Origin: Hondaea fermentalgiana
Taxonomy: Eukaryota; Sar; Bigyra; Thraustochytrida; Thraustochytriidae
Direction: 5' to 3'
NCBI GenBank assembly: GCA_014084085.1
Contig: NPFB01000053.1
Span: 12,281 to 76,280 of the forward strand
Length of the DNA: 64,000 bases
Positions 1-64,000 of this stretch are shown here, piece after piece (position 1 is the stretch's first letter; each line of letters begins with the position of its first letter). A program made the translations under genes and the position numbers. Below the pieces are notes generated by a model, which searched no databases, had not been told where the DNA came from, and saw only the letters and a list, made by a program, of their open reading frames with translations.

Positions 1-52
<52 letters not shown>
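1..52. repeat. (CAAG)13 tetranucleotide array at window start
   Basis: Thirteen perfect CAAG units are visible. The same motif recurs at 5212-5228 and in a longer interrupted array near the other end of the window (63456-63522), so it is a genome-wide simple repeat and not a gene feature. Confidence 0.95.
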
Positions 53-53
<1 letters not shown>

Positions 54-1962
54 GAAGGGGCTTGCTTACCCTGGCGCAGTGCTCGAATGTATGCAAAACG
101 AAATGTACGTAGAGCGAGCTCTCTGATGGGGGTTCCGAGTTAGACCCTTTTGCTGATCAAAGCTCGGATCGAAGCAAATATACTGATTGCCGAGACTTTT
201 GACTTGTGTCACCGAGAGCGACTCTTGTCTAGATTAGCAAGAAAGCATTCCAAATCGGTGAGGTCGAGCGCATACACTTTAGAAAGCTGCAGAGCGATCG
301 AAATTCTACAAAAACGTAAAAGTAGTTCGAAAGGCAGCGAGCCACCCTTGAACTGATTGATGATGCAATTTCGATAAAAGACATTGTCTTGCCCGCGCCT
401 AAAGTCCGAGATTACAGCTGGCAGGCAAGCGAGTCGTTGGTGCATTTTCAAGCTTAGAAAGATGCTCGAGCACCTCGATTGCAAAAGTGCAAGCAAAAAT
501 TCTCGCCAAGTCGTGATCAAAAGGTGAATGCTCGAGTTCGTTGTCGGCGTGCGTGTGAGCTGTAAGCGCGTTGTGGAGTAACGCTGCTGTCAAACTGGAT
601 TGAAGGGCGAATGTTCAAGCCCGTTGGTTTGTGCGCGAACAAGTGAGCGTGTCCGCCAAGTCTGCATGAAAAGGGAAGGCTGGAGTTCTCTGGTTGCAAG
701 CAAGCGTTATGTGAAAGCACCTGTCGTGTCAGATCTCAGCTCAAGAGGCCACAATCACCAATCAAAGCGGTTGCGATGGGGAGAAAGTGATGCTGTCAGT
801 TGGATAGTAAGCCTATGGAACAAGCACGCATCGATTTGCTGATCCCGTTTTCCAAGACCATATCAATTTTAAAATGGTGAGGCGGGATCGGTATCGTCTC
901 CCCATCAGTGCAAGACGTATGCAAGTGCGTTCGTTTCCCTTTCCATCTCGGACGCGCGCGCATCTCGAGCTGGGTAAAGAGCGAGCAAGTGAAAGATCCA
1001 TCGGCAGGCGGACGCGAAAGTTCTAGCCAACGGCAGAAACGTTACTTTTTGTGTTCCGCGACGGGACTTACAGTCAAGGCGAGCTGTCGCAGGCGCTTCT
1101 TGGCTGTCGCCATCGCCTCCCGCAGGGTCCAAGGACCTGTTGCCGGCTGCGGCGGTTTGGCATCTAGATGAGCGAGGTGGGGCGGCCGGACGCAAAGCGA
1201 GGCCGAGATCGAGGCCTTTCGCGTCCGCCTGTCGCCTGTTCCGGCTCCGTCGCCAGGGGTCTGAAACCGCAGAAAGATCCGCCCACCCTTGCGTCCGTCC
1301 ATCGCGTTCACACATCGCATCTTTTGTTGCATGCACCATCAGCAGCAGCAGCAGCAGCCTGCCATTTATGTTGGCCGCAAGAATCTTCTTGTCCGCGGCC
1401 GGTGCAACCAACGCCCGTCGCAGCGGCGGCGGTTGGAAGGGGCCAGTGCAGGCAGGGGGGCGATTGCGCCACTGGCGGGGCGGCCCGAATCGTCTCGATC
1501 GGTTAGCAGCGCAATTCGGTCCGCTCGATCATTCCGGACCGGCAGGCTGTTGCGTTTTGCTCCGTCCGGGCTGAGTGGCCTCGGCCGGCCAGGGAGTGAG
1601 GGGCCACTGCACCTCACCTCAACATGGCGGGGTCGGCTTGGCGGGGCCGCGTTTCGACGTTTCTCAAGTCGCGTCGCGTTCTGACATCGTCGGCCTCGCG
1701 TGCGCTGTCGGTTGGCTGGTTGGTTCCCCGCGAGTTGCGCTGCGCTGGCCGCGATGCGAAGAGCGCCGGTTTTTGTGCGCGGCGAGTCTTGATTCTCGGC
1801 GCGGTCGCAGCTCGGCCAGCCAACAACCAACCATTCGCGGACAGCCGGGATGGAGCGGGCGTACCTCGAACGAAGGAGATCCAGAGGGAGGGAGGGAGGG
1901 AGGGAGGGAGGGAAGAAACGGCCGGAGAAGCCGGCTGCGGCAGGCCGAGAGCGACTCGAGCG

Positions 1963-2013
1963 TCGCGGCTCGAGCATGCATCGCGGCTCGAGCATGCATC
2001 GCGGCTCGAGCAT
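1963..2013. repeat. 18-bp tandem repeat, 2.8 copies
   Basis: The unit TCGCGGCTCGAGCATGCA occurs at 1963-1980 and 1981-1998, followed by a partial copy at 1999-2013. Each unit carries CTCGAG and GCATGC palindromes. No gene is attached to it. Confidence 0.9.
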
Positions 2014-3360
2014 CGCGGGAAGCCAGCCAGTGAGCCAGCCGCCAGTGAGCACCCTCCCTCCCTATCTACGCCTGCCGCGCGTCGCATCGTATCTTCGAGT
2101 TGTGATGGAGGATCGGTGCGGGCAGTAAGTAGGGCGCCTGGCGTGCCGCATCTTTCCTGTCCCACTCGCTCTTTCTTTTTTTCTTTTTTCCTTAGCGAGC
2201 GAGTAGTAGGCCTACTAAGGTGGGTGTGCGCTGTGTTTTCCTCCCAACATCCGAGTCCCAAGAACAAGCTGCCTGCACCGCTCCCAACTTGAACTGGTTG
2301 AAGACGCGCATGTCGTCATCATTAGCAGCAGCAGCAGCAGCGAGCGTGATGGTATGCCATGATACTATACTCTCTCTACAGGACCTTCATGATGGCGGCA
2401 AGAGCCGAAGGAGGCCGAAGCACGGACGTCGCCTCGGATGGATGATTGATTGATAACATGCCTGCCTGGCTCCGGCAGCCACTATGGCCACCGCCAGCTG
2501 CCACTGCCACTGCAGCGACGGCGCGGCTGCGGCTGGCCATCATGACGGTGGCGTACGTATGCGAGGACAGCACAGGCTCTCATGGCCGGGTCCGGCTGGC
2601 TCAGGGCGACGGAGGAGAGGAGAGGAGACAAGCGCGGCGGCTCGGCGCGGCTCGGCCGGCAGGAGGCTCCGCTGGTGCCGGCGGTGATGCAGGGCTTGGC
2701 CGTGTCGTGTCGCGTCGCGTCGCGTCGCGGCCAGCTCTCGGGGAGCTCAGGCCCAACGCCGCCCAGCTCTTCGGCACTTAGCTGGCCACGCACGCACGCT
2801 GGCGGTCGCTGGCGGTCGCTGGCGGTCACGCTGCTCAGGCACGCTCGCTCTCTCGCCGGGTCTGGCAAGCCAGGTAAGGAAGGCGCGAGGCTGCGTGCGG
2901 TGCGAGGTTAGTGATGGAGGCGTGCGGGCTGGGCCTCGTCTCGAGGCTGGCGCTCCCATCTTCTCCACCGCGCGCACCGCAAGCACGCTGAGCCGCTGCC
3001 GCTGCTGGTGCCGGCGCCTGCCGCCAGCCCCTGCCGCCGGCCGGCCAGCTGTGCTGCAAGCAACAACGACGGCAGCTGCAAGCAAGCAAGCGAGCAAGCG
3101 AGGCGCGGCGCGTGGCCGGCAGGAGCTCACAGCGCCCAGGCGGACCTCTCTCTCTCCGGCTAGGTTCGTCGATCTCTCGCTGCTGCTGCTGCTGCTGCTG
3201 CTGCGCCTGCAAGCGACAAGCTGGAGTGGCTGCTGCTGCAGCAAACGCAGCAGCTGCCACGAGTGCTGCGCTGCGTGGTGCCGATGCGCATGACGCGCGC
3301 GAGGGCTTCGATTCGTGACGCGTGCGGGGCTGAACTGCCTCCGAGTCGCCTGGCCGCCCG

Positions 3361-3398
3361 CCTTCTTTCTTTCTTTTCTTCATTTCTTTTCTTCATTT

Positions 3399-3434
<36 letters not shown>

Positions 3435-3455
3435 TTCTTCATTTCTTTCTTTCTC
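3361..3455. repeat. TTTC/TTTTC polypyrimidine array
   Basis: This strand-asymmetric CT-rich tract has a core of about nine consecutive TTTC units near 3397-3433 and TTCAT interruptions. It lies in the spacer upstream of arginase. Confidence 0.9.
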
Positions 3456-4581
3456 TGGCCGAGCTCGGCTCGTCGGCGGCCGCCCTAAAGAACCCAGCAA
3501 GCAAGCAAGCAAGCAAGCACGCAGGAGGGAAGGAAGAAGTCGGGGGCGGTAATCTCGCGGCGCCTCGCTTGATTCGAGCCGCCTGTGGCTGATCGATGCG
3601 CCCGCCAGCCGGGGCTCCTCCCCTTGGCCCTTCCCTTCCCTTCTGCTCTCGGCTTCTTTCTAGCTGGCACTGGCCGCCGTGACCGACCTTCCTCCTTCCT
3701 CTCAACGGGCAAGAAAGAAAGAGCTCCCGAGCAGAGCAACCCAGGCAAGCAACCATGGCAACTCAACTTGACTGAAGCGAGAGCGGCCGCCGAACCTGCG
3801 CGTGCGCGGCCGCCAGCACGAAGCGCGCAGGGAGGGAGCCGGGAACGCCTCCGCCGCGAGGGAGAGAGAGCAGGGCTCGGCGCGGCGACTGCGATGCGCT
3901 GGCGACTGCCTGCGACACGACCGCTCGCATCTGCATGCGCCCTAGAGACAGAGAGGGGAAGTCGCGGAGGCGGCGCAGGAAGCCCCGCGGCAGTGGTCTG
4001 GAGCACGGAGGGGAGCTGTGCTTGCTGCCTGCCTCGGTGCCCTGCGCGCGGTGGACGCGATGCGTGCCCGTGCACCTGGCCTGGCTGGCCGGGCGGCGAG
4101 GGCCTGCGCGGTGTACCTCCGCTCGCGTCGCCGCGCGCCTGGCCAGGCCAGCCAGGACAGACAGATAGACGGACGGACGCCGCGAGAGGGCGACGGGCAG
4201 GCGGCTGCTGGACCGGCAAGGCGCGCGAGGGCAGGACGGGCGGGCGCAGACGGTTAGTTAGGTAGACCAGCCACAGCCAGCCACCGGCCTGCCAGCCAGC
4301 CAGCCAGAGAGGCAGGCAGGCAGAGAGAGAGTTACGGTTAGTCATAGGCGGACGGCGCAGAAGAAGAAAAGAAAAGAAAAGAAAAGAAAAGAAAGAAGAG
4401 GCTAGCTAACCTGGGAGAAATAAAGGAATGACGGCGGACCTCTCCTTGCCTCCCTTGCCTCCTGGATCCGGGCGAGCTCAGGAGCTGCACCGATCGCGGC
4501 GATCGGAGCACGCTTGCAGGCGTACGTCATGCGTCGACGAGTCCGCAAAAGGCAAGCTTTGACCTGACCACGCACGCCTCG

Positions 4582-4612
<31 letters not shown>
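4582..4612. repeat. (CAGA)n tetranucleotide array
   Basis: About seven consecutive CAGA units. The same motif recurs in short arrays at about 15713-15732 and 47068-47090. Confidence 0.9.
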
Positions 4613-5430
4613 CGCCGTGTCCATGGCGCGCCCAACCGTGGCCTTCTCTCTCCTGCTGCTTCCCTGCTTCCTGCCTCGCCTCGAACCTCCAACTCCGCTG
4701 CTGCTGCGTCTCTCTCTCAGCCCAGGCAGAAAGAAGCGGCAGCGGCGGCAGCCGAGTGCAGAGCCAGCCGCGTGAGCCAGCCAGGCCCCGCGTCTCAGCG
4801 ATGCGAGGAAGGCGCCGGAGGCAGGCAGGCAGGAGCGAGGGAGGCTGGCGGAAGCGCGGCGGAAGGCGGGAAGCGGAGCGGGACGAGTCGGAGGCGCGAG
4901 GCGCGAGGGGCGCAGGAGCAGAGCAGAGTCAGGGCTCGCGCCGCCGTTCGTTCGACCGCGTTTCGAGCGCCGGTCGCGCCGCGGCCCTGCCTGCGTGCTT
5001 GGCGGGCGAGAGGCGGAGAGCCGGGAGCGAAGGGAGGGAGGGAGGGGGAGAGGAGCTGAAGCGGGGAAGGCGGGAAAAAAGCGGGTCAAACAGGCAGACA
5101 GACAGAAAGGAGAGGGGCAGGTGTTTGTTTTTTGTTGCTACCACCCCGGCATCAGCATCACAGAGCAACGACTATAGGCGGCCAGAACAGACAGACATAC
5201 AGACTAGACAAGCAAGCAAGCAAGCAAACAACCAACAGAGGTAGACGCGGAGGGCGAGGAGAGCAAACCCGAAACAGTCAGGCCGCCGGTGGCGTACTAG
5301 GCAGACAGGCAGAAGCAGAAAGCAGGAAGAAAGGCGGGAAGAGAGAGCGAGAGAACCCGGCGGCGCAGCAGCGCAGACCCCCGACAGACAAACAGACCAA
5401 AGCACAAGCGCGCGCGAGCGAGCGAGGAGG

Positions 5431-6729
5431 ATGATCGGCGCACGCATGGGACGCACCCTGACGCCCGTGGCGGCGGCCTCGCGCGCACGCACGCGCGTCA
5501 AGCCCGCGGTTGGCGCCGCCGCAGCAGCACGCAGGCGCTGGCGAGTCTCAGGCGCGGTGACCGACAGAACGGCCCTCCGCAAGACCCCGACCGCCAACAA
5601 GCGCGAGCAGGCCTCGACGCAGCCCATCACCGGCGAGCCGCCCAGGAGGTGGAGGTCCACCGAGGCCTCGGCCCAGCACGCCAAGCACGGCTTCAACCCT
5701 GAGCAAATGGGCATGGGCGGCGCCGTCGTCCACGGCAACTACGACCACCTCGGAGAAGAGGTCGAGGTGCCACCCTTCCTCCGCGTGCCCAAGACCGCCA
5801 GCATCATCGGCGCCCCCATGTCCTGGGGCCAGCCCCGCGCAGGCACCGACCAGGGCTCCCAGATCCTTCGCGCCTGCGGCCTCGAGGACAACCTCCTCGC
5901 GCTCGAGTGGCGCATCGACGACAAGGGCGACCTCGAATTCGACGAACCCACGCGCAACGACCCGGCCATCGACCCCACCAAGGTCCAGGGCCTCGCCAAG
6001 AACTGCTTCACCGTCGGCAAGGGCCTCAAGAAGATCCACGACCGCGTCTACGAGGCCGCCAAGGAAAAGGAGTTCGCCCTCATCCTCGGCGGTGACCACT
6101 CGCTCTCGGCCGGATCCGTCTCGGCCATCCTCCGCGCCCGCCCCGACACCGGCATCATCTGGGTCGACGCCCACGGCGACCTCAACACCCCAGAGACCAG
6201 CCCCAGCGGCAACATGCACGGCATGCCCCTCGGTCTCATGCTCGGTCTCATCGACCCCACGCTGCTCCCGGGCTTCGAGTGGTTCAAGGACGTCCCCAAG
6301 CTCAACCCGGAGCAGATTGTCTTTGTCGGCCTCCGCGACCTCGACGCCGGCGAACGGAAGATCATCCGCGATCACAAAATTACTGCCTTCTCCATGCACC
6401 ACGTCGACCGCTTCGGCATCGGCAACGTCATGGACATGGCCATCGAGTCTCTTCGCAAGCCCGACGGATCCATGCGCCCGCTCCACCTCAGCTACGACAT
6501 TGACGCCGTCGACCCCGAGGTCGCGCCTAGCACGGGCACTGTCGTTCGTGGCGGTCTCAACTTCCGCGAGGCTCACTACGTCGCCGAGGCCGTCGGCAAC
6601 ACCGGCATGCTCGGCTCCATGGATCTTGTCGAGGTCAACCCCAAGCTCGCGCCTGGCCCCGAGTCCGAGATGACCGCCGCGCTCGGCATGGCCCTCATTT
6701 CTTCCGCCATGGGCGCTCGCATCATCTAA
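5431..6729 (+). CDS. Arginase, with a likely mitochondrial presequence
   Basis: This 432-aa protein should hydrolyse L-arginine to L-ornithine and urea with a binuclear manganese centre. All family metal-ligand motifs are present: GGDHS (H223), DAHGD (D246, H248, D250) and SYDIDAVDP (D356, D358). The SGNMHGMP substrate-loop motif and a GTVVRGGL segment near the C-terminus are also present. The catalytic domain starts around residue 125 (SIIGAPMSWGQPRAG), leaving a long N-terminal extension rich in Arg, Ala and Ser and poor in acidic residues, which looks like a mitochondrial transit peptide. Cytosolic arginases lack such an extension. The ATG at 5431 includes the presequence; M6 is an alternative start. 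The gene is a single exon. An ornithine-type mitochondrial carrier lies about 37 kb away at 43500-45057, consistent with a mitochondrial ornithine pathway. Arginase versus agmatinase is judged from the GMPL loop and the overall match, so the substrate call is strong but not absolute. Confidence 0.93.
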   Translation: MIGARMGRTLTPVAAASRARTRVKPAVGAAAAARRRWRVSGAVTDRTALRKTPTANKREQASTQPITGEPPRRWRSTEASAQHAKHGFNPEQMGMGGAVVHGNYDHLGEEVEVPPFLRVPKTASIIGAPMSWGQPRAGTDQGSQILRACGLEDNLLALEWRIDDKGDLEFDEPTRNDPAIDPTKVQGLAKNCFTVGKGLKKIHDRVYEAAKEKEFALILGGDHSLSAGSVSAILRARPDTGIIWVDAHGDLNTPETSPSGNMHGMPLGLMLGLIDPTLLPGFEWFKDVPKLNPEQIVFVGLRDLDAGERKIIRDHKITAFSMHHVDRFGIGNVMDMAIESLRKPDGSMRPLHLSYDIDAVDPEVAPSTGTVVRGGLNFREAHYVAEAVGNTGMLGSMDLVEVNPKLAPGPESEMTAALGMALISSAMGARII

Positions 6730-7966
6730 GTGCTGCGTCTCGTTGGTTCGTGTCTCTTCACGCTCTTCCAACCTCTCTCTCTTTCGTTTGTCTGACTGTT
6801 TGCTTGGTTGCTTGCTTGCTTGATTGATTGATTGATATATCGACCAACCAACCAACCAACCAATCAATCAGCACAAACAACTTGAGCCCGCATTGCCTGC
6901 CGTCCGTAGAGACTGGCGCGCGAGTGGCTTGAGATGTGCCCGCCGGCGACTTTTTGCGACTTTTGCAAGGTCTCTGAGCGCGTAGGCAGCTACCGCTCTC
7001 GTGTGCTATATATGGTCTTTCCTCTTCATCTCGCTCTCTTTCTCTCGTCTCTTCTCATGGAAACAAAGAGAGTCAAGGGTTGAAGGACCCACCTCGACGG
7101 ATGGCGAACGCACTGCCGCCGGTTGCTACGTGTTCATGCGTTTTACGCGCATGAACCCTAGCAGCGAGTGCGACCGACCCAGTCCGAAGAAACCAAATAC
7201 GAATGAATGAATGAATCGACACCCTCACGTCTTCCGAGACGACCAAGCGCGTCTGACTGTTGAAACGGAAGTTTGTAACACTGGCGGAATGGGTGGCTCG
7301 GCATTTTTCTAAACCTGTCTGTCTGTTTGACTGTCTGTAAGTATACCTTCCTGCACGACGCACATGAGAGGCACAAGCGCATTGCTCTCAAGATCATCTG
7401 TTGAGAGCGCAGTAGTAGTGGTAGAAATAGTTTTGCATGACACACTTTGCAGTGTCCTGCTTCGTGCGCGCCCTCATTAACATCATATGGAACAACAAAC
7501 AAACAAACAAACAAACAGTGCAGGTTCCTCTTACCGTGCCTCCCGTTCTTTAGCAGTGTTGCATTCATTCCTAAATCGCAAATCAACAAATCAAATTGTC
7601 TTCTCTCTTCCTTCCTCCCACCTTTTTTTCTTTCTTTGTTTGTTTTGGAAATCAACAGCGCCAGCATTCACACGCCACAATCCATCATGCCCCTACTCGT
7701 TTGCTTTGTGGAAAGATAACTCCCAAGCAAGGTCGATTCAGTGGAAGGAAATGAATGAAAGATGAATCCGACGCCAATCGCCCTTCCCTTCTTGTCCCGT
7801 CTTGTCCTCTGTTTCGTCTCTGAAACAAACACCTATCCCTAATGACAAAAGGTCGACGGACGGAGCAGAGTAAAACCAGCAGTACCAAAAGAAAAAGCAA
7901 GTCTCTAAACCGACAAGAAAAGGAGAACTCGAATCAAGTCCTATCCAACAGTAATGTTTTCGAAAT
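6730..7966. other. Convergent spacer between arginase and PLAA
   Basis: This region should contain the 3' UTRs of the two convergent genes. It has GATT and CCAA/AACC short repeats at about 6817-6870 and an AAAC array near 7495-7516. The short ORFs here show no domain. No RNA gene was recognised. Confidence 0.6.
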
Positions 7967-10363
7967 TCATTTATGTCCCCTACGACGAAGCAATGCTCGA
8001 AGATTGTCGCACACGGTCGTCAGTGCAGGCACGTCAAGTCCCTCGGCTGTCGAGAGCGCCGCCGCAAGACCATCAAAGTCCCCCTCGAGCGAAGAGTCGA
8101 GCACGAGCAGACACCCGGCAGCAAGCGCCGCCTTGCGCGCAGCCTCGCCCTCCTTGGCACCCTGCGATGCACACGCCTCGATCGCCTGTACTGCTGCCCG
8201 CAGCAGACCCTGACGCGTCTCCGTCGTAGTCGTGACGCTCCGCGTATGAGCCAGCTTGTTGGCACAATTCATCAAACAGGTCGCCGCAGCAGCGCGCACG
8301 TTTTTGTTTGGAAACTCCGTCAAGGCGCGCAGCGGCTCGGCCACATCCTCCACGGCACTCGCCGCGCCATCGAGAGCCTTGACCGCGGCATCTGCTGTCG
8401 GCGGGTGTCGGAATACATTGGCAGCCACGCGCGCGCCCACCAATGCCGGGGCAAGGGGAGCAGCGCTCTCGGATCCCTTGGCGCTTGCCACGGCCAAAGA
8501 ACGCGTCAATATATCCCCTACACGGCCCGTAGCCGCCACCTTGGCACTTCCGTCTGGATGGGTCAGCACCAATCGCAGCACATCCATGACCGGAAAGCCC
8601 TCCACAAGGTCCCAATCGGCAAAGGCGCGCAAAAGAGCGCGCACGCCCGCAGCGTCCACCGTCGTTGCGTGATATCGAGACGTTTGCTTAAGCGTGGCGC
8701 AGACCTCGCGCAAAGCTGCGAGCTCCTTGTCGCTCAACGACGCTTCTGCAAGAGAAGCGTTCACCTCTTCCAACTTGCTCATAATCTTGTCCAGGTCGCC
8801 CGCCTCAAAGGCAACGCCCGACGCAAACTGCAGAGGAAAGCCAACCGCTCCGCCTTCGTCAACCTCCATAGAAGAAGACGTTGTCGCGCTTGCGCTGGCA
8901 CCTGCACCTGCACCTGCGCTCGCGCCACTCGCTGCGCCGCCGCCAGACATGTCAATCGTTGGCGGGCCCGAGGCCTGGCCCCTCACGTTCTGTACAAACT
9001 CGGCAATCTGCTGCGTGTGATGCTCCGAAAGCTCGTGCTTGGCCACGAACTGCTGTGCCACAACGTACGGCGAGTCCTCGTTGTTGAACCCAAGCTGCAG
9101 CTTACGCACTCCGCCCGAGGAAGGGTCTTCGATCTCTACAGGGACTACCTTGTCGTACTCCACGCCGTCAATCATTTCTTTTCCACCGGCGTCGCCCATC
9201 ACTTCGCCCACCTCAATCCAGGTCTGCGACGAGGCAGACCACGAGTAGACCCATGCCTGGCCTTCCTTGTTGAACATTTTCACCTCGCCATCGCTCCCGC
9301 CAGGTTTCGCTTCGTAGATTTTCGCCAGCTTGGACGGATCAATCTTTTGCCCGCCATTCGACGCCTTGTTTGCAATTGCTTCCCGCCGCTTTAGCGCTTC
9401 ATTGAGGTACCCTTCGCGAACCTCGCCCGGTGCATGGCGACTCGCATCGCGCGAAAACACGCGCACCACGCCGTCGGAGCCGCCCGTGGCAAAGTCACCA
9501 TTCTCCAGCTGTACCACACACCACACCGTGCATGGGTGCGCAATCTCCTCCTCCATCGATCCGGTCTCAGGGTTCCAAATGCGCACGCAGCAGTCATCGC
9601 TTGCGACGGCCAGCCGCGAAAATCCATCGGCTGCTGCTACGCAAAAGTTGAACGCCGGCGAGCCCTCTGGACCCGGAGGGTTGCTCATGGTCGCCAGAGA
9701 TGCGCCACCCTCGGCAGGCCAAACACGAACCGTACCATCGTTTGACGTGCTCGCAAATGTCGCGCCGTCCGCCGCTGCTCTGCACAAGCTCCGCACGGCA
9801 CCCTGGTGTTCCTTGAGCGAGGACAATTGCTGACCATCGCGCCACAGTCGCACCTGAAAGCCCTCGACGCGGTTGTTGCGCTGGACGCCGGCAGACCCTG
9901 TTGCAATCGATCCATTCGGCAAGGCCAGCACACAGACGCCATTCTCGTGACCCGGGAGTACAGACTTGCATGTCCCGCTGCTCAGATCCCAAATCCGCGC
10001 AGTTCCGTCCCAGCTTCCACTCACGAGCTCTTCCGAAGCGGTATTCCAGTCCAGCGAGGATACGGGACCCTCGTGGCCCAACAGAGTGCCCTTGATGTTG
10101 CCGTCACCGTCGTACCAGCGAATCTTGTGATCCTGGCATCCCGTCACAAAGCCCAGCGACCCTGGCAAGGCAAGGACCACGGACACCCAGTGCTCGTGCT
10201 CCAGAAGCGCGGCCACTTCCTCGTATCCTTTGCCTTCGCGCACAGGCCGCCATACCTTGCCAATACGATCTCGGCTCCCGGATACAAGTCTGCCGCCGGG
10301 AAGGGCCGCCAGCCCGCGGATGTCGCCCTGATGGCCGTACAGCTCGCCCACGAGCTCAAACAT
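7967..10363 (-). CDS. PLAA: PLAA/Doa1(Ufd3)-type ubiquitin-binding WD40 protein
   Basis: This 798-aa protein is close to human PLAA in length and has the family order of domains. A WD40 propeller covers about residues 1-305, starting with FELVGELYGHQGDIRGLA and with repeated GSxDxxxKVW and GSWDGTARIWD blades. A PFU ubiquitin-binding domain follows at about 360-460 (EGQAWVYSWSASSQTWIEVGEV then YDKVVPVEI). After a Gly/Ala/Ser linker near residue 485 comes an alpha-helical PUL domain at about 510-798. The family binds Cdc48/p97 through PUL and ubiquitin through PFU and the propeller, and works in ubiquitin homeostasis and endolysosomal sorting. The start ATG at 10361-10363 directly precedes the first propeller strand. 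It is a single exon in tandem with, and downstream of, the aldolase/SDR gene on the minus strand. Confidence 0.93.
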   Translation of the reverse strand: MFELVGELYGHQGDIRGLAALPGGRLVSGSRDRIGKVWRPVREGKGYEEVAALLEHEHWVSVVLALPGSLGFVTGCQDHKIRWYDGDGNIKGTLLGHEGPVSSLDWNTASEELVSGSWDGTARIWDLSSGTCKSVLPGHENGVCVLALPNGSIATGSAGVQRNNRVEGFQVRLWRDGQQLSSLKEHQGAVRSLCRAAADGATFASTSNDGTVRVWPAEGGASLATMSNPPGPEGSPAFNFCVAAADGFSRLAVASDDCCVRIWNPETGSMEEEIAHPCTVWCVVQLENGDFATGGSDGVVRVFSRDASRHAPGEVREGYLNEALKRREAIANKASNGGQKIDPSKLAKIYEAKPGGSDGEVKMFNKEGQAWVYSWSASSQTWIEVGEVMGDAGGKEMIDGVEYDKVVPVEIEDPSSGGVRKLQLGFNNEDSPYVVAQQFVAKHELSEHHTQQIAEFVQNVRGQASGPPTIDMSGGGAASGASAGAGAGASASATTSSSMEVDEGGAVGFPLQFASGVAFEAGDLDKIMSKLEEVNASLAEASLSDKELAALREVCATLKQTSRYHATTVDAAGVRALLRAFADWDLVEGFPVMDVLRLVLTHPDGSAKVAATGRVGDILTRSLAVASAKGSESAAPLAPALVGARVAANVFRHPPTADAAVKALDGAASAVEDVAEPLRALTEFPNKNVRAAAATCLMNCANKLAHTRSVTTTTETRQGLLRAAVQAIEACASQGAKEGEAARKAALAAGCLLVLDSSLEGDFDGLAAALSTAEGLDVPALTTVCDNLRALLRRRGHK

Positions 10364-11128
10364 TGTGCCAGAGTGTCAATCTCTTGCTCTGCCTGTCTGA
10401 CGTCGCGAGCTGGCTTGTCTTGCGTTGCGTTGCGTTGCTTTGCCTTGCCTTGCCAAGCCCGCGCTACGCGCACGAGAACGAGCCTTCGTTCCCCCTGGCA
10501 AGCGAGTCTCAACTCTCGATCGCCGTTGGCCCCACCTCTCGACGACCGTGCAGCGCAACCTTGTCTGCGCCGCGACGCGTGAGAGCTACGAACGTACGGG
10601 ACCTGCAGACGGGCTACGCCGCCGCCGCCGCCGCCGCCACTGACGCCGCCCTCGTCGTCGCTACTGCCGCTGCGGCCGCGTCGAGATCTAGCTGAGCGAG
10701 AGTTCGATTTCTGCTTTGCAGGATACCATAGTGAGCGTAGAGAGCGAGTAGAGAGCGAGCATGTTTTTGTTCTTCCCTCTCAACCTGGCCTAGCTTCTCA
10801 AATGTTGACAGAGAGCGAGCGAAACGCCTCAAGACTCAGAAGAGTGTTGCGTGAAACCCAGCGAAGGACGACTCGACTGCCGACGAGAAAAAAGTGGTCA
10901 AGGCGTAGGAGTAATTGAGTTCTGCAAACGAAGCAAGCGAGTAAGCAAATGAGATTCAAGGCGGGCTCAACTCAATTGACTTGACTCAATGATGAGGATG
11001 AGGATGAGGATGGTGATGATGGAAACGGTGGCCGCCATTGCACCTGATGAATTCATGGCAATCACCACGTCCACCTCGACAGGATAAACTCGTTTGTAAA
11101 GATGATGTGAAAACTTAGCTGATTGCAG
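10364..11128. other. Tandem spacer between aldolase/SDR and PLAA
   Basis: This 765-bp spacer is presumed to hold the 3' UTR of the aldolase gene and the promoter of PLAA. It contains GCC-type triplet repeats near 10618-10640 and a GATGAG repeat near 10991-11015. No gene or structured RNA was recognised. Confidence 0.6.
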
Positions 11129-13348
11129 CTATCGAGGAGCAGCGGCAATGTTGCCACCGTCGACAGTGTAAATGGATCCAGTGGTGCTACGCGCGGTCGC
11201 GAGCGAAAGAAAGGCCTGGGCAACATCGTCGGCGGAAACCTCAACACTGAGCAGGTTAGACTTGAAGTACTGCTCGGCGGTAAGACCGCGAGCCTGTGCC
11301 CGCTTCTCGACAAGGGCAATATCAAAGAGGTTGGTGCGCACGCGATCGGCATTGACAGCGTTGCTGCGAATACCACGGTCGCCGTACTCGACGCAGTACT
11401 GGCGCATGAGGCCAAGAGCCGCAGCCTTGGCCACGCAGTACGGCCCAAGCTTGGGACCAGGGTTGAGCGGGGCCTTGGAAATGTTGTAGAGAAGCGCGCC
11501 ACCCGTGCCCTGAGCGACCATGCGGCGCACACCGGCACTCGACACCCAGTGATGACCGTAAAAGTTAATGTCCATCGACTTCTTCAGCGCCGCAGGATCA
11601 ACGCTGGCCAGGCCCGGCGCAGCCTGCACGACAATGCCAGCGTTCGAGACGACAATGTCGACACCGCCAAAGGCCACGCAAAGCTTGTGAAAGGCCTCCT
11701 CGACCTGCGCCGGATCGCTCACGTCAGCAATCGCGCCGGCCACAGCAAATTTGTTCTTGGTCGCCTGCGCGACAGCAGCCACGCCCTCGCTGACGCGCTC
11801 CGGAAGCAGGTCCACGATAAAGACGCTGGCGCCAGCCTTGGCAAAATGCACCGCGGTCTGGAGACCGATGCCCGAGCCGCCGCCCGTAATGAGTGCAACC
11901 TTGCCGTGGAGAGCTCCCGCAGCCTTGGCGCCGAGCTTGAGCTTGGCCTGCTCCAACGACCAGTACTCGACGTCAAAAATCTCTTCCGTGTTCACCGGCT
12001 CAAAGGTACCCGAGGATTCGAGACTCGAGACCAGGGTCGGCACAGTGTGCTCGTAAATGTCAGCCGCGATCGAGCACGACTTGGCATCGCGCGCAACCGT
12101 AAAGAGACCAAAGTGCTCCACCAGCAAAACGCGCGGAAGCGGGTCAAGCTCCTGCTTCGTGCCGCCCACGCGCTCATTGTTGCTGCGAAAGTACTCGTGG
12201 TAGCGGTCCACGTACGCTTGCATCTGCTCGCGCAGGTACGTGCGGAGGGCCTTGTCACCCTCGGGGGTCTCGGCCACGCCCGCCGGGTCCTCGCCCTCGC
12301 CGTAAAAGCGGCCCTGTTCCAAGCCACGGATCACGAGCGGGACCTGCTTGGTGCGGATCACGTGGTCCGGGGTGATGCAACCAATCTGCGAGAGCTTGTC
12401 GCACTCCTCGGACTGGGCAAAGGCCGCCACCTCAGGAGAGTCGCGGTACGCCAGGATCCAACCTGCTCCGCCGTCGACATCGCCCGAGAATTCGGCAAAG
12501 ACGCCGCGCAAGACGCTGGTGGCGCGATCGAAAAAGGCGGCCGATGGCTCCTTACGCGGGCGCAGCGTCAGAGCGTTGTGCTCGCGCGAGGCCAGGTAGC
12601 GCTCGGCAAGGTTTACAGCCTTGATGTGCTTCTCATACGAGTCGCGCGCCTCCTCGCCCCAGGTAAAGAGACCGTGCTTGAGCAGAATGAGGCAGTCCAG
12701 GTCGTCGCCAGCCTCGGCCAGGACCTTGCGCGCCGCACCAGCAAGAGGGAAGCCCGGAATGTGGTAGGGCACCACGGCGAACTTGAGCTCGCCGCCAAAG
12801 GCCTCGGTAAAGAGCCGGGTGGCCTCTTCCACCGAGTGGTCCGCCAGCGCCACAATGGCGTCGGCATGGCTGTGGTCCACAAAACGCGCAGGCAGCAGAG
12901 CATGCAAAAGGGTCTCCACGGACGGGTTCGGCGACGAAGCGTCGAGCATGTGGGTGCGGAACTCGTTGACCATTTCCGGGTCCGTCATCGAGTCGAGCTC
13001 GAGCAGCCTGCGCAAATGCACGAGGTCGACCTGGGGAAAACCCTTGGGGATGATGCTGTCCAGGTTGTATCCGCTTCCCTTGACGCAGAGCACGTCCACT
13101 TCGTCGCCTACGCGCGTCTTGCTCTTCAGCTTGACGCTTGTGTTGCCGCCGCCATGGAGCACGAGCGAGGCCTCGCGACCAATCAGGTTGCTCGTGTAGC
13201 ACCGAATGGCCAGCTCCGCGGGGGCTTCAGGAAACCGCTCGCAGTACGCCTTGGCTTCGGCTTCATCGTACACTGGATACGCGACCTCCTTTACGTGCAC
13301 GGGGCCCTGGCTTACCTGGGCAAGCCCGCTGCAGCCGCACGAAGTCAT
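11129..13348 (-). CDS. Bifunctional class II aldolase / short-chain dehydrogenase (RhaD-ADH type)
   Basis: This 739-aa protein has two enzyme modules. The N-terminal part is a class II (zinc) aldolase with the GGGNTS motif, an HSH zinc-binding motif (H159, H161) and a distal KHGLFTWG histidine motif. The C-terminal part, from about residue 480, is a classical SDR with TGGGSGIG (T488-G495), SNAG, a serine 13 residues before the catalytic tyrosine, and YCVAK (Y637, K641). This architecture is that of the bacterial bifunctional rhamnulose-1-phosphate aldolase/lactaldehyde dehydrogenase (COG3347). It would cleave a ketose-1-phosphate and oxidise or reduce the released aldehyde. The eukaryotic substrate is unknown; no other rhamnose-pathway gene is in the window. 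Single exon. Bacterial ancestry by lateral transfer is a reasonable inference but unproven. Confidence 0.9.
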   Translation of the reverse strand: MTSCGCSGLAQVSQGPVHVKEVAYPVYDEAEAKAYCERFPEAPAELAIRCYTSNLIGREASLVLHGGGNTSVKLKSKTRVGDEVDVLCVKGSGYNLDSIIPKGFPQVDLVHLRRLLELDSMTDPEMVNEFRTHMLDASSPNPSVETLLHALLPARFVDHSHADAIVALADHSVEEATRLFTEAFGGELKFAVVPYHIPGFPLAGAARKVLAEAGDDLDCLILLKHGLFTWGEEARDSYEKHIKAVNLAERYLASREHNALTLRPRKEPSAAFFDRATSVLRGVFAEFSGDVDGGAGWILAYRDSPEVAAFAQSEECDKLSQIGCITPDHVIRTKQVPLVIRGLEQGRFYGEGEDPAGVAETPEGDKALRTYLREQMQAYVDRYHEYFRSNNERVGGTKQELDPLPRVLLVEHFGLFTVARDAKSCSIAADIYEHTVPTLVSSLESSGTFEPVNTEEIFDVEYWSLEQAKLKLGAKAAGALHGKVALITGGGSGIGLQTAVHFAKAGASVFIVDLLPERVSEGVAAVAQATKNKFAVAGAIADVSDPAQVEEAFHKLCVAFGGVDIVVSNAGIVVQAAPGLASVDPAALKKSMDINFYGHHWVSSAGVRRMVAQGTGGALLYNISKAPLNPGPKLGPYCVAKAAALGLMRQYCVEYGDRGIRSNAVNADRVRTNLFDIALVEKRAQARGLTAEQYFKSNLLSVEVSADDVAQAFLSLATARSTTGSIYTVDGGNIAAAPR

Positions 13349-13928
13349 CTTTCTCGTATCTCACGCTAATGCACGTGCGCTTGCTCCACCTTGGAGCTAG
13401 CTCGTCGACGAGGTTCGCGAGGAAACCTCTGCCTCCGTCGCCTCTCCGTCTGTCTCGGCTTGTCTCGGGCGCTGCTGCTTCGCGTCGCAGGCGCGCGCGC
13501 GATCTCCTCAAGGCCTTTTGGATCGCGTTTGCTTTGATTTGATGGGTGGTGGCGAAGTGGTCTCATCTCCTCACAATGACCGCAAGTTCAACTTCAAGCC
13601 CAAGTTGTACTTCTAGGCTACCGTGTATGTAATAAGGGAGAAACAAGGCAGCCGAGGTGAGGTATTGATTGTCCTGGCAGCAGCAAGGGCGGTGAGAAAT
13701 GCAATAATGAAACCTACGCTCTCATTTGTCGTTTTCCCCGCAAACGTCAACGTTGGAGCAAGCAAGACCAGCTGCTGCTGCTGCTGCTGCTCAAGACTTT
13801 GGAAATGTAAGTGCCTCGAAAGAGAGAGCTACAATCGTCTGTCAATCGCTTCAATGAGAAGTAACAAAGAAACAAACTCCGCCCAAAGTTATGATACACT
13901 TTTATTCTTATTGAGACGGTCAACAAGT
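13349..13928. other. Tandem spacer between KIN17 and aldolase/SDR
   Basis: This 580-bp region is presumed to contain the promoter of the aldolase/SDR gene and the KIN17 3' UTR. It has a short GCT run near 13771-13791. No gene was recognised. Confidence 0.55.
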
Positions 13929-15278
13929 TTAGACGCCAGAGCCAAGGTCAAAATACCGACACACGTTTTCATAGTCGAGCGCAACGTCGGTAGAAGACCC
14001 CTGAACGCATACTCTGGCCTTGAATTGGTCTTCAAGCAAACCCTTCATGATCCCGCGTTGGCCTCGTAGCGCCATATCCGATTTTTTTGATACAATGAGC
14101 ACAGGTCCCCCGACGTCCGGAAGGACCGTTTCAAGGTGACTTTCTTTGGCCCAGACAACTTCGTCCGGATCATCCATGAGCTGCAGCTCGGCCTTCACCT
14201 TTCCAGAAGATTCCGATCGGGTTGCCCTCACTACGATGGCCTTGCATTTCTTGAGATTGCCATTGCCCACCTTGCTCGAAATAATCTTTACAACCAGGCC
14301 AGGGACGAGCCATGAGCCATCAATCAAGCCATCTACAAGGCTTGCAGTGTTCGAGTTGCGCGTATCTGCTTCTTGGCTTTGACGCTGATCTTGGCCAGGT
14401 CTTGTTTCCTTTTCAGCCGCCTTATTGACATCGCGGGCCAATGCGTGCTGTCTAAATTCATCATGGTTATCTTCGTATCCTTCTCCTCGGTCTCGATCTT
14501 CATTTTGATCTTGATCTTGGTCCAAATCTTCTTCTTCTTCTTCTTCTTCTTCTTCTTCTTCTTCTAAATCACTGGCTTCGCCCTGGGGAAGTCGTCGGCG
14601 ACGCTTGCGCAAGGCAGAAGCATCCTGCAGCGAGACGCGAACCTTGCCAAGCTGCGCGCGACTCGACTCGTCGAGTTGCGAAGGGGCTACGACGGGAACT
14701 TGGTCCGTGGAAGCAAGAGCCTTTTGTTGCATCTCGAGAAGTTTGCGCCTGCGATCCTCGTCGTCGAGGTCGAACTTGCGCTTTTTGACCTTTTCAAGGT
14801 CGAGCTGGCGCTGCACATGCGTGGGGTCGCGATTAATCCATTGGATGCGGAAGCCACGCTCCGTCTCCTCTGCGCGCACAATGGACTCCTCGACAAGATA
14901 TTTCACAAATTGCGTAAGAGTGGCCCAACGCGTAGCGTTCATGTGCACGTGCTCGCGCTCCTGGATGTACTCGTTGTAGACGGCGTTGGCGTCGACAAAC
15001 TTGCTCTGGTGTCTGCGCGAGAGCAAATCGACGTAGCCTTTTTCAAATCTGCTCGAGAACTCGTCAAGGAACTTATTCTGGTTGCTTGCGAAGAGCTGCA
15101 TTTTGCGAATGTGCGCCTCCGACATGCAGTGGCACTTGAAGCCATTTTCGTCGCGGCACTGTTTCTCGCACATTTGGCAGTAGAAGCGCAGTTTCCCGAG
15201 CCCTCGCGCCTTCATCTTGTTGGCCACCGCCTTGGCCGACCCGGGCAGCGCCTTGCCCTGCTTGCTCTTGCCCCCCAT
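13929..15278 (-). CDS. KIN: KIN17 nuclear zinc-finger protein
   Basis: The 449-aa protein matches KIN17 closely at its N-terminus (ANKMKARGLGKLRFYCQMCE, RDENGFKCHCMSEAH). The zinc-finger ligands are C34, C37, H50 and H56. A KIN17 winged-helix region follows (VYNEYIQEREHVHMNATRW, then GFRIQWINRDP). The C-terminal third has two small SH3/KOW-like segments (SWLVPGLVVKIIS and LRGQRGIMKGL). KIN17 is a conserved nuclear protein of pre-mRNA splicing and DNA-damage response. A run of about 13 glutamates is encoded by a CTT array at 14527-14566. I chose the ATG at 15276-15278 because it gives the family N-terminus; the open frame continues upstream only as Arg-rich non-conserved sequence. The gene is divergent from the DHHC gene. 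Confidence 0.95.
   Translation of the reverse strand: MGGKSKQGKALPGSAKAVANKMKARGLGKLRFYCQMCEKQCRDENGFKCHCMSEAHIRKMQLFASNQNKFLDEFSSRFEKGYVDLLSRRHQSKFVDANAVYNEYIQEREHVHMNATRWATLTQFVKYLVEESIVRAEETERGFRIQWINRDPTHVQRQLDLEKVKKRKFDLDDEDRRRKLLEMQQKALASTDQVPVVAPSQLDESSRAQLGKVRVSLQDASALRKRRRRLPQGEASDLEEEEEEEEEEEEDLDQDQDQNEDRDRGEGYEDNHDEFRQHALARDVNKAAEKETRPGQDQRQSQEADTRNSNTASLVDGLIDGSWLVPGLVVKIISSKVGNGNLKKCKAIVVRATRSESSGKVKAELQLMDDPDEVVWAKESHLETVLPDVGGPVLIVSKKSDMALRGQRGIMKGLLEDQFKARVCVQGSSTDVALDYENVCRYFDLGSGV
14527..14566 (-). repeat. Triplet array encoding a Glu run in KIN17
   Basis: Consecutive TTC triplets on the plus strand are read as GAA on the minus strand and produce a polyglutamate linker between conserved KIN17 domains. 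Length variation between strains is likely. Confidence 0.9.
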
Positions 15279-15635
15279 CGCGCCTCCTGCCCGCTCGCGC
15301 GCCCGCCTGCTCCCGGTCGCCCTGCGTGCGTTTCCAGCGCGGGGTCCCCGGCTCCCGCTCTGTTCTCTGTTGGCTTCCCTTCGCTTGCAACACCGATTTG
15401 CGTTCCCCAGGCGACCGACCAAGCCAGAGCCTGCTTCGGCGGCGCTCGTCGCGAGGCTCGCCGCCGCGCTCTGCCGCGCTTGCCGCGCTCTGCCGCGCTT
15501 GCCGCGCTACGGGTCTGCTCGAGCCGGCGAGTGGCCCTGCTTTCCGCCGCCTTCTTACTACTACGGGAATAGTACAGCGTACCTGCCCTGGCTGATTGAT
15601 GCTCCTGCTGTCACAGCAAGAAGGCCGTCGGGCGA

Positions 15636-15678
<43 letters not shown>

Positions 15679-16014
15679 GATGAAGGAGCTTCGCATGCCG
15701 CATACACACAATACAGACAGACAGACAGACAGTCTCGGCGCGAGCCCGCGCAGCGCAGCGCCGACGCAGGCAGCGCGAGGCAGGAGGAGGACGGCGACCA
15801 CTCGAGCCCGCGCGGAAGACGCCGAGCACGGCGGGTCGCTGGCCGGGGCTGGCCGGGCTGAGCTGGACGAGGTTGAGTCGGTCCGCTCGCGCTTGGAAAG
15901 AAGGCGAGCGAGTGAGCAACGACGACGAGGAGGAGGAGAAGCGCGCGCACCCCCCCCCCAAAAAAACTCCCTCTCGCCCCCTTTCGCTCGCGGTGCCGCT
16001 GACGAGAGGAGACG
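15279..16014. other. Divergent spacer between KIN17 and DHHC
   Basis: This 736-bp head-to-head spacer should hold two promoters. It contains an AAAG array (15635-15678), a CAGA run (about 15713-15732) and a C-run followed by an A-run (about 15951-15967) just upstream of the DHHC start. No gene was recognised. Confidence 0.6.
15635..15678. repeat. (AAAG)n array
   Basis: About eleven AAAG units lie between the divergent KIN17 and DHHC genes. Confidence 0.93.
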
Positions 16015-17133
16015 ATGGACGAATCCTTGTGCGCATGCTGGCGCGAGTGCGGGACAGATGATGACCATCCGTCGTGGTTCGTCAAAGACTGCTGCGGCAT
16101 GATCTGCGCAACCATCACCCAAGGCCTCCTCATCTTCGCAGAGTACGTCGTCGTGGTGGACGTGATCATGCCCTGGATGGGAGATAGCTTTTGGGGCCAA
16201 TTCCATGTTGTCGCCTTCTCCACCATTGTTGCTCTGGCCATGATCTCTCATGTGCGCGCTATGACCACGGACCCCGGAGCCGTCCCAAAAAATGCGGTCC
16301 CCGCGGATTTTGAGCCCGGCGACACGGGCAAATCCTTTCGCGTCTGCCTCAAGTGCGACGCATACAAGCCCCCGCGCACGCACCATTGCTCCATTTGCCA
16401 GCGGTGCATCGTCAAGCTCGACCACCACTGCCCCTGGGTCAACAACTGCGTCGCGCTGGGCAATCACAAGTTCTTTTTGCTTTTTCTTCTCTATGTGTTC
16501 TCCGCCAGCGTCTACGCGCTGACTCTGCTCATGGCCCGCTTCGCACACTGCTCGGGCAAGTCTGTATCCCCGCGGCGTAAGCGTCTTCGTGCAGAACGTC
16601 TTCGCAAGCAGGACGTACAAAGCGAGATGCTCGACACCGCCGTTGAGGCCGCCATTGACGTAGCGGTGCAGACCATGACAGGGAACAAGGACGAACCTGT
16701 CTTCTACCCCGAGTGCAACATGTCTGTCCTCGCCAACATCCTCATGTTCTTTGTAATTGTCGAGGGCGTCCTCTTTGGTCTCTTTACCATGTGCATGCTC
16801 TGCGACCAGACCAACATGGTACTTACGGCTAACTCCAAGATTGATCGCCTCCAGGGCGCGCGGTCGTCGAAGCGCCCGATCTGCGACAACCTCACGGAAG
16901 TCTTTGGCGGCGAGCCTCGCTTCTCCATCTTTTGGCTTCTCCCCACCAAGATCTCTCACACCCGCCCAGAAGAGGTATACGGCTACCGTGTTCATGATCC
17001 CTCTGAGCTGGCGGCCATGACCAGTGTTACCATTCCAGACGGCGCAGAGATGCCGGAGGACCTGACACACGCTGTGTCATCCACAAGCACGATGAATTCG
17101 GACGGCCTCCAGCGCAAGGTCGAGTTTGTTTAA
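16015..17133 (+). CDS. DHHC-type palmitoyltransferase
   Basis: This 372-aa integral membrane protein transfers palmitate to cysteines of substrate proteins on endomembranes. The cysteine-rich domain reads [20 protein letters not shown] and leads into [19 protein letters not shown]; the catalytic tetrad is D136-H137-H138-C139. Two hydrophobic segments precede it (near residues 31-50 and 62-80). Two follow it: [20 protein letters not shown], and [20 protein letters not shown] after a cytosolic-type insertion of about 55 residues. This gives the usual four-pass topology with the active site in the cytosol. It resembles the GODZ/ZDHHC3-7 group. Single exon; the TAA stop lies about 30 bp before an assembly gap, so the 3' UTR is missing. 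Confidence 0.95.
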
Positions 17134-17165
17134 AATTCCTTTCGTTGTACCGCGGGGGGGGGCGG

Positions 17166-17265
17166 NNNNNNNNNNNNNNNNNNNNNNNNNNNNNNNNNNN
17201 NNNNNNNNNNNNNNNNNNNNNNNNNNNNNNNNNNNNNNNNNNNNNNNNNNNNNNNNNNNNNNNNN
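17166..17265. other. Assembly gap (100 N) inside a G-rich tract
   Basis: The gap is flanked by runs of G on both sides (17153-17165 and 17266-17280), so it probably formed where a poly-G or GGGGC tract could not be read through. The true length is unknown. Confidence 0.97.
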
Positions 17266-18003
17266 GGGGGGGGGAGGGGGGAAGAAAGGGATCGAGGAAG
17301 GGAAAATGGAAGATTCAGGGTTCCACCGTGTCATTCATCTCTCGCGTACGTGCAGCGTGACAGCGTCTCGCTTAGAAATTGTGACGATCAAGGCTGCAAG
17401 CGATCTTTTTGTCGAGGTGCAATGAACCCGGCGACAAGCAAATTTTGCCGACTTTTGCAGTTCATCCAGTCCTTTCAGAACCTGACACGTTTTGCGTCGG
17501 TAGTAGCAGGTTCACCTGGCTTTTTGATGATGATTACCAGGAAAATATGATCAAGTCAGCCCATTTTCAAGTGTATACGTCTCAGCAGGCAGAGAACATT
17601 GTTCTGCGTTCAAAGGACTTTTCTTCAACTTTTTTCCTTGACTCGTTTCGCTTGTTCGTTTTGCTCGTATATCGTCTTTGTCTGTTGGTCAAGAAATTGG
17701 CAGTGAGACAGTCTTGTTCCCTGTGGAGGCATCTCAAAACAAAACAAAGCAAAAAAAAAAACAAAGTCAATCTATACTCTATAGTTTATCAACTGACAAT
17801 ACATAGCTCTTGGACGGAGCGCGGTCCGGCGTATCAATTGGCAGTTGAGTGAGTGTGAACCTTTGTCCCCATGTTACGGGCTGTGTTAGAGCCAACTATT
17901 TAAAAAAAAAAAACAAGATCAAGCCAGGCAAGCAGCGCGGGTTGTATTCCCCATCACATCCTTTGCAGTCTGGGCACTCATAGTCAGTCAGTCAGTCAGT
18001 CAG
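17266..18003. other. Convergent spacer, no clear gene
   Basis: The stretch is less GC-rich than coding DNA and has A-runs (about 17751-17761 and 17901-17911) and an AGTC array (17982-18009). An open frame at 17409-17852 was considered, but it has no domain and ends in low-complexity Lys-rich sequence. I treat the stretch as 3' UTR/spacer. Confidence 0.5.
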
Positions 18004-18009
18004 TCAGTC
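17982..18009. repeat. (AGTC)n array overlapping a stop codon
   Basis: About six to seven AGTC units run into the TGA stop of the minus-strand membrane-protein gene (stop at 18004-18006). Length changes here could alter the C-terminus. Confidence 0.88.
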
Positions 18010-19116
18010 GTGCTCATGTAAAAGCTTCTGCCGATGTTCTGCCTTGGCCAATCCTGTCTGAAGCGAGTCAAAGCACAGCTTGCGGTGATTGAGGAAGCGC
18101 TGCCACTTGCTCATGTAATGTCGAAAGGTACTCGCAACCAAAATGACGTAAAAGGCCTGAATCATGAAGAAGACAATCAAGAGCTGCCCCAGCTCATAGC
18201 CCTCGTAAATGAGAAACATGGCATGCTGCGCGAGCGAGCCCAAGACTGCGGCCGCTGCGCTATACGGATACGGGGTCTCCCAGAGCCGCTTGAAAGGCAG
18301 TCGCAAAACACCCCAGACATAGCGCCAATAAAAAACTACAGAACCAGCCATGATTAACAGAGCGATCACGACCGGCGAATACTCCCAGTAGTTGAGGCAG
18401 ATCAGACTCACGCTCTGCACTACTGTCAAGAAGATCCAGCACCCGATGGCAAGCGCAAGGTAGTGCCGCTTGAGATCTCGCTTGAGATTCATTTCAGCTG
18501 TAGAAAAGGTAATATCAACCTTGATGCTGTCGGCCCTGCTTTGGAAGCTCGAGTCCGCCCCGTTGGGCCCCGAGCGGATGCGAGGTGCAAAGGGGCCCAC
18601 TCCGGGTCTTCCCACGGGCGGTGACAAGCTCGCTGGAAAGACAGGATTCCACGATCCTTCTTCGTCGTCAACGTCGTGGGAGAATGACCCTACCGAAGCA
18701 ATTCGATCTCGAAAAAAAGCTCCGACAGGCCCCGGCGATTCTCCTGCGGCGCTGGGCGGCGGGCCATCGCGGGGAATGAACCAATTGCTCATGGCCTTGA
18801 CCAGGTGCCGACCGCCTTCTTCGAGTGTCACATCGTCGTTTCCGTCATCGAGTGCAAGATTTCTCGCATGGTTGCCATCCCCATCGTCAGAGCGCATGGC
18901 AGCACCAGGTCGCGGTGGCGCCGGCGGCGCTGCTTCGAGGTTGCGAAAACCCTCTGAGTTGTCGTCCGACGCGTCGGCGCCTGCGGTGCCGGTAGCCCCT
19001 CCTTGAAGCATTCTGCGCGCGCGTTGGCCGTTGTTGCCCACGAACGAAGCCGCAAAGTCCTCGTCCTCGCTGGCCACCGCCTGCACTCTCGAGTCTCCCT
19101 GCCACGGCCACGACAT
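18004..19116 (-). CDS. Four-pass membrane protein of unknown function
   Basis: This 370-aa protein is not recognised. Residues 1-215 are hydrophilic, low-complexity (Gly, Pro, Asp, Ser) and probably disordered. Four hydrophobic helices follow: LALAIGCWIFLTVVQSVSLI (about 221-242), SPVVIALLIMAGSVVFYW (about 250-270), a Tyr/Ala-rich helix (about 287-307) and LLIVFFMIQAFYVILVAS (about 314-335). A basic C-terminal tail with a KWQRFLNHRKLCFDSL segment ends the protein. The ATG at 19114-19116 opens a clean frame. The coding potential is convincing because the helices are evenly spaced and the frame is long with no competing domain. No enzymatic motif is visible. Confidence 0.75.
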   Translation of the reverse strand: MSWPWQGDSRVQAVASEDEDFAASFVGNNGQRARRMLQGGATGTAGADASDDNSEGFRNLEAAPPAPPRPGAAMRSDDGDGNHARNLALDDGNDDVTLEEGGRHLVKAMSNWFIPRDGPPPSAAGESPGPVGAFFRDRIASVGSFSHDVDDEEGSWNPVFPASLSPPVGRPGVGPFAPRIRSGPNGADSSFQSRADSIKVDITFSTAEMNLKRDLKRHYLALAIGCWIFLTVVQSVSLICLNYWEYSPVVIALLIMAGSVVFYWRYVWGVLRLPFKRLWETPYPYSAAAAVLGSLAQHAMFLIYEGYELGQLLIVFFMIQAFYVILVASTFRHYMSKWQRFLNHRKLCFDSLQTGLAKAEHRQKLLHEHD

Positions 19117-19980
19117 TCACGTCTGCACTCGCGCGACCTTGTTGCCGAGCGCCCGCGCCCGGCTCGCTCGCTGGCTGGCTACTTTTATTATTTTACCTGA
19201 CCCTTCCTTCCCGCCCGCCAGGACGAGCTGAGTTGCTCAGTTGCTCTTTTGCTCTCATTCTGTCACTGTCAGTCAGGTGTATCCAGATCTTGAAATGCCA
19301 GAGACGCATCTGACAGTGAGTCAAGAGGAAGATGGCCGGCCAGCCATCGAGAGAAGGTGGCGGCGGTCAGCATCGTAGCTCACGTTGGCCGTGTTGTCTT
19401 CGCGTACACTTTGTTAAGAAATGTATCACCAGAAGCTGCAAAAAGCGAGCGACAGTCAACAGCTGAGATTCTTTTCCTGGTGAAAGGTGACCGCTTACCC
19501 AACGCGAAACAGTGACAGCGCTCCCTTACAAGCTGATCTAGCTGCCAACAACACTCGTCCAGCGTCACACGCCCTACCTGCCTTCGTGGCAAGCATCCTT
19601 AAGAGTACGAGCAAGACTCTCTTTGAAATCGCAAAGACAAATTCTTCTTTCCTTCAATCATGAAAGGAATACAACAGTACATCCAGTCATGCTCCCAAAA
19701 CGGATCTTAACAAAGTAATTATTCATAACGCCAATAGCTGATGATACATACCAGCGGTTGGTTGTATCAGACATCTCCAATAATAAATATTTTAAAATGC
19801 TCGAAGAAACCCTTTGCTGAACTTTGTCCGTGCCTCGTGATAGCGCTCTTTATACAGCTTTCGAGTCACATTTTTCAGTGTACGGCTCTACTATACAGTG
19901 ATCATCAAACCACCTTGATCAAGATTGAATTTTAAGTTAGAATGCGCGCTACAGTGATCACAAATCTTGAAAAGTGCAGC

Positions 19981-20340
19981 AGCTCCTTCTTCGGATTTTG
20001 AGATAAACAACTTATTTTTAGCAAATTTAAATCATTATTTGCTCAAAATATAAATAGTACATAAAAAAATAATTTATTTATACTAATAATAAGCGAAAGC
20101 AATGCAAAATAATATCTATGATAATATATTATTTATTTTATTATATTTATATAATAGTTATGATAAAAAATTTGTTTTGACTATTTTAAAAAATTATGCT
20201 AAAAAGAAAAATGAGCACAAAAAGAAAATGTTGAATAACTACAATGCCAAGATAGATAGAACTATTCTAGTCGCATAATATAGACCGATAGACTATGAAG
20301 GTGCTACGTGTAGATTATGAGATCATTTAAATCGGTATAT
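19981..20340. other. AT-rich island in a GC-rich genome
   Basis: By direct count the 300 bases 19981-20280 contain about 59 G or C (about 20%), and the central 180 bases (20041-20220) about 27 (15%). Nearly everything else in the window is well above 50% GC. The island contains AATAAT, TTATTT and ATATT strings but no long ORF. It is followed by an abrupt GC-rich block at 20351-20430. Candidate explanations are a nuclear insertion of organellar DNA, a decayed mobile element, a replication origin or a centromere-like low-GC region. Confidence 0.8.
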
Positions 20341-20350
20341 GAGGTAAAAT

Positions 20351-20430
20351 CGATGCCGCCGGGCCCTCCAGGATACGGTGCTGCGGTGCTCGATGCCCTT
20401 CCCTCCGGGACGAATGAGGTGCTGTAGACC
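20351..20430. other. GC-rich cluster next to the AT island
   Basis: About 80 bases of GC-rich DNA follow directly after the AT-rich stretch. They contain CGATGCC twice, 40 bp apart (20351 and 20391), each followed by a GC-rich CCCTCC-containing stretch. The pattern resembles GC clusters embedded in AT-rich organellar DNA. No coding or tRNA assignment could be made. Confidence 0.5.
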
Positions 20431-21011
20431 AAAGATATCGCCGCATATTGCTCTATTATCATTTGATTAGCTCCTTACGGTGTTATTGAGCTATCTATGT
20501 CCATAAATTAATGTATACTTTGTCTGCAAACGCTCGCGAAGATTTTGGTGAAATTCTACGGTTTTTGGCATTGTGATCGCTCCATTTTCCCAGCCTTTCA
20601 ACCTCGAAGTATCTGATAAGCATTACGTATTTTATAAGTCGTGCTACGAATTCAAGTATAATTCTCCTTTTGCGTTGCCTGTGTCTGGAAAGGTCCTCTG
20701 ATTTTTCTTTCTTCTTTTACGCACAGAGAGAGAGATCGACTGCAGGGGAGAAATAGAAGAATTTCCTATTATTCTTCGAATCTTCAGATATTCTTCTTGA
20801 GCTCTGCCACTGCGATGCTTGCGCAGCCCTCCCTTGCTTTGCTCTCTTTTCTCACGAGTTTCGCACGGCCAAGAGAGAAGGAATGGATTGGCTCTTTCAT
20901 TCTTTTCTCCCCGTTCTTTTGTTTGAATAAGAAAACGCCGAGAGCAAACTCAAAGGATCAATCCCACTCTCGATCGGTTTTGCGAGTAGTGACAACGACT
21001 CGGCAACAAGG

Positions 21012-24000
21012 ATGACATCGTGGCGAGAGGAGCTCGCAGGGCTAGGCGAGGAGCTGCTAGGCCGACTGGATAGCGCCTCGAGCACGCAGGCTATTCGCTG
21101 CCTGAGCGGGCCCGAGAGTGATGATGCTGAGATTGATCTTGGCTCCTCAAGTCCCGAGTCGAAGCGCACCGCGGTCGTGCTCGTTGCAGAGCTTGCGCGC
21201 GAAGTTAACGACGCGGAGAGGAACACACAGCTCGTGCTGTGTCTGAGGACACGGCAGCGAGGGATCGCCGTCGAAAATGAGCTCGAACTTCCCTGCAACG
21301 TGAGCGCAAGTCGCCTCGACCGCGTCTTGCGCGGCTTCGTGCTTTCGATCCATCAAAGCCCGCGGAGCACAATGGCCTCGCGCAGTGCACAACGGCCCAA
21401 GACAGTTCACGCTTTTCGCGTCGACGATGTAAGCTTTCGGCAGCCCGAAACACTTCGGCAATGGCACCCAAACGCGTGTGGATACCATGCTCTGTTCAAC
21501 GCGATTCGACTCTTGGATGCAGAACCCGCAACCAAGGTTCGCGAAGAAGAATTCTGGCGTGAAGCGCTCACGTGGCTTCGCACGCTGCATGCTTACAACC
21601 ATGTATCGAAGCGCTGGTCGTCGAGCGGATTGCGCTCCGTGACGCTTGATCAGATGCAGATCGCATATCTGATTGATCACGACGTACGCCTGCGCGGCAG
21701 AGTCGGAGTCTTTGGTAGCCTGGAAGAGGTGATGGCGCTGGGCGATGCAATGCCTCGAGCCATCGTGTTTGGATGTGTCACGCACTGGGCAGCCGCAGCC
21801 GTTCACCACGAGTCAACGACTGTATTTTTTGCCGAGTCCTTTGACAAGACATGCATGCAATTCGCGACCGCTTACGAGTCTCGAGATCAGGAAGATGTTT
21901 CGCTCGAAAAGACACTCGAATTCCGAGAGCCTCGCAACTTGGCTGACGCGATCATGGAGGACTATCATCCCAAATTCATTGCCAAGTTGCGTGCTTCGCA
22001 TGTCTCGTACGCGCACATGCCAGCAGAAGCCCTTGAAGACTTTTACGAGAACGGCGTGCCCGAATATTGGAAAGGCAAGGAGAAAAACTCCCTGTATTGG
22101 ACGCATCGTCCTCGGGAGCTTCGCGTCTTTTTGCTCGTGCAAGAAATCGAGGCTGTGGCAGCGCTCGTGGACCATCTCTTCGAGTACCTTTCGGCAGGCA
22201 AGCGCGCTGCTGAGCCGGATCACCTTCTATGCGGATCCCCGCACGTGGTTGAGACCGATCTTCGAGCATGGTGTGCAGACCAGCCCACGCCGACGTATGC
22301 ATCTGCAGGCCTTGCGCCTGGCTTCGTGCGCCGTGACGAAGATTGGGATCCCGAAAGTGAAGAGTACAAGAGCGGACGCACAGTCGAGCACCGCAAAAAG
22401 CCACCCCCACCAGAAGCAGAGGGCGACATATTCGATCGCCAGCGCGTCATGGTGGATTTTGATCAGGGTCTGGTGGAGCGCCAGGTTTGTCTCGTGGTGG
22501 GAACAGGAGGCGTGGGACAAAACACAGCTCTCACGTTGGCGCGCCTCGGTGTCGAGTGCATCATTCTGCTCGACTATGACACTGTCGACGCTTCGAATCT
22601 GACGCGCCAATGCCTGTCGAGTCGTGCAGACGTGGGTATGCTCAAGGTGGATGCAGCGCGGGCTAATTTGCTCGCGCAACACAACTTGCGCAGCACGGTG
22701 CTGACCATGAACGGCGACGTTCTCGAAATGTGGCCAATGGTCGTCGAGCTTGCCCGAATGTCAACGGCGATTTTCAATTGTGCAGATGTGGGCGTTATGT
22801 TTGACTATTGCATGGCCTCGCTGGCCAAAGAGCTCGGACTTCCCATTGCCACGGGGCAATCCTTTGCGTGGAAGTTCATGACAGAGGTGTACTCTGGCGC
22901 GCCTCACGAGTCGTGTGCCTTTTGCCAGGAGACGACGCGGAGCTCGTTCGGCTTGCAGAACCTCTCAACAGTCGTTGCTCGCTGGCAAGATTTCGTCACT
23001 GACTTGTCTGAAAAGGACGCCAATGATGATCTGACGGCAATACTGTGCGACTTTATGGCCCAAGACCCGCAGTACCGCATGCGTGGGCCAAGCACGCAGC
23101 GGGCTGTGGCGGCCGCCTTGGCAGATGTTGGCGCACAGACGGTCAATGATGTGGACACCGAAGAGACTTTCTCATCGTTTCTCGAACGATTGCACGTGCG
23201 CGTGATGGAATGTTTGGAGCCTGGTCGAATCAGCAACGCTCCGGATGTCATGCTCGTTCCAAGACCCAAGCTGCCGGAAACGCGGTTCTTCGGGTCCTGG
23301 GTCTGTCCGTGCCTGTCGAGCGGAACCATGATGGTCTCGAACTGGCTCAATATGCTGACAGGCCCAACAGGGAAGAATCCACCTACGAATCTTGTGTTCA
23401 ACCTCGACGAGGGCATGACCTCTGAGGAGCAAATGAGTTACGAGATTGGATTCGGCCTCAGCAAGGAAGATCGCAATTTTGCGCGGTCTCCTTCGAATCC
23501 CAAATGTTCCCTGTGCAAGTCTGCCGTCTCCATTTCGGCTCGTAGAGACCTTTTTCTCGGAACATCGCCAACGTGGCTGCGTCCCACCGACGGTCGCGTT
23601 TTTCCTGTTCCCCAATTTATGGACATCAGCGCAAGCGAGTGCAAGCCTAGTGTAAATGAGGCATCGAATGGAGCAAACCTCGGCCTTGTCGAGCCTCGAT
23701 TGCCTGCGCGCCCGGCTGCAATGCTTGCGACCAGTGCTCTCGGGACAGCGATACCTGCGCCTGGAGAGCTGACAACGCGAGCTTTGATCAAGTGCACCGA
23801 GCAAGAAGCGGCCACTGAGCCAAGTTCGCTTCGCTGCAGCGCGTCTGGCGTACGTTCTGCTGTGGTGTACCTCAATGGCCGTGCATATCGACTCAAGGGT
23901 TGCGGAAACAACGAAGAGGGTTTTGTCGTTGAGGCACGCGGCGACAATGGCGAAGAGATGGTGCGCGGCTGCCTCTTCTCGCGGACCTCGAGTACTGAGA

Positions 24001-25193
24001 TGCACATGAGCGAGCGTGTTCGGGAGGTTCTGGCGCCTGTTGGTTTGCGCGCCGGCAATACCCCCGTATGCTTTTATCAGTATGAGACACCGCATCTCCC
24101 GGCCGAGGCAACATGCTTTTGCAATGTTTACGAGACCTTGGGTGATCGGCGACTTGGCGATCACTTGCTCGCGGGATTGGAGCTTCTCATGCCTTCCATC
24201 TGTGTCGTGGACACTGACAAGAGCAAGAGCTCGAGCAAGAGCAAGAACAAGAACAAGAGCGCGGATACCGCGCGTGCAGTGTTGCAGGAGGCGCGAGGCA
24301 TGGAGGGTGACGAGGTTTGGGACACTGCGACAATGGCCGAGTGCGGAATGCCGGTGCACGACATGCGCGATCTCTTTGCCATTGATCTAGTGGCGCCGGC
24401 GCCGGACGCCTTGGATCATGTTCTTTGGGCGCCGACAGTCGACGCGCTTGAGGAGGCTCTGAGCAAAGCCTCTGGTCCTAGCGTGCTGTTGCAGCTGGCC
24501 TACGTGCTCGGCTGGCAATGTGGAGTCACCTGCTCGGCTCTGCAGGCTGCAGAAATTTCCTGGGGCACGTATCCGGATGAGACTGGGGTGCATTGCAATG
24601 CTCACGCAAACAACATGGTTGTCTTGGATGCCTTCGTTGAACAGGATGAGATACTCGCGCCGGTAGACTTTGACATGGCTTTTATGCGCGACGCCTTTGA
24701 TCCGGAGATTCTAGACCAGGCGCACCAGACTATTTTCCCGCGCGAGTGGGATGACCTCGTCGCCATGGAGCAACGTAAGTATGACGTGATGCAATGGTCC
24801 CTTCTCACGAGATTGGATGAGAGGAAGAGGTTCTCGTGGACCAAAATTGATTGACTGACTGACTGACTGACTGAATGCTGCCTGACTTTTACTGAACTGA
24901 CTGGCTGAATGGCGATGACTTTAGAAATGGGAATGCGAACTTCCCTTGCTGGATCAGATTTTACGTCGACGGGAGTGAGCAATACTGCGGCGCAGGCGTT
25001 CGCGGACTCGCCTCTACTAGCGCTCATCCGTGCTGCTTTCCGTGACACGATTGTGAGCGGCTTCGACGCCGCACTTGCAAGCGATCAACCCGCCCACGCG
25101 GCTGAATGTGGTTTTGCGGATACGCCAAGCGCTGAGGCTGCGCGGGCGCTAATTGTCCTGAGCTTGCTTCTCACCAAGGACGTGAACGCTTAG
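21012..25193 (+). CDS. Multidomain protein: peptidase-like + E1-like adenylation + kinase-like fold
   Basis: Two exons, 21012-24774 and 24925-25193, encode 1343 aa. The intron starts GTAAGT, ends TTTAG and restores the frame. Without splicing the frame ends at 24854 (1280 aa). Residues 71-115 resemble a beta-grasp beginning (LVLCLRTRQ then ELELPCNVSASRL). Residues 150-278 look like a papain-order cysteine peptidase: Q150, C156 in NACGYHALFN, H258 in THW, D278. Residues 494-640 form an E1-like ThiF/MoeB/UBA adenylation domain with GTGGVG (497-502), D521, D523, N529, R532, K545 and D592. C635/C638 and C832/C835 form a CxxC pair typical of zinc-binding E1-like proteins. Residues 950-1225 resemble a kinase-like fold (SelO/APH-like): K962, E996 or E1001, HCNAHANN (1194-1201) and D1219-F-D1221. 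The usual catalytic Asp position is Asn1196. A ubiquitin-like modifier or small-molecule adenylation pathway is inferred; the substrate is unknown. The ATG at 21012 is the first in frame; M121 is an alternative start. Confidence 0.88.
24775..24924 (+). other. 150-bp intron of the E1-like fusion gene
   Basis: The donor is GTAAGT at 24775 and the acceptor TTTAG ends at 24924. TACTGAAC-like branch sequence lies upstream of the acceptor. The intron includes five GACT units and in-frame stops. Splicing joins phase-1 exons in frame and adds 89 residues to the protein; retention gives an earlier stop at 24852-24854. Confidence 0.8.
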
Positions 25194-25566
25194 TTAGATA
25201 AGACTTGCAATAATTTTTGAAAATCCATGTTATTCTGCCTGCTCTTCAGGTGTCTATCGTTGTTGCTGCTGCGACGACTCAAAGGAGGCTGGCCAAGATC
25301 ACACCACGACTGAAACACCAAGACATGTATCAAGCATCTCAGAGATTTTGATTTGTGAGGTTTACCCTCCAGAGAATGACGGAAAGAACCTGGGCCAAGG
25401 CCCAGGTCGCCAAAGTGCGGCTTCTCTTTCCCTTCAAATGATACGTTTCCACACGAACAAGAAGAAGGAAAGACATATAAAAGAAGAGCGAGCCAGAGTT
25501 GTAATACAAGTACGAAGGTAGGTAGTTGGGAGTTGTTGTTTAGGTAGAAAGGTCTGATGCAAAAGC
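25194..25566. other. Convergent spacer between E1-like gene and OGDH
   Basis: This 373-bp tail-to-tail region presumably holds both 3' UTRs. Nothing else was recognised. Confidence 0.6.
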
Positions 25567-28500
25567 TTACTCGGCAAAAGCGCGCTCAATGATATCCTGC
25601 TGCTCAAGGGCATGGACACCACCGTATCCGACAGCGGGACTTGCCATGGTGGAGCGGCCAATGTACTCGGCACGGAGCTCTGGCTCGTTATCGACAGGGT
25701 CACCGCGCTCCATGCGGACCTTGCGAATGGCCGTGTAGATGCGGTCATCGCAAAAGTACCAGGTTCCCATGTTCTTGGGCTCCTCCTGGGCAAAGACGAG
25801 CTTGGCGTTGGAGTACTTTTGGTAGGTCTCTGCGATGCGATCAAAGGGAAAGGGCGTGATCTGCTCAATGCGAATAATGGCCACGTCCTTGATGTCGTTC
25901 TTCTTGCGGTAGTTGGCGAGCTCGTAGTAGAGCTTGCCAACACAGAAGATAACCTTGCGGATATCCTCATCAGGCGTGGCGTTGACCTCGGGGTCAACCT
26001 CAAGCAGGACGCGGTGAAAGTAGGCGTCCGGGCCGGAGAATTCCTCAATATCAGAGCGGACAAGGTCATCCTTGAGCATACTCTTGGGGGTAGCAATGAC
26101 GAGGGGCTTGCGGAAGCCACGGTGGACCTGGCGACGGAGAAGATGGAAGATCTGGGCCGGGGTGGTGACGTTGCAGACCTGCCAGTTGTTGTTTTGGATC
26201 GCCATACTCTGCTCGCGGCCCGAGTGCTCGGGGATCTGATCGGGATCCTCGTCGGAGAGCTGGAGGAAGCGCTCAATGCGGCAAGAACTGTGCTCGGGTC
26301 CCTGGCCATCGTATCCGTGGGGCAAAAAGAGGGTCAGGCCGCACTGACGGTTCCACTTGGTCTCTCCGCAGCTGATGAACTGATCGACGATGATCTGAGC
26401 ACCGTTCGAGAAGTCACCGAACTGGGCCTCCCAAATGACGAGGGCGTTGGGGTCCTCAAGGGCATAGCCGAGCTCAAAGCCCATGATGCCGTACTCGCTA
26501 AGAGAGGAGTTGCATACGGTAATGTTTGCGATCTTGTCGTTGCCCTCACCAATGGCGCGGACAGCTTCGATGTCAGTGTTGGCGAGCTCGTTGAGGCCAA
26601 CCCAAGTTCCGTAGGGCTCGTTCTGGTCGTGGAGGACAGCGTGGCGGTGAGAGAAGGTACCGCGCTGGGAGTCCTGGCCAGAGACACGGACGTGCTTGCC
26701 CTCGAGGAGGAGGGAGCCGTAGGCAAGGAGTTCGGCGCAGCCCCAGTCAATGCCCTCACCCTTGCGAGTCATGTTGAGCTTTTCGTTGAGGAGCTTCTTG
26801 ATGGTGCGGTGGGGCTGAAATCCCTCAGGGGGCTGGAAGATGATCTCGCCAATGCCGCGCAGAACGTCCTCGTCGACGCGGGTGGGCTGGCGCTTGGAGA
26901 ACTTGCCAATGGCGGTCTGGCCCTCCCACTTGGAGTCGATCCACTCGTTGTCGTCAATGAACTGGTTGGGCTCGGTCGACTTGCGGAACTCGTCCTCGTA
27001 GATCTCCATGACCATGTTCTTGACGGTGGCGACGTGGGCCTGGTCGCAGAGGCCGGTCTCGATGGCCTTGGCGGTGTACTTGTCGAGGACGTTGGGCGTC
27101 TTCTTGATGATCTGGTACATTTTGGGCTGGGTAAAGAGAGGCTGGTCCATCTCGTTGTGGCCGTTGCGGCGGTAGCCGACGACGTCGATGATGACATCAC
27201 TCTTGTACTTTTGGCGGTAGTCCGCGGCGACCTTGAAGATGTAGGCGACGGCCTCGGGATCGTCGGCGTTGACGTGGAAGATGGGGCAGTCGAAGGCGCG
27301 GCCGAGATCAGTGCAGTAGCGCGTGGAGCGGCTCTGGTACGGGTCAGTGGTGAATCCGATCTGGTTGTTGACGACAATGTGGATGGCACCGCCGGTCTTG
27401 TAGTCCGGAAGAGCGCTCATGTGCATGGTCTCGTAGACGACACCCTGGCCACAAAAGGCGGCATCACCATGGATGAGGACAGGCATGGTGCGGTCACCGT
27501 CGACATCGTCATCGTAGTACTGCTTGGCGCGGGCCTTGCCGACGACGACGGGGTCGACGGCTTCGAGATGCGACGGGTTAGCGGCGAGCGAGAGCTCGAC
27601 CTTGCGGCCGTCCGGGTACTCGCGCTGGTAGGTCATGCCCAAATGGTATTTGACATCACCACTGATGGCATAGTCGTCGCGAAGGCTCTTGAAGAGCTGC
27701 TCGTTCTGGACGCTGAGGCCCTTGAACTGAAGAAAGATCTTGTAGAGATCCTTGCGCACGACGTTGGCAATAACGTTGAGACGGCCGCGATGGGGCATGC
27801 CAATGACGACGTTCTCGACACCGTTGAGGGTGGCCTGATCGATGAGGCTCTTGAAGCCTGGGATGAAGGACTCGGCACCCTCGAGACCGAAACGCTTGGC
27901 CGTGTTCCACTTTGTGGAGAGGAAGAACTCCCACATGACGGCAAAGGTGAGGCGCTCGAGGATCTGGAGGCGCTCCTCCTTGGAGAGGCCCTCGGCCACG
28001 GCATTGGGCTTTTCGAAGCGCTCGCGGATAAAGTTGCACTTCTCCCGGTCGGTGATGTGCATGTATTCGAGGCCAATGTTGCTGCAGTAGGCCTGCTTGA
28101 GCGTGTCGAGAATGTCGCGGAGCTTGATGGGGCCGCCAGTGTCGAGAATACCCTTGATCTCCTTTTCGACGCCGCTGAGGTTGAACTCGCGGTCGAGGTC
28201 GGCCTCGGTGAAGCCGTAGGTGGTGTAGTCGAGATCGGCAAGCTCCTGGGGCTTGAGGATGCCGAGGGGGTCAAGGTTTGCGTGCTCGTGGCCGCGGGTC
28301 TGGAAGGCGCGGATGAGCTGCATCACGTTGATGGTGTCCGAGGTGGCCCGGCCGACGCCGATGTTTTGGCCGGCCTCGACGGAAGAGGCGGCAGCCGAGA
28401 GCTGGGTGGTGAGACCAGGGAAGGGCTGGAAGGCCATGCCGGGGTCCATGCCGCTATCTACGTTGCGAAAGTAGGTCGCGAGGGAGGAGTCAACCTTGGA

Positions 28501-28677
28501 GGGGTCCTGCTTGTACAGGTCGTACATTTGCTCCAGATACACGGCGCTGGTGCCCTGGAGAAAGGACTCATTCGGGTGGGGCGCCTTCTTGGGCACGCTC
28601 GCGAGCGTCCTGGCGCCGGCGAGCCGCCGTGCGGCCTGCGCCACGGCGCGCGCCGTCGCCGACTGGGTGCTCCACAT
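25567..28677 (-). CDS. OGDH: 2-oxoglutarate dehydrogenase E1 component, mitochondrial
   Basis: This 1036-aa protein is the thiamine-diphosphate-dependent E1 subunit of the 2-oxoglutarate dehydrogenase complex of the TCA cycle; it decarboxylates 2-oxoglutarate and passes succinyl to E2. The first 30 residues are a classical mitochondrial presequence (Arg, Ala, Ser, no acidic residues). The conserved FLQGTSAVYLEQMYDLYKQD segment follows at about residue 39. Family motifs include GMPHRGRLNV, the TPP/Mg motif HGDAAFCGQG...NNQIGFTTDP (about 400-440), YRRNGHNEMDQP, and SLSEYGIMGFELGY in the pyrimidine-binding domain. Length matches the mitochondrial enzyme (about 1000 aa). Single exon; the start ATG is at 28675-28677. 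Confidence 0.98.
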   Translation of the reverse strand: MWSTQSATARAVAQAARRLAGARTLASVPKKAPHPNESFLQGTSAVYLEQMYDLYKQDPSKVDSSLATYFRNVDSGMDPGMAFQPFPGLTTQLSAAASSVEAGQNIGVGRATSDTINVMQLIRAFQTRGHEHANLDPLGILKPQELADLDYTTYGFTEADLDREFNLSGVEKEIKGILDTGGPIKLRDILDTLKQAYCSNIGLEYMHITDREKCNFIRERFEKPNAVAEGLSKEERLQILERLTFAVMWEFFLSTKWNTAKRFGLEGAESFIPGFKSLIDQATLNGVENVVIGMPHRGRLNVIANVVRKDLYKIFLQFKGLSVQNEQLFKSLRDDYAISGDVKYHLGMTYQREYPDGRKVELSLAANPSHLEAVDPVVVGKARAKQYYDDDVDGDRTMPVLIHGDAAFCGQGVVYETMHMSALPDYKTGGAIHIVVNNQIGFTTDPYQSRSTRYCTDLGRAFDCPIFHVNADDPEAVAYIFKVAADYRQKYKSDVIIDVVGYRRNGHNEMDQPLFTQPKMYQIIKKTPNVLDKYTAKAIETGLCDQAHVATVKNMVMEIYEDEFRKSTEPNQFIDDNEWIDSKWEGQTAIGKFSKRQPTRVDEDVLRGIGEIIFQPPEGFQPHRTIKKLLNEKLNMTRKGEGIDWGCAELLAYGSLLLEGKHVRVSGQDSQRGTFSHRHAVLHDQNEPYGTWVGLNELANTDIEAVRAIGEGNDKIANITVCNSSLSEYGIMGFELGYALEDPNALVIWEAQFGDFSNGAQIIVDQFISCGETKWNRQCGLTLFLPHGYDGQGPEHSSCRIERFLQLSDEDPDQIPEHSGREQSMAIQNNNWQVCNVTTPAQIFHLLRRQVHRGFRKPLVIATPKSMLKDDLVRSDIEEFSGPDAYFHRVLLEVDPEVNATPDEDIRKVIFCVGKLYYELANYRKKNDIKDVAIIRIEQITPFPFDRIAETYQKYSNAKLVFAQEEPKNMGTWYFCDDRIYTAIRKVRMERGDPVDNEPELRAEYIGRSTMASPAVGYGGVHALEQQDIIERAFAE

Positions 28678-29835
28678 CTTGCTGCGTGCGCGCGTTTGTC
28701 AGGCTTCCGCAACTGTGACTGCTGCTGCTGCTGCTGCTGTCACCTCAATTCGCGGCTCTTCGCTTGGTGCCGAGCGAGAGAGTCTCGGCTCGAGCGCGGC
28801 TGCGCGCGCTTTCTCGGAGCTCTGCGAGTGCGCGCGGAGGCCCCGCGGGCGTGGGTGGGACGGGGTGGCTGGGGCTGCCCTGCCCTGCTGCCTCGCTCGC
28901 TCGCTCGCCGTGGACGCGCGTCCGTGCGCTCGCTCGCCTCTGCCTCGCCGCCGCGGCAGCGCCTCCGCAGGGGCAGAAGATCGGCTGGGATTTGAATTTG
29001 CAGACACAGGCAGGCAGACTGACAGACGTCGCGCCGCAGTGGGGGCAGACGCCGCCACTGCCCGCGCCGACCCCGCCAATCGGCCAATCCCTCCCCCAAG
29101 TGGACCTTTCCCGCTCCTTCGACTACCCCGCCCCCCTGCCCTCCCTCTCCCTCTGTCTCTCTCTTCCCCCGTGCCCCTCTCTCTGTCTCTGGCTCTCCCT
29201 CTCAGCGCTTGCTCGGCTCCAGCGCCGGGAGCGGAGGCCGCGCGACGCAGCGCAGGATATAGGATAGGATAGCTGCAGCTGCCCTGGCGACGGCGCCTCG
29301 AGGCCCGAGCGCTCGGCATGCGCCATCGGCACCGGCGGCCGCGGCGGCGAGGCACGCACGTCGAGGATGCCCGGCCCCGAGCGCGCGAGCGACCGCCAAT
29401 CCGGTCCAATCTAATCCAAGTCAAGCCAAGCCAAGCCAAGCCACGCCAGCCGAGCCGAGGCTGGCGGGTCGCTCGCTGACCTGCAGAGCGAAGAGGAAAG
29501 AAGAGGCAGCCGCCATGGCCGACGACAGCGACTTGCGAGTGAGCAGTTTAGCACGTTCTGGGCTTGGGAAACCTTGTTGGCATTCTTTTTCTTTCTCGCC
29601 TTCGCCTGCCTGCCTCTGCCTGCCTGCGATGGAATGGAGGGCGCTCCCAAGGCAAGGCTCGCGCCATCATCCGTGCCGCCGCCGCTGCAGTCTGTCCATC
29701 CATCCATCCACCACACGATCGTCGAGCCGTGGGCCGCGGTGGCCGCTGCCGCGCGCGCGCCCAACTTGCGGCTTCTTCAGCAGCCCAGGCAGGGCGCAGA
29801 TGCGCATTCATGATGACATGATCTTCTATTTTAGC

Positions 29836-29880
29836 CCATCCATCCATCCATCCATCCATCCATCCATCCATCCATCCATC
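29836..29880. repeat. (ATCC)n array
   Basis: About eleven consecutive ATCC units lie in the OGDH upstream spacer. Confidence 0.93.
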
Positions 29881-30513
29881 GTCCATCTATCCTCGAGCCT
29901 CGAGGACTTGATCATTCATCATTCAACTTGTTGCCTCGGCTGTGGATGCGCGGGATCGTCGCTGTGGTCCGGCGCCGTTCGCGCGTTCTCTCTCTCGTCC
30001 TCGATTGCGAGTTGCAGTTGCTGTTGGTTGCAGGCAGCTCTTTTCTTCTCGTTGGCGGCGTCATCATCGCGCCGCCGATACCTGCATCTGCAGCAGCAGA
30101 AGGAAGAGCGCCGCGGAAGTGAACGAACGAAGTCGAGTCCCGCTCTGGCTGCCAGCTGGCCTGCCGACCGACTGCGACGCACCCGCTGCAGCTGACGACT
30201 GGCCAGCTAGCTAGCTGCCTGCGTGTGCGAGTCCAGCTGCCCGCCTGCCTGCCTGCCTGCGTGCGCCGCACCGCGCCGTGTCGAGCGGCTTCGAGCCCCG
30301 CGTGCTGCACTGCTGGGCCTTGTTTCCCTTCCTTCTTGCAGTTAGCGAGGCGCCGTGCCGGCCGGCATGCACAGCAGCTACTACACCATGATGATGGAGG
30401 TGAGCATTGACGACAAGATATTGATTGCTCAAGAGGGAGAACGTGACGAAGCCAAAGAAGAACTCGAGGAGCGCCAGTCAGCCAGCCTGAGCCAGCACGT
30501 AGTTAGATGTCAG

Positions 30514-30552
30514 CAGCACAGCTGAGCACAGCTGAGCACAGCTGAGCACAGC
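30514..30552. repeat. 10-bp tandem repeat CTGAGCACAG
   Basis: Three to four near-perfect copies of the decamer lie in tandem. No gene association is visible. Confidence 0.88.
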
Positions 30553-30889
30553 TAGCTGGCTTGCTGGCCTCCGCTCGCTCGCTCGCTCGCTTGCTCTTCC
30601 GAATCCATGGGAGCCCGCTCTGGAGGCCTGCCTGCCGGGCATCTTGCCATGCCATGCTCTCTCTCGTCTCGCTCGGGTCGCATCCCGCCGTGCCGCGGCA
30701 TCCGCGATCGACCGCCGGTCCAGGGCCGGGCTCGCGAGCCTCCCTCGCTGCCTCCGCCTCCCTCCTGGGTCCCTCCTGCGCAGGCCTGGCTCCCGCACGT
30801 GCCTTCTTGCGTATGCGCCTGCACCGAGAGCGTCATCCGCCGCCGTTTGAACCTGTGGTCTGCACGCGCTTGCGACGCTATGGAGCACC

Positions 30890-30989
30890 NNNNNNNNNNN
30901 NNNNNNNNNNNNNNNNNNNNNNNNNNNNNNNNNNNNNNNNNNNNNNNNNNNNNNNNNNNNNNNNNNNNNNNNNNNNNNNNNNNNNNNNN
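30890..30989. other. Assembly gap (100 N)
   Basis: Scaffold gap of conventional size in a GC-rich spacer; the true length is unknown. Confidence 0.97.
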
Positions 30990-31386
30990 CGGCCGAGGCG
31001 GCGCCGCGGTCCCGGAGCCCAACAGACGCCGCGCGAGCGAGCGAGCGAGCGAGACGAGTCGAGCCGAGTCGAGCCGCGCAGACGTTCTCTCGGCGCTCCC
31101 TCGCCCGCTCTCGCTCCGGAGCGAGACGAGCCGAGTCGAGTCGAGTCGAGTCGAGCGAGTCCGGACGAGACAGGCGCACGCACGCACGCACGTGGGAGCG
31201 AGGAGCTCCGTCGAGCGTGCGCGAGCGTGAGGACGGGAGACCCGCGCGCGGAGAGGGAGAGAGGCGTCGCGCGAAGGCGGAGTCAGGTAGGCACGTGCGA
31301 GAGCGAGCTCGTTGTTGAGCTTGCTGGTTTTTGACTTTTAGTGTAGCGTAGCGTAGCGTTGCGTTGCGTTTCGTTTAGCAGACGGG
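30990..31386. other. Spacer upstream of the Cys-cluster gene
   Basis: GC-rich DNA with GAGC and CGAGT repeats (31033-31056 and about 31131-31157) and GTAGC/GTTGC units just before the next start codon. A polypyrimidine stretch followed by TTTAG lies 9 bp before the ATG and could be the acceptor of a 5' UTR intron. This is not established. Confidence 0.5.
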
Positions 31387-31947
31387 ATGTGGCAGCCACA
31401 GCCGCAGCAGGCGCCGATGGCGTTCGCGCCGCAGCAGCAGCAATGCGCTGCGGTGGCCCCGAAACAGGCCAAAGAGGAGTGGAACGAGTTTCTCATTAGC
31501 ACGCTGGACAAGGACTTCGTCAAGACCGCTCGACGCGGCGCGAACTGGCACCACGTGCAGGGGGATGAGTTCCGCAGCGACACGGGCGAGGTCCACCGCT
31601 GCGACCAGTTCTGCATCCGCTGGGTCTTCCGCCACGACGGCCTCAAAATCTGCTCCGTGTCCGGGCGCTGCGTGAATTCGCTGGCGCCCCAGTCGCAGCA
31701 GCAGCAGCAGCAGCAGCAAGCTAACGGCATGCTGCAAAGCAAGACAAAGCGTCGTTGCGACGACGAAACTGGCTGCAGCTGGAACACGAGCAGCGTAAAC
31801 GTTTCCTCGGCCGACGACGCCATCGCACGGATGGAGAACGATCCCATGATCTTTGCGCCGGCTCTGAAGAAGCGTTCCTTTCGTTCGGCTGCCAGCGAGG
31901 CCACGGACCAGGACATGGACATGGACGACCGCTTCGATTTCTTCTAA
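31387..31947 (+). CDS. Small Gln-rich protein with a Cys cluster, unknown function
   Basis: This 186-aa protein is not recognised. It has a Gln-rich N-terminus (residues 1-20) and a conserved-looking core at about 28-100. The core contains EEWNEFLISTLDKDFVKTA and a Cys-rich stretch with spacing C-x3-C-x12-C-x5-C (CDQFC, IC, SGRC) that could bind a metal. A poly-Gln run follows (SQQQQQQQQ, 31694-31721), then an acidic tail ending in DMDMDDRFDFF. The latter looks like a short linear interaction motif. The core, with tryptophans and cysteines in a regular arrangement, supports real coding. A nuclear regulatory role is only a guess from the low-complexity flanks. Confidence 0.72.
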   Translation: MWQPQPQQAPMAFAPQQQQCAAVAPKQAKEEWNEFLISTLDKDFVKTARRGANWHHVQGDEFRSDTGEVHRCDQFCIRWVFRHDGLKICSVSGRCVNSLAPQSQQQQQQQQANGMLQSKTKRRCDDETGCSWNTSSVNVSSADDAIARMENDPMIFAPALKKRSFRSAASEATDQDMDMDDRFDFF

Positions 31948-32384
31948 ATTTCAAAAACGAAAGAAATCGCGCATGAAGGACGAAGGCGACATTTCGAACA
32001 TTCTCGATCTTGGCCTCTCCTGTCTGTTCTCCTAATTTCTGTGAACACGACCCCGAACACACAACCAACCGGGTCAAGGTCTGTCCTTTTCTTTCTTTTT
32101 GGGGGCGGAGAAAAGGAAAAGAAATGTAACAGGATTGACAGCACCCAAAGCTTGCCCGCGCTTTACTCAGCGCAGCGCGGCGCAAGCTTGTTTATCTACA
32201 GACGCTACGATTGATCGAACCTCAGGCCAAGGCGCCAGCCAGGTTCACCACTCACTCACTTACTCACTTCTAACCTTATTATGACAAATTTTTTTTCTGG
32301 TTTCTGATGAACTAACTGCCCATACCGATCTACGTACGCTATTCCGTGCCATGCCGGGGCCATGCTGTGCCGGTGACCGAAACT
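31948..32384. other. Convergent spacer
   Basis: A 437-bp tail-to-tail spacer between the Cys-cluster gene and VPS51. ACTC repeats occur near 32251-32268. Nothing else was recognised. Confidence 0.6.
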
Positions 32385-34970
32385 CTACGACGACGCTTCC
32401 TGGTGCTCGCGCATTGCAGCACGCGACGCGCGACACGCTCGATCAATCACATCTTGCGAAAGAGGCTCTGGGTCCACGCAACGGTCGCGCGAAGCAGCCA
32501 TGACTTGCGTCAGCTGCGTAGAAGGCACCTCCACATCCTCCACCAGCGTCGGCACCACGGATCGTAAAAAGTACAAGTCAATTTCGAACTGCTGGAACGC
32601 CTCACGGGAAAAGGTAGACTCTCGCGTCGCTTCAAAGAGCGTTTTGAGGATCACCTTGAGCAAATTTAGTGCCACGGAGTCCGCCGTCAGCTGCACATGC
32701 TCATACAGAGTCACGCGTCGGGAGAACATGCGCTCAATATCCTTTTGGACACTCGCCGTTACGCGATTGCCCGTCGAAGAGCGCATGAACCGCCCTGAAT
32801 GGGCGCGCATGTCAGCGTCAAAAGCGGTTCCGGCACCCAAGCTAGGTTCGTCGTCAGCTTCTGCCTCATTCAACTTCTTCGCCGGACCTAACAAATGGTC
32901 GTCCTGCGAGCACAAGGAAACCTGTTTGCAGCAGCGATGAATGCCCTCCACTACCGCTACAATCGAAGGCCGCACCGACCAGGCCCCAAAGCCACCCTCG
33001 GATCCTACTTCTTCCGGTGCAAGTGCAACAGAGGCCCCGAGATCTTTGGACAGCAAGTTGGCGTTGGCCTCGACAAAGGCGAGCAAAAGACGCTCTTTTG
33101 TGGCGTCAAGCTCGTTCATCAGCTCTGGGGCCCCGGCGATCGAATAAGGACACCGTCGTACGTAGAGCCGAAATTGCAGGGCTAGGCATGCAAGGTCCAG
33201 CAGGGCGTTCGGCTCATCGCCTGCACGCACAGGTACGTCCACGAGAATCTTACTTCGCTCCGGTGCCATGCCCTGCGCCTGTCGCGACGACGTCGACGAC
33301 GATGACGACTTGCCGTCCCCGAGCGCGTGTAGTGAGAGCGCGATGCGGCCGTGCTCGCCCTGAGAGCGCCGTGCCGGATGAAACGGGTCGCATACGCATT
33401 CCAGCGCATTTGCCAGGCCAAGCACCCACGAACGCAGTTGGAATTTGATCAGATTGTCGAAGATAGCCGACATGTCAGCCAAGAGATCCGAGCACGCGCG
33501 CAGCAAACCATCCAGGTCCATCATTGTTTGCGCAATGTCTGACTCAATCTCGATGGCGAGCTCTTTGGCGCGAACCATGGGCGACGCGTGCTGCATTTCC
33601 TCCTTGTGCACGTGCGCATCATACATTGCAATCAATCGCTTGTTCACGTCCGCGTGCAGCTCGTCAAAGGCGAGCACAACCTGATTTCGAATCACATGTT
33701 CCGCAACCTCGGTAGATCGATCCTGCAGAAATCCCGCTCGGACAACTTCGCCCAAGTCCGTCTCGTGCATGTGGCGGACAAATGCATCGAGCGCCCCGAG
33801 AAGGACACCAAACTGGCCTGCCTCGCTGCGCTGCGTAGCATTGAGCTCACTTTCCCGTGTACTCTTGCCCTCTGCTGCATCACGACCGATCTCCTTTGCA
33901 TGAATCTCGCCGCCATACATGACGTCGTCGGCCACGAGACGAGACCGAACCGTGTTAAGAAACCGAGAAAGCACGGGCTTGGCAAAGGCTCGGAGTTGGA
34001 GAGCGGCATCCTCTCGGGCCGCCCGCACCTCTTCTTCCTCCGAAGGGGTAGTGAGGCCAGTGCCATCGGCAAAGAGGCGCTTATACGTCTCACAGGCCGA
34101 TTGAAGGTCGTCCAGGACACGAACACAGAGCTCCGAGACAAAGCCCTCGAGACCCAAATTGGCCTGGAGCTCTAGCGCCCGTTTAATTTGCGCATCAAAA
34201 TGATGTTCGTGCCATGCGAAAAAGGCATCTCGCAACGCCTCCTTGTCGAGCGAGCCCGAGGGCGCAGAGGGAAGGAGGTCCGAGCCCTCAGACAGCTCAA
34301 TCAACAACGACAGACTCTCATTGAAGCTGTCAAAGCTGAGCGAAGGTTGGTTGATTTTCTCGCGCAAATTTTCTCGCAGCTGCAGAATGATTTCTTCAGA
34401 TTCCTTTTGAATCGCTGCAAAGGATGCCACCTCGGCGTGCTTTTGCAGAATCGGCACCGCACGCTGGTAGTACCGTACGGCCTGGCCTGCAGCGTCCATC
34501 TCGATACATTGCCGCAGACGCAGCGGCAGCTCAAAAAGAAAGTTGAGCTTTTGGATGAGTCCTTGCAGACGCACGAGCTTCTCGATGCGAGACCGTTTCG
34601 GGCGCATGCGCTCATTCAGCTCCAGCGTGGTGCCGTGCACGTTATCCACACGGGAAGCCAAGGCGTCTACTTCAGACTCGATCTCGTTGATTTTGTCCTT
34701 CATGCTGCGAATCGTGTCCGTGGCCCCGATGAACTTGGAGTAGTTGTCATAGACGAGCAGCTGCACATCGGCATCGAGGGTGCGGACCTCGTGCACCAGA
34801 GAGTCATCCGTGCGCAAGAGCTCCGCAAAGCTCGACTTTTCCAGTCGGTCCTTCACGTAGCTCTCCCTGTCGAAGCTGGCCGAGTCCAGGTTCGTCGCCA
34901 GCGACGGATCCTCGTCCCCGCTCGAGCCCACGCCGTAGTAGCTCTCCAGCAAGGTCTTCATGCGGTCCAT
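32385..34970 (-). CDS. VPS51: VPS51 subunit of GARP/EARP tethering complexes
   Basis: This 861-aa protein has the VPS51/fat-free N-terminal signature: LLESYYG near the start, SFDRESYVKDRLEKSSFAEL, then VLVYDNYSKFIGATDTIRSM-like sequence at about residues 60-90 (here QLLVYDNYSKFIGATDTIR). A long helical rod typical of CATCHR tethers follows. VPS51 links the GARP complex at the trans-Golgi (and EARP on endosomes) to SNAREs for retrograde transport. The length compares with about 780 aa in human. The ATG at 34968-34970 gives the family start; the frame stays open upstream to 35393, but that part is Arg/Ala-rich and overlaps the divergent FAM192A-like gene, so I exclude it. Single exon. Only 119 bp separate this start from the next gene's start. 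Confidence 0.92.
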   Translation of the reverse strand: MDRMKTLLESYYGVGSSGDEDPSLATNLDSASFDRESYVKDRLEKSSFAELLRTDDSLVHEVRTLDADVQLLVYDNYSKFIGATDTIRSMKDKINEIESEVDALASRVDNVHGTTLELNERMRPKRSRIEKLVRLQGLIQKLNFLFELPLRLRQCIEMDAAGQAVRYYQRAVPILQKHAEVASFAAIQKESEEIILQLRENLREKINQPSLSFDSFNESLSLLIELSEGSDLLPSAPSGSLDKEALRDAFFAWHEHHFDAQIKRALELQANLGLEGFVSELCVRVLDDLQSACETYKRLFADGTGLTTPSEEEEVRAAREDAALQLRAFAKPVLSRFLNTVRSRLVADDVMYGGEIHAKEIGRDAAEGKSTRESELNATQRSEAGQFGVLLGALDAFVRHMHETDLGEVVRAGFLQDRSTEVAEHVIRNQVVLAFDELHADVNKRLIAMYDAHVHKEEMQHASPMVRAKELAIEIESDIAQTMMDLDGLLRACSDLLADMSAIFDNLIKFQLRSWVLGLANALECVCDPFHPARRSQGEHGRIALSLHALGDGKSSSSSTSSRQAQGMAPERSKILVDVPVRAGDEPNALLDLACLALQFRLYVRRCPYSIAGAPELMNELDATKERLLLAFVEANANLLSKDLGASVALAPEEVGSEGGFGAWSVRPSIVAVVEGIHRCCKQVSLCSQDDHLLGPAKKLNEAEADDEPSLGAGTAFDADMRAHSGRFMRSSTGNRVTASVQKDIERMFSRRVTLYEHVQLTADSVALNLLKVILKTLFEATRESTFSREAFQQFEIDLYFLRSVVPTLVEDVEVPSTQLTQVMAASRDRCVDPEPLSQDVIDRACRASRAAMREHQEASS

Positions 34971-35089
34971 GGTGCCCACGAGCGCCGGCTCCTCGCCGCG
35001 CGCTCCGCCGCGCCAGCCGCGCGCCCTCCCTCTCCGCCGCGCGGCCCGCTCTCGAGCCCGCGCTCGAGCCCGCGCTCGAGCCCGGCGCC
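34971..35089. promoter_or_regulatory. 119-bp bidirectional promoter region
   Basis: VPS51 (-) and the FAM192A-like gene (+) start head to head at 34970 and 35090. The very GC-rich interval, with CGCGCTCGAGCC-type direct repeats near 35055-35080, must contain both 5' UTRs and core promoters unless transcription starts inside the opposite gene. Confidence 0.6.
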
Positions 35090-36245
35090 ATGGAGGAGGG
35101 GGGCCGCGCGGGCCTGAACTTCGTGCGCACGGCGGTCCTGCGCAGCGGCGCCAATGGGACCGAGGGCACCGAGGAAGAGGTGGAGCGCATCGAGCACCAC
35201 GCGCCTGGCGACGGAAACCCTCCCTCGGCGCTCGAGCGCGAGCGCGAGCTTCTGGCCAAGCGCGAGCACGCCTCGCTCTACGACCAGCTGAAGAGCCAGC
35301 GCGAAGAGCAGCAGGAGGAATGGCAGCGTCAACGCGCTGCACAAGGTATGTTGTCTTTCCATTTGTTTGCCGCAGCCAACACGTCAGGGACATGAAAAAA
35401 AAAAAATCCTGGCCGTGGTCCGTAGTCGTCCCATGGCCGATGCATGGATGATCATCGAACGAATGAACGACGGATGCTCCACGGTCCTGCTCGTGTGCGT
35501 CGTGGCATGGATATCTCTAGATCTGATCGAACTTTAGTCAGTCATTATCTTCAATTTTGGCAGGCAGGAAGGCAGGAAGGCAGACATAGGCATACGGGGC
35601 GCGGCGCACCACGCGCGGGCACACATACAAAAGAGAGAGAAATGGAACGTACGACTAACGCCTAGATGTACCTTAAATCGCCGTACACACAGACCTGCCT
35701 CCTGAGCTCGATGAAGACGAACTCGCCTATCTCCGCGAGCAGCAAGAGAAACAGCATGCTAAAGCAATGCAGAACAAACTTGAGGAGGAAACGCAAATGG
35801 CAGCCTTCGGTAAGTCTCGTATCCGCCATTTCCGCATACTTTCGTCTTTTTAGCCAAACAATTCTTTGCTGACGCATGCTATTGCTTTCTCCCCTTTTCA
35901 TCGATTGCAGCCGAGGCTCAAAAAAATCGAGCCAAAGTGCGCTCCGGATCAGGCAGATCCGCGCAGACTTTAGAGGATCATCAGACTTCTTTGGGACCAT
36001 CAACTATTCAATCTCAGACACAAAATTCTCAAGGCGATGGAGTGGATAAAGAAACACGCGATGACTCTGAAGACGAGGAACTTTTTGGTTCACGTGTCGC
36101 GATTGGTGTTGTCAAAGGTCGCAAAAGGAAAAAGAAAACCAAAAAGAAGACCAAGACCAAAAAGGACCAGACCTCGACCTTATCTGCCGATAATGCACCT
36201 CAACCATCGGCACCTGCGAAAAAACCCAAGCTTGTTCCATACTAG
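35090..36245 (+). CDS. FAM192A/PSME3IP1 (NIP30) family nuclear protein, three exons
   Basis: Exons 35090-35345, 35693-35809 and 35911-36245 join in frame to 235 aa. Introns are 347 bp (GTATGT...ACACAG, with an ACTAAC branch-like site near 35654) and 101 bp (GTAAGT...TTGCAG). The protein matches the NIP30 domain: NFVRTAVLRSG at the start, then SLYDQLKSQREEQQEEWQ, then PPELDEDELAYLREQQEKQ across the first junction. The tail is Lys-rich (KGRKRKKKTKKKTKTKK), consistent with nuclear localisation, and ends KKPKLVPY. In animals the family binds the nuclear proteasome activator PA28-gamma. The splice model is strongly supported because the conserved block is only complete after joining exons 1 and 2. 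Confidence 0.9.
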
Positions 36246-36311
36246 GACTAGTCTGTTTGATGCTATCTATCAACTGATGAGAAAAGAATGATGCCACATT
36301 GCGAAATTCTA

Positions 36312-36659
36312 TCAAGATTCTGACAAAAGGTGGAGCAGGCATGCTGAGGCGACACCTCGTCTTGGCCGTGCAGACACAAGATGCAAGGCCTCTTTGAATT
36401 CTTCTGCGCGAAATTTGGTCGTCTCAGTCTTCGGCCCCGTTGCAGTCTCAATGGCGCGTACAATTCTCTGCAAAGGAGGCGAGTCTTGCATATCCCAGAC
36501 CTCGCTCGAGAGCCGAGGCTGCGAGGGGTCGCCTGCGATAGCAAATGTATTCACCGATCGCAGTCCACGTCGAGACCACTTACGGAGCTCTGCTCTGCTC
36601 ACGCCCGGCACCTCACCTAGATCCGGCATCTTTTTCTCGTCCAAGATATCCTCAGACAT
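36312..36659 (-). CDS. Small protein of unknown function (115 aa)
   Basis: The frame starts at an ATG (36657-36659) and lies tail to tail with the FAM192A-like gene, 66 bp apart. The translation is balanced in composition (SRAELRKWSRRGLRSVNTFA, then LQRIVRAIETATGPK and FRAEEFKEALHLV) and does not look like a shadow of another gene. No family was recognised. The last 15 residues look less conserved and may be read past a true splice site. Coding status is moderately likely. Confidence 0.5.
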   Translation of the reverse strand: MSEDILDEKKMPDLGEVPGVSRAELRKWSRRGLRSVNTFAIAGDPSQPRLSSEVWDMQDSPPLQRIVRAIETATGPKTETTKFRAEEFKEALHLVSARPRRGVASACLLHLLSES

Positions 36660-37148
36660 AGTTATTGGCTTTGGGTTTGCATCCGTGCTGGCAATATCTA
36701 GCCGGGCAGACGGAATTCATCCATCATCCTTTGGCATTACCCCATCTCACCCCACGGCCCTTGGATGCGCGTACAATCGGCGCGGCTAGCTAGTTAGTTA
36801 TGCTCTTCCGAATTCTTCGAAATCGGCAACGGAACAATAGGAATTCTTTTTCTTTCTTTTTTCCAATAAGCCTACCACAAATCTGTCTGTGGTTGCTTTC
36901 ATGTATAGACAACCCCAGATCTTGAACTAGCTAGACCTGTTCCATTGGCCGCGCATGTTTAAGAAAAACCCGCCTCTTGCAGCGCTACGTAACGCTATGC
37001 ATGTTTGGTTCATTCCCCCAAACAACGCAATTTTACCTAAACAAAAGGGCGTCAACCCTTCCTTGATAGACTGGACCAAAGAATCAACTCACAATCAAGC
37101 GTCAGTCAGTCAGTCCGTGAATGAGCCTGGAGGCGTTGCGACGACGAC
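36660..37148. other. Divergent spacer
   Basis: A 489-bp head-to-head spacer between the 115-aa ORF and the carboxypeptidase gene, with slightly lower GC than the genes. Nothing specific was recognised. Confidence 0.55.
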
Positions 37149-39161
37149 ATGCAAAGGCGCGCTCAGACCTCGGAGCGCGGCAGTGGTCGACGCAACAAGC
37201 GCGACAACACAGCTACGCGCCACGAGACAAACGATGAGCCTACGACGCGGCGCGCAGAATCGAGCCTTTGGAGCTCGTGGCGAAAAGCGCGCGCGCAAAC
37301 TACGCGTACGCACGTGCGCCTGGGCCTCTTGACCCTCGTTTCCTTGGCATTTCTCGTAACTTTGACATCCTGGCATAGCCTTGGTGCCCTCGATCCAGGC
37401 AACGGTGACGAGAGACGGCTCAGGTTGACCAAGAACGACGACAGCGAGGCAAGCGACGATCTCGCTGAAACTCGTGCCGATGTGAAAAAAACACCACCAG
37501 AAACCTTCGACCTGCGCGCCGCAACGCAGGCCCCGAAACGGATCAAACTTAAAACCGGCTACCGCGATCTTCTTCTTGAAGGCCTCAAGCCACTCGACGC
37601 AGAAGCGCTGCGTCTAGGCATGTCTGCGTCTTCGACGTCGACGACGAAAACCAGTGTATCGAAACGCAAAGCAGCAGCAGAAAAGGCTCGACTGCAGACC
37701 GAAAAGCTGCTGCATGCATCCTTTGACGAGCGCGGTCGCGCCCGTAGCGGCGCCTTTTTTGACGAGTTTCGTGACCTCGATGCCATGTTCACGTATTTCA
37801 CATGGCTTCGAGACCGCTTTCCAGATCACGTGTCACTGGGCCAAATTGGGACGTCGGCCCAAGGCAGACCCATCGTTGCCCTACGACTTGCCGTCTCGAC
37901 GCAAGCCAATGCAAACCCCAACGTCGTGATTCTTGGCACAGAACATGGGCGCGAATGGATGGTTCCAATGGCGCTGGCAGAAGCCGCAAGACTCTTGCTC
38001 GTCGACGCAGACGAAATGCCCCCTCTCTCGAGCGAAGAGCAGCAAGAGGCTGCGTTTCTTCGTGCACCGTCTCTGCTCAAGGTCGTCAATATCTGGTTGG
38101 TCCCAATTCTCAATCCAGATGGCTACGCGCACACTTTTTCTGCACGGCCCGATAGCGAGCTCGAAGAGGAAAAGCAGAAGCGATTCTGGCGCAAGAATCG
38201 GCAAAAGAATGCCGATGGGTCCATCGGTATTGATCTCAACCGAAATTGGGGATCTGACGGCTTCACATGGGGCCACGGACAGACGTGGACCGAAAGTGAA
38301 GTGTACATGGGGGCAAGCCCGTTCGAGGCTGCCGAGACGCGCGCGTTTCGAGATTGGATCTTTGGCGCAAGCGAATCCGCAGATGCGCTCGCGAACGACG
38401 CACGTGTTCGTCGCGCCTTGGCCCGCAAGCGGCGACTTGCCACGCCTGTGTCTGGACTTTTGGCTGTGCATTGCTGCATTGGAGGTGTGCTGCAGCCGCG
38501 CAATTACTGTGCTGTGCAGCCTCATGTCGAGCGGACGCACGCGTCCGTTGGACGACAACTCTGCCAGCAAATGAATGCCATAGGACATGGCGAGTACTCT
38601 TTCAAGCCACGACGCAAGACCTTGGAGATCTCATCGTCGGGCATTTCCATCGATTGGGCATTTTACGACGCTCTCATTCCTTACCCGCTCATGATTGAGA
38701 CCAGCTCTTCCAAGGCCTTTATTGAAGCGCGCAGACAGGCCAAGTTAGCGGGCGAAACAATCGGTTTTGGGAACGATGACGACGACGATGCGGGCGCAAG
38801 TGGTGGCGGCGGCGGTAGTATTGCTCAGCAACGAAAAGAGAAGCTTCGGGCAAAGATGGCAGCTGACGCGGGTAGCGATATCCGCCCCGTTGGCGCAGAG
38901 ATGGCCGTGGCCATCCTTTCGCATGCTGGTCTTGTCGCGGGAGCAATGCGTCTCGTCTCGTCGCGAGGGCCAGAGAGAGACGTCGAGCTCTCACCGTGGG
39001 GCTTCCTCGATGTTCGAAACACCACCGAGAGCGATCTTTACAAATGCAAGGTGCCTGGTCGCCCGGATCTTGTTCCTGCAGATCCTTGCGCAAAGAACAA
39101 GCTCAAGCCTTGGATCAAGTGTAACAAGAAGAGTTCGCGGAGCAAGCGAAAGAAAACATGA
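37149..39161 (+). CDS. M14 zinc carboxypeptidase, type II membrane or secreted
   Basis: This 670-aa protein removes C-terminal residues from peptides, judging by the M14 fold. A basic N-terminus is followed by one hydrophobic helix (about residues 57-75, HVRLGLLTLVSLAFLVTL), which should act as a signal anchor and place the enzyme in the secretory lumen or outside the cell. The catalytic domain starts near residue 210 with FTYFTWLRDRFPDHVSLGQI. Zinc ligands are H266 and E269 in HGRE and H441 in AVHCC. IDLNRNW gives N364-R365 for substrate carboxylate binding, and E517 in LMIET fits the general base. WLVPILNPDGY is also typical. A Gly-rich insert near 550 and a basic tail (KKSSRSKRKKT) are non-conserved. 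Single exon. Confidence 0.92.
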   Translation: MQRRAQTSERGSGRRNKRDNTATRHETNDEPTTRRAESSLWSSWRKARAQTTRTHVRLGLLTLVSLAFLVTLTSWHSLGALDPGNGDERRLRLTKNDDSEASDDLAETRADVKKTPPETFDLRAATQAPKRIKLKTGYRDLLLEGLKPLDAEALRLGMSASSTSTTKTSVSKRKAAAEKARLQTEKLLHASFDERGRARSGAFFDEFRDLDAMFTYFTWLRDRFPDHVSLGQIGTSAQGRPIVALRLAVSTQANANPNVVILGTEHGREWMVPMALAEAARLLLVDADEMPPLSSEEQQEAAFLRAPSLLKVVNIWLVPILNPDGYAHTFSARPDSELEEEKQKRFWRKNRQKNADGSIGIDLNRNWGSDGFTWGHGQTWTESEVYMGASPFEAAETRAFRDWIFGASESADALANDARVRRALARKRRLATPVSGLLAVHCCIGGVLQPRNYCAVQPHVERTHASVGRQLCQQMNAIGHGEYSFKPRRKTLEISSSGISIDWAFYDALIPYPLMIETSSSKAFIEARRQAKLAGETIGFGNDDDDDAGASGGGGGSIAQQRKEKLRAKMAADAGSDIRPVGAEMAVAILSHAGLVAGAMRLVSSRGPERDVELSPWGFLDVRNTTESDLYKCKVPGRPDLVPADPCAKNKLKPWIKCNKKSSRSKRKKT

Positions 39162-39463
39162 CGAATGGAACGGTATAGGTACGACTCTTGAAACGAAGCA
39201 CGAGGTTGGGGATATCGTTCACGTCCAACGTTTGCCGTGACTCGTACAATGCACTGCTCGCAATCCTTACCAAGCTCATCCTCGCCAATGTATGTATGCA
39301 TGCATGCATGCATGCATGCATGCATGCGTAAAATCAAACGATAATATACTCTACAACAATCTGTGCGTACTCATTTGAACACATTCTGGGTCTGATCTCT
39401 CAATCTTCAATGCCACCACGTAAACAATCTTGCAAACAATTCTCAGGCGGCCTCCACTTCCTC
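39162..39463. other. Convergent spacer with (ATGC)n
   Basis: A 302-bp tail-to-tail spacer that contains an array of about eight ATGC units at 39296-39327. Nothing else was recognised. Confidence 0.65.
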
Positions 39464-40042
39464 TTACTGCGTGGCGCTCTCGTCAGTATCGTCGTCCTGT
39501 GAAGTGGGTACTTTGACGTCAGAGGCGGTCGCAGCAAGCAAGAGCTTGTGCTCCGCGAGCTCGACGATGAGAGCCAGCGATTGAGTAAAGGCCGTTTGCG
39601 CGCGCTCAAGCTGATTACGCGGCTTCATGCGAAGCCAGCGGTAAAGAGGGTCATCTGTACGATGCTTGGACTGTTTCACCGATGTTGAGTCATCTTGTGC
39701 TGGCGAACTTTGTGACGCTAGCTTTCGCTGACGAAGTCCCTCTTTTTCCTCTTGCTTGTCCTCGTTTTCATCAGCGTTCTCTGGGCTGCTTGTTCTTCGC
39801 AAATGCAACGAAAAACGGGCAGCGTCATCTGTACACGGCTCGTTGGCATCAATGACGCGAAGGGCACGAGCCTCTGCCGGGAATCCATCGGGCGACACGA
39901 GCGTATTGCCCACGAGGCCCTTTGAGAATTTCGCGCTCGAGAGCTCGACAAAACCCTTGCGCAGCAGATTTTCGAGCTCTCGATGCAAATCTACAGTGCG
40001 TTCGGCGCCTTCCAAAAGGCTCAAGACTGCCGAGTCGTCCAT
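39464..40042 (-). CDS. VMA22/CCDC115-like V-ATPase assembly factor
   Basis: This 192-aa protein has the bipartite pattern of the VMA22/CCDC115 family. A helical N-terminus (about residues 1-50: LLEGAERTVDLHRELENLLR, then GFVELSSAKF) is followed by a low-complexity acidic middle. The conserved C-terminal helix pair is DPLYRWLRMKPRNQLERAQT then FTQSLALIVELAEHKLLL. The family acts in the ER as a chaperone for assembly of the vacuolar proton ATPase V0 sector. The start is the ATG at 40040-40042. The match is by motif pattern only, so the assignment is good but not certain. Confidence 0.75.
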   Translation of the reverse strand: MDDSAVLSLLEGAERTVDLHRELENLLRKGFVELSSAKFSKGLVGNTLVSPDGFPAEARALRVIDANEPCTDDAARFSLHLRRTSSPENADENEDKQEEKEGLRQRKLASQSSPAQDDSTSVKQSKHRTDDPLYRWLRMKPRNQLERAQTAFTQSLALIVELAEHKLLLAATASDVKVPTSQDDDTDESATQ

Positions 40043-40735
40043 GTTCTGTCTCAAGACGCTTTTTCCTGTTTCCGGTCTGCGCAGGCTTCGGGCTTCTGAG
40101 CTCTCTCTCTGTGTCCCTTATCTCTCTCGAGGGGCGGGAATACCTCCTCGAAAGGCTCTCAACCTTTTAGATCTATGGTGTGACGCTCCTTCGATGCACG
40201 ACCGCGCCCGCTCGACCGCGCGCCCACGCGCAGTGCCCGAGCAAAGCGCGCTCCGCCCGCCCTCGCGTCGTCGGCGGCGAATCTGTTCGCAGTCTGGAAA
40301 CCTAAGCGCAGCTAGTTTGACATGCTTGGAGGAAAAGCAGGGTTCGCCGTCGACCGCCATTTGCGTTGCGACGAAGAAGATTGCGTTGCGGCGACTCGAA
40401 AATGCGTTGCGGCGGCGGAATTGCTGGTGACCCAGACCTTGGCAGATGGGCGGAGAGAGACACAGGCAGACAGACAGAGAGACAGAGAGACAGGCAGAGA
40501 GAGGGGTGGTTGGTGGCGGCGGCCAGCGGTGGCAGACCCCGAGCAGCGGAGCGAGCGAGCGAGCGAGCGAGCGGGCGGCGCGCGCAGCACGGAGCGGGGC
40601 GCGAGCGGGTGGAGTCGTGCCTGCCGCGAATCCGACAAGCAGCGTACGGCCAGCTTGTCTGTCGTAGAGCTCGGTCCGTGAAAGAAGAAGAGCAGTCCCT
40701 TGAACGAGCGAGCGAGGAGCACGCAAGCAAGACAA
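40043..40735. other. Divergent spacer between VMA22-like and WDR43-like genes
   Basis: A head-to-head spacer of about 690 bp that should hold both promoters. It contains CAGA/GAGA repeats (40462-40503) and GAGC repeats (40549-40572). No gene was recognised. Confidence 0.6.
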
Positions 40736-42763
40736 ATGGTGGCTGCCGGCAGCAGCGCAGAAAATGGCTTGAGCGCCTTCAACGCAGAGGCCGACGCTCT
40801 CGTGCACGTCGGCGCCGACAACCGCATCGCCCTCTGGGATGTGGCCTCGGGCGCACTCAAGCACGCCCACCACGAAAAGGACCATCTCACCCAGCAGTAC
40901 ACGTGCGTGGCCTTTCAGTGCGCTGGCGACAAGCGACTCGTTGCGACGGGCAATGCAAAGGGCCAAATTAACGTGTGGGACATGAACACTGGCACGCGGA
41001 TCATGTCCAATGTTCAGGTCCCGGACGCCTCCGCCGCCGAGGCCGTCGCAGACGTGTGCTTCTCCAAGGATGCTGAGCGCCTTTTCGCCTGTAGCTCGCA
41101 GGGCCGCTACGTGCACGAGTTCCTTCTTGAGGATGATGAGCACTCGGTAGCGCGTAAATTCAAGGTGGGCAAACAGGGATGCGTGAAAATCTGCATCAGC
41201 GACGACGACTCGCATATGCTCACAGCTTCGACTTCGATCAAGCTCTGGGACCTTGCCTCGGGCGCGCGCGTCCAGCGCTTCGCGGGTCATCCGACGCCTG
41301 TCCGCGCATTGGCCTTTGCCCCGGATTCATCGTGCTTTGTCTCGTGCTGCGAGGACCGTGTCGTAAGTCTCTGGCCCATCGATGCGCCCAAGAAGACCAG
41401 GGGCAAAACCCCGAAGAAGTCCAAAAAGCGGGCCTCTCTTGGCGCCGATGAAACCGAGGACGAGTCGGGCACTGCTCCCATGGTCCGGGAGCCCGCGAGC
41501 ACGTTTGCGCTCGCGAGTCCCCCGATCCAGCTTGCCCTTGCTGGTAAGAAGAAGAATGTGCTTCTTGCCGCTTGCAGCGAGGACGGCCGGGTTTCGCTCT
41601 GCCGTGCAAGCATTTCGTCCGGCAGCGAGGCGCAGGCACATGCGACCCCAGACAACGAGATCCTCGTGCCCGCGGGCGCTACGGGCCGGACGGTCCAGCT
41701 CGGTCTCCTAGCTGCTGCCGGGGACCTCGTCTTGGCGCGTGAGACATCGCTGCGCCCGGTCTTTGAGCGGCTCAAGATCGACGAGCTCCCCGCAAAGAAG
41801 ACGCTGGGCGACGCTTCGTCCAACGCCCGGCTCTTGCAAACTGGCGGGGCTCTCATTAGCAGCAGCGATGATGAGGACGACGATGTGGACATGGCAGATG
41901 CTGCGAATGGTGCCGCCAAGGAGAAATCTGCGGCCAAGGAGAAGCTGCATGTGGTGAAGGACAGTAAGACTGGACTCGCTAAACCTCAAGCGATGCAGAC
42001 CGAGGATGACAACGAAGGCAACGACGAGGACGGCGGCGACGAGGACGATGCAGGTTCCACAGATGACGAACGCACGCTTGGTGAGCGCGTGCGCGAGTTG
42101 ACTGCCGCGCTTCAGAAACGCGTCCAGCAGCCGGACGCCAAGGCCGAAGGCCGTGCGGCGGCCGCGGCAGACGACGACGGCGATGAAGAGGCCGACACGG
42201 ACAATGAGGGTGACAGCAGCAAGCGAAGGAAGCGCCCACGTGCGCAGCCAGGTACTGCTGGTTCTTTGAGCACTGTCCTAGAGCAGGCGCTGCAGAGTAA
42301 CGACAATCAGCTGCTGGAGGTTTGCCTGCGCAACCAGGACAAAAAGGTCATTGGCGCAACGGTGCAGCGTCTCTCGCCGCGTCGCGCCGTGCAGCTTTTG
42401 GGTGTTGTTGTCTCAAAGCTCGAGGCGCGTCCTGCGCGTGGCCAAGCCCTTTTGCTGTGGATCCATGCCGTGCTGGAGCAGCATGCCACGCATATGGTCA
42501 AAATTCAGGATCTTCCCGAGGTTCTTGGCAGTCTTTACCAAGTCATCGAGACGCGTCTCGCGGTCTTTGATAAGTTTCTCAAGCTCTCTGGCCGTCTCGA
42601 CTTTGTGCTCTCCCAGGTTGCTCTGCGAACTGCGCAAGAGGCAGACGATGAAGATGCTGCCGCCGACCGCGCAGCGCCTTCAATAGTTTACGACGAGGAG
42701 GCCCCGGAGGAGCCGTCTGAACCTGCCAAGAAGAAGAAGAAGAAGAAGCGCACCGCCGCCTAA
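40736..42763 (+). CDS. WDR43: WDR43/Utp5-like SSU processome WD40 protein
   Basis: This 675-aa protein has an N-terminal WD40 propeller (about residues 1-350, with GADNRIALWDVASGALKHAH, GNAKGQINVWDMNTGT and TASTSIKLWDLASG). A long acidic linker (about 380-505) with Glu/Asp-rich and basic patches follows. A Utp12 domain spans about 510-630 (LSTVLEQALQSNDNQLLEVC, IGATVQRLSPRRAVQLL, ALLLWIHAVLEQHATHM, LYQVIETRLAVFDKFLKLSG). The tail is poly-Lys (KKKKKKKRTAA). This is the layout of WDR43/UTP5, a t-UTP component of the nucleolar small-subunit processome. The ATG at 40736 is preferred over an upstream ATG at 40700 because it directly precedes the propeller. Single exon. Confidence 0.9.
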   Translation: MVAAGSSAENGLSAFNAEADALVHVGADNRIALWDVASGALKHAHHEKDHLTQQYTCVAFQCAGDKRLVATGNAKGQINVWDMNTGTRIMSNVQVPDASAAEAVADVCFSKDAERLFACSSQGRYVHEFLLEDDEHSVARKFKVGKQGCVKICISDDDSHMLTASTSIKLWDLASGARVQRFAGHPTPVRALAFAPDSSCFVSCCEDRVVSLWPIDAPKKTRGKTPKKSKKRASLGADETEDESGTAPMVREPASTFALASPPIQLALAGKKKNVLLAACSEDGRVSLCRASISSGSEAQAHATPDNEILVPAGATGRTVQLGLLAAAGDLVLARETSLRPVFERLKIDELPAKKTLGDASSNARLLQTGGALISSSDDEDDDVDMADAANGAAKEKSAAKEKLHVVKDSKTGLAKPQAMQTEDDNEGNDEDGGDEDDAGSTDDERTLGERVRELTAALQKRVQQPDAKAEGRAAAAADDDGDEEADTDNEGDSSKRRKRPRAQPGTAGSLSTVLEQALQSNDNQLLEVCLRNQDKKVIGATVQRLSPRRAVQLLGVVVSKLEARPARGQALLLWIHAVLEQHATHMVKIQDLPEVLGSLYQVIETRLAVFDKFLKLSGRLDFVLSQVALRTAQEADDEDAAADRAAPSIVYDEEAPEEPSEPAKKKKKKKRTAA

Positions 42764-43499
42764 AGATGTATGTGCTTTCTTTTTCGCTGCTAGCGTTGTT
42801 GAGGTTTTCTCTTCTTCATTGTCGCTCGCACCCTCGAGTATTGGCGCGGTCAAGCGACTACACTTTGCGCCGCCTCTTTGCGTGTGTATCCTCATATAAC
42901 ATGTAGCACCAAGGGCCTTTGTCTGGCCTATTTCTCGAAACACCTTTTGATTCACGTGCGAAAGAAAATTTAGCAAGGCGAGGATTCATAATAGTATCAA
43001 GTCAGCTTTTTGGAAAGATGAAATAATCCATCAAAGTACGTTTGCGATCTTGTCATGTCAAGGCGGTGGAGAGCCGCCAGAGCCCAGAGCGTCTTGGGAT
43101 GGGAACTTTTTTGGTCCTTTTGGGGTTCCGCTTTGGAGCAGCCCGGAGATCTGTCCGAAAATCTTCATTGTAGGTGTGGAAAGAGCGAGCGAGCGAGCGA
43201 GCAAGCATGAGCGCGAGAATGGTATATCTCACGCCAAAGGTGGATTGTAATAGGCCAGGACTTTTGGCAGCCAAGCTGTCGTTTCCATGCTTTGGCTCAT
43301 TTCCTTGCCATCGAGAAAAGCTGCATTTTTCCTCGAGAGCATTGGCGCCTTACTATTTCACAACATAAAATACGGCATCTTTTTATCTTGACGTAAAACT
43401 ACTACCTTTTCTTCTCTTTTCTTTTTCAAGATGGACGAGGGCCTTTTCTCTACATGAGGGCGAAGTGTGTCAGCAATGAGCGCGACGATTTCGGGGTGA
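42764..43499. other. Convergent spacer
   Basis: A 736-bp tail-to-tail spacer between WDR43 and the carrier gene. It has a GAGC run at about 43184-43203. No gene was recognised. Confidence 0.6.
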
Positions 43500-45057
43500 T
43501 TAGAGCGTGGCCAAAAAGCCACTCGTGAGCTCGTAAAAGTAAAAGATGAGTGCATGCGAAGGCGCGGCACGAATACAGGTGATGGGAAGACCGTTGTAAA
43601 GTCCAGCAAGACCTTGCGTGCGCAAGATAGTGCTACCTGCCTGGAAAAAGTTCATTCCGGAAAACTTGGGGTTGGTCTGGATGACACTTTTGCTGCGCAG
43701 AGCAAAGTATAAAACAAAAGGTAGTTGTCATGTATGATGGCGCAAAGAGTTAGATTGTGTCAGCTGTCTCTGTCACGTGAGACCTAAATGCAGAAGCGTG
43801 CATGCGCGCGAGCATGCCATGCCTGCCATGAGAATTGCAAACATTGATTGCTTCGCGCCTTTCCCGTCTTTCATAGTTGAAGGAAAACTTACATGGTGTC
43901 GGCAGGGTACGGGACAGCCCAGTACGCCACGCCGGCGCAAGCACCAGAGAAAGCGATCCAGTACAGAGGAACATCTTGCTGACGCTCATACTATATGCGT
44001 GTCAACGTCGTAGCGTCGATCTTTGTCAGTCGTCTTGACACCAAAGAAAGAAGAGAATGAAGGCAAGCGGCGTGAACTTACATTGAAAACGCGCTGGATC
44101 TGGTTGCGCACAATCTCGTAGACGCCGAACCAGGCAATGTTGCCCGGCACTTCGCGAGCAAGACAGCTAAGGTTGCCCTTCCAGAGACCGCGGACGCCCT
44201 CCTTTTGCACGGTTTTGCGCACCACGTCGATGGGACCACTGTACGTCTTTGTGGTAGCTGACTGCTGGATCTGCAAACGGCACTTGACAAGCTCAACTGG
44301 GGTGAGCACGAATGCGGAAAACACACCACTGCCGCCACCCGCAACGAGATACTTCCACACGGGGACGGGGTTGGACAGCGTCGGAGACGGGTCGACCTGG
44401 AGTGCGTTTTTCATGGCACCATAGGCAACGAAGAGGGTCGCGTTTTCTGTGCAAGACGTTTACGATGCACAAGCGAGGCCCGGAAATGACCGGCCATTGA
44501 GTTGGCAAAGAGAGAAGAGTCATGGTGAGTCAACTGTCCTTTTTTGGGCGTTGAATGCGCGAATGTGGACATGTGTATGTATGTGTGCATGCCCAAAGAA
44601 GACGGGGTGGTGACAAGGGCGAATGCATCGACGTACCTGCCATGGCACCCAGCAGAGGGCTGGTGAGGCCTTGATACAGAGCGCGGACGCCACCGCGCTG
44701 GTAGGTTTTGAAAAAGGCATCTGCTGATCCATTGAACTCGGACTTGCCGCCAGTTTGCTGGAGTACCTTGATGGTGTCAAACGGGTACTCGAAGGTCTTG
44801 CAAAAGAATCTGCATATTCGTTGGAGAACGGTGCAGCGGCAGAGATGCAACGTGAGTGAGTCCATTATCATCCATCTCTTGCTGCTCGCTCGTCAAGGAG
44901 TCCGCTCTGCTCGAGCGTCGTGCGCACGAGGTTCCACCACGTACCCTGAGATCATGCCCGAGAGCAGGTCGCGCGCTGAGTCTTTGCCGGGCGACCCTGC
45001 GAACCAGCGTTTGTCCTGCTCAATAGCCTCTACGATGGCCGACTCTCCGCCCGACAT
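43500..45057 (-). CDS. Mitochondrial carrier, ornithine transporter (ORT1/ARG11) type, five exons
   Basis: Exons on the minus strand are 45057-44945, 44809-44637, 44446-44082, 43990-43893 and 43692-43500. They join in frame to 313 aa. Introns are 135, 190, 91 and 200 bp with donors GTACGT, GTACGT, GTAAGT and GTAAGT and AG acceptors. The three signature motifs are evenly spaced: PFDTIK (47-52), PVELVK (145-150) and PADTIK (246-251), the normal tripartite SLC25 layout. LAREVPGNIAWFGVYE and YPADTIKSVIQT resemble the fungal mitochondrial ornithine carriers (ORT1/ARG11/ARG13), which exchange ornithine across the inner membrane. Basic amino acid or carnitine-type specificity is possible. The start ATG is at 45055-45057. 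This is the most intron-rich gene in the window. The arginase at 5431 would supply its substrate. Confidence 0.88.
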
Positions 45058-45302
45058 GGTGCTTCGCGCTCTCTCGTGGCAGTCGTCTCTCGCGTCGCTG
45101 CCCCGGCGCCGCCTCGCTTGCGAACGCGCGTGCCCAGACCTCGAAAACCAGGACTGGCACCCCGCCAGCCATTGAGGCAAATGTCCGCTTGTGCAACCAA
45201 ATGGCAGGCCGCAAAGTACACAATCCAGAGTGGCGTGTATTGCGTATAAACAAGCGCAGAGCAGTGCAATGTGTGCAGCATAATGTAATGCAATGCGCCA
45301 AG

Positions 45303-45352
45303 GCAATGCAATGCAATACAATGCAATGCAATGCAATGCAATGCATGCAATG
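45303..45352. repeat. (CAATG)n pentanucleotide array
   Basis: Nine or so CAATG units with one substitution. The motif recurs as ATTGC at 49721-49744 and as CAATG at 50181-50212. Confidence 0.9.
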
Positions 45353-45783
45353 CCTAGCCCGGGGAGGCTCTGGCTGGGCTTCGAAGGTGCCGCCGCCGGG
45401 TGAGGGCATGGGGCGCCATCGCACCCGTTGTTTGTCGCTCACCACCGGTGGGCCTCGCCGCAAGGTCTCGCGCCGGGCGCGGTGGCGGCGAAGGCGGTTT
45501 GCCAATGCTGTGACAGTGACTGTGCGCGCCGTCGACAGCTAGCCAGCTAATGAGCTAGCTGCCAGGACCGCGATGAGTGGGCAAAAGAAGCGAAGCGATG
45601 ATGTGCAGGCTTAATTTAACGCGCGCAGCGGCGGCAGAGTCCCTCTTCGTTCCATAAGAAGCATTTCCATGGCCTCCGAACGGAAGAAAGCTGCCTGCTC
45701 AACTTCAACTTGCGGTTGGTTGTTGTTTGCGTGGTGAAAAAGAGCGACGCAGACGCTCCCAGCCACCACTGCGTGCGTGGCCA

Positions 45784-45818
<35 letters not shown>

Positions 45819-46004
45819 CAGAGGGAGGCTTGCTGCAGATGGACGCTTGCTAGCTCTAGCTCGCATGCTTGCTTGCTTGGCTTTCGACGGACGTGGATTC
45901 CTTGACTGCGAGTGATTCACATCATTTGAAATCGATGACGGCGTGCCGACCCTGGGAACGGAAGTGAGCCTCGAGGCCCTCACCTAAAAAAAGTTCGTTG
46001 GTCG

Positions 46005-46040
46005 AACGAAGTGAGGCTTCGCTCGGGCTCTCACTTCGTT
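46005..46040. repeat. 11-bp perfect inverted repeat (hairpin)
   Basis: AACGAAGTGAG at 46005-46015 pairs with CTCACTTCGTT at 46030-46040 across a 14-nt loop. It lies in spacer DNA and has no T-run, so a bacterial-type terminator reading does not apply. Confidence 0.7.
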
Positions 46041-47304
46041 GTTACAGTTAGTATACTACTAGCCCACTCGCTCGCTCTGCGACAGGGGCCGGCCGAGTCG
46101 ACTCGATGCCGCACGGCGCGACCTCGCTGCGCTCAACGTCAACGAGTTGCGCGCAGCTGCAGCTCAGAGCCCGACTCGGACTCGGACTTGGAGAGGAGGA
46201 TTTCAGGATTCCAGGATTTCATAGTATTGGCCGCCGGGCCTTCCCGGGAGCGCGCCTCGCAGGCACGAACGTCATGTAGTCCCTGCAGACAGACGGACGT
46301 CGGCAGCCGCCGCGCCTGGCTGCTGCCCGTTCTCGCGTTCTCGCGTGCTCGCAGCTTCGCGCCGCGAGGAAGCGCCGCGAGGAAGGATGGGCTGGTGTCC
46401 TCTCCTCCCTCCTCGCTCGGGGCCAGGGCCGAGGAGACAGCCAGCCCGGCCTGGCGTGGCGGAGCTCAAGGTGGCGACGCCTCGTCGTCCTCGCGCAGAC
46501 CGGCCGGTGATGGATCGAGGTGACGTTATCATATCCGCGGCGTCGATGTGACGCGCGCCCTGGGCACAACGGGCACAGGCAGCGAAACAAAAGCGACGGC
46601 GAGGGAGGCCCAAAGACAAAGACAAGAGGAACCAAGGAATGATCGAGAGCGAGACCGACCTCGCTCGAACAGCCAGGCGCGGCGGCTCTGCGCTGGCTGC
46701 AGTGCGGGCGACGAGGATGGGGCACTCCAAGTCCGAGTCGAGGAAAACCGTCCCCTCTCGCAAGCGGTGCGGCAGGCAGGCAGGCAGGTCCGGCGAAGGA
46801 AGGCTCGTCGCCCGCGCCACGCGCGCTGGCCTGCCGCGATCTGTGGTGCGTCAAAGAAAAAGATAAGCCCTCGCCTCGCAGTCGCGGGCTGGATGGAAAA
46901 GATGATGCAAGCAGCACTGCAGCAGAAGGAGCTGCTGCTGCTGCTGCTGCGTGGGCTCAACCAGGCAAAAGATCCATGGGTCCATGCGTGTAGTACTCGA
47001 CCAGATCGCACGAGCAATGCTCTCTCTGCCGGCCAGCGCGAATACGTGCGTGACCCTGTGCAGACAGCAGACAGACAGACAGACAGACAGGCAGGCAGGC
47101 AGCCATGGCAGACCATGCAGTGCTGCTGCCCGAGAGGCCCCGCCGCCGAGGCTCTGATGGCTTGCTTCTTCGCGGCTCCCGTTTTTCCTCGGTCTGTCAC
47201 GCGCGGCCTCGGTCTCGCCTCGGTTCGAACCGACACTGACCGTGAGCGTGTCTCGCCGCGTCCCTCCCTCCTCCTGCTCCTCCTCCTCCTGCTCCTCGCC
47301 GCCC

Positions 47305-47305
<1 letters not shown>

Positions 47306-47343
<38 letters not shown>
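47306..47343. repeat. (CACG)n array
   Basis: About nine CACG units. Alternating purine-pyrimidine sequence of this kind is prone to Z-DNA formation. Confidence 0.9.
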
Positions 47344-47344
<1 letters not shown>

Positions 47345-47904
47345 CACACGCGCATGCTGCTGCTGCGTTCATCTCGCGCGGCGATCTCCCCTCTCTCGTG
47401 CGTCATGTCTGTCCGCGTCTGTCAGTCAGTCAGTCAGTCTGTCGGTCTGTCGAGTTCCGCCTCTTTTTGTATGTAGTTCGCGGCGGTGACGCCGGTGACG
47501 CCGGCGGTGACGCTGCCTGCCGGCTGCGGCTTGCTGCCTCTCCGCCTGGCCGCTTCTCCCGGCCGCCTTCGACGTCAGCTGGCCGGCGGCTGCAGGCCGC
47601 TCGCGCCCGCCCCGCGCCGCCCGCGCGCTACTACGTCATCCGCTTCGCGGCGGGAGGGAGGAGAAGGGCGCGGCGTGTAATCGCAGGCGGCGCGCGGCGG
47701 GCGCTGTGGCGGCGGGGGTAATGACAAGGCGGCCGGGACCGGCGCCGCGGGTCCCTCTGCCACGGAGGAAGCGAGGCGCCGGGAGCGGGTTGCTGTTGCA
47801 AGCAAGCATCCTTGCGTGCATGCATTCGTCCCTTCGTTCCTTCTTTCGTTCCTGCCTTCGTGCCCCGGCGAGCGAGCGAGCGACAGCGAGCGAGCGAGGT
47901 GAGG

Positions 47905-47944
47905 CTGGCATGGCATGGCATGGCATGGCATGGCATGGCATGGC
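47905..47944. repeat. (TGGCA)n array
   Basis: About seven to eight TGGCA units in tandem in the spacer upstream of the divergent carrier gene. Confidence 0.92.
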
Positions 47945-48512
47945 GAGTGCCGTGACGCCAGCCGCGGCCGCCACAGCTCTTTCTTGCCTTGCCAAGCCGT
48001 CAATCAAGAAAAAAAGAAAAAAGCAGGGAAAGAAGAAAGAAAGAAAAGATACATACGACATCCCCCACACATCCATTACCTTTGCTTTCCTTTCCTTTTC
48101 TTTCTTTCTATCTTTCTTTCTTCTTTCTTTTTTTCTTTTTTCCTTCCTTCCTTCCTTTCTTCCTTTCTTCCTTCCTTCCTTCCTTCTTTGCGTGCTTGCC
48201 GTGCCGCACTGCTAAGGCTAGTAGTAAAAGGTAACCACCTCATCTTCAGACGGGTGAGTTTTATGTTAGAATACTAGCATAGTCCTACTGCGGCTACTTC
48301 TTCTACAGTGCCGGGCCCGGGGCAGTAGATAGATAGAGAGAGAAAAGCGGGACAGGGCGGCGGCGTCGTCGGCGGCATCGTCGTCGTCGCAAGGCGCTGC
48401 AGCAGGGCGACGGAGCAGGCAGGCAGCGCTCGGCACGAGGCTCGACTCGGCACGAGACGAGACGAGGCAATCCGGCAATAGCAGCAGTTGCAGCCGAGCA
48501 GAGCAGAGACGC

Positions 48513-48546
48513 GGAGCAGAGCAGAGCAGAGCAGAGCAGAGCAGAG
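48513..48546. repeat. (AGAGC)n array upstream of a carrier gene
   Basis: About six AGAGC units lie 85-115 bp before the start codon of the carrier at 48630, so within its 5' UTR or core promoter. Confidence 0.88.
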
Positions 48547-48629
48547 TGCGGCGCAGCGCGACGCTCGAGCCGGGCACGCAGAAGAGAACAGACAGCGGCA
48601 GCAGCAGCGAGCAAAAGCAACAAAGCAAG

Positions 48630-49857
48630 ATGGGCAAGGAGGACGACACGAACGAGCTCAGGGCCGTCCTGCAGCGCCAGGTGTCCGGACGCGACGATGA
48701 AACCACCTTTGAAATGGAGGGCACCGACACGGACATGGACAAGAAGACGCCCGTCCAGGGCGGTGTCGCCGCAGCCGCCAAGGCAGCCCCCGTGACCCCG
48801 GTCCAGAAGGAATCCCTCGGCGAAATCCTCGAGCGCGCCGGAAAGCGCGCAATCGGCGGCGGTCTCCCCGGCGCCATGGCCATGGGCGTCCAGGTGCTCA
48901 GTCTCATGTGGCTGCGCACGACCGTAAACTACCAGTACCGCAACGGTGGCACCATGCGCGAGGCATTCTCCACCCTCTACAAGGAGGGCGGTATTCGCCG
49001 CTTCTACCGCGGTGTCGGTCCCGGTCTCTTCCAGGGCCCGCTCTCCCGCTTTGGTGACACCGCATCCAACGCCGGTATGCTGGCGCTCCTCGACTCCTCG
49101 GAGACCACCGCGACGCTCCCCGTCGCCGTCAAGACCGCCGCCGCCTCCTTCTCGGCCGCGACCTTCCGCATCTTCCTCATGCCCATCGACGCCGCCAAGA
49201 CCTCGCTCCAGGTCAACGGCAAGGACGGTCTTCGCATTCTCTCCTCCAAGATGAAGGTCGGTGGCCCCCAGGTCCTCTGGGCCGGTGCTCTCGGTTCTGC
49301 CTCCGCCACCTTTGTCGGCCATTACCCGTGGTTCTTCACCTACAACACCCTCAACGAGATGATTCCCATGCCGGCCGAGGACGACCCCAACCACACCCTC
49401 AAGAAGCTCAGCCGCAACGCCGTCATTGGCTTCTCCGCATCCGCCGTCTCTGATACCGTCTCCAACTCCATCCGCGTGCTCAAGGTCACCAAGCAGACCA
49501 GTGCCGAGCCAATCACCTACCCGGAGGCATTCCGCCAGGTCGTCGCCAAGGACGGTCTCAGCGGTGTCTTCTTCCGTGGTCTCCAGACCAAGATTCTTGC
49601 AAACGGTCTCCAGGTAAGTCAACATTCTCTTGCGCCGCTCTTCCAATCGGCTTTTCCTTTGATGTTATTTCGCACAAACGACCTCGACGCGATCCTGACT
49701 GACCTCTTTGCTCTTCGTTACATTGCACTGCATTGCATTGCATTTGGTTGCTTTGCCTTCATCTTGACGTTGTTCTCTCTTTCGCGAAACACAGGGTATG
49801 CTCTTTACCGTGCTCTGGAAGCAGTTCGAGCAGACTCTCTTCAAGCAGCGCTCGTAA
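48630..49857 (+). CDS. Divergent mitochondrial carrier family protein, two exons
   Basis: Exons 48630-49613 and 49795-49857 join in frame (phase 0) to 348 aa. The 181-bp intron has donor GTAAGT and acceptor ACACAG. The last exon adds GMLFTVLWKQFEQTLFKQRS. The protein has three carrier-like repeats after an 85-residue hydrophilic N-terminus. Only the second has the canonical signature (PIDAAK, 185-190). The first has SLMWLR (91-96) and the third VSNSIR (277-282), so the Pro and acidic residues that form the matrix salt-bridge network are missing in two repeats. The motif MWLRTTVNYQYRNGG is prominent. Substrate is unknown; organelle (mitochondrion or other) is inferred from the family. A single-exon reading through the intron would add a Thr-rich, low-complexity tail and is rejected. 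Confidence 0.85.
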
Positions 49858-50301
49858 GCTTGCGCCCCTCTTTGTACGCCACCGCGCCTCGCGGGCCTGC
49901 TTCAGCGCACGCCGATGCGCGCGCGCTCCTCCACGCCTGGCCCTCTGTGTCTCGGGAAGCGATGGACTGCTTACCCCTGCCCCTGGAAATACAATCAACA
50001 CCAGCAACAACGAATGCGACAACCACAACGACAACCACAACTACATCAAGAAGGATAATGACGACAACGGGAACAACGACTTTGAAACCCATCACTCTCG
50101 TCAAGCCCTTCACCAGAACCTCAACAACGACAGTAATAAAACACAAATACTTACTCCTAACCCATGTCGCATCATGATCTTGCAATGCAATGCAGTGCAA
50201 TGCAATGCAATTCCCGTACTGCAATTCTCCCATTGCAACATCGTCGCACCCGCTATCAACAGTTGTGCCTGGCTGACTAGGGTGGCTGCAAGCAGACTAT
50301 G
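49858..50301. other. Convergent spacer with CAATG repeats
   Basis: A 444-bp tail-to-tail spacer. It contains ACAAC-rich sequence (about 50000-50050) and a CAATG array at 50181-50212. Confidence 0.6.
50181..50212. repeat. CAATG pentanucleotide array
   Basis: Six CAATG-like units, one with a substitution. It is in inverted orientation to the ATTGC array inside the carrier intron (49721-49744). Confidence 0.85.
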
Positions 50302-52191
50302 CTACCCTACCTCGCGTCGCCGCAAGAACGCAATGTCAATTTCCTTGCCCTGCTTTGAAGTCGACTTGAAAGCCCATTCGAGGTGCGTCGCATTCACGAC
50401 ACGCACGACCCCGTAGCCATAGTCCTGGCCACTGCGCAAGGCAACGAGATCACGTAGTTCCGGACCAAAACCATCACTCAGCTCCATGCCACCTGTTCCC
50501 ACGATTGCGTACGTAGGCAAGTCCCGGCCGTCCAAGGCCGATAACGAAGCATCGCTGCTGTTGCTTCGTAAAACCGAGGCACCCGAGGTTGTGACAGGGG
50601 ATCCCGAAATCACCTGCATGGGACGTGCTTTCTTGGTCGCTGCGTCAAAGTACACGGGGTGTGTACGTGAGTAGTGGTGCGAATGTCCATTCAACACCAA
50701 ATTTACCTTATACTTCTGCATCAGCGGTGCGTACAACTCCCGATACAAACAACCGTACCAATCACCCCCCGGTCTGCAGTTCGGGTGGTGTTGCGACGTA
50801 GAAAAATAAGGACGGTGCGTTACAAGAACGACCCACGGTGTTCGTTTGCGATCGACGTGGGCGAGGTCGCGCTCGAGCCATCGAAATTGCGAGGAAGATC
50901 GACCGAAGTGTTTCTCGAAGCGCACCTTGCTCGCATCAGACAGAGGATCCTTCGTCGCGCGCTCGTACGGATTAATGCCATTATCCTCCGATTGAATTGA
51001 AATCACGTGTACCGGGCCAGCATCAACGCTGAAAAAGTAAGGTTCGGCAAGTATCTCGTTGACAATGGCTTGCTGCTGAACGGCGTCGATGCCAAAGGCT
51101 GCGCCCTGCAATTCATGAATGCGCGACACAATTCCTGGGACAAGGTCCGATTTACGCGTTCCCTGCATATTAACATGCGGAAATGCTTCCGGCACAGCGG
51201 GTCGGAAGAGGTGAAACCACTGCATGTCATTATCGTGATTGCCCATGGTCGTCACCATTGGAGCGCGACTCGACACCTTTGTGAAACTTGCCATGAATTC
51301 GGACCACGCCTTGAATTCTGAATCCTTGAGTCGCTGCGCGCCCATACACGCCTCATTACGAGAACAGTCCCATGCGCATTTGCGCTCGACTTGCAATTTG
51401 ATATCATAGCACCCACCCTTGTTGGACACATACGAGATATCGCCGACATTGAGCAAAAGCGAAATGCGTCGCGACACAATGTCGTCAGCCAGCGCACGCA
51501 AGACGTCCTCCCGGTGATGTTTGCCTGTGTCGCCGAAAAGAGCAATCTCTGGTGGACGATCCAAAGGAATAGTGTACAAGGACCCAACAAAGACATTCGT
51601 TGCCGCTGACGCAGCAAGCGCAAGCCCGGTGTTCTCGTTCTCGGAAGGCATCTGCCCCACTTCGTACCTATACTCGCGACCGGGTTCGAGATGTTTAAGA
51701 CTTGCAACAAAGTAGTGCCACACGTATGTGCCCGTCGGCTGGGAGACCAGGCAGCCTGAAGGCCGTGCGATGGCGCTCAGGACGCGAGCAGAACCGCCGT
51801 CTAATGGCCATGCCTGCACGCGAAAGACTTCTGCTTTCAACGGCGAGCACGTTTGTGTCTCGCGCGCTATCTGTGGCTCCTCTACAACAAAACTGACCGT
51901 GACGTCACTTTCGGAGGCTCCCAAGAGGAGTGTCACCTGCGAGATAGCGTGGAAGCGCGACGCATCGAGCCGCAGAGCAAGACGGCGCTCCAAAGGTTCC
52001 TGAAGTAATTCGTTATCGACTCGTCCTCGGTTGTTGTCATTGTCGAGCTTATCGTCATCGTCTCGCTCGCTCTGCTCCGCGTCGTTTGCAAGCTCGTTGT
52101 CCCGTAGTTGCGCTTGCATCTCCGCAGCTGACGGCGATTGCCGTGTCCGCTCAGAGTCGACAACGGTGCTGAAGACATCTGGCATGTCCAT
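50302..52191 (-). CDS. Purple acid phosphatase-like metallophosphoesterase, N-terminus uncertain
   Basis: All five metal-binding blocks of the purple acid phosphatase family are present: FGDTG (D221), GDISY, GNHD (N318-D320), THRPYF and GHSHHYSRTHP (H503, H505). Residue numbers assume the ATG at 52189-52191 (629 aa). An N-terminal fibronectin-like region (about 70-200: VWHYFVASLKHLEPGREYRY) precedes the catalytic domain, as in plant-type enzymes. The family hydrolyses phosphomonoesters with a Fe-M centre, usually outside the cell or in vacuoles. No signal peptide follows the ATG; instead there is an acidic, Asn/Asp-rich stretch. The frame is open 25 codons further up, to a TTTGTGCAG acceptor-like site at about 52258-52266, and an assembly gap starts 43 bp beyond. 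A signal-peptide exon may therefore be missing. Confidence 0.87.
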   Translation of the reverse strand: MDMPDVFSTVVDSERTRQSPSAAEMQAQLRDNELANDAEQSERDDDDKLDNDNNRGRVDNELLQEPLERRLALRLDASRFHAISQVTLLLGASESDVTVSFVVEEPQIARETQTCSPLKAEVFRVQAWPLDGGSARVLSAIARPSGCLVSQPTGTYVWHYFVASLKHLEPGREYRYEVGQMPSENENTGLALAASAATNVFVGSLYTIPLDRPPEIALFGDTGKHHREDVLRALADDIVSRRISLLLNVGDISYVSNKGGCYDIKLQVERKCAWDCSRNEACMGAQRLKDSEFKAWSEFMASFTKVSSRAPMVTTMGNHDNDMQWFHLFRPAVPEAFPHVNMQGTRKSDLVPGIVSRIHELQGAAFGIDAVQQQAIVNEILAEPYFFSVDAGPVHVISIQSEDNGINPYERATKDPLSDASKVRFEKHFGRSSSQFRWLERDLAHVDRKRTPWVVLVTHRPYFSTSQHHPNCRPGGDWYGCLYRELYAPLMQKYKVNLVLNGHSHHYSRTHPVYFDAATKKARPMQVISGSPVTTSGASVLRSNSSDASLSALDGRDLPTYAIVGTGGMELSDGFGPELRDLVALRSGQDYGYGVVRVVNATHLEWAFKSTSKQGKEIDIAFLRRREVG

Positions 52192-52309
52192 GTTCTCCCA
52201 GCGGATGGTACGCGATTCGAGGCGGAGATCGATTCCAATCGAAACACAAAGAATCGCGCTGCACAAACATCAAAAGCGACAGACTCGGGGCAGTCCTCGA
52301 CATCGAGGA

Positions 52310-52409
52310 NNNNNNNNNNNNNNNNNNNNNNNNNNNNNNNNNNNNNNNNNNNNNNNNNNNNNNNNNNNNNNNNNNNNNNNNNNNNNNNNNNNNNNNNNNN
52401 NNNNNNNNN
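52310..52409. other. Assembly gap (100 N)
   Basis: The gap separates the 5' end of the phosphatase gene from the 3' end of the coiled-coil gene; both are incomplete or uncertain because of it. Confidence 0.97.
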
Positions 52410-53330
52410 CTTCTTCTTTCCCGTGTCTACTTTAAGCGATTTCATACGAAGTTGCTCCATCTGTTTGTTTGTTTCAAAAATGGTCGTCTCTTTCTCCTCG
52501 AGGGTTGCACGAAGCTCATCTCGATCCTTCTGAAGCTCGTTCACCATGGCTTTGGACTCCTCGGCGTGCTTTTGTAACGCTTCTTTGGCGTCCCTGAGCT
52601 CTTCCCCCAAAATGTCAACCTGACTTTGTAGAATTTTTTCGCGCGAGGAAGAAGTGCCTGTTTTCCCATTCTTTTTCGCTTCAGGGCCCTTCTCGTGCTT
52701 CTCTAGAGATTGTTTGGCAGCTTTGAGCTCTTTCACGAAAGCAGCAATCTCATGTTGCAGATTTTCTTCATGCTGAGATGGAACGTCTGCCGCTTCTTTG
52801 GCTTCGGAAACCTTTCGCTCGGTCTTGGATCGCTGCATCTCATTGTGCAACTTGCAAGAAAGAGTTACCACTCTTTCCCACGAGGTAATTTCCGCCGCTT
52901 TATGCTTGCTGCGCTCGATTTCCCACTCCTTCTGACTGGATTCGACTTCGCGCTGCAGTCTTTCGAGCTTTTCCTGGAGTTCGCTCTTCTCCGATTGCAA
53001 TTTGCCCACTGTCGTCTTTATGTCATCCTGAGCGGCCTCCTGTTTCAGTTTTTCGTTTGCAACTCGTAATTCGAGATCTCTCTTATCGACAGAAACGACG
53101 TCAATCTCGTGCTTGAGCCGCTTGACCTGCTCGTGCAATCTCGTGACTTCACTGGTGCACGCTTCGATCAGCACTATGGGCTTGTCTTTCTCATCGCTGT
53201 CACTGGAAATGCTGTTGCTCTCATCCGAGGCAGCACTCGCAGGCCCCAACTTGAACGAGGACTCCGCTTTGGTCTTTTCCACGTCGCGGCGCGTGGCGGC
53301 CGACAGCACGTCTTGCTCAGTGCCCTCCAT
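52410..53330 (-). CDS. Coiled-coil protein, 3' end lost in gap (partial)
   Basis: The visible 307 residues start at the ATG 53328-53330 and run into the gap. After about 50 residues rich in Ser, Asp and Ala comes an almost continuous heptad-rich helix (about residues 55-300) with Glu, Lys, Leu and Gln dominating, for example VTRLHEQVKRLKHEIDVV and LQSEKSELQEKLERLQREV. No specific family can be named from a coiled coil. Function is unknown; a structural or tethering role is only a guess. The frame appears to continue past the gap in the antisense of the phosphatase region, but that continuation is a shadow. Confidence 0.7.
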
Positions 53331-54382
53331 CACTCCTTCTACACTCGTCTATCCCTGAATTACTCTTAGCCCTGTCGCGACTTATTCTCGCAATTGCGGT
53401 TCTGTGGATCTTTTCCGCCCCCACGACGCTCATGCGCTTGCACAGAGCTCCGCGCTGCGAGGGTGGATCCGCACGCGGGCTGTCTTCCAAACAACATTCG
53501 CCCACGCTGTGCAGAGCGCTAGCGCGGAGTCTGACTCGATAATCGCGCAGCGCGGAGTCTTGCGCGATCATGGTCACGCCTGCCCATCTTTCTCGTCCAA
53601 GCTTTCGAGCCCTCGATGTTCTCTAATCACTCGACCGCGCAGTGTACAGAGCAAATAGTAAGAGGCCTATCGAAGGGACAGAGATCCGTTAGACCGTTTA
53701 GTTACCAAGGGGACAAGGCCCGTGGAGTTCATGTTCGACCGTCGTGGAGAGGAAGTCGAGTTGGCGGGGAGCAGCCCCGGGAGATGTTTGGTCGCGCGCG
53801 CACGGCGTGAATATTGGGGCGAGATCAAGGCCTCGGATGTCGCGGATACTACTTTGAGGACCTAGATTTGGGAAAGGGAGAGAAGGAGGGAAAAAAAGAG
53901 GGGGCGGGGGGAGAGGAGGGCGAGGCGTGGGTGGCTCATTCGAACGGAAAAGGAGGAGGACTGAGCGCTGTCGCCAACGACTCTTCGTGTCGAGCGAAGT
54001 CGAACAAGAGCTGTGTGGTCTGAGCTACGGGTGTCCACAGTCTATGAAAGATGCCATGCAAAGTGGAAGAGCCTATTTTCGATGAGTAAAACGTTACGCG
54101 TGTAAAGGTGGAAATGTGAGCTTTGCTGCACACATGCTCATGCTGATGACCCGTTCTACCCTTGAATAGTGTCGTTTCGTCGAATCAAAAAGCGGGTGTG
54201 CGCGACGCGCAAATCACGAAACGGCATCCGCTCTGCGAGGAAGAGCTCGCGCTGCGCCGCGAAGCCTCGCGCAGCGCCTGGCGCAGGCCGTGCGCGCGAG
54301 CGCAAGTCGCGCGCTGCGCGAGCAGGGCCGTCAAGCAGCGGGCATCCGTGCGCGCGAGCGCGCAAGCGCCCGTTCGTTCCAC
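53331..54382. other. Divergent spacer between coiled-coil and PDE genes
   Basis: A head-to-head spacer of about 1.05 kb that should hold both promoters. A purine-rich GGGA/GAGG tract lies near 53871-53929. The frame upstream of the PDE start codon is open but Arg/Ala-rich. No gene was recognised. Confidence 0.6.
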
Positions 54383-57300
54383 ATGGTGAAAACCTCGCTG
54401 CCGCATCATGCGGCCGAAAATCATCTCTCACATGGCGACGCAATACCAGACAAGGGCAACAACCTTTCGGGGGAAATGTTGTCCACGAGTTCCGCTAGCT
54501 CCAACGAGAAATTTAATAACTTTCCTGATCTAGAGGATATCCGCGATGCGTCTCAAGAAGAATCTACTCAGGATGCTCAATTCTCCAGCGGACCCTTGTT
54601 GCGCGGCGGCGACGTCAGAAACAGGTATAGCATGCGGGCTGGCTTTCGCACAAACTTTGCAAGGGTGACGCCACATTCCTCTGCACATCGCGATACCGAT
54701 CTGTCCTCATTCGGGGGTCGGCTCACCAGTCTGAGCTTTCGAAGAGGCCCCCTCGGCCCCTTAAGTTCTCAGGGAGGCAACATGCACATGTTCAAGCGAC
54801 GGACGCTTGCCTCGCCCATCCTCGACGCCGTAGGGATCGCGCCCTTTGCGAATCCGAGCGCAGAGCAAAAGTTTTACAAGCTACAGTGCAAGGCTTCGCT
54901 GCAGGGCCTGAGTCGCGCTGCGATCGGCCTTTCTTTTTTCGATGCTACACTTTTATCACTTAGCATGGCAATCTGGTTTGGGCCCTCTTCTTACAACGTG
55001 TGCCGCATTATTGGAGCAACAATTTCCATCAGCACGAAGCTCGTCTTCTTCGCTCTTTTTCGAGCCAGACCGCCTCTCGCGTCGCGCCATCTCAAACTCA
55101 TCATCCTGGTCATCACGGCGCTCGAGGTTGGCTTCACCTTTCTCATTGATCCTGTTCACAGCGTTGAACTAGTGAGCAGCGAGTCCATGACATCCCTGTG
55201 TGAGCGTGGCCAAGTGACCAGCCCGTATTGCAATTACGGACAAAATTCAAATGGTTTATTCCTCTTTGCAGTCTTGATCGCACTGCTCGGTCTTAATATT
55301 TCTCATACAAGCACAGTGGCGGCGGGGCTTTCTGTGCCACTTGCCACAATCCTCGCTTCTGTCCTCTTGTACGTATCAAACACGTCGAATCTCGTCACCA
55401 CCTGCATGCTCTTCGCATTTGGCATCGTGTGCTGGTTTGGAACTGCACAAAGTGAGGCGCGCTTTCGGCAGCTCTTCGATCGCACAGTGCTTTCTCAGGA
55501 AGCGATGCGAAGGAATCGCAAGCTCAGGGCCTCTTTTGACCGACACGTAGACAACGAGCGCAACCTTCTTGAACACACCCAGCTACTTTCACAGGAAAAC
55601 CGGATCTTACGTCGCAAGGCCGCGAGCAGGACCGATGCAGAGGCCGCAAATGGAATCGAGCTGGAGTCTCCGCTCTTTGTGGCCATCCACGACCTTCGTG
55701 ACGTACAACGCCACGCTAAACAGGCCAATGAGATCGCTATGGCCAACGTGCTGGAACATGTGATTCGCAGTCTACAGTCTACCCCAGAGTTGTCAAACAT
55801 TGACATCACCCGAAAAGCGCGCCAAGCTGACTCTCTTGACGTCAAGACCAAAGAATGGCTCAGCTCTGCGACCAGCGGCTGGGAGCAGCAACGCACGCGC
55901 AACCGAAAGGTGAACTTAAAGTCGTCCGACCTTCAGCCCCGCGGTGATCGCAAGTCAAAGAAGGCAAGTCTCGAGTCTCTGCACAGCAGCAAGTTCTTGC
56001 GCGCCCTCACCGCTGACTCCGATATAGTCCACGAAGAGGAGTCTTCATCTTCGGGCTCAAACGAATCGCTTGTCCATAAGGACTCACAGACCAGCTTTGA
56101 TGGCCCGGCCAAGGGCCCGGGGCATGAGAACCACCATCGCGACGCCGGCGGTGAGCTCAGCTTAGCGCCCACAAGCGCAAGCGAAATTGCAAAGGCGCAG
56201 GCCTCTGTGCCGGATCTTCTCGACCCAATCACAGCGCTCGATGTTAACAATGCCCAGCATGAGCAATCTTTGCTCGCGACCTTGCGCCACACTTCCTCAA
56301 CACGCTTCCAGTACAATCACGCACAACAGCAATCAACGAGACCTACGAACGCCATGAATCAAGACGAAGCGCCACTTGGTCGGCGCAGGTCGAAAATGCC
56401 TCCGCGCCAGATATCCTCTGCCAACATCGAGTCAATCGCAGCAATGCTCAAGGACTTTACTTCTTGGAATGAGTTTGACGTCTTCCAGTTGGGCAAACTT
56501 ACTCCATTCCCGCTCACCACTGTGGTGGACTATGCCGTTGACCTGGATGGTACTCTTACTGCCGTTGATATTAGCTACTCGCGGCTCATCAACTTTTGCC
56601 AATTCATCGATACGACCTATTGCTATGGGCAGGACATCATGCAGTCCGAAGAAGAGCTTATGCGTCATCGAAACCCATATCATAACAACATGCATGCCGC
56701 AGACGTGGTGCAGTCCACCTACTGCTTTCTTGCACACGCCGAGGAATTTGGCAATGTGGCTCCCGTCGATCGGTTCGCCTGCGTCATGGCAGCGGCAATG
56801 CACGATTATCATCACCCAGGCCGCACAAATCAGTTTCTTGTGTCTCAGGGACACCCCATTGCTATCCAACACAATGATCAGAGTCCCAATGAGCGCTTCC
56901 ATCTCGCCGAGGCGTTTCGAGCGATGCAAGAAGACAAGCACAACTTTTTGCTTCGCCTTCCGCAAAAGTTGCGTCTCGAGGTCCGTCAAACAATCATCGA
57001 TCTCGTCCTTGCTACCGACCTTGCGCAAACCATGCACTACCTTTCGCGTTTCCAGCTCTACATGTCGGCTCGCACCGAGGCCAGCTTTTCTGGACAGACG
57101 AACAAGCGTCTGACCTCGCTGCCAACCGTCAGCGAGGAAGCCGAGGCTTTGCCAACGAGCCCGGGCAGTGCCCCTTCAGTAGATTCGCTGCAGCAGTCTG
57201 GGAGCAGCAGCCTCATTGATACGGATCAGAGCATTTTGCTCATGCAGATCGCCATAAAAGTGGCCGACATCGGTCATCCATGCAAGCCGCGTTCCTTGCA

Positions 57301-57691
57301 CATTGAGTGGACAACGCGTATTCAGCAAGAATTCTTTATTCAAGGTGACATCCAAAAGGCCTCTGGCATCATGGTGGATCCACTCTGCGATCGCGACAAT
57401 ATCAATATGAACAAGGCCCAGTGCGGCTTTATTGACTTTGTCTGCCGTCCTCTTGTGCAGCCTTTTGCAGAGTTTGCCAATCTGCCATCATTGTTGGAGA
57501 ACCTCAACTCAAACTATCGTTATTGGACTCAATTAGAGGAAGAGGAGTCTCGTGCCAAGGCAGCGCGCCGTTGGTCTCGGAATTCAGTGTCGCTTCTTCG
57601 AGGAGGGCCAACCCCCCTACCAAAACCAGCGTCTCCATCGATCGGGCGGGTGTCAGAGGCTGTAGCCTCTGACTCGACGGCTGAAAAGTGA
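54383..57691 (+). CDS. Membrane-anchored class I cyclic nucleotide phosphodiesterase
   Basis: This 1102-aa protein has a disordered N-terminus (1-160), a multi-pass membrane region with about six hydrophobic helices (about 180-353), a short coiled coil (about 360-415) and a Ser-rich linker. The C-terminal PDEase_I catalytic domain spans about 690-1050. Catalytic and metal residues are H767 (YHNNMHAAD, with H771 and D774), H807-D808 (HDYHHPG) and D962 (VADIGHP). ATDLAQTMHYLSRF and FIDFVCRPLVQPFAEF match the conserved core. The enzyme should hydrolyse cAMP and/or cGMP at a membrane; specificity cannot be read. Fusion of a multi-helix membrane module with PDE is known from alveolate and other protist enzymes. 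The ATG at 54383 is the first in-frame ATG after non-conserved Arg-rich sequence. Single exon. Confidence 0.93.
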   Translation: MVKTSLPHHAAENHLSHGDAIPDKGNNLSGEMLSTSSASSNEKFNNFPDLEDIRDASQEESTQDAQFSSGPLLRGGDVRNRYSMRAGFRTNFARVTPHSSAHRDTDLSSFGGRLTSLSFRRGPLGPLSSQGGNMHMFKRRTLASPILDAVGIAPFANPSAEQKFYKLQCKASLQGLSRAAIGLSFFDATLLSLSMAIWFGPSSYNVCRIIGATISISTKLVFFALFRARPPLASRHLKLIILVITALEVGFTFLIDPVHSVELVSSESMTSLCERGQVTSPYCNYGQNSNGLFLFAVLIALLGLNISHTSTVAAGLSVPLATILASVLLYVSNTSNLVTTCMLFAFGIVCWFGTAQSEARFRQLFDRTVLSQEAMRRNRKLRASFDRHVDNERNLLEHTQLLSQENRILRRKAASRTDAEAANGIELESPLFVAIHDLRDVQRHAKQANEIAMANVLEHVIRSLQSTPELSNIDITRKARQADSLDVKTKEWLSSATSGWEQQRTRNRKVNLKSSDLQPRGDRKSKKASLESLHSSKFLRALTADSDIVHEEESSSSGSNESLVHKDSQTSFDGPAKGPGHENHHRDAGGELSLAPTSASEIAKAQASVPDLLDPITALDVNNAQHEQSLLATLRHTSSTRFQYNHAQQQSTRPTNAMNQDEAPLGRRRSKMPPRQISSANIESIAAMLKDFTSWNEFDVFQLGKLTPFPLTTVVDYAVDLDGTLTAVDISYSRLINFCQFIDTTYCYGQDIMQSEEELMRHRNPYHNNMHAADVVQSTYCFLAHAEEFGNVAPVDRFACVMAAAMHDYHHPGRTNQFLVSQGHPIAIQHNDQSPNERFHLAEAFRAMQEDKHNFLLRLPQKLRLEVRQTIIDLVLATDLAQTMHYLSRFQLYMSARTEASFSGQTNKRLTSLPTVSEEAEALPTSPGSAPSVDSLQQSGSSSLIDTDQSILLMQIAIKVADIGHPCKPRSLHIEWTTRIQQEFFIQGDIQKASGIMVDPLCDRDNINMNKAQCGFIDFVCRPLVQPFAEFANLPSLLENLNSNYRYWTQLEEEESRAKAARRWSRNSVSLLRGGPTPLPKPASPSIGRVSEAVASDSTAEK

Positions 57692-58103
57692 CGTCTCGTG
57701 TCTTCTTTCTGAGAAAAAGGAGGGGGGAAAGGGGAGGTGGGGGAGGTTAAGACTTTTCTCGCGGGTGAAGGGCTTATATTTTCCAGCAAAATTTCTTTGC
57801 ATCCATCTCATCTAATATGTATTCTATCTACATGTTCGCCGACAGCATAATCTCCCATTCGCCGTAAAAGTGTCATGATATATTCTGCTTTCTTTCCCGG
57901 AAAAAAAAATGAAAGATGTGAAAAGAAGATGAAAGGTGTAGGAGACTTACAATCACGCTTTTAACAAGGAATGCTAATATCGTAAGGAACGCCAGTTCAA
58001 CAAGAAATGCCAGGTTTGGACGTAAGAAAAAAAGGAGACATTTGTCTTATTTACACACATTGAGTCTTTACCTTTTCACGCCGCCGCATGGTCGATCTCC
58101 TCA
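57692..58103. other. Convergent spacer
   Basis: A 412-bp tail-to-tail spacer with moderate AT content. Nothing specific was recognised. Confidence 0.6.
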
Positions 58104-59096
58104 TCATGCATAATCATCTGCCGGAATTTCCAGACGGAGCTGCGGCAAGCCATCGGGACCGAGCGAGGCGCCACTTGAACCCGACGCTGTACTATCGTGG
58201 AGTTGAGATGTTTCCAGTTCTTTACGGCCGTCGCTTGTCTCCTGAACAGGGTCCGTTGCGTTTGCTTCCCCTTCTGATTCCTGATGGGCCTCAGTCAGTG
58301 AGCGATCGGGACCCGTCGCAGGAGCGACAGAGAAGGCAACGCTCGTAAATCTTCTGGGCTCAAGACGCTTGAGCCCAATGCCTTGCAGCTTGTCTTCGAG
58401 TTCGAGCCAGAAATCGACGGAATCACGACCCTGAATGATTTCTTCTTCCTGGTCCAAGTCTTGGCAGCGCGTAGCAAGTTCCTCAATAAAGTGGACTACA
58501 GAGATGGACTTCGGCATGGGTGCAACCATGTAAAGGTCCCGGAGACGATCAGCTCTGCCCGGCAGCAAGGCGCAGAGAATCTCGAGGAGATCTTTGGCAA
58601 GGTAGACGGGCAAGAGGACAATTCGATTAGGGACCTCGGGTCTTTTCCTCCTCTTGCTTTTTCCACCAGGGCCAGGCGAGTCAAGACTCACACTGCCGTC
58701 CTCGCTCGCGACGAGACCGCCGGGCCCGTAGTATTTGACTGAAGTTCCGTTTGTGGCATCAATGTCGTCGTCAAAGTCCTCAATCTCTGCGTTCTCATTG
58801 GTCCCTTGCTGAGCATTCGCTTGTTGCACCTGATTGTCAATATCCTTGACTTCCACAGCGACCTCGTCGCGAACATTTCTATTTTTCTCGGCCGAGAATG
58901 CTGGGTCAAGACCGTCGTCGTGGTCGGGATCGTACGCGTCTGCATCGACATCCTCGAGGCCGTTCCTCTCGCCACCTCGAGCACCTTGAGCACCTTGTAT
59001 CTCACGGATCTGCCCATGCTCGAGTTGCTGTTCGAGGTCACCGCCATTCTCCTCCTCATCTACGTTCGAGGGTGCCGTAGTCGAAGCGGTCGCCAT
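58104..59096 (-). CDS. Acidic protein of unknown function (330 aa)
   Basis: The ATG at 59094-59096 opens a 330-aa frame. The first 130 residues are acidic and disordered (Asp, Glu, Asn, Gln). A compact middle section (about 155-255) has KYYGPGG just before it, a basic patch (KSKRRKRPEVPNRIVLLPV) and hydrophobic-helical sequence (LAKDLLEILCALLPGRADRL, then VVHFIEELATRCQDLD). The C-terminus is again low-complexity. The middle region looks like a small folded domain that I do not recognise. The basic patch could be a nuclear localisation signal. The frame is open 94 codons upstream of the ATG, but that part is Arg-rich and unconserved. Confidence 0.68.
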   Translation of the reverse strand: MATASTTAPSNVDEEENGGDLEQQLEHGQIREIQGAQGARGGERNGLEDVDADAYDPDHDDGLDPAFSAEKNRNVRDEVAVEVKDIDNQVQQANAQQGTNENAEIEDFDDDIDATNGTSVKYYGPGGLVASEDGSVSLDSPGPGGKSKRRKRPEVPNRIVLLPVYLAKDLLEILCALLPGRADRLRDLYMVAPMPKSISVVHFIEELATRCQDLDQEEEIIQGRDSVDFWLELEDKLQGIGLKRLEPRRFTSVAFSVAPATGPDRSLTEAHQESEGEANATDPVQETSDGRKELETSQLHDSTASGSSGASLGPDGLPQLRLEIPADDYA

Positions 59097-60241
59097 CGTC
59101 TGCGACTTGTCGCACGCACGCCAAGACCTCCGTAGCTTGCCCTGCGCGCGAAGACCTGATCCTCGCCGCGCCTCGCCTCCTCCGAAGCTCGACCGGGGCG
59201 CCTCACGCTCGCGCGTCCAGGACGGCAGCGCCGCCGAGCGCGCGGGCGGCCGCACTTCCTTGCGCGCGTCGCGGGGCGCGTGGCCCTCCTCCTCCTCCTC
59301 CTCGTCCCTGTCGCAGCGGGTCTGCGCGCCGTCTCTGCGGGCTCCCGCGACCTCGCCGTCTCGCGATCTCGTCCTCAACTCTGGCCTCGAGCAGAGCAGA
59401 GCGAGCGAGCAGAGCAGAGAGCAGAGCAGGATAGACAGAAAGAAAGAAGGCGCCGCCGCCGCTCCGGGCGCGCGCGGCGAGAGCAGCGCGGCCGCAGCGA
59501 GCGCGGGCTCGAGCGCGGGCTCGGCGGCGGCGAGGTCGCGGCGGATGATCGAGGCGGCCGCAAGGCGCGGGCGGATGAAGGCCTAGTGTGTAGTACAGTA
59601 TGGGGCATCGCATCATGCGTAAGGCGCAGCATGGCGGGCGACGACAGCGACTAGCACGCCGTGCGCGGCCGGAGCTCCGGCAGGGTCATCATCATCGCGC
59701 GCAGCGGCGTCTTCCCGGAACAAAAATAACCGACGGAAGCTGCGACGCAGACGAGGACGGGCGGCGCGGCGAGGAAAGCCGGGGTCTGACGTGGCGGGGC
59801 GCTGTGCGGGGCGCCGAGCCGGGCCGGCAGGCGTGGAGTTTATGTGCGCGTGCTCGAGGAGGTCGAAGGCGAGGACCTCGGGCACAAGGAGCTCGGGCTG
59901 CGCGAAGATGCAGGGCAGGCCTCGCTCGGCCAATTCGAGAGCTTGCGCTGGGAGAAAGAAAGATCGTGGAAATGCTTTTTGCCGGGAGCGGGCCGGGCTG
60001 ACGCAAACGCAAAAGGAAGTGCTGCGTTGCTGCTGAGACCGAGGAACAAGTGAAGCACCTCCGCTTCGCGAAGCTTGGCAGACAGTGGCGAGAAGGCAGT
60101 GGCGAGTATGGAGAATGTGAGGGACGAACAAGGCGAGTGATGAAAAGAGGTGGGATAGGGATGATCGATCGCGGCTTGCGGTATCGCAGCCTGCGGGGTG
60201 AAAAAGGAGAAAAGACAGCAGCAACACAATCATTTGGTCTT
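59097..60241. other. Tandem spacer between ADA2 and the acidic gene
   Basis: A spacer of about 1.15 kb with AGAGC-like repeats near 59390-59430 and GC-rich low-complexity sequence. It should contain the promoter of the acidic gene and the ADA2 3' UTR. No gene was recognised. Confidence 0.6.
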
Positions 60242-60687
60242 TTATTGGAGAAGAGATACGTCGATCATGTTGCCATTGCGCTCAATGCGAAAATGATAAT
60301 ACCCTAATGTACTTGCGCGCTCTTGGTTGACCAATTCGGTAGCCTGGCGTATAATATCTTCAAGCGCTGTTTGTGAGAGGCCCAGCATGGGCGCAAGATA
60401 CACTGGGTGGAAGAGTTGGCCCGCTGGTCCAGTCGCCATAAACATAGAAGAAGCGACCTCTGGTGGGGTGGCCATGCGCTCGCCATGATTTTGGCCCAGG
60501 ACGAGATTCTTGGCGGGGTTTATCGGCACTGTAGGGCCGCTCGATCGTCTTCGCTTTGAGGACCTGCGAGAGCCGTGCCGATCAGCATTCCCGGAAGACC
60601 CTTCGTTGGTGTCGTCGTTGTCCTCGTCGTCGTAGTCGCCATCATCTTCGACTTGATTCTCGTCTTCGCCAACAGGGGCATTCTGAT

Positions 60688-60728
<41 letters not shown>

Positions 60729-62137
60729 CCCTTCTTGGCACTTGCGTTGCTGTCACCGGCCTCGGAGGCGATGCGGCGTCTTGCGCTAGCACTCGCGCGA
60801 CGCGAACTCACGCGACGCGCCCGAGCCAGTGGATGCGAAGTGTCCGGCGCAGCTTGAGCAAATGAGGATTTGCGATCGCTGCTTGGCAGACGTTGCCCAA
60901 GGGTCATCTCGCGCGTGAGCGCTTGCACGAGCGCTTCGTGTTGTTGCGGTCGGCTAAATAGCTCAAGCGGGCGCAACTGGGCGCGCACCACGCGCTCAGT
61001 GCGACTGGCGCGCAGCCACATGCGATGTCTCTCGCGCCACTCAATGTAGTTGCGGATCATCGCAAGACTCCTTCGTCGTTCTCGTTCAAGAAGCTTTTCG
61101 TTGTAGCTGCGCAAAATTTTGAGTTTGGCGTTGAGTCGGAAGCGTGTGAACCCGGCCTCCCAGGCCTCATCGTGGACTTCTCCATCGCTCGTTGTTTCGT
61201 CACACGAGGGAGTTTTGCGCTTCTTACCCTTGGCCGTGTTGCTGGTGCTGCTGCTGGTGCTACAGCTGCTGCTATTGCTGGTGCTCCTGTTGAGATTGCT
61301 GCTGCTGGGGCTGGTGCTAGTTTTGCTGGTGCTCGTTTTGATATTGCCATTGCTGGTAGCGCGGGCCATTCTCGAGCGAGACAAACGTTCGAGCATTGCC
61401 TGCGTCTCCTTTTCGGTAAAAACCAAGTCGCAAAGCAGAATCTCGGCGGTTTGCTCGTACTCGACATCAAATGCGTCGCGAAGAGGCAGGTAGCCGGTAA
61501 GGTCAAAATTTCTTGCCTCTGAAGCGGCACGCCTTTCGGCAAGAGCCGCGTCAAGCGCATCACTGTACGCCGTATTCATTTTGTAGCGATAAATCACTTC
61601 GGGGTTTTCGCGTGGGTGACCCGCAATGGCGGAATTGCAGATATAGTAGCGTTGATAATGTGCTTTGATGGTGTCGACGGTTTTGTCTGGGGAGCCAATA
61701 TATTCTGCAATCGCCTTCCAATTCCCGACGCCATTGAGCTCGACTCCTTCCACAAGACGGATCTCCTCCTCGGTAGACCACTCGACGCAGAGCAAAGGCT
61801 GTGCTGGCGACGCATTGACCCGATACGCGTGGTCAGTCGTGTGCGTTTTTGTCTCGACGCCTTTGGCAAAACAAATGGGACAAAAGTAGACGTGCGCATC
61901 GTGAGCAGACTCGTTGCTCTGTTCACTGTCGGGCACGTCTTTGGCCTCTTTGCGCGAAGAGCACGTGACGCAGGTGAACCAGGGCTGAGATCGCAGGATT
62001 TCCAGGTCGCAGCCTGCACAGAAGAGCGGCGTGGGCGCCAAGGAGGGGTCTAGATGTTCCCTGCGAGCCTCAATCTCCCTGAGCCGCTGCTGCCGGAGCA
62101 GCACCTCACGGTCGGCACGCAGGCCGCCGCTTGCCAT
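60242..62137 (-). CDS. ADA2-type transcriptional adaptor (ZZ + SANT), no visible SWIRM
   Basis: This 631-aa protein has the order of ADA2, the SAGA/ADA coactivator subunit that stimulates the Gcn5 acetyltransferase. A ZZ zinc finger lies at 39-106 (C40, C43, C56, C59, C86, C89, H99, H103) with an insertion of about 15 residues. A SANT/Myb domain follows at 117-165 (EWSTEEEIRLVEGVELNGVG, then NWKAIAEYIGS). The ADA2 middle region (NYIEWRERHRMWLRASRTER then PLELFSRPQQHEALVQALTRE) follows at about 360-410. Low-complexity Ser/Thr/Asn and Asp runs interrupt the chain. The last 60 residues lack the canonical SWIRM consensus and contain a helical SQTALEDIIRQATELVNQER segment instead. The start ATG is at 62135-62137. 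Single exon. Confidence 0.9.
60688..60727 (-). repeat. ATC triplet array encoding an Asp run in ADA2
   Basis: About thirteen ATC triplets on the plus strand are read as GAT on the minus strand, giving polyaspartate in a disordered linker. Confidence 0.9.
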
Positions 62138-63487
62138 CGTCGGCGCGGTCTTTTCTTCTTCTCCTTTGACTTTTTCCGCTCGCCACTTGCCAGACCATTA
62201 TTTTTTTTTGTTTCTGGTCTTTTGCTGCGCGGATCGATTGAAGAACGCAGGCGGAACCTTCAATTGCTGTCAAGGCGACCGAGAAGACGATGGATGAAAG
62301 AATTGTGTCGGCACCAACATTTTACCTCGTGAGCAGCATTTTGAGGTGGACGGCATAAGTTAGCTAAACGCGACGTCTCGGCTGGCCGTGAAGAGGCACT
62401 TCCTGGAAAAACGGTCGAATGTTACCGCCGCAAAAGACAGCTCGAATCGAAAGCCTTAGAACCCAGCCTTTCTCATTGCAGCTACCAACATATCTCATTG
62501 TTGACCAGGTAGACGAGAGAGTTCGACAAAAATCAAAAGGTACTTGGCCATGGAATTGAGAGCCGCCATTTCTTGGCTTCCATCAAAAGTCTTTTTGCAA
62601 TGGAACACCTGCCATGATGAGATCAAACGCTATCTACTCACGTCAATTCCATTTCTCACGACCGAGGTTTTGTTCATTTTTTCTGCGCACTGGCGTCGTC
62701 TTAGGACATCAGCAAGCACTGCAGAATGAGTGGAATCAACAGTGACCACGTTTTTGGCAAATTGCTGGCCTAGGCTTGTGAAAAGGCTTGGGAGTGTCAC
62801 GTACAGCGCAAGGGTAAGATCGAACCATCGTTTGAAAATTCTAAAGGCTGTGAAGCGAAGTATATGCATCCAGAACTGACTTTGCAATCCAGTGCGTGAG
62901 TGGGTGAGCGAGCGAGCTTTGCAGGGTCTGTGTGAAATCAAAGAGCATGATCCGCGAGAGTAAGAAATCAGGAAAAGAGACATCGTCTGACGCTCAAAGC
63001 GCAACCGCCATTTCAGGGGAAGATGCCAGGATCATCTTCGGTCGGAGCCGCAACCCCCATCGGTAGACGCTGCTCCCTTTTCCGAACCTCGTGACACAAG
63101 AGTCGATTGACTCCCCGAAGACGCTCGTTTCCATCGCGTCGCGTCCGCGTCTGTGGACACTTCAACGTGCGTTTGGGACACGCGGTGCGATGACGAGCCT
63201 CCATGCAAGCGAAGTAGTGATCACCGTGAATTATTCGCGCAAATTGTTTGCGGAGCCAGTGGGAAAAGTCATAAGAGTGACATCGGCCACGCCGCGCAGC
63301 AGCACCAGCAGCAACAGCAGCAGCAGAATAGAGCACCTGCTCGCTGGCCTGGCGGATCATGTCCGAATCCTGACGGTTGGCGGGGGGCGGGGGTTCAACC
63401 ACGAAAGTTAGCTTGGCCCTCTGGCGGTTTGGCGGCGCGAGATTGGGATCGGAGAGCAAGCAAGCAAGCAAGTAAGTATGCAAGCAC

Positions 63488-63523
<36 letters not shown>

Positions 63524-64000
63524 CTTGAAAGCAAGCAGCTTATAAGTAAGGCCACGCTGTGTACACAGATGCCGTGTCTTGCGAGGTTTTGGCGAGAAGT
63601 AGCAGCGACTCGCGCGACAAACAAGCGCAGCTTTGGCGTCCGACCTCGGAATCGTTCGTCCGGCCACGGTCACGGTTGGGAACCCGCACATACATTGGCG
63701 AGCAAGTTCGAGGTCGAGGAGGCGAAACAGACCGCCAGTCGGACGATCCGAGATCGCCTTGGTTGGATGCTTGACTGGCCGCACCGTCCAGAGGCCGATG
63801 CGAAGCCGCCGCCGGCCATTGGCCAGGTCTGTTGGCCCCGGCCAGGACGAGCAAGGACACGTCCATCCGGGCCTGGCTATCTGGCCAGTGGTCGGTGCGA
63901 CGCAAGATCTGTGCTCGGCCCTACGATCGCCCCACCTGGCACCATGACCAGGGCTGGCTGAGGAGAGTTTCGATCTCGGACAGCGGCGGCCGCCACTGCC
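62138..64000. other. Spacer upstream of ADA2, no gene recognised
   Basis: The 1.9 kb to the window end should include the ADA2 promoter. A long CAAG-type array lies at 63456-63522. Short frames on both strands have no recognisable domain. No tRNA was found. Confidence 0.55.
63456..63522. repeat. CAAG tetranucleotide array with interruptions
   Basis: About fifteen CAAG units in two blocks, split by an AAGTAAGTATG interruption. Same motif as the array at the start of the window. Confidence 0.92.

Follow-up and report, generated by a model that had tools for sequence, protein, structure and literature searches.

A Hondaea fermentalgiana protein joining peptidase-like, E1-like and kinase-like modules, possibly a fusion enzyme from a ubiquitin-like pathway not yet described

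Ubiquitin E1 enzymes of the UBA1 type carry two ThiF repeats in one chain, MOCS3/Uba4 enzymes have a C-terminal rhodanese domain, and MccB and PaaA are E1-like enzymes that adenylate the C-terminus of a peptide. Papain and Josephin belong to the Clan CA cysteine peptidases, HxHx7SxxD is the JAMM/MPN+ motif, and the catalytic loop of protein kinases reads HxDxxxxN. Bacterial operons with E1, E2, JAB and ubiquitin-like (Ubl) genes have been described as types 6a-6e (Iyer et al., 2006; PMC1779556), and SelO is reported to have a kinase fold in which the catalytic Asp is replaced and yet to transfer AMP (PMC8097203). Here we describe a gene of the labyrinthulomycete Hondaea fermentalgiana, found in a window of 64,000 nucleotides (the whole stretch of DNA that was analysed), whose predicted product joins a cysteine-peptidase-like region, an E1-like module and a C-terminal kinase-like module. 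The gene model is as follows.

21012..24774, forward strand, exon 1 (residues 1-1254 and the first base of codon 1255; open frame, computed splice model)
24775..24924, forward strand, GT..AG intron (150 nt; its in-frame stop lies at 24852-24854; splice model)
24925..25193, forward strand, exon 2 (the rest of residue 1255 to residue 1343 and the stop codon; residues conserved in relatives)

The unspliced ORF (21012..24854) has 1280 open codons, while removal of the intron lets the frame reach 25193 and gives a product of 1343 aa. This reproduces the length given in a preliminary description of the sequence, and 20 residues named there, looked up in our model, all lie where it had placed them. 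The exon 2 sequence MGMRTSLAGSDFTSTGVSN is similar to P0003-P0005, relatives of the Hondaea fusion protein, and a stretch like MGMRxSLAGSxFxSTGV is common to P0003, P0004 and most of the shorter relatives, which supports the splice join. The deposited model (P0001, 1332 aa, named “Adenylyltransferase and sulfurtransferase MOCS3”, with 100% identity over 98% of the query) uses another acceptor at the last intron (window 24775-24960), by which most of the MGMRxSLAGS-like stretch is lost; the 1343-aa model is the better fit to the relatives.

The convergent neighbour (25570-28677, reverse strand) is by Pfam an ordinary 2-oxoglutarate dehydrogenase E1 component, and two long open frames at 11123-13366 (forward strand) and 15076-17076 (reverse strand) had no Pfam match at 1e-5. 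About 11 kb from the fusion gene, at 7970-10375 (reverse strand), lies the gene of a WD40-PFU-PUL protein (PLAA-type ubiquitin-binding domains, Pfam), probably a chance neighbourhood.

The best-defined part of the protein by profile is the central one.

22410..23546, forward strand, E1-like (ThiF) module, residues about 467-845
22914..22925, forward strand, first CxxC, residues 635-638 (17 of 21 rows)
23310..23312, forward strand, C767, invariant Cys in a PC motif, candidate thioester Cys (21 of 21)
23505..23516, forward strand, second CxxC, residues 832-835 (17 of 21 rows)

PF00899 matches this module with 88 bits against a curated cut-off of 28.1, providing the ThiF/E1 match that had been anticipated. 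The E1-like ATP site recognized earlier is intact: in the adenylate site (GxGG, D, N, R, K, D) residues D521, N529, R532 and K545 are found in all 20 covering rows and D592 in 21 of 21, and the fold is MoeB-like. The two CxxC pairs, which had likewise been pointed out at 635 and 832, are both present in Hondaea and are absent together from the same four of the 21 relatives. From its conservation, C767 is a candidate for the thioester-forming Cys. Pfam places only one ThiF stretch in the chain, unlike a canonical ubiquitin E1, and PADLOC E1-E2 models also match the ThiF module of the window (best 2.3e-13). Compared with MoeB/ThiF/UBA5-type enzymes (PF00899), the Hondaea module has a long insert between the CxxC pairs and the invariant PC (C767), and is fused to two modules foreign to them. 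When the Hondaea genome (36.0 Mb assembly) was searched, the other four matches were restricted to the E1 region (query 461-642).

The C-terminal module follows, and its conservation links eukaryotes to bacteria.

23754..25190 (spliced over the intron), forward strand, kinase-like module at the C-terminus, approximately residues 915-1343 (no Pfam family; E 2.1e-44 in hhalign comparison with the JAMM-fused proteins of bacterial type)
23895..23903, forward strand, K962-G963-C964 of the invariant KGCG motif (K962 and C964 in 23 of 23)
23997..23999, forward strand, E996, in a helix at the kinase alpha-C place (23 of 23; helix 573-592 of the P0010 model)
24591..24614, forward strand, HCNAHANN, residues 1194-1201, with N1196 in the catalytic-Asp slot (H1194, N1196, H1198 and N1201 in 23 of 23)
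24666..24674, forward strand, DFD, residues 1219-1221, metal-binding-type motif (23 of 23)

Invariant positions were drawn from 23 sequences, 19 eukaryote-type and four bacterial-type, leaving out P0001 (the same protein with another splice, represented by the 1343-aa model), P0011 (which ends before the loop) and P0013 (a fragment). There are 32 of them, among which K962, C964, E996, R1047, W1184, H1194, N1196, H1198, N1201, D1219 and D1221, so that the K962, HCNAHANN and DFD motifs first seen in the single sequence hold throughout the family. In the P0010 model three strands ending at the Lys are followed by two short strands and the helix with the Glu, then by two strands, a helical part, the HCNAHxNN loop and a strand that precedes DFD. 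With the invariants placed by us on this model, the order of elements is suggestive of a protein-kinase-like fold, with the beta-3 Lys, alpha-C Glu, catalytic-loop Asn and DFG-type Asp in kinase order. The slot of the catalytic Asp (N1196) is Asn in all 23 sequences, at variance with an active protein kinase. The earlier kinase-fold reading agrees with the order of the motifs. Pfam has no family for the module, also when it is scanned as two pieces. A comparison with PDB sequences returned a single row (1.3). With Foldseek against viral models E1s came first and later seven of 50 rows were named kinases (E 2.6e-3 to 5.1e-2), at low TM-scores, mixed with methyltransferases and capping enzymes, and with the aligned part of the query not given. 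The PDB structure search used the E1 and C-terminal model together and its best 50 rows were all E1s, so the absence of kinases from that list tells nothing. C964 (window 23901-23903), in the KGCG motif, is shared by 21 of 21 family rows and the four bacterial-type proteins, and may be a nucleophile of the module.

SelO AMPylases (PF02696) share with the C-terminal module the order of kinase-like motifs, a substituted catalytic Asp and, by eye, an LKGxG motif. Membership in this family, to which that resemblance had led, was rejected: hhalign of the same 23 members against 26 SelO sequences (27 loci, of which L118 was dropped for stops and L104, only 45 aa, retained) gave Prob 0.1 and E 0.4, and the best E values of hmmsearch --max were 1.9 and 1.3. 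The Pfam scans gave no SelO row, and a family search of the Hondaea genome found no SelO gene. As profile comparison found no homology, SelO serves here as an analogy of function only.

At the other end of the chain the following features can be distinguished.

21393..22211, forward strand, cysteine-peptidase-like region, residues about 128-400 (alignments with invariant Q150, C156, H258 and W259)
21459..21461, forward strand, Q150, oxyanion-type Gln by position (5 of 5 peptidase-bearing proteins)
21477..21479, forward strand, C156, candidate nucleophile (5 of 5; in predicted helix 153-168)
21783..21785, forward strand, H258, candidate base (5 of 5; adjoins predicted strand 259-264)
21834..21836, forward strand, E275, candidate third residue (E/E/E/D/D in the five peptidase-bearing proteins)

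The arrangement Gln-x5-Cys-Gly ... His-Trp ... Glu/Asp has the Gln-Cys-His-acid order of Clan CA peptidases such as papain and Josephin and, as in the clan, the Cys is predicted near a helix start and the His beside a strand. Of the papain-order set proposed previously (Q150/C156/H258/D278), the first three residues are constant in the five proteins, but position 278 is D/D/R/N/N, which makes D278 unlikely as the third residue; E275 would be the better candidate. The searches gave no sequence or structural match of the region to the clan, and the Clan CA hit that had been hoped for did not appear. No stand-alone relatives were found at E <= 0.001 (8000 candidates scored), Pfam gave HypD alone (0.14, in one of the five proteins), PDB sequences gave a single row (1.7), and no recognised peptidase was among the best 50 rows of a structure search with the N-terminal model.

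A search for relatives, with scoring limited to the 8000 candidates that had the most words in common, found 21 proteins, five of which (including that of Hondaea) have the peptidase-like, E1 and C-terminal modules and 16 of which show no peptidase. The four full-length relatives, 1257-1330 aa long, supply the same domain order elsewhere that the preliminary description had suggested looking for. Among the 16, the full order of E1 and C-terminal module is seen in 14; P0011 stops before the catalytic loop and P0013 begins inside the E1. P0002 lacks the end of the C-terminal module, and for P0006, P0009, P0011 and P0012, on contigs of about 3 kb, the lack of a peptidase describes the sequence as it stands. 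The relatives include the dinoflagellates Effrenium voratum and Durusdinium trenchii and the glass sponge Oopsacas minuta. When the C-terminal module is analysed in a midpoint-rooted tree, one branch (86/93) unites the five proteins that bear the peptidase and another (100/100) the four bacterial-type proteins. Viral contigs contained two ThiF-only loci and no JAMM fusion was found in them; in phages seven records matched, in the ThiF region only.

Two peptide patterns from the family alignment, scanned over 84,980 species genomes, yielded 129 relatives, of which 80 were kept. Among these 80 a single match (query 52-880) extended past the E1 region, that of a contig of 7551 bp (L008) from a Candidatus Aminicenantes MAG, with four ORFs of interest.

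470..697, ORF of 75 aa, ubiquitin-like by eye
736..2574, E1-like ORF (ThiF 1.1e-29)
2587..3015, ORF of 142 aa, possibly E2-like, without profile support
2996..5005, JAMM and C-terminal module, 669 aa

Three further proteins (P0023-P0025) combine JAMM and C-terminal module and, with P0022, make up the four bacterial-type proteins. Their hhalign alignment with the eukaryote-type family spans 404 columns (Prob 100, E 2.1e-44). Matches to RPN11, CSN5, AMSH and BRCC36 (best 3.1e-8, RPN11-like) lie in their first part, and all four have the HxHx7SxxD motif of JAMM/JAB proteins, although the Pfam JAB models match them below cut-off only. As in the type 6 operons of Iyer et al. (2006), E1 and JAB genes occur together on this contig, the homologue of the C-terminal module sitting on a JAMM/JAB protein that has an E1 and a Ubl-like ORF as neighbours. 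There are also differences, as the kinase-like module is on the JAB protein, an arrangement we did not see in the portion of PMC1779556 available, and in eukaryotes it sits on the E1, in a chain without JAB.

The 75-aa ORF ends in Ala-Lys and not in Gly-Gly; against single ubiquitins it reached E 1.1-1.3, a value of 3.8e-9 coming from multi-copy ubiquitin constructs, and among Pfam families it matched no ubiquitin family, only Tla3_N (0.012, under cut-off). The possible identification of ORF 2587-3015 as an E2 found no profile support. With a profile from 13 of the 20 Hondaea E2 loci fetched, hmmsearch gave it -2.2 bits, the eight best rows shown being shuffles of the query, while hhalign gave Prob 0.8 (percent) and E 0.072, and no match was found in Pfam, PADLOC or NCBIfam. 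In the phylum of the MAG seven of 199 genomes matched, six in the JAMM part only and the MAG itself with the whole fusion, which leaves a single 7.5-kb contig as the basis for the operon. Of 40 further genomes searched with profile A3 two matched, both Helarchaeota, over the first 209 of 652 positions only.

The presence of the same module on an E1 in eukaryotes and on a JAMM protein beside an E1 in one bacterium argues for a single pathway of modifier activation and removal, and we give an even chance to the Hondaea protein being a fused enzyme of an undescribed Ubl pathway. In such a pathway a small Ubl or carrier would have its C-terminus adenylated by the MoeB-like E1 module, which may keep it bound to C767 through a thioester. 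The C-terminal module would bind Mg-ATP via K962/E996/N1201/D1219 and, as it has no catalytic Asp, would probably carry out nucleotidyl-transfer or ligase-type chemistry rather than plain phosphorylation (compare SelO with AMP), with the activated modifier, the modifier's target or the E1 as substrate. The N-terminal peptidase-like domain would mature or remove the modifier, taking over in the five full-length proteins, that of Hondaea included, the role of the JAMM that bacteria have fused to the same C-terminal module. The self-contained activating and processing machine imagined earlier is partly supported; its peptidase part is without a sequence or structural match. A wider proposal is tentative and rather unlikely, namely a self-contained Ubl-type pathway, spread over bacteria and several eukaryote lineages, in which an Asp-less kinase-fold enzyme would take the E1-activated modifier through its transfer step, by nucleotidylation or by amide ligation, whether substituting for E2/E3 enzymes or working alongside them, with processing, activation and transfer united in the Hondaea-type chain.

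Other explanations can be considered. That two or three adjoining genes have been read as one might be suspected from the disagreement of the deposited and present models at the intron. Nevertheless, exon 1 alone is a single open frame through all three modules, and the four other proteins with the same module order, two of them from transcript-derived sets, also speak against such an artefact, which we regard as extremely improbable; the observation of a single fusion protein, made in the preliminary description, is confirmed. The deposited name implies a sulfur-transfer enzyme of the MOCS3/Uba4 type, and the sequences matched by the E1 module do include MoeB and Uba4. This reading is disfavoured and very unlikely, given that no rhodanese domain came up in Pfam scans with E limits of 1 and 10 and that the NCBIfam models for MoeB and ThiF score far under their cut-offs; nor is that family known to carry a peptidase-like module or a C-terminal module of this kind.

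The chief rivals to the Ubl pathway are of a different kind. One is a biosynthesis of peptides or small molecules along the lines of MccB and PaaA, where the E1 would adenylate a peptide C-terminus, the peptidase trim a leader and the kinase-like module add a group, the product being a modified peptide and not a protein conjugate; we consider this unlikely. The same low probability is assigned to the C-terminal module being a non-catalytic pseudokinase, a scaffold or sensor regulating the E1 (in bacteria the JAMM) and leaving only E1 and protease chemistry. The Asn found in every sequence at the catalytic-Asp slot would fit this, but the nucleotide and metal positions K962, E996, N1201 and D1219, together with further polar residues such as C964, are invariant from bacteria to eukaryotes, more than a scaffold seems to need, and SelO is reported to catalyse with the Asp of its kinase fold replaced (PMC8097203).

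Our literature search, with most subscription journals outside it, found no account of this module architecture, in line with the earlier statement that no described protein has it. The deposited name MOCS3 hides the fusion, and with it a conserved domain of about 400 residues absent from Pfam, which two different gene fusions tie to Ubl activation (E1) and removal (JAMM). The bacterial operon offers small, testable parts of the pathway and, if the proposal is true, Ubl chemistry would gain a new kind of step, in the form of an Asp-less kinase fold that belongs to the pathway.
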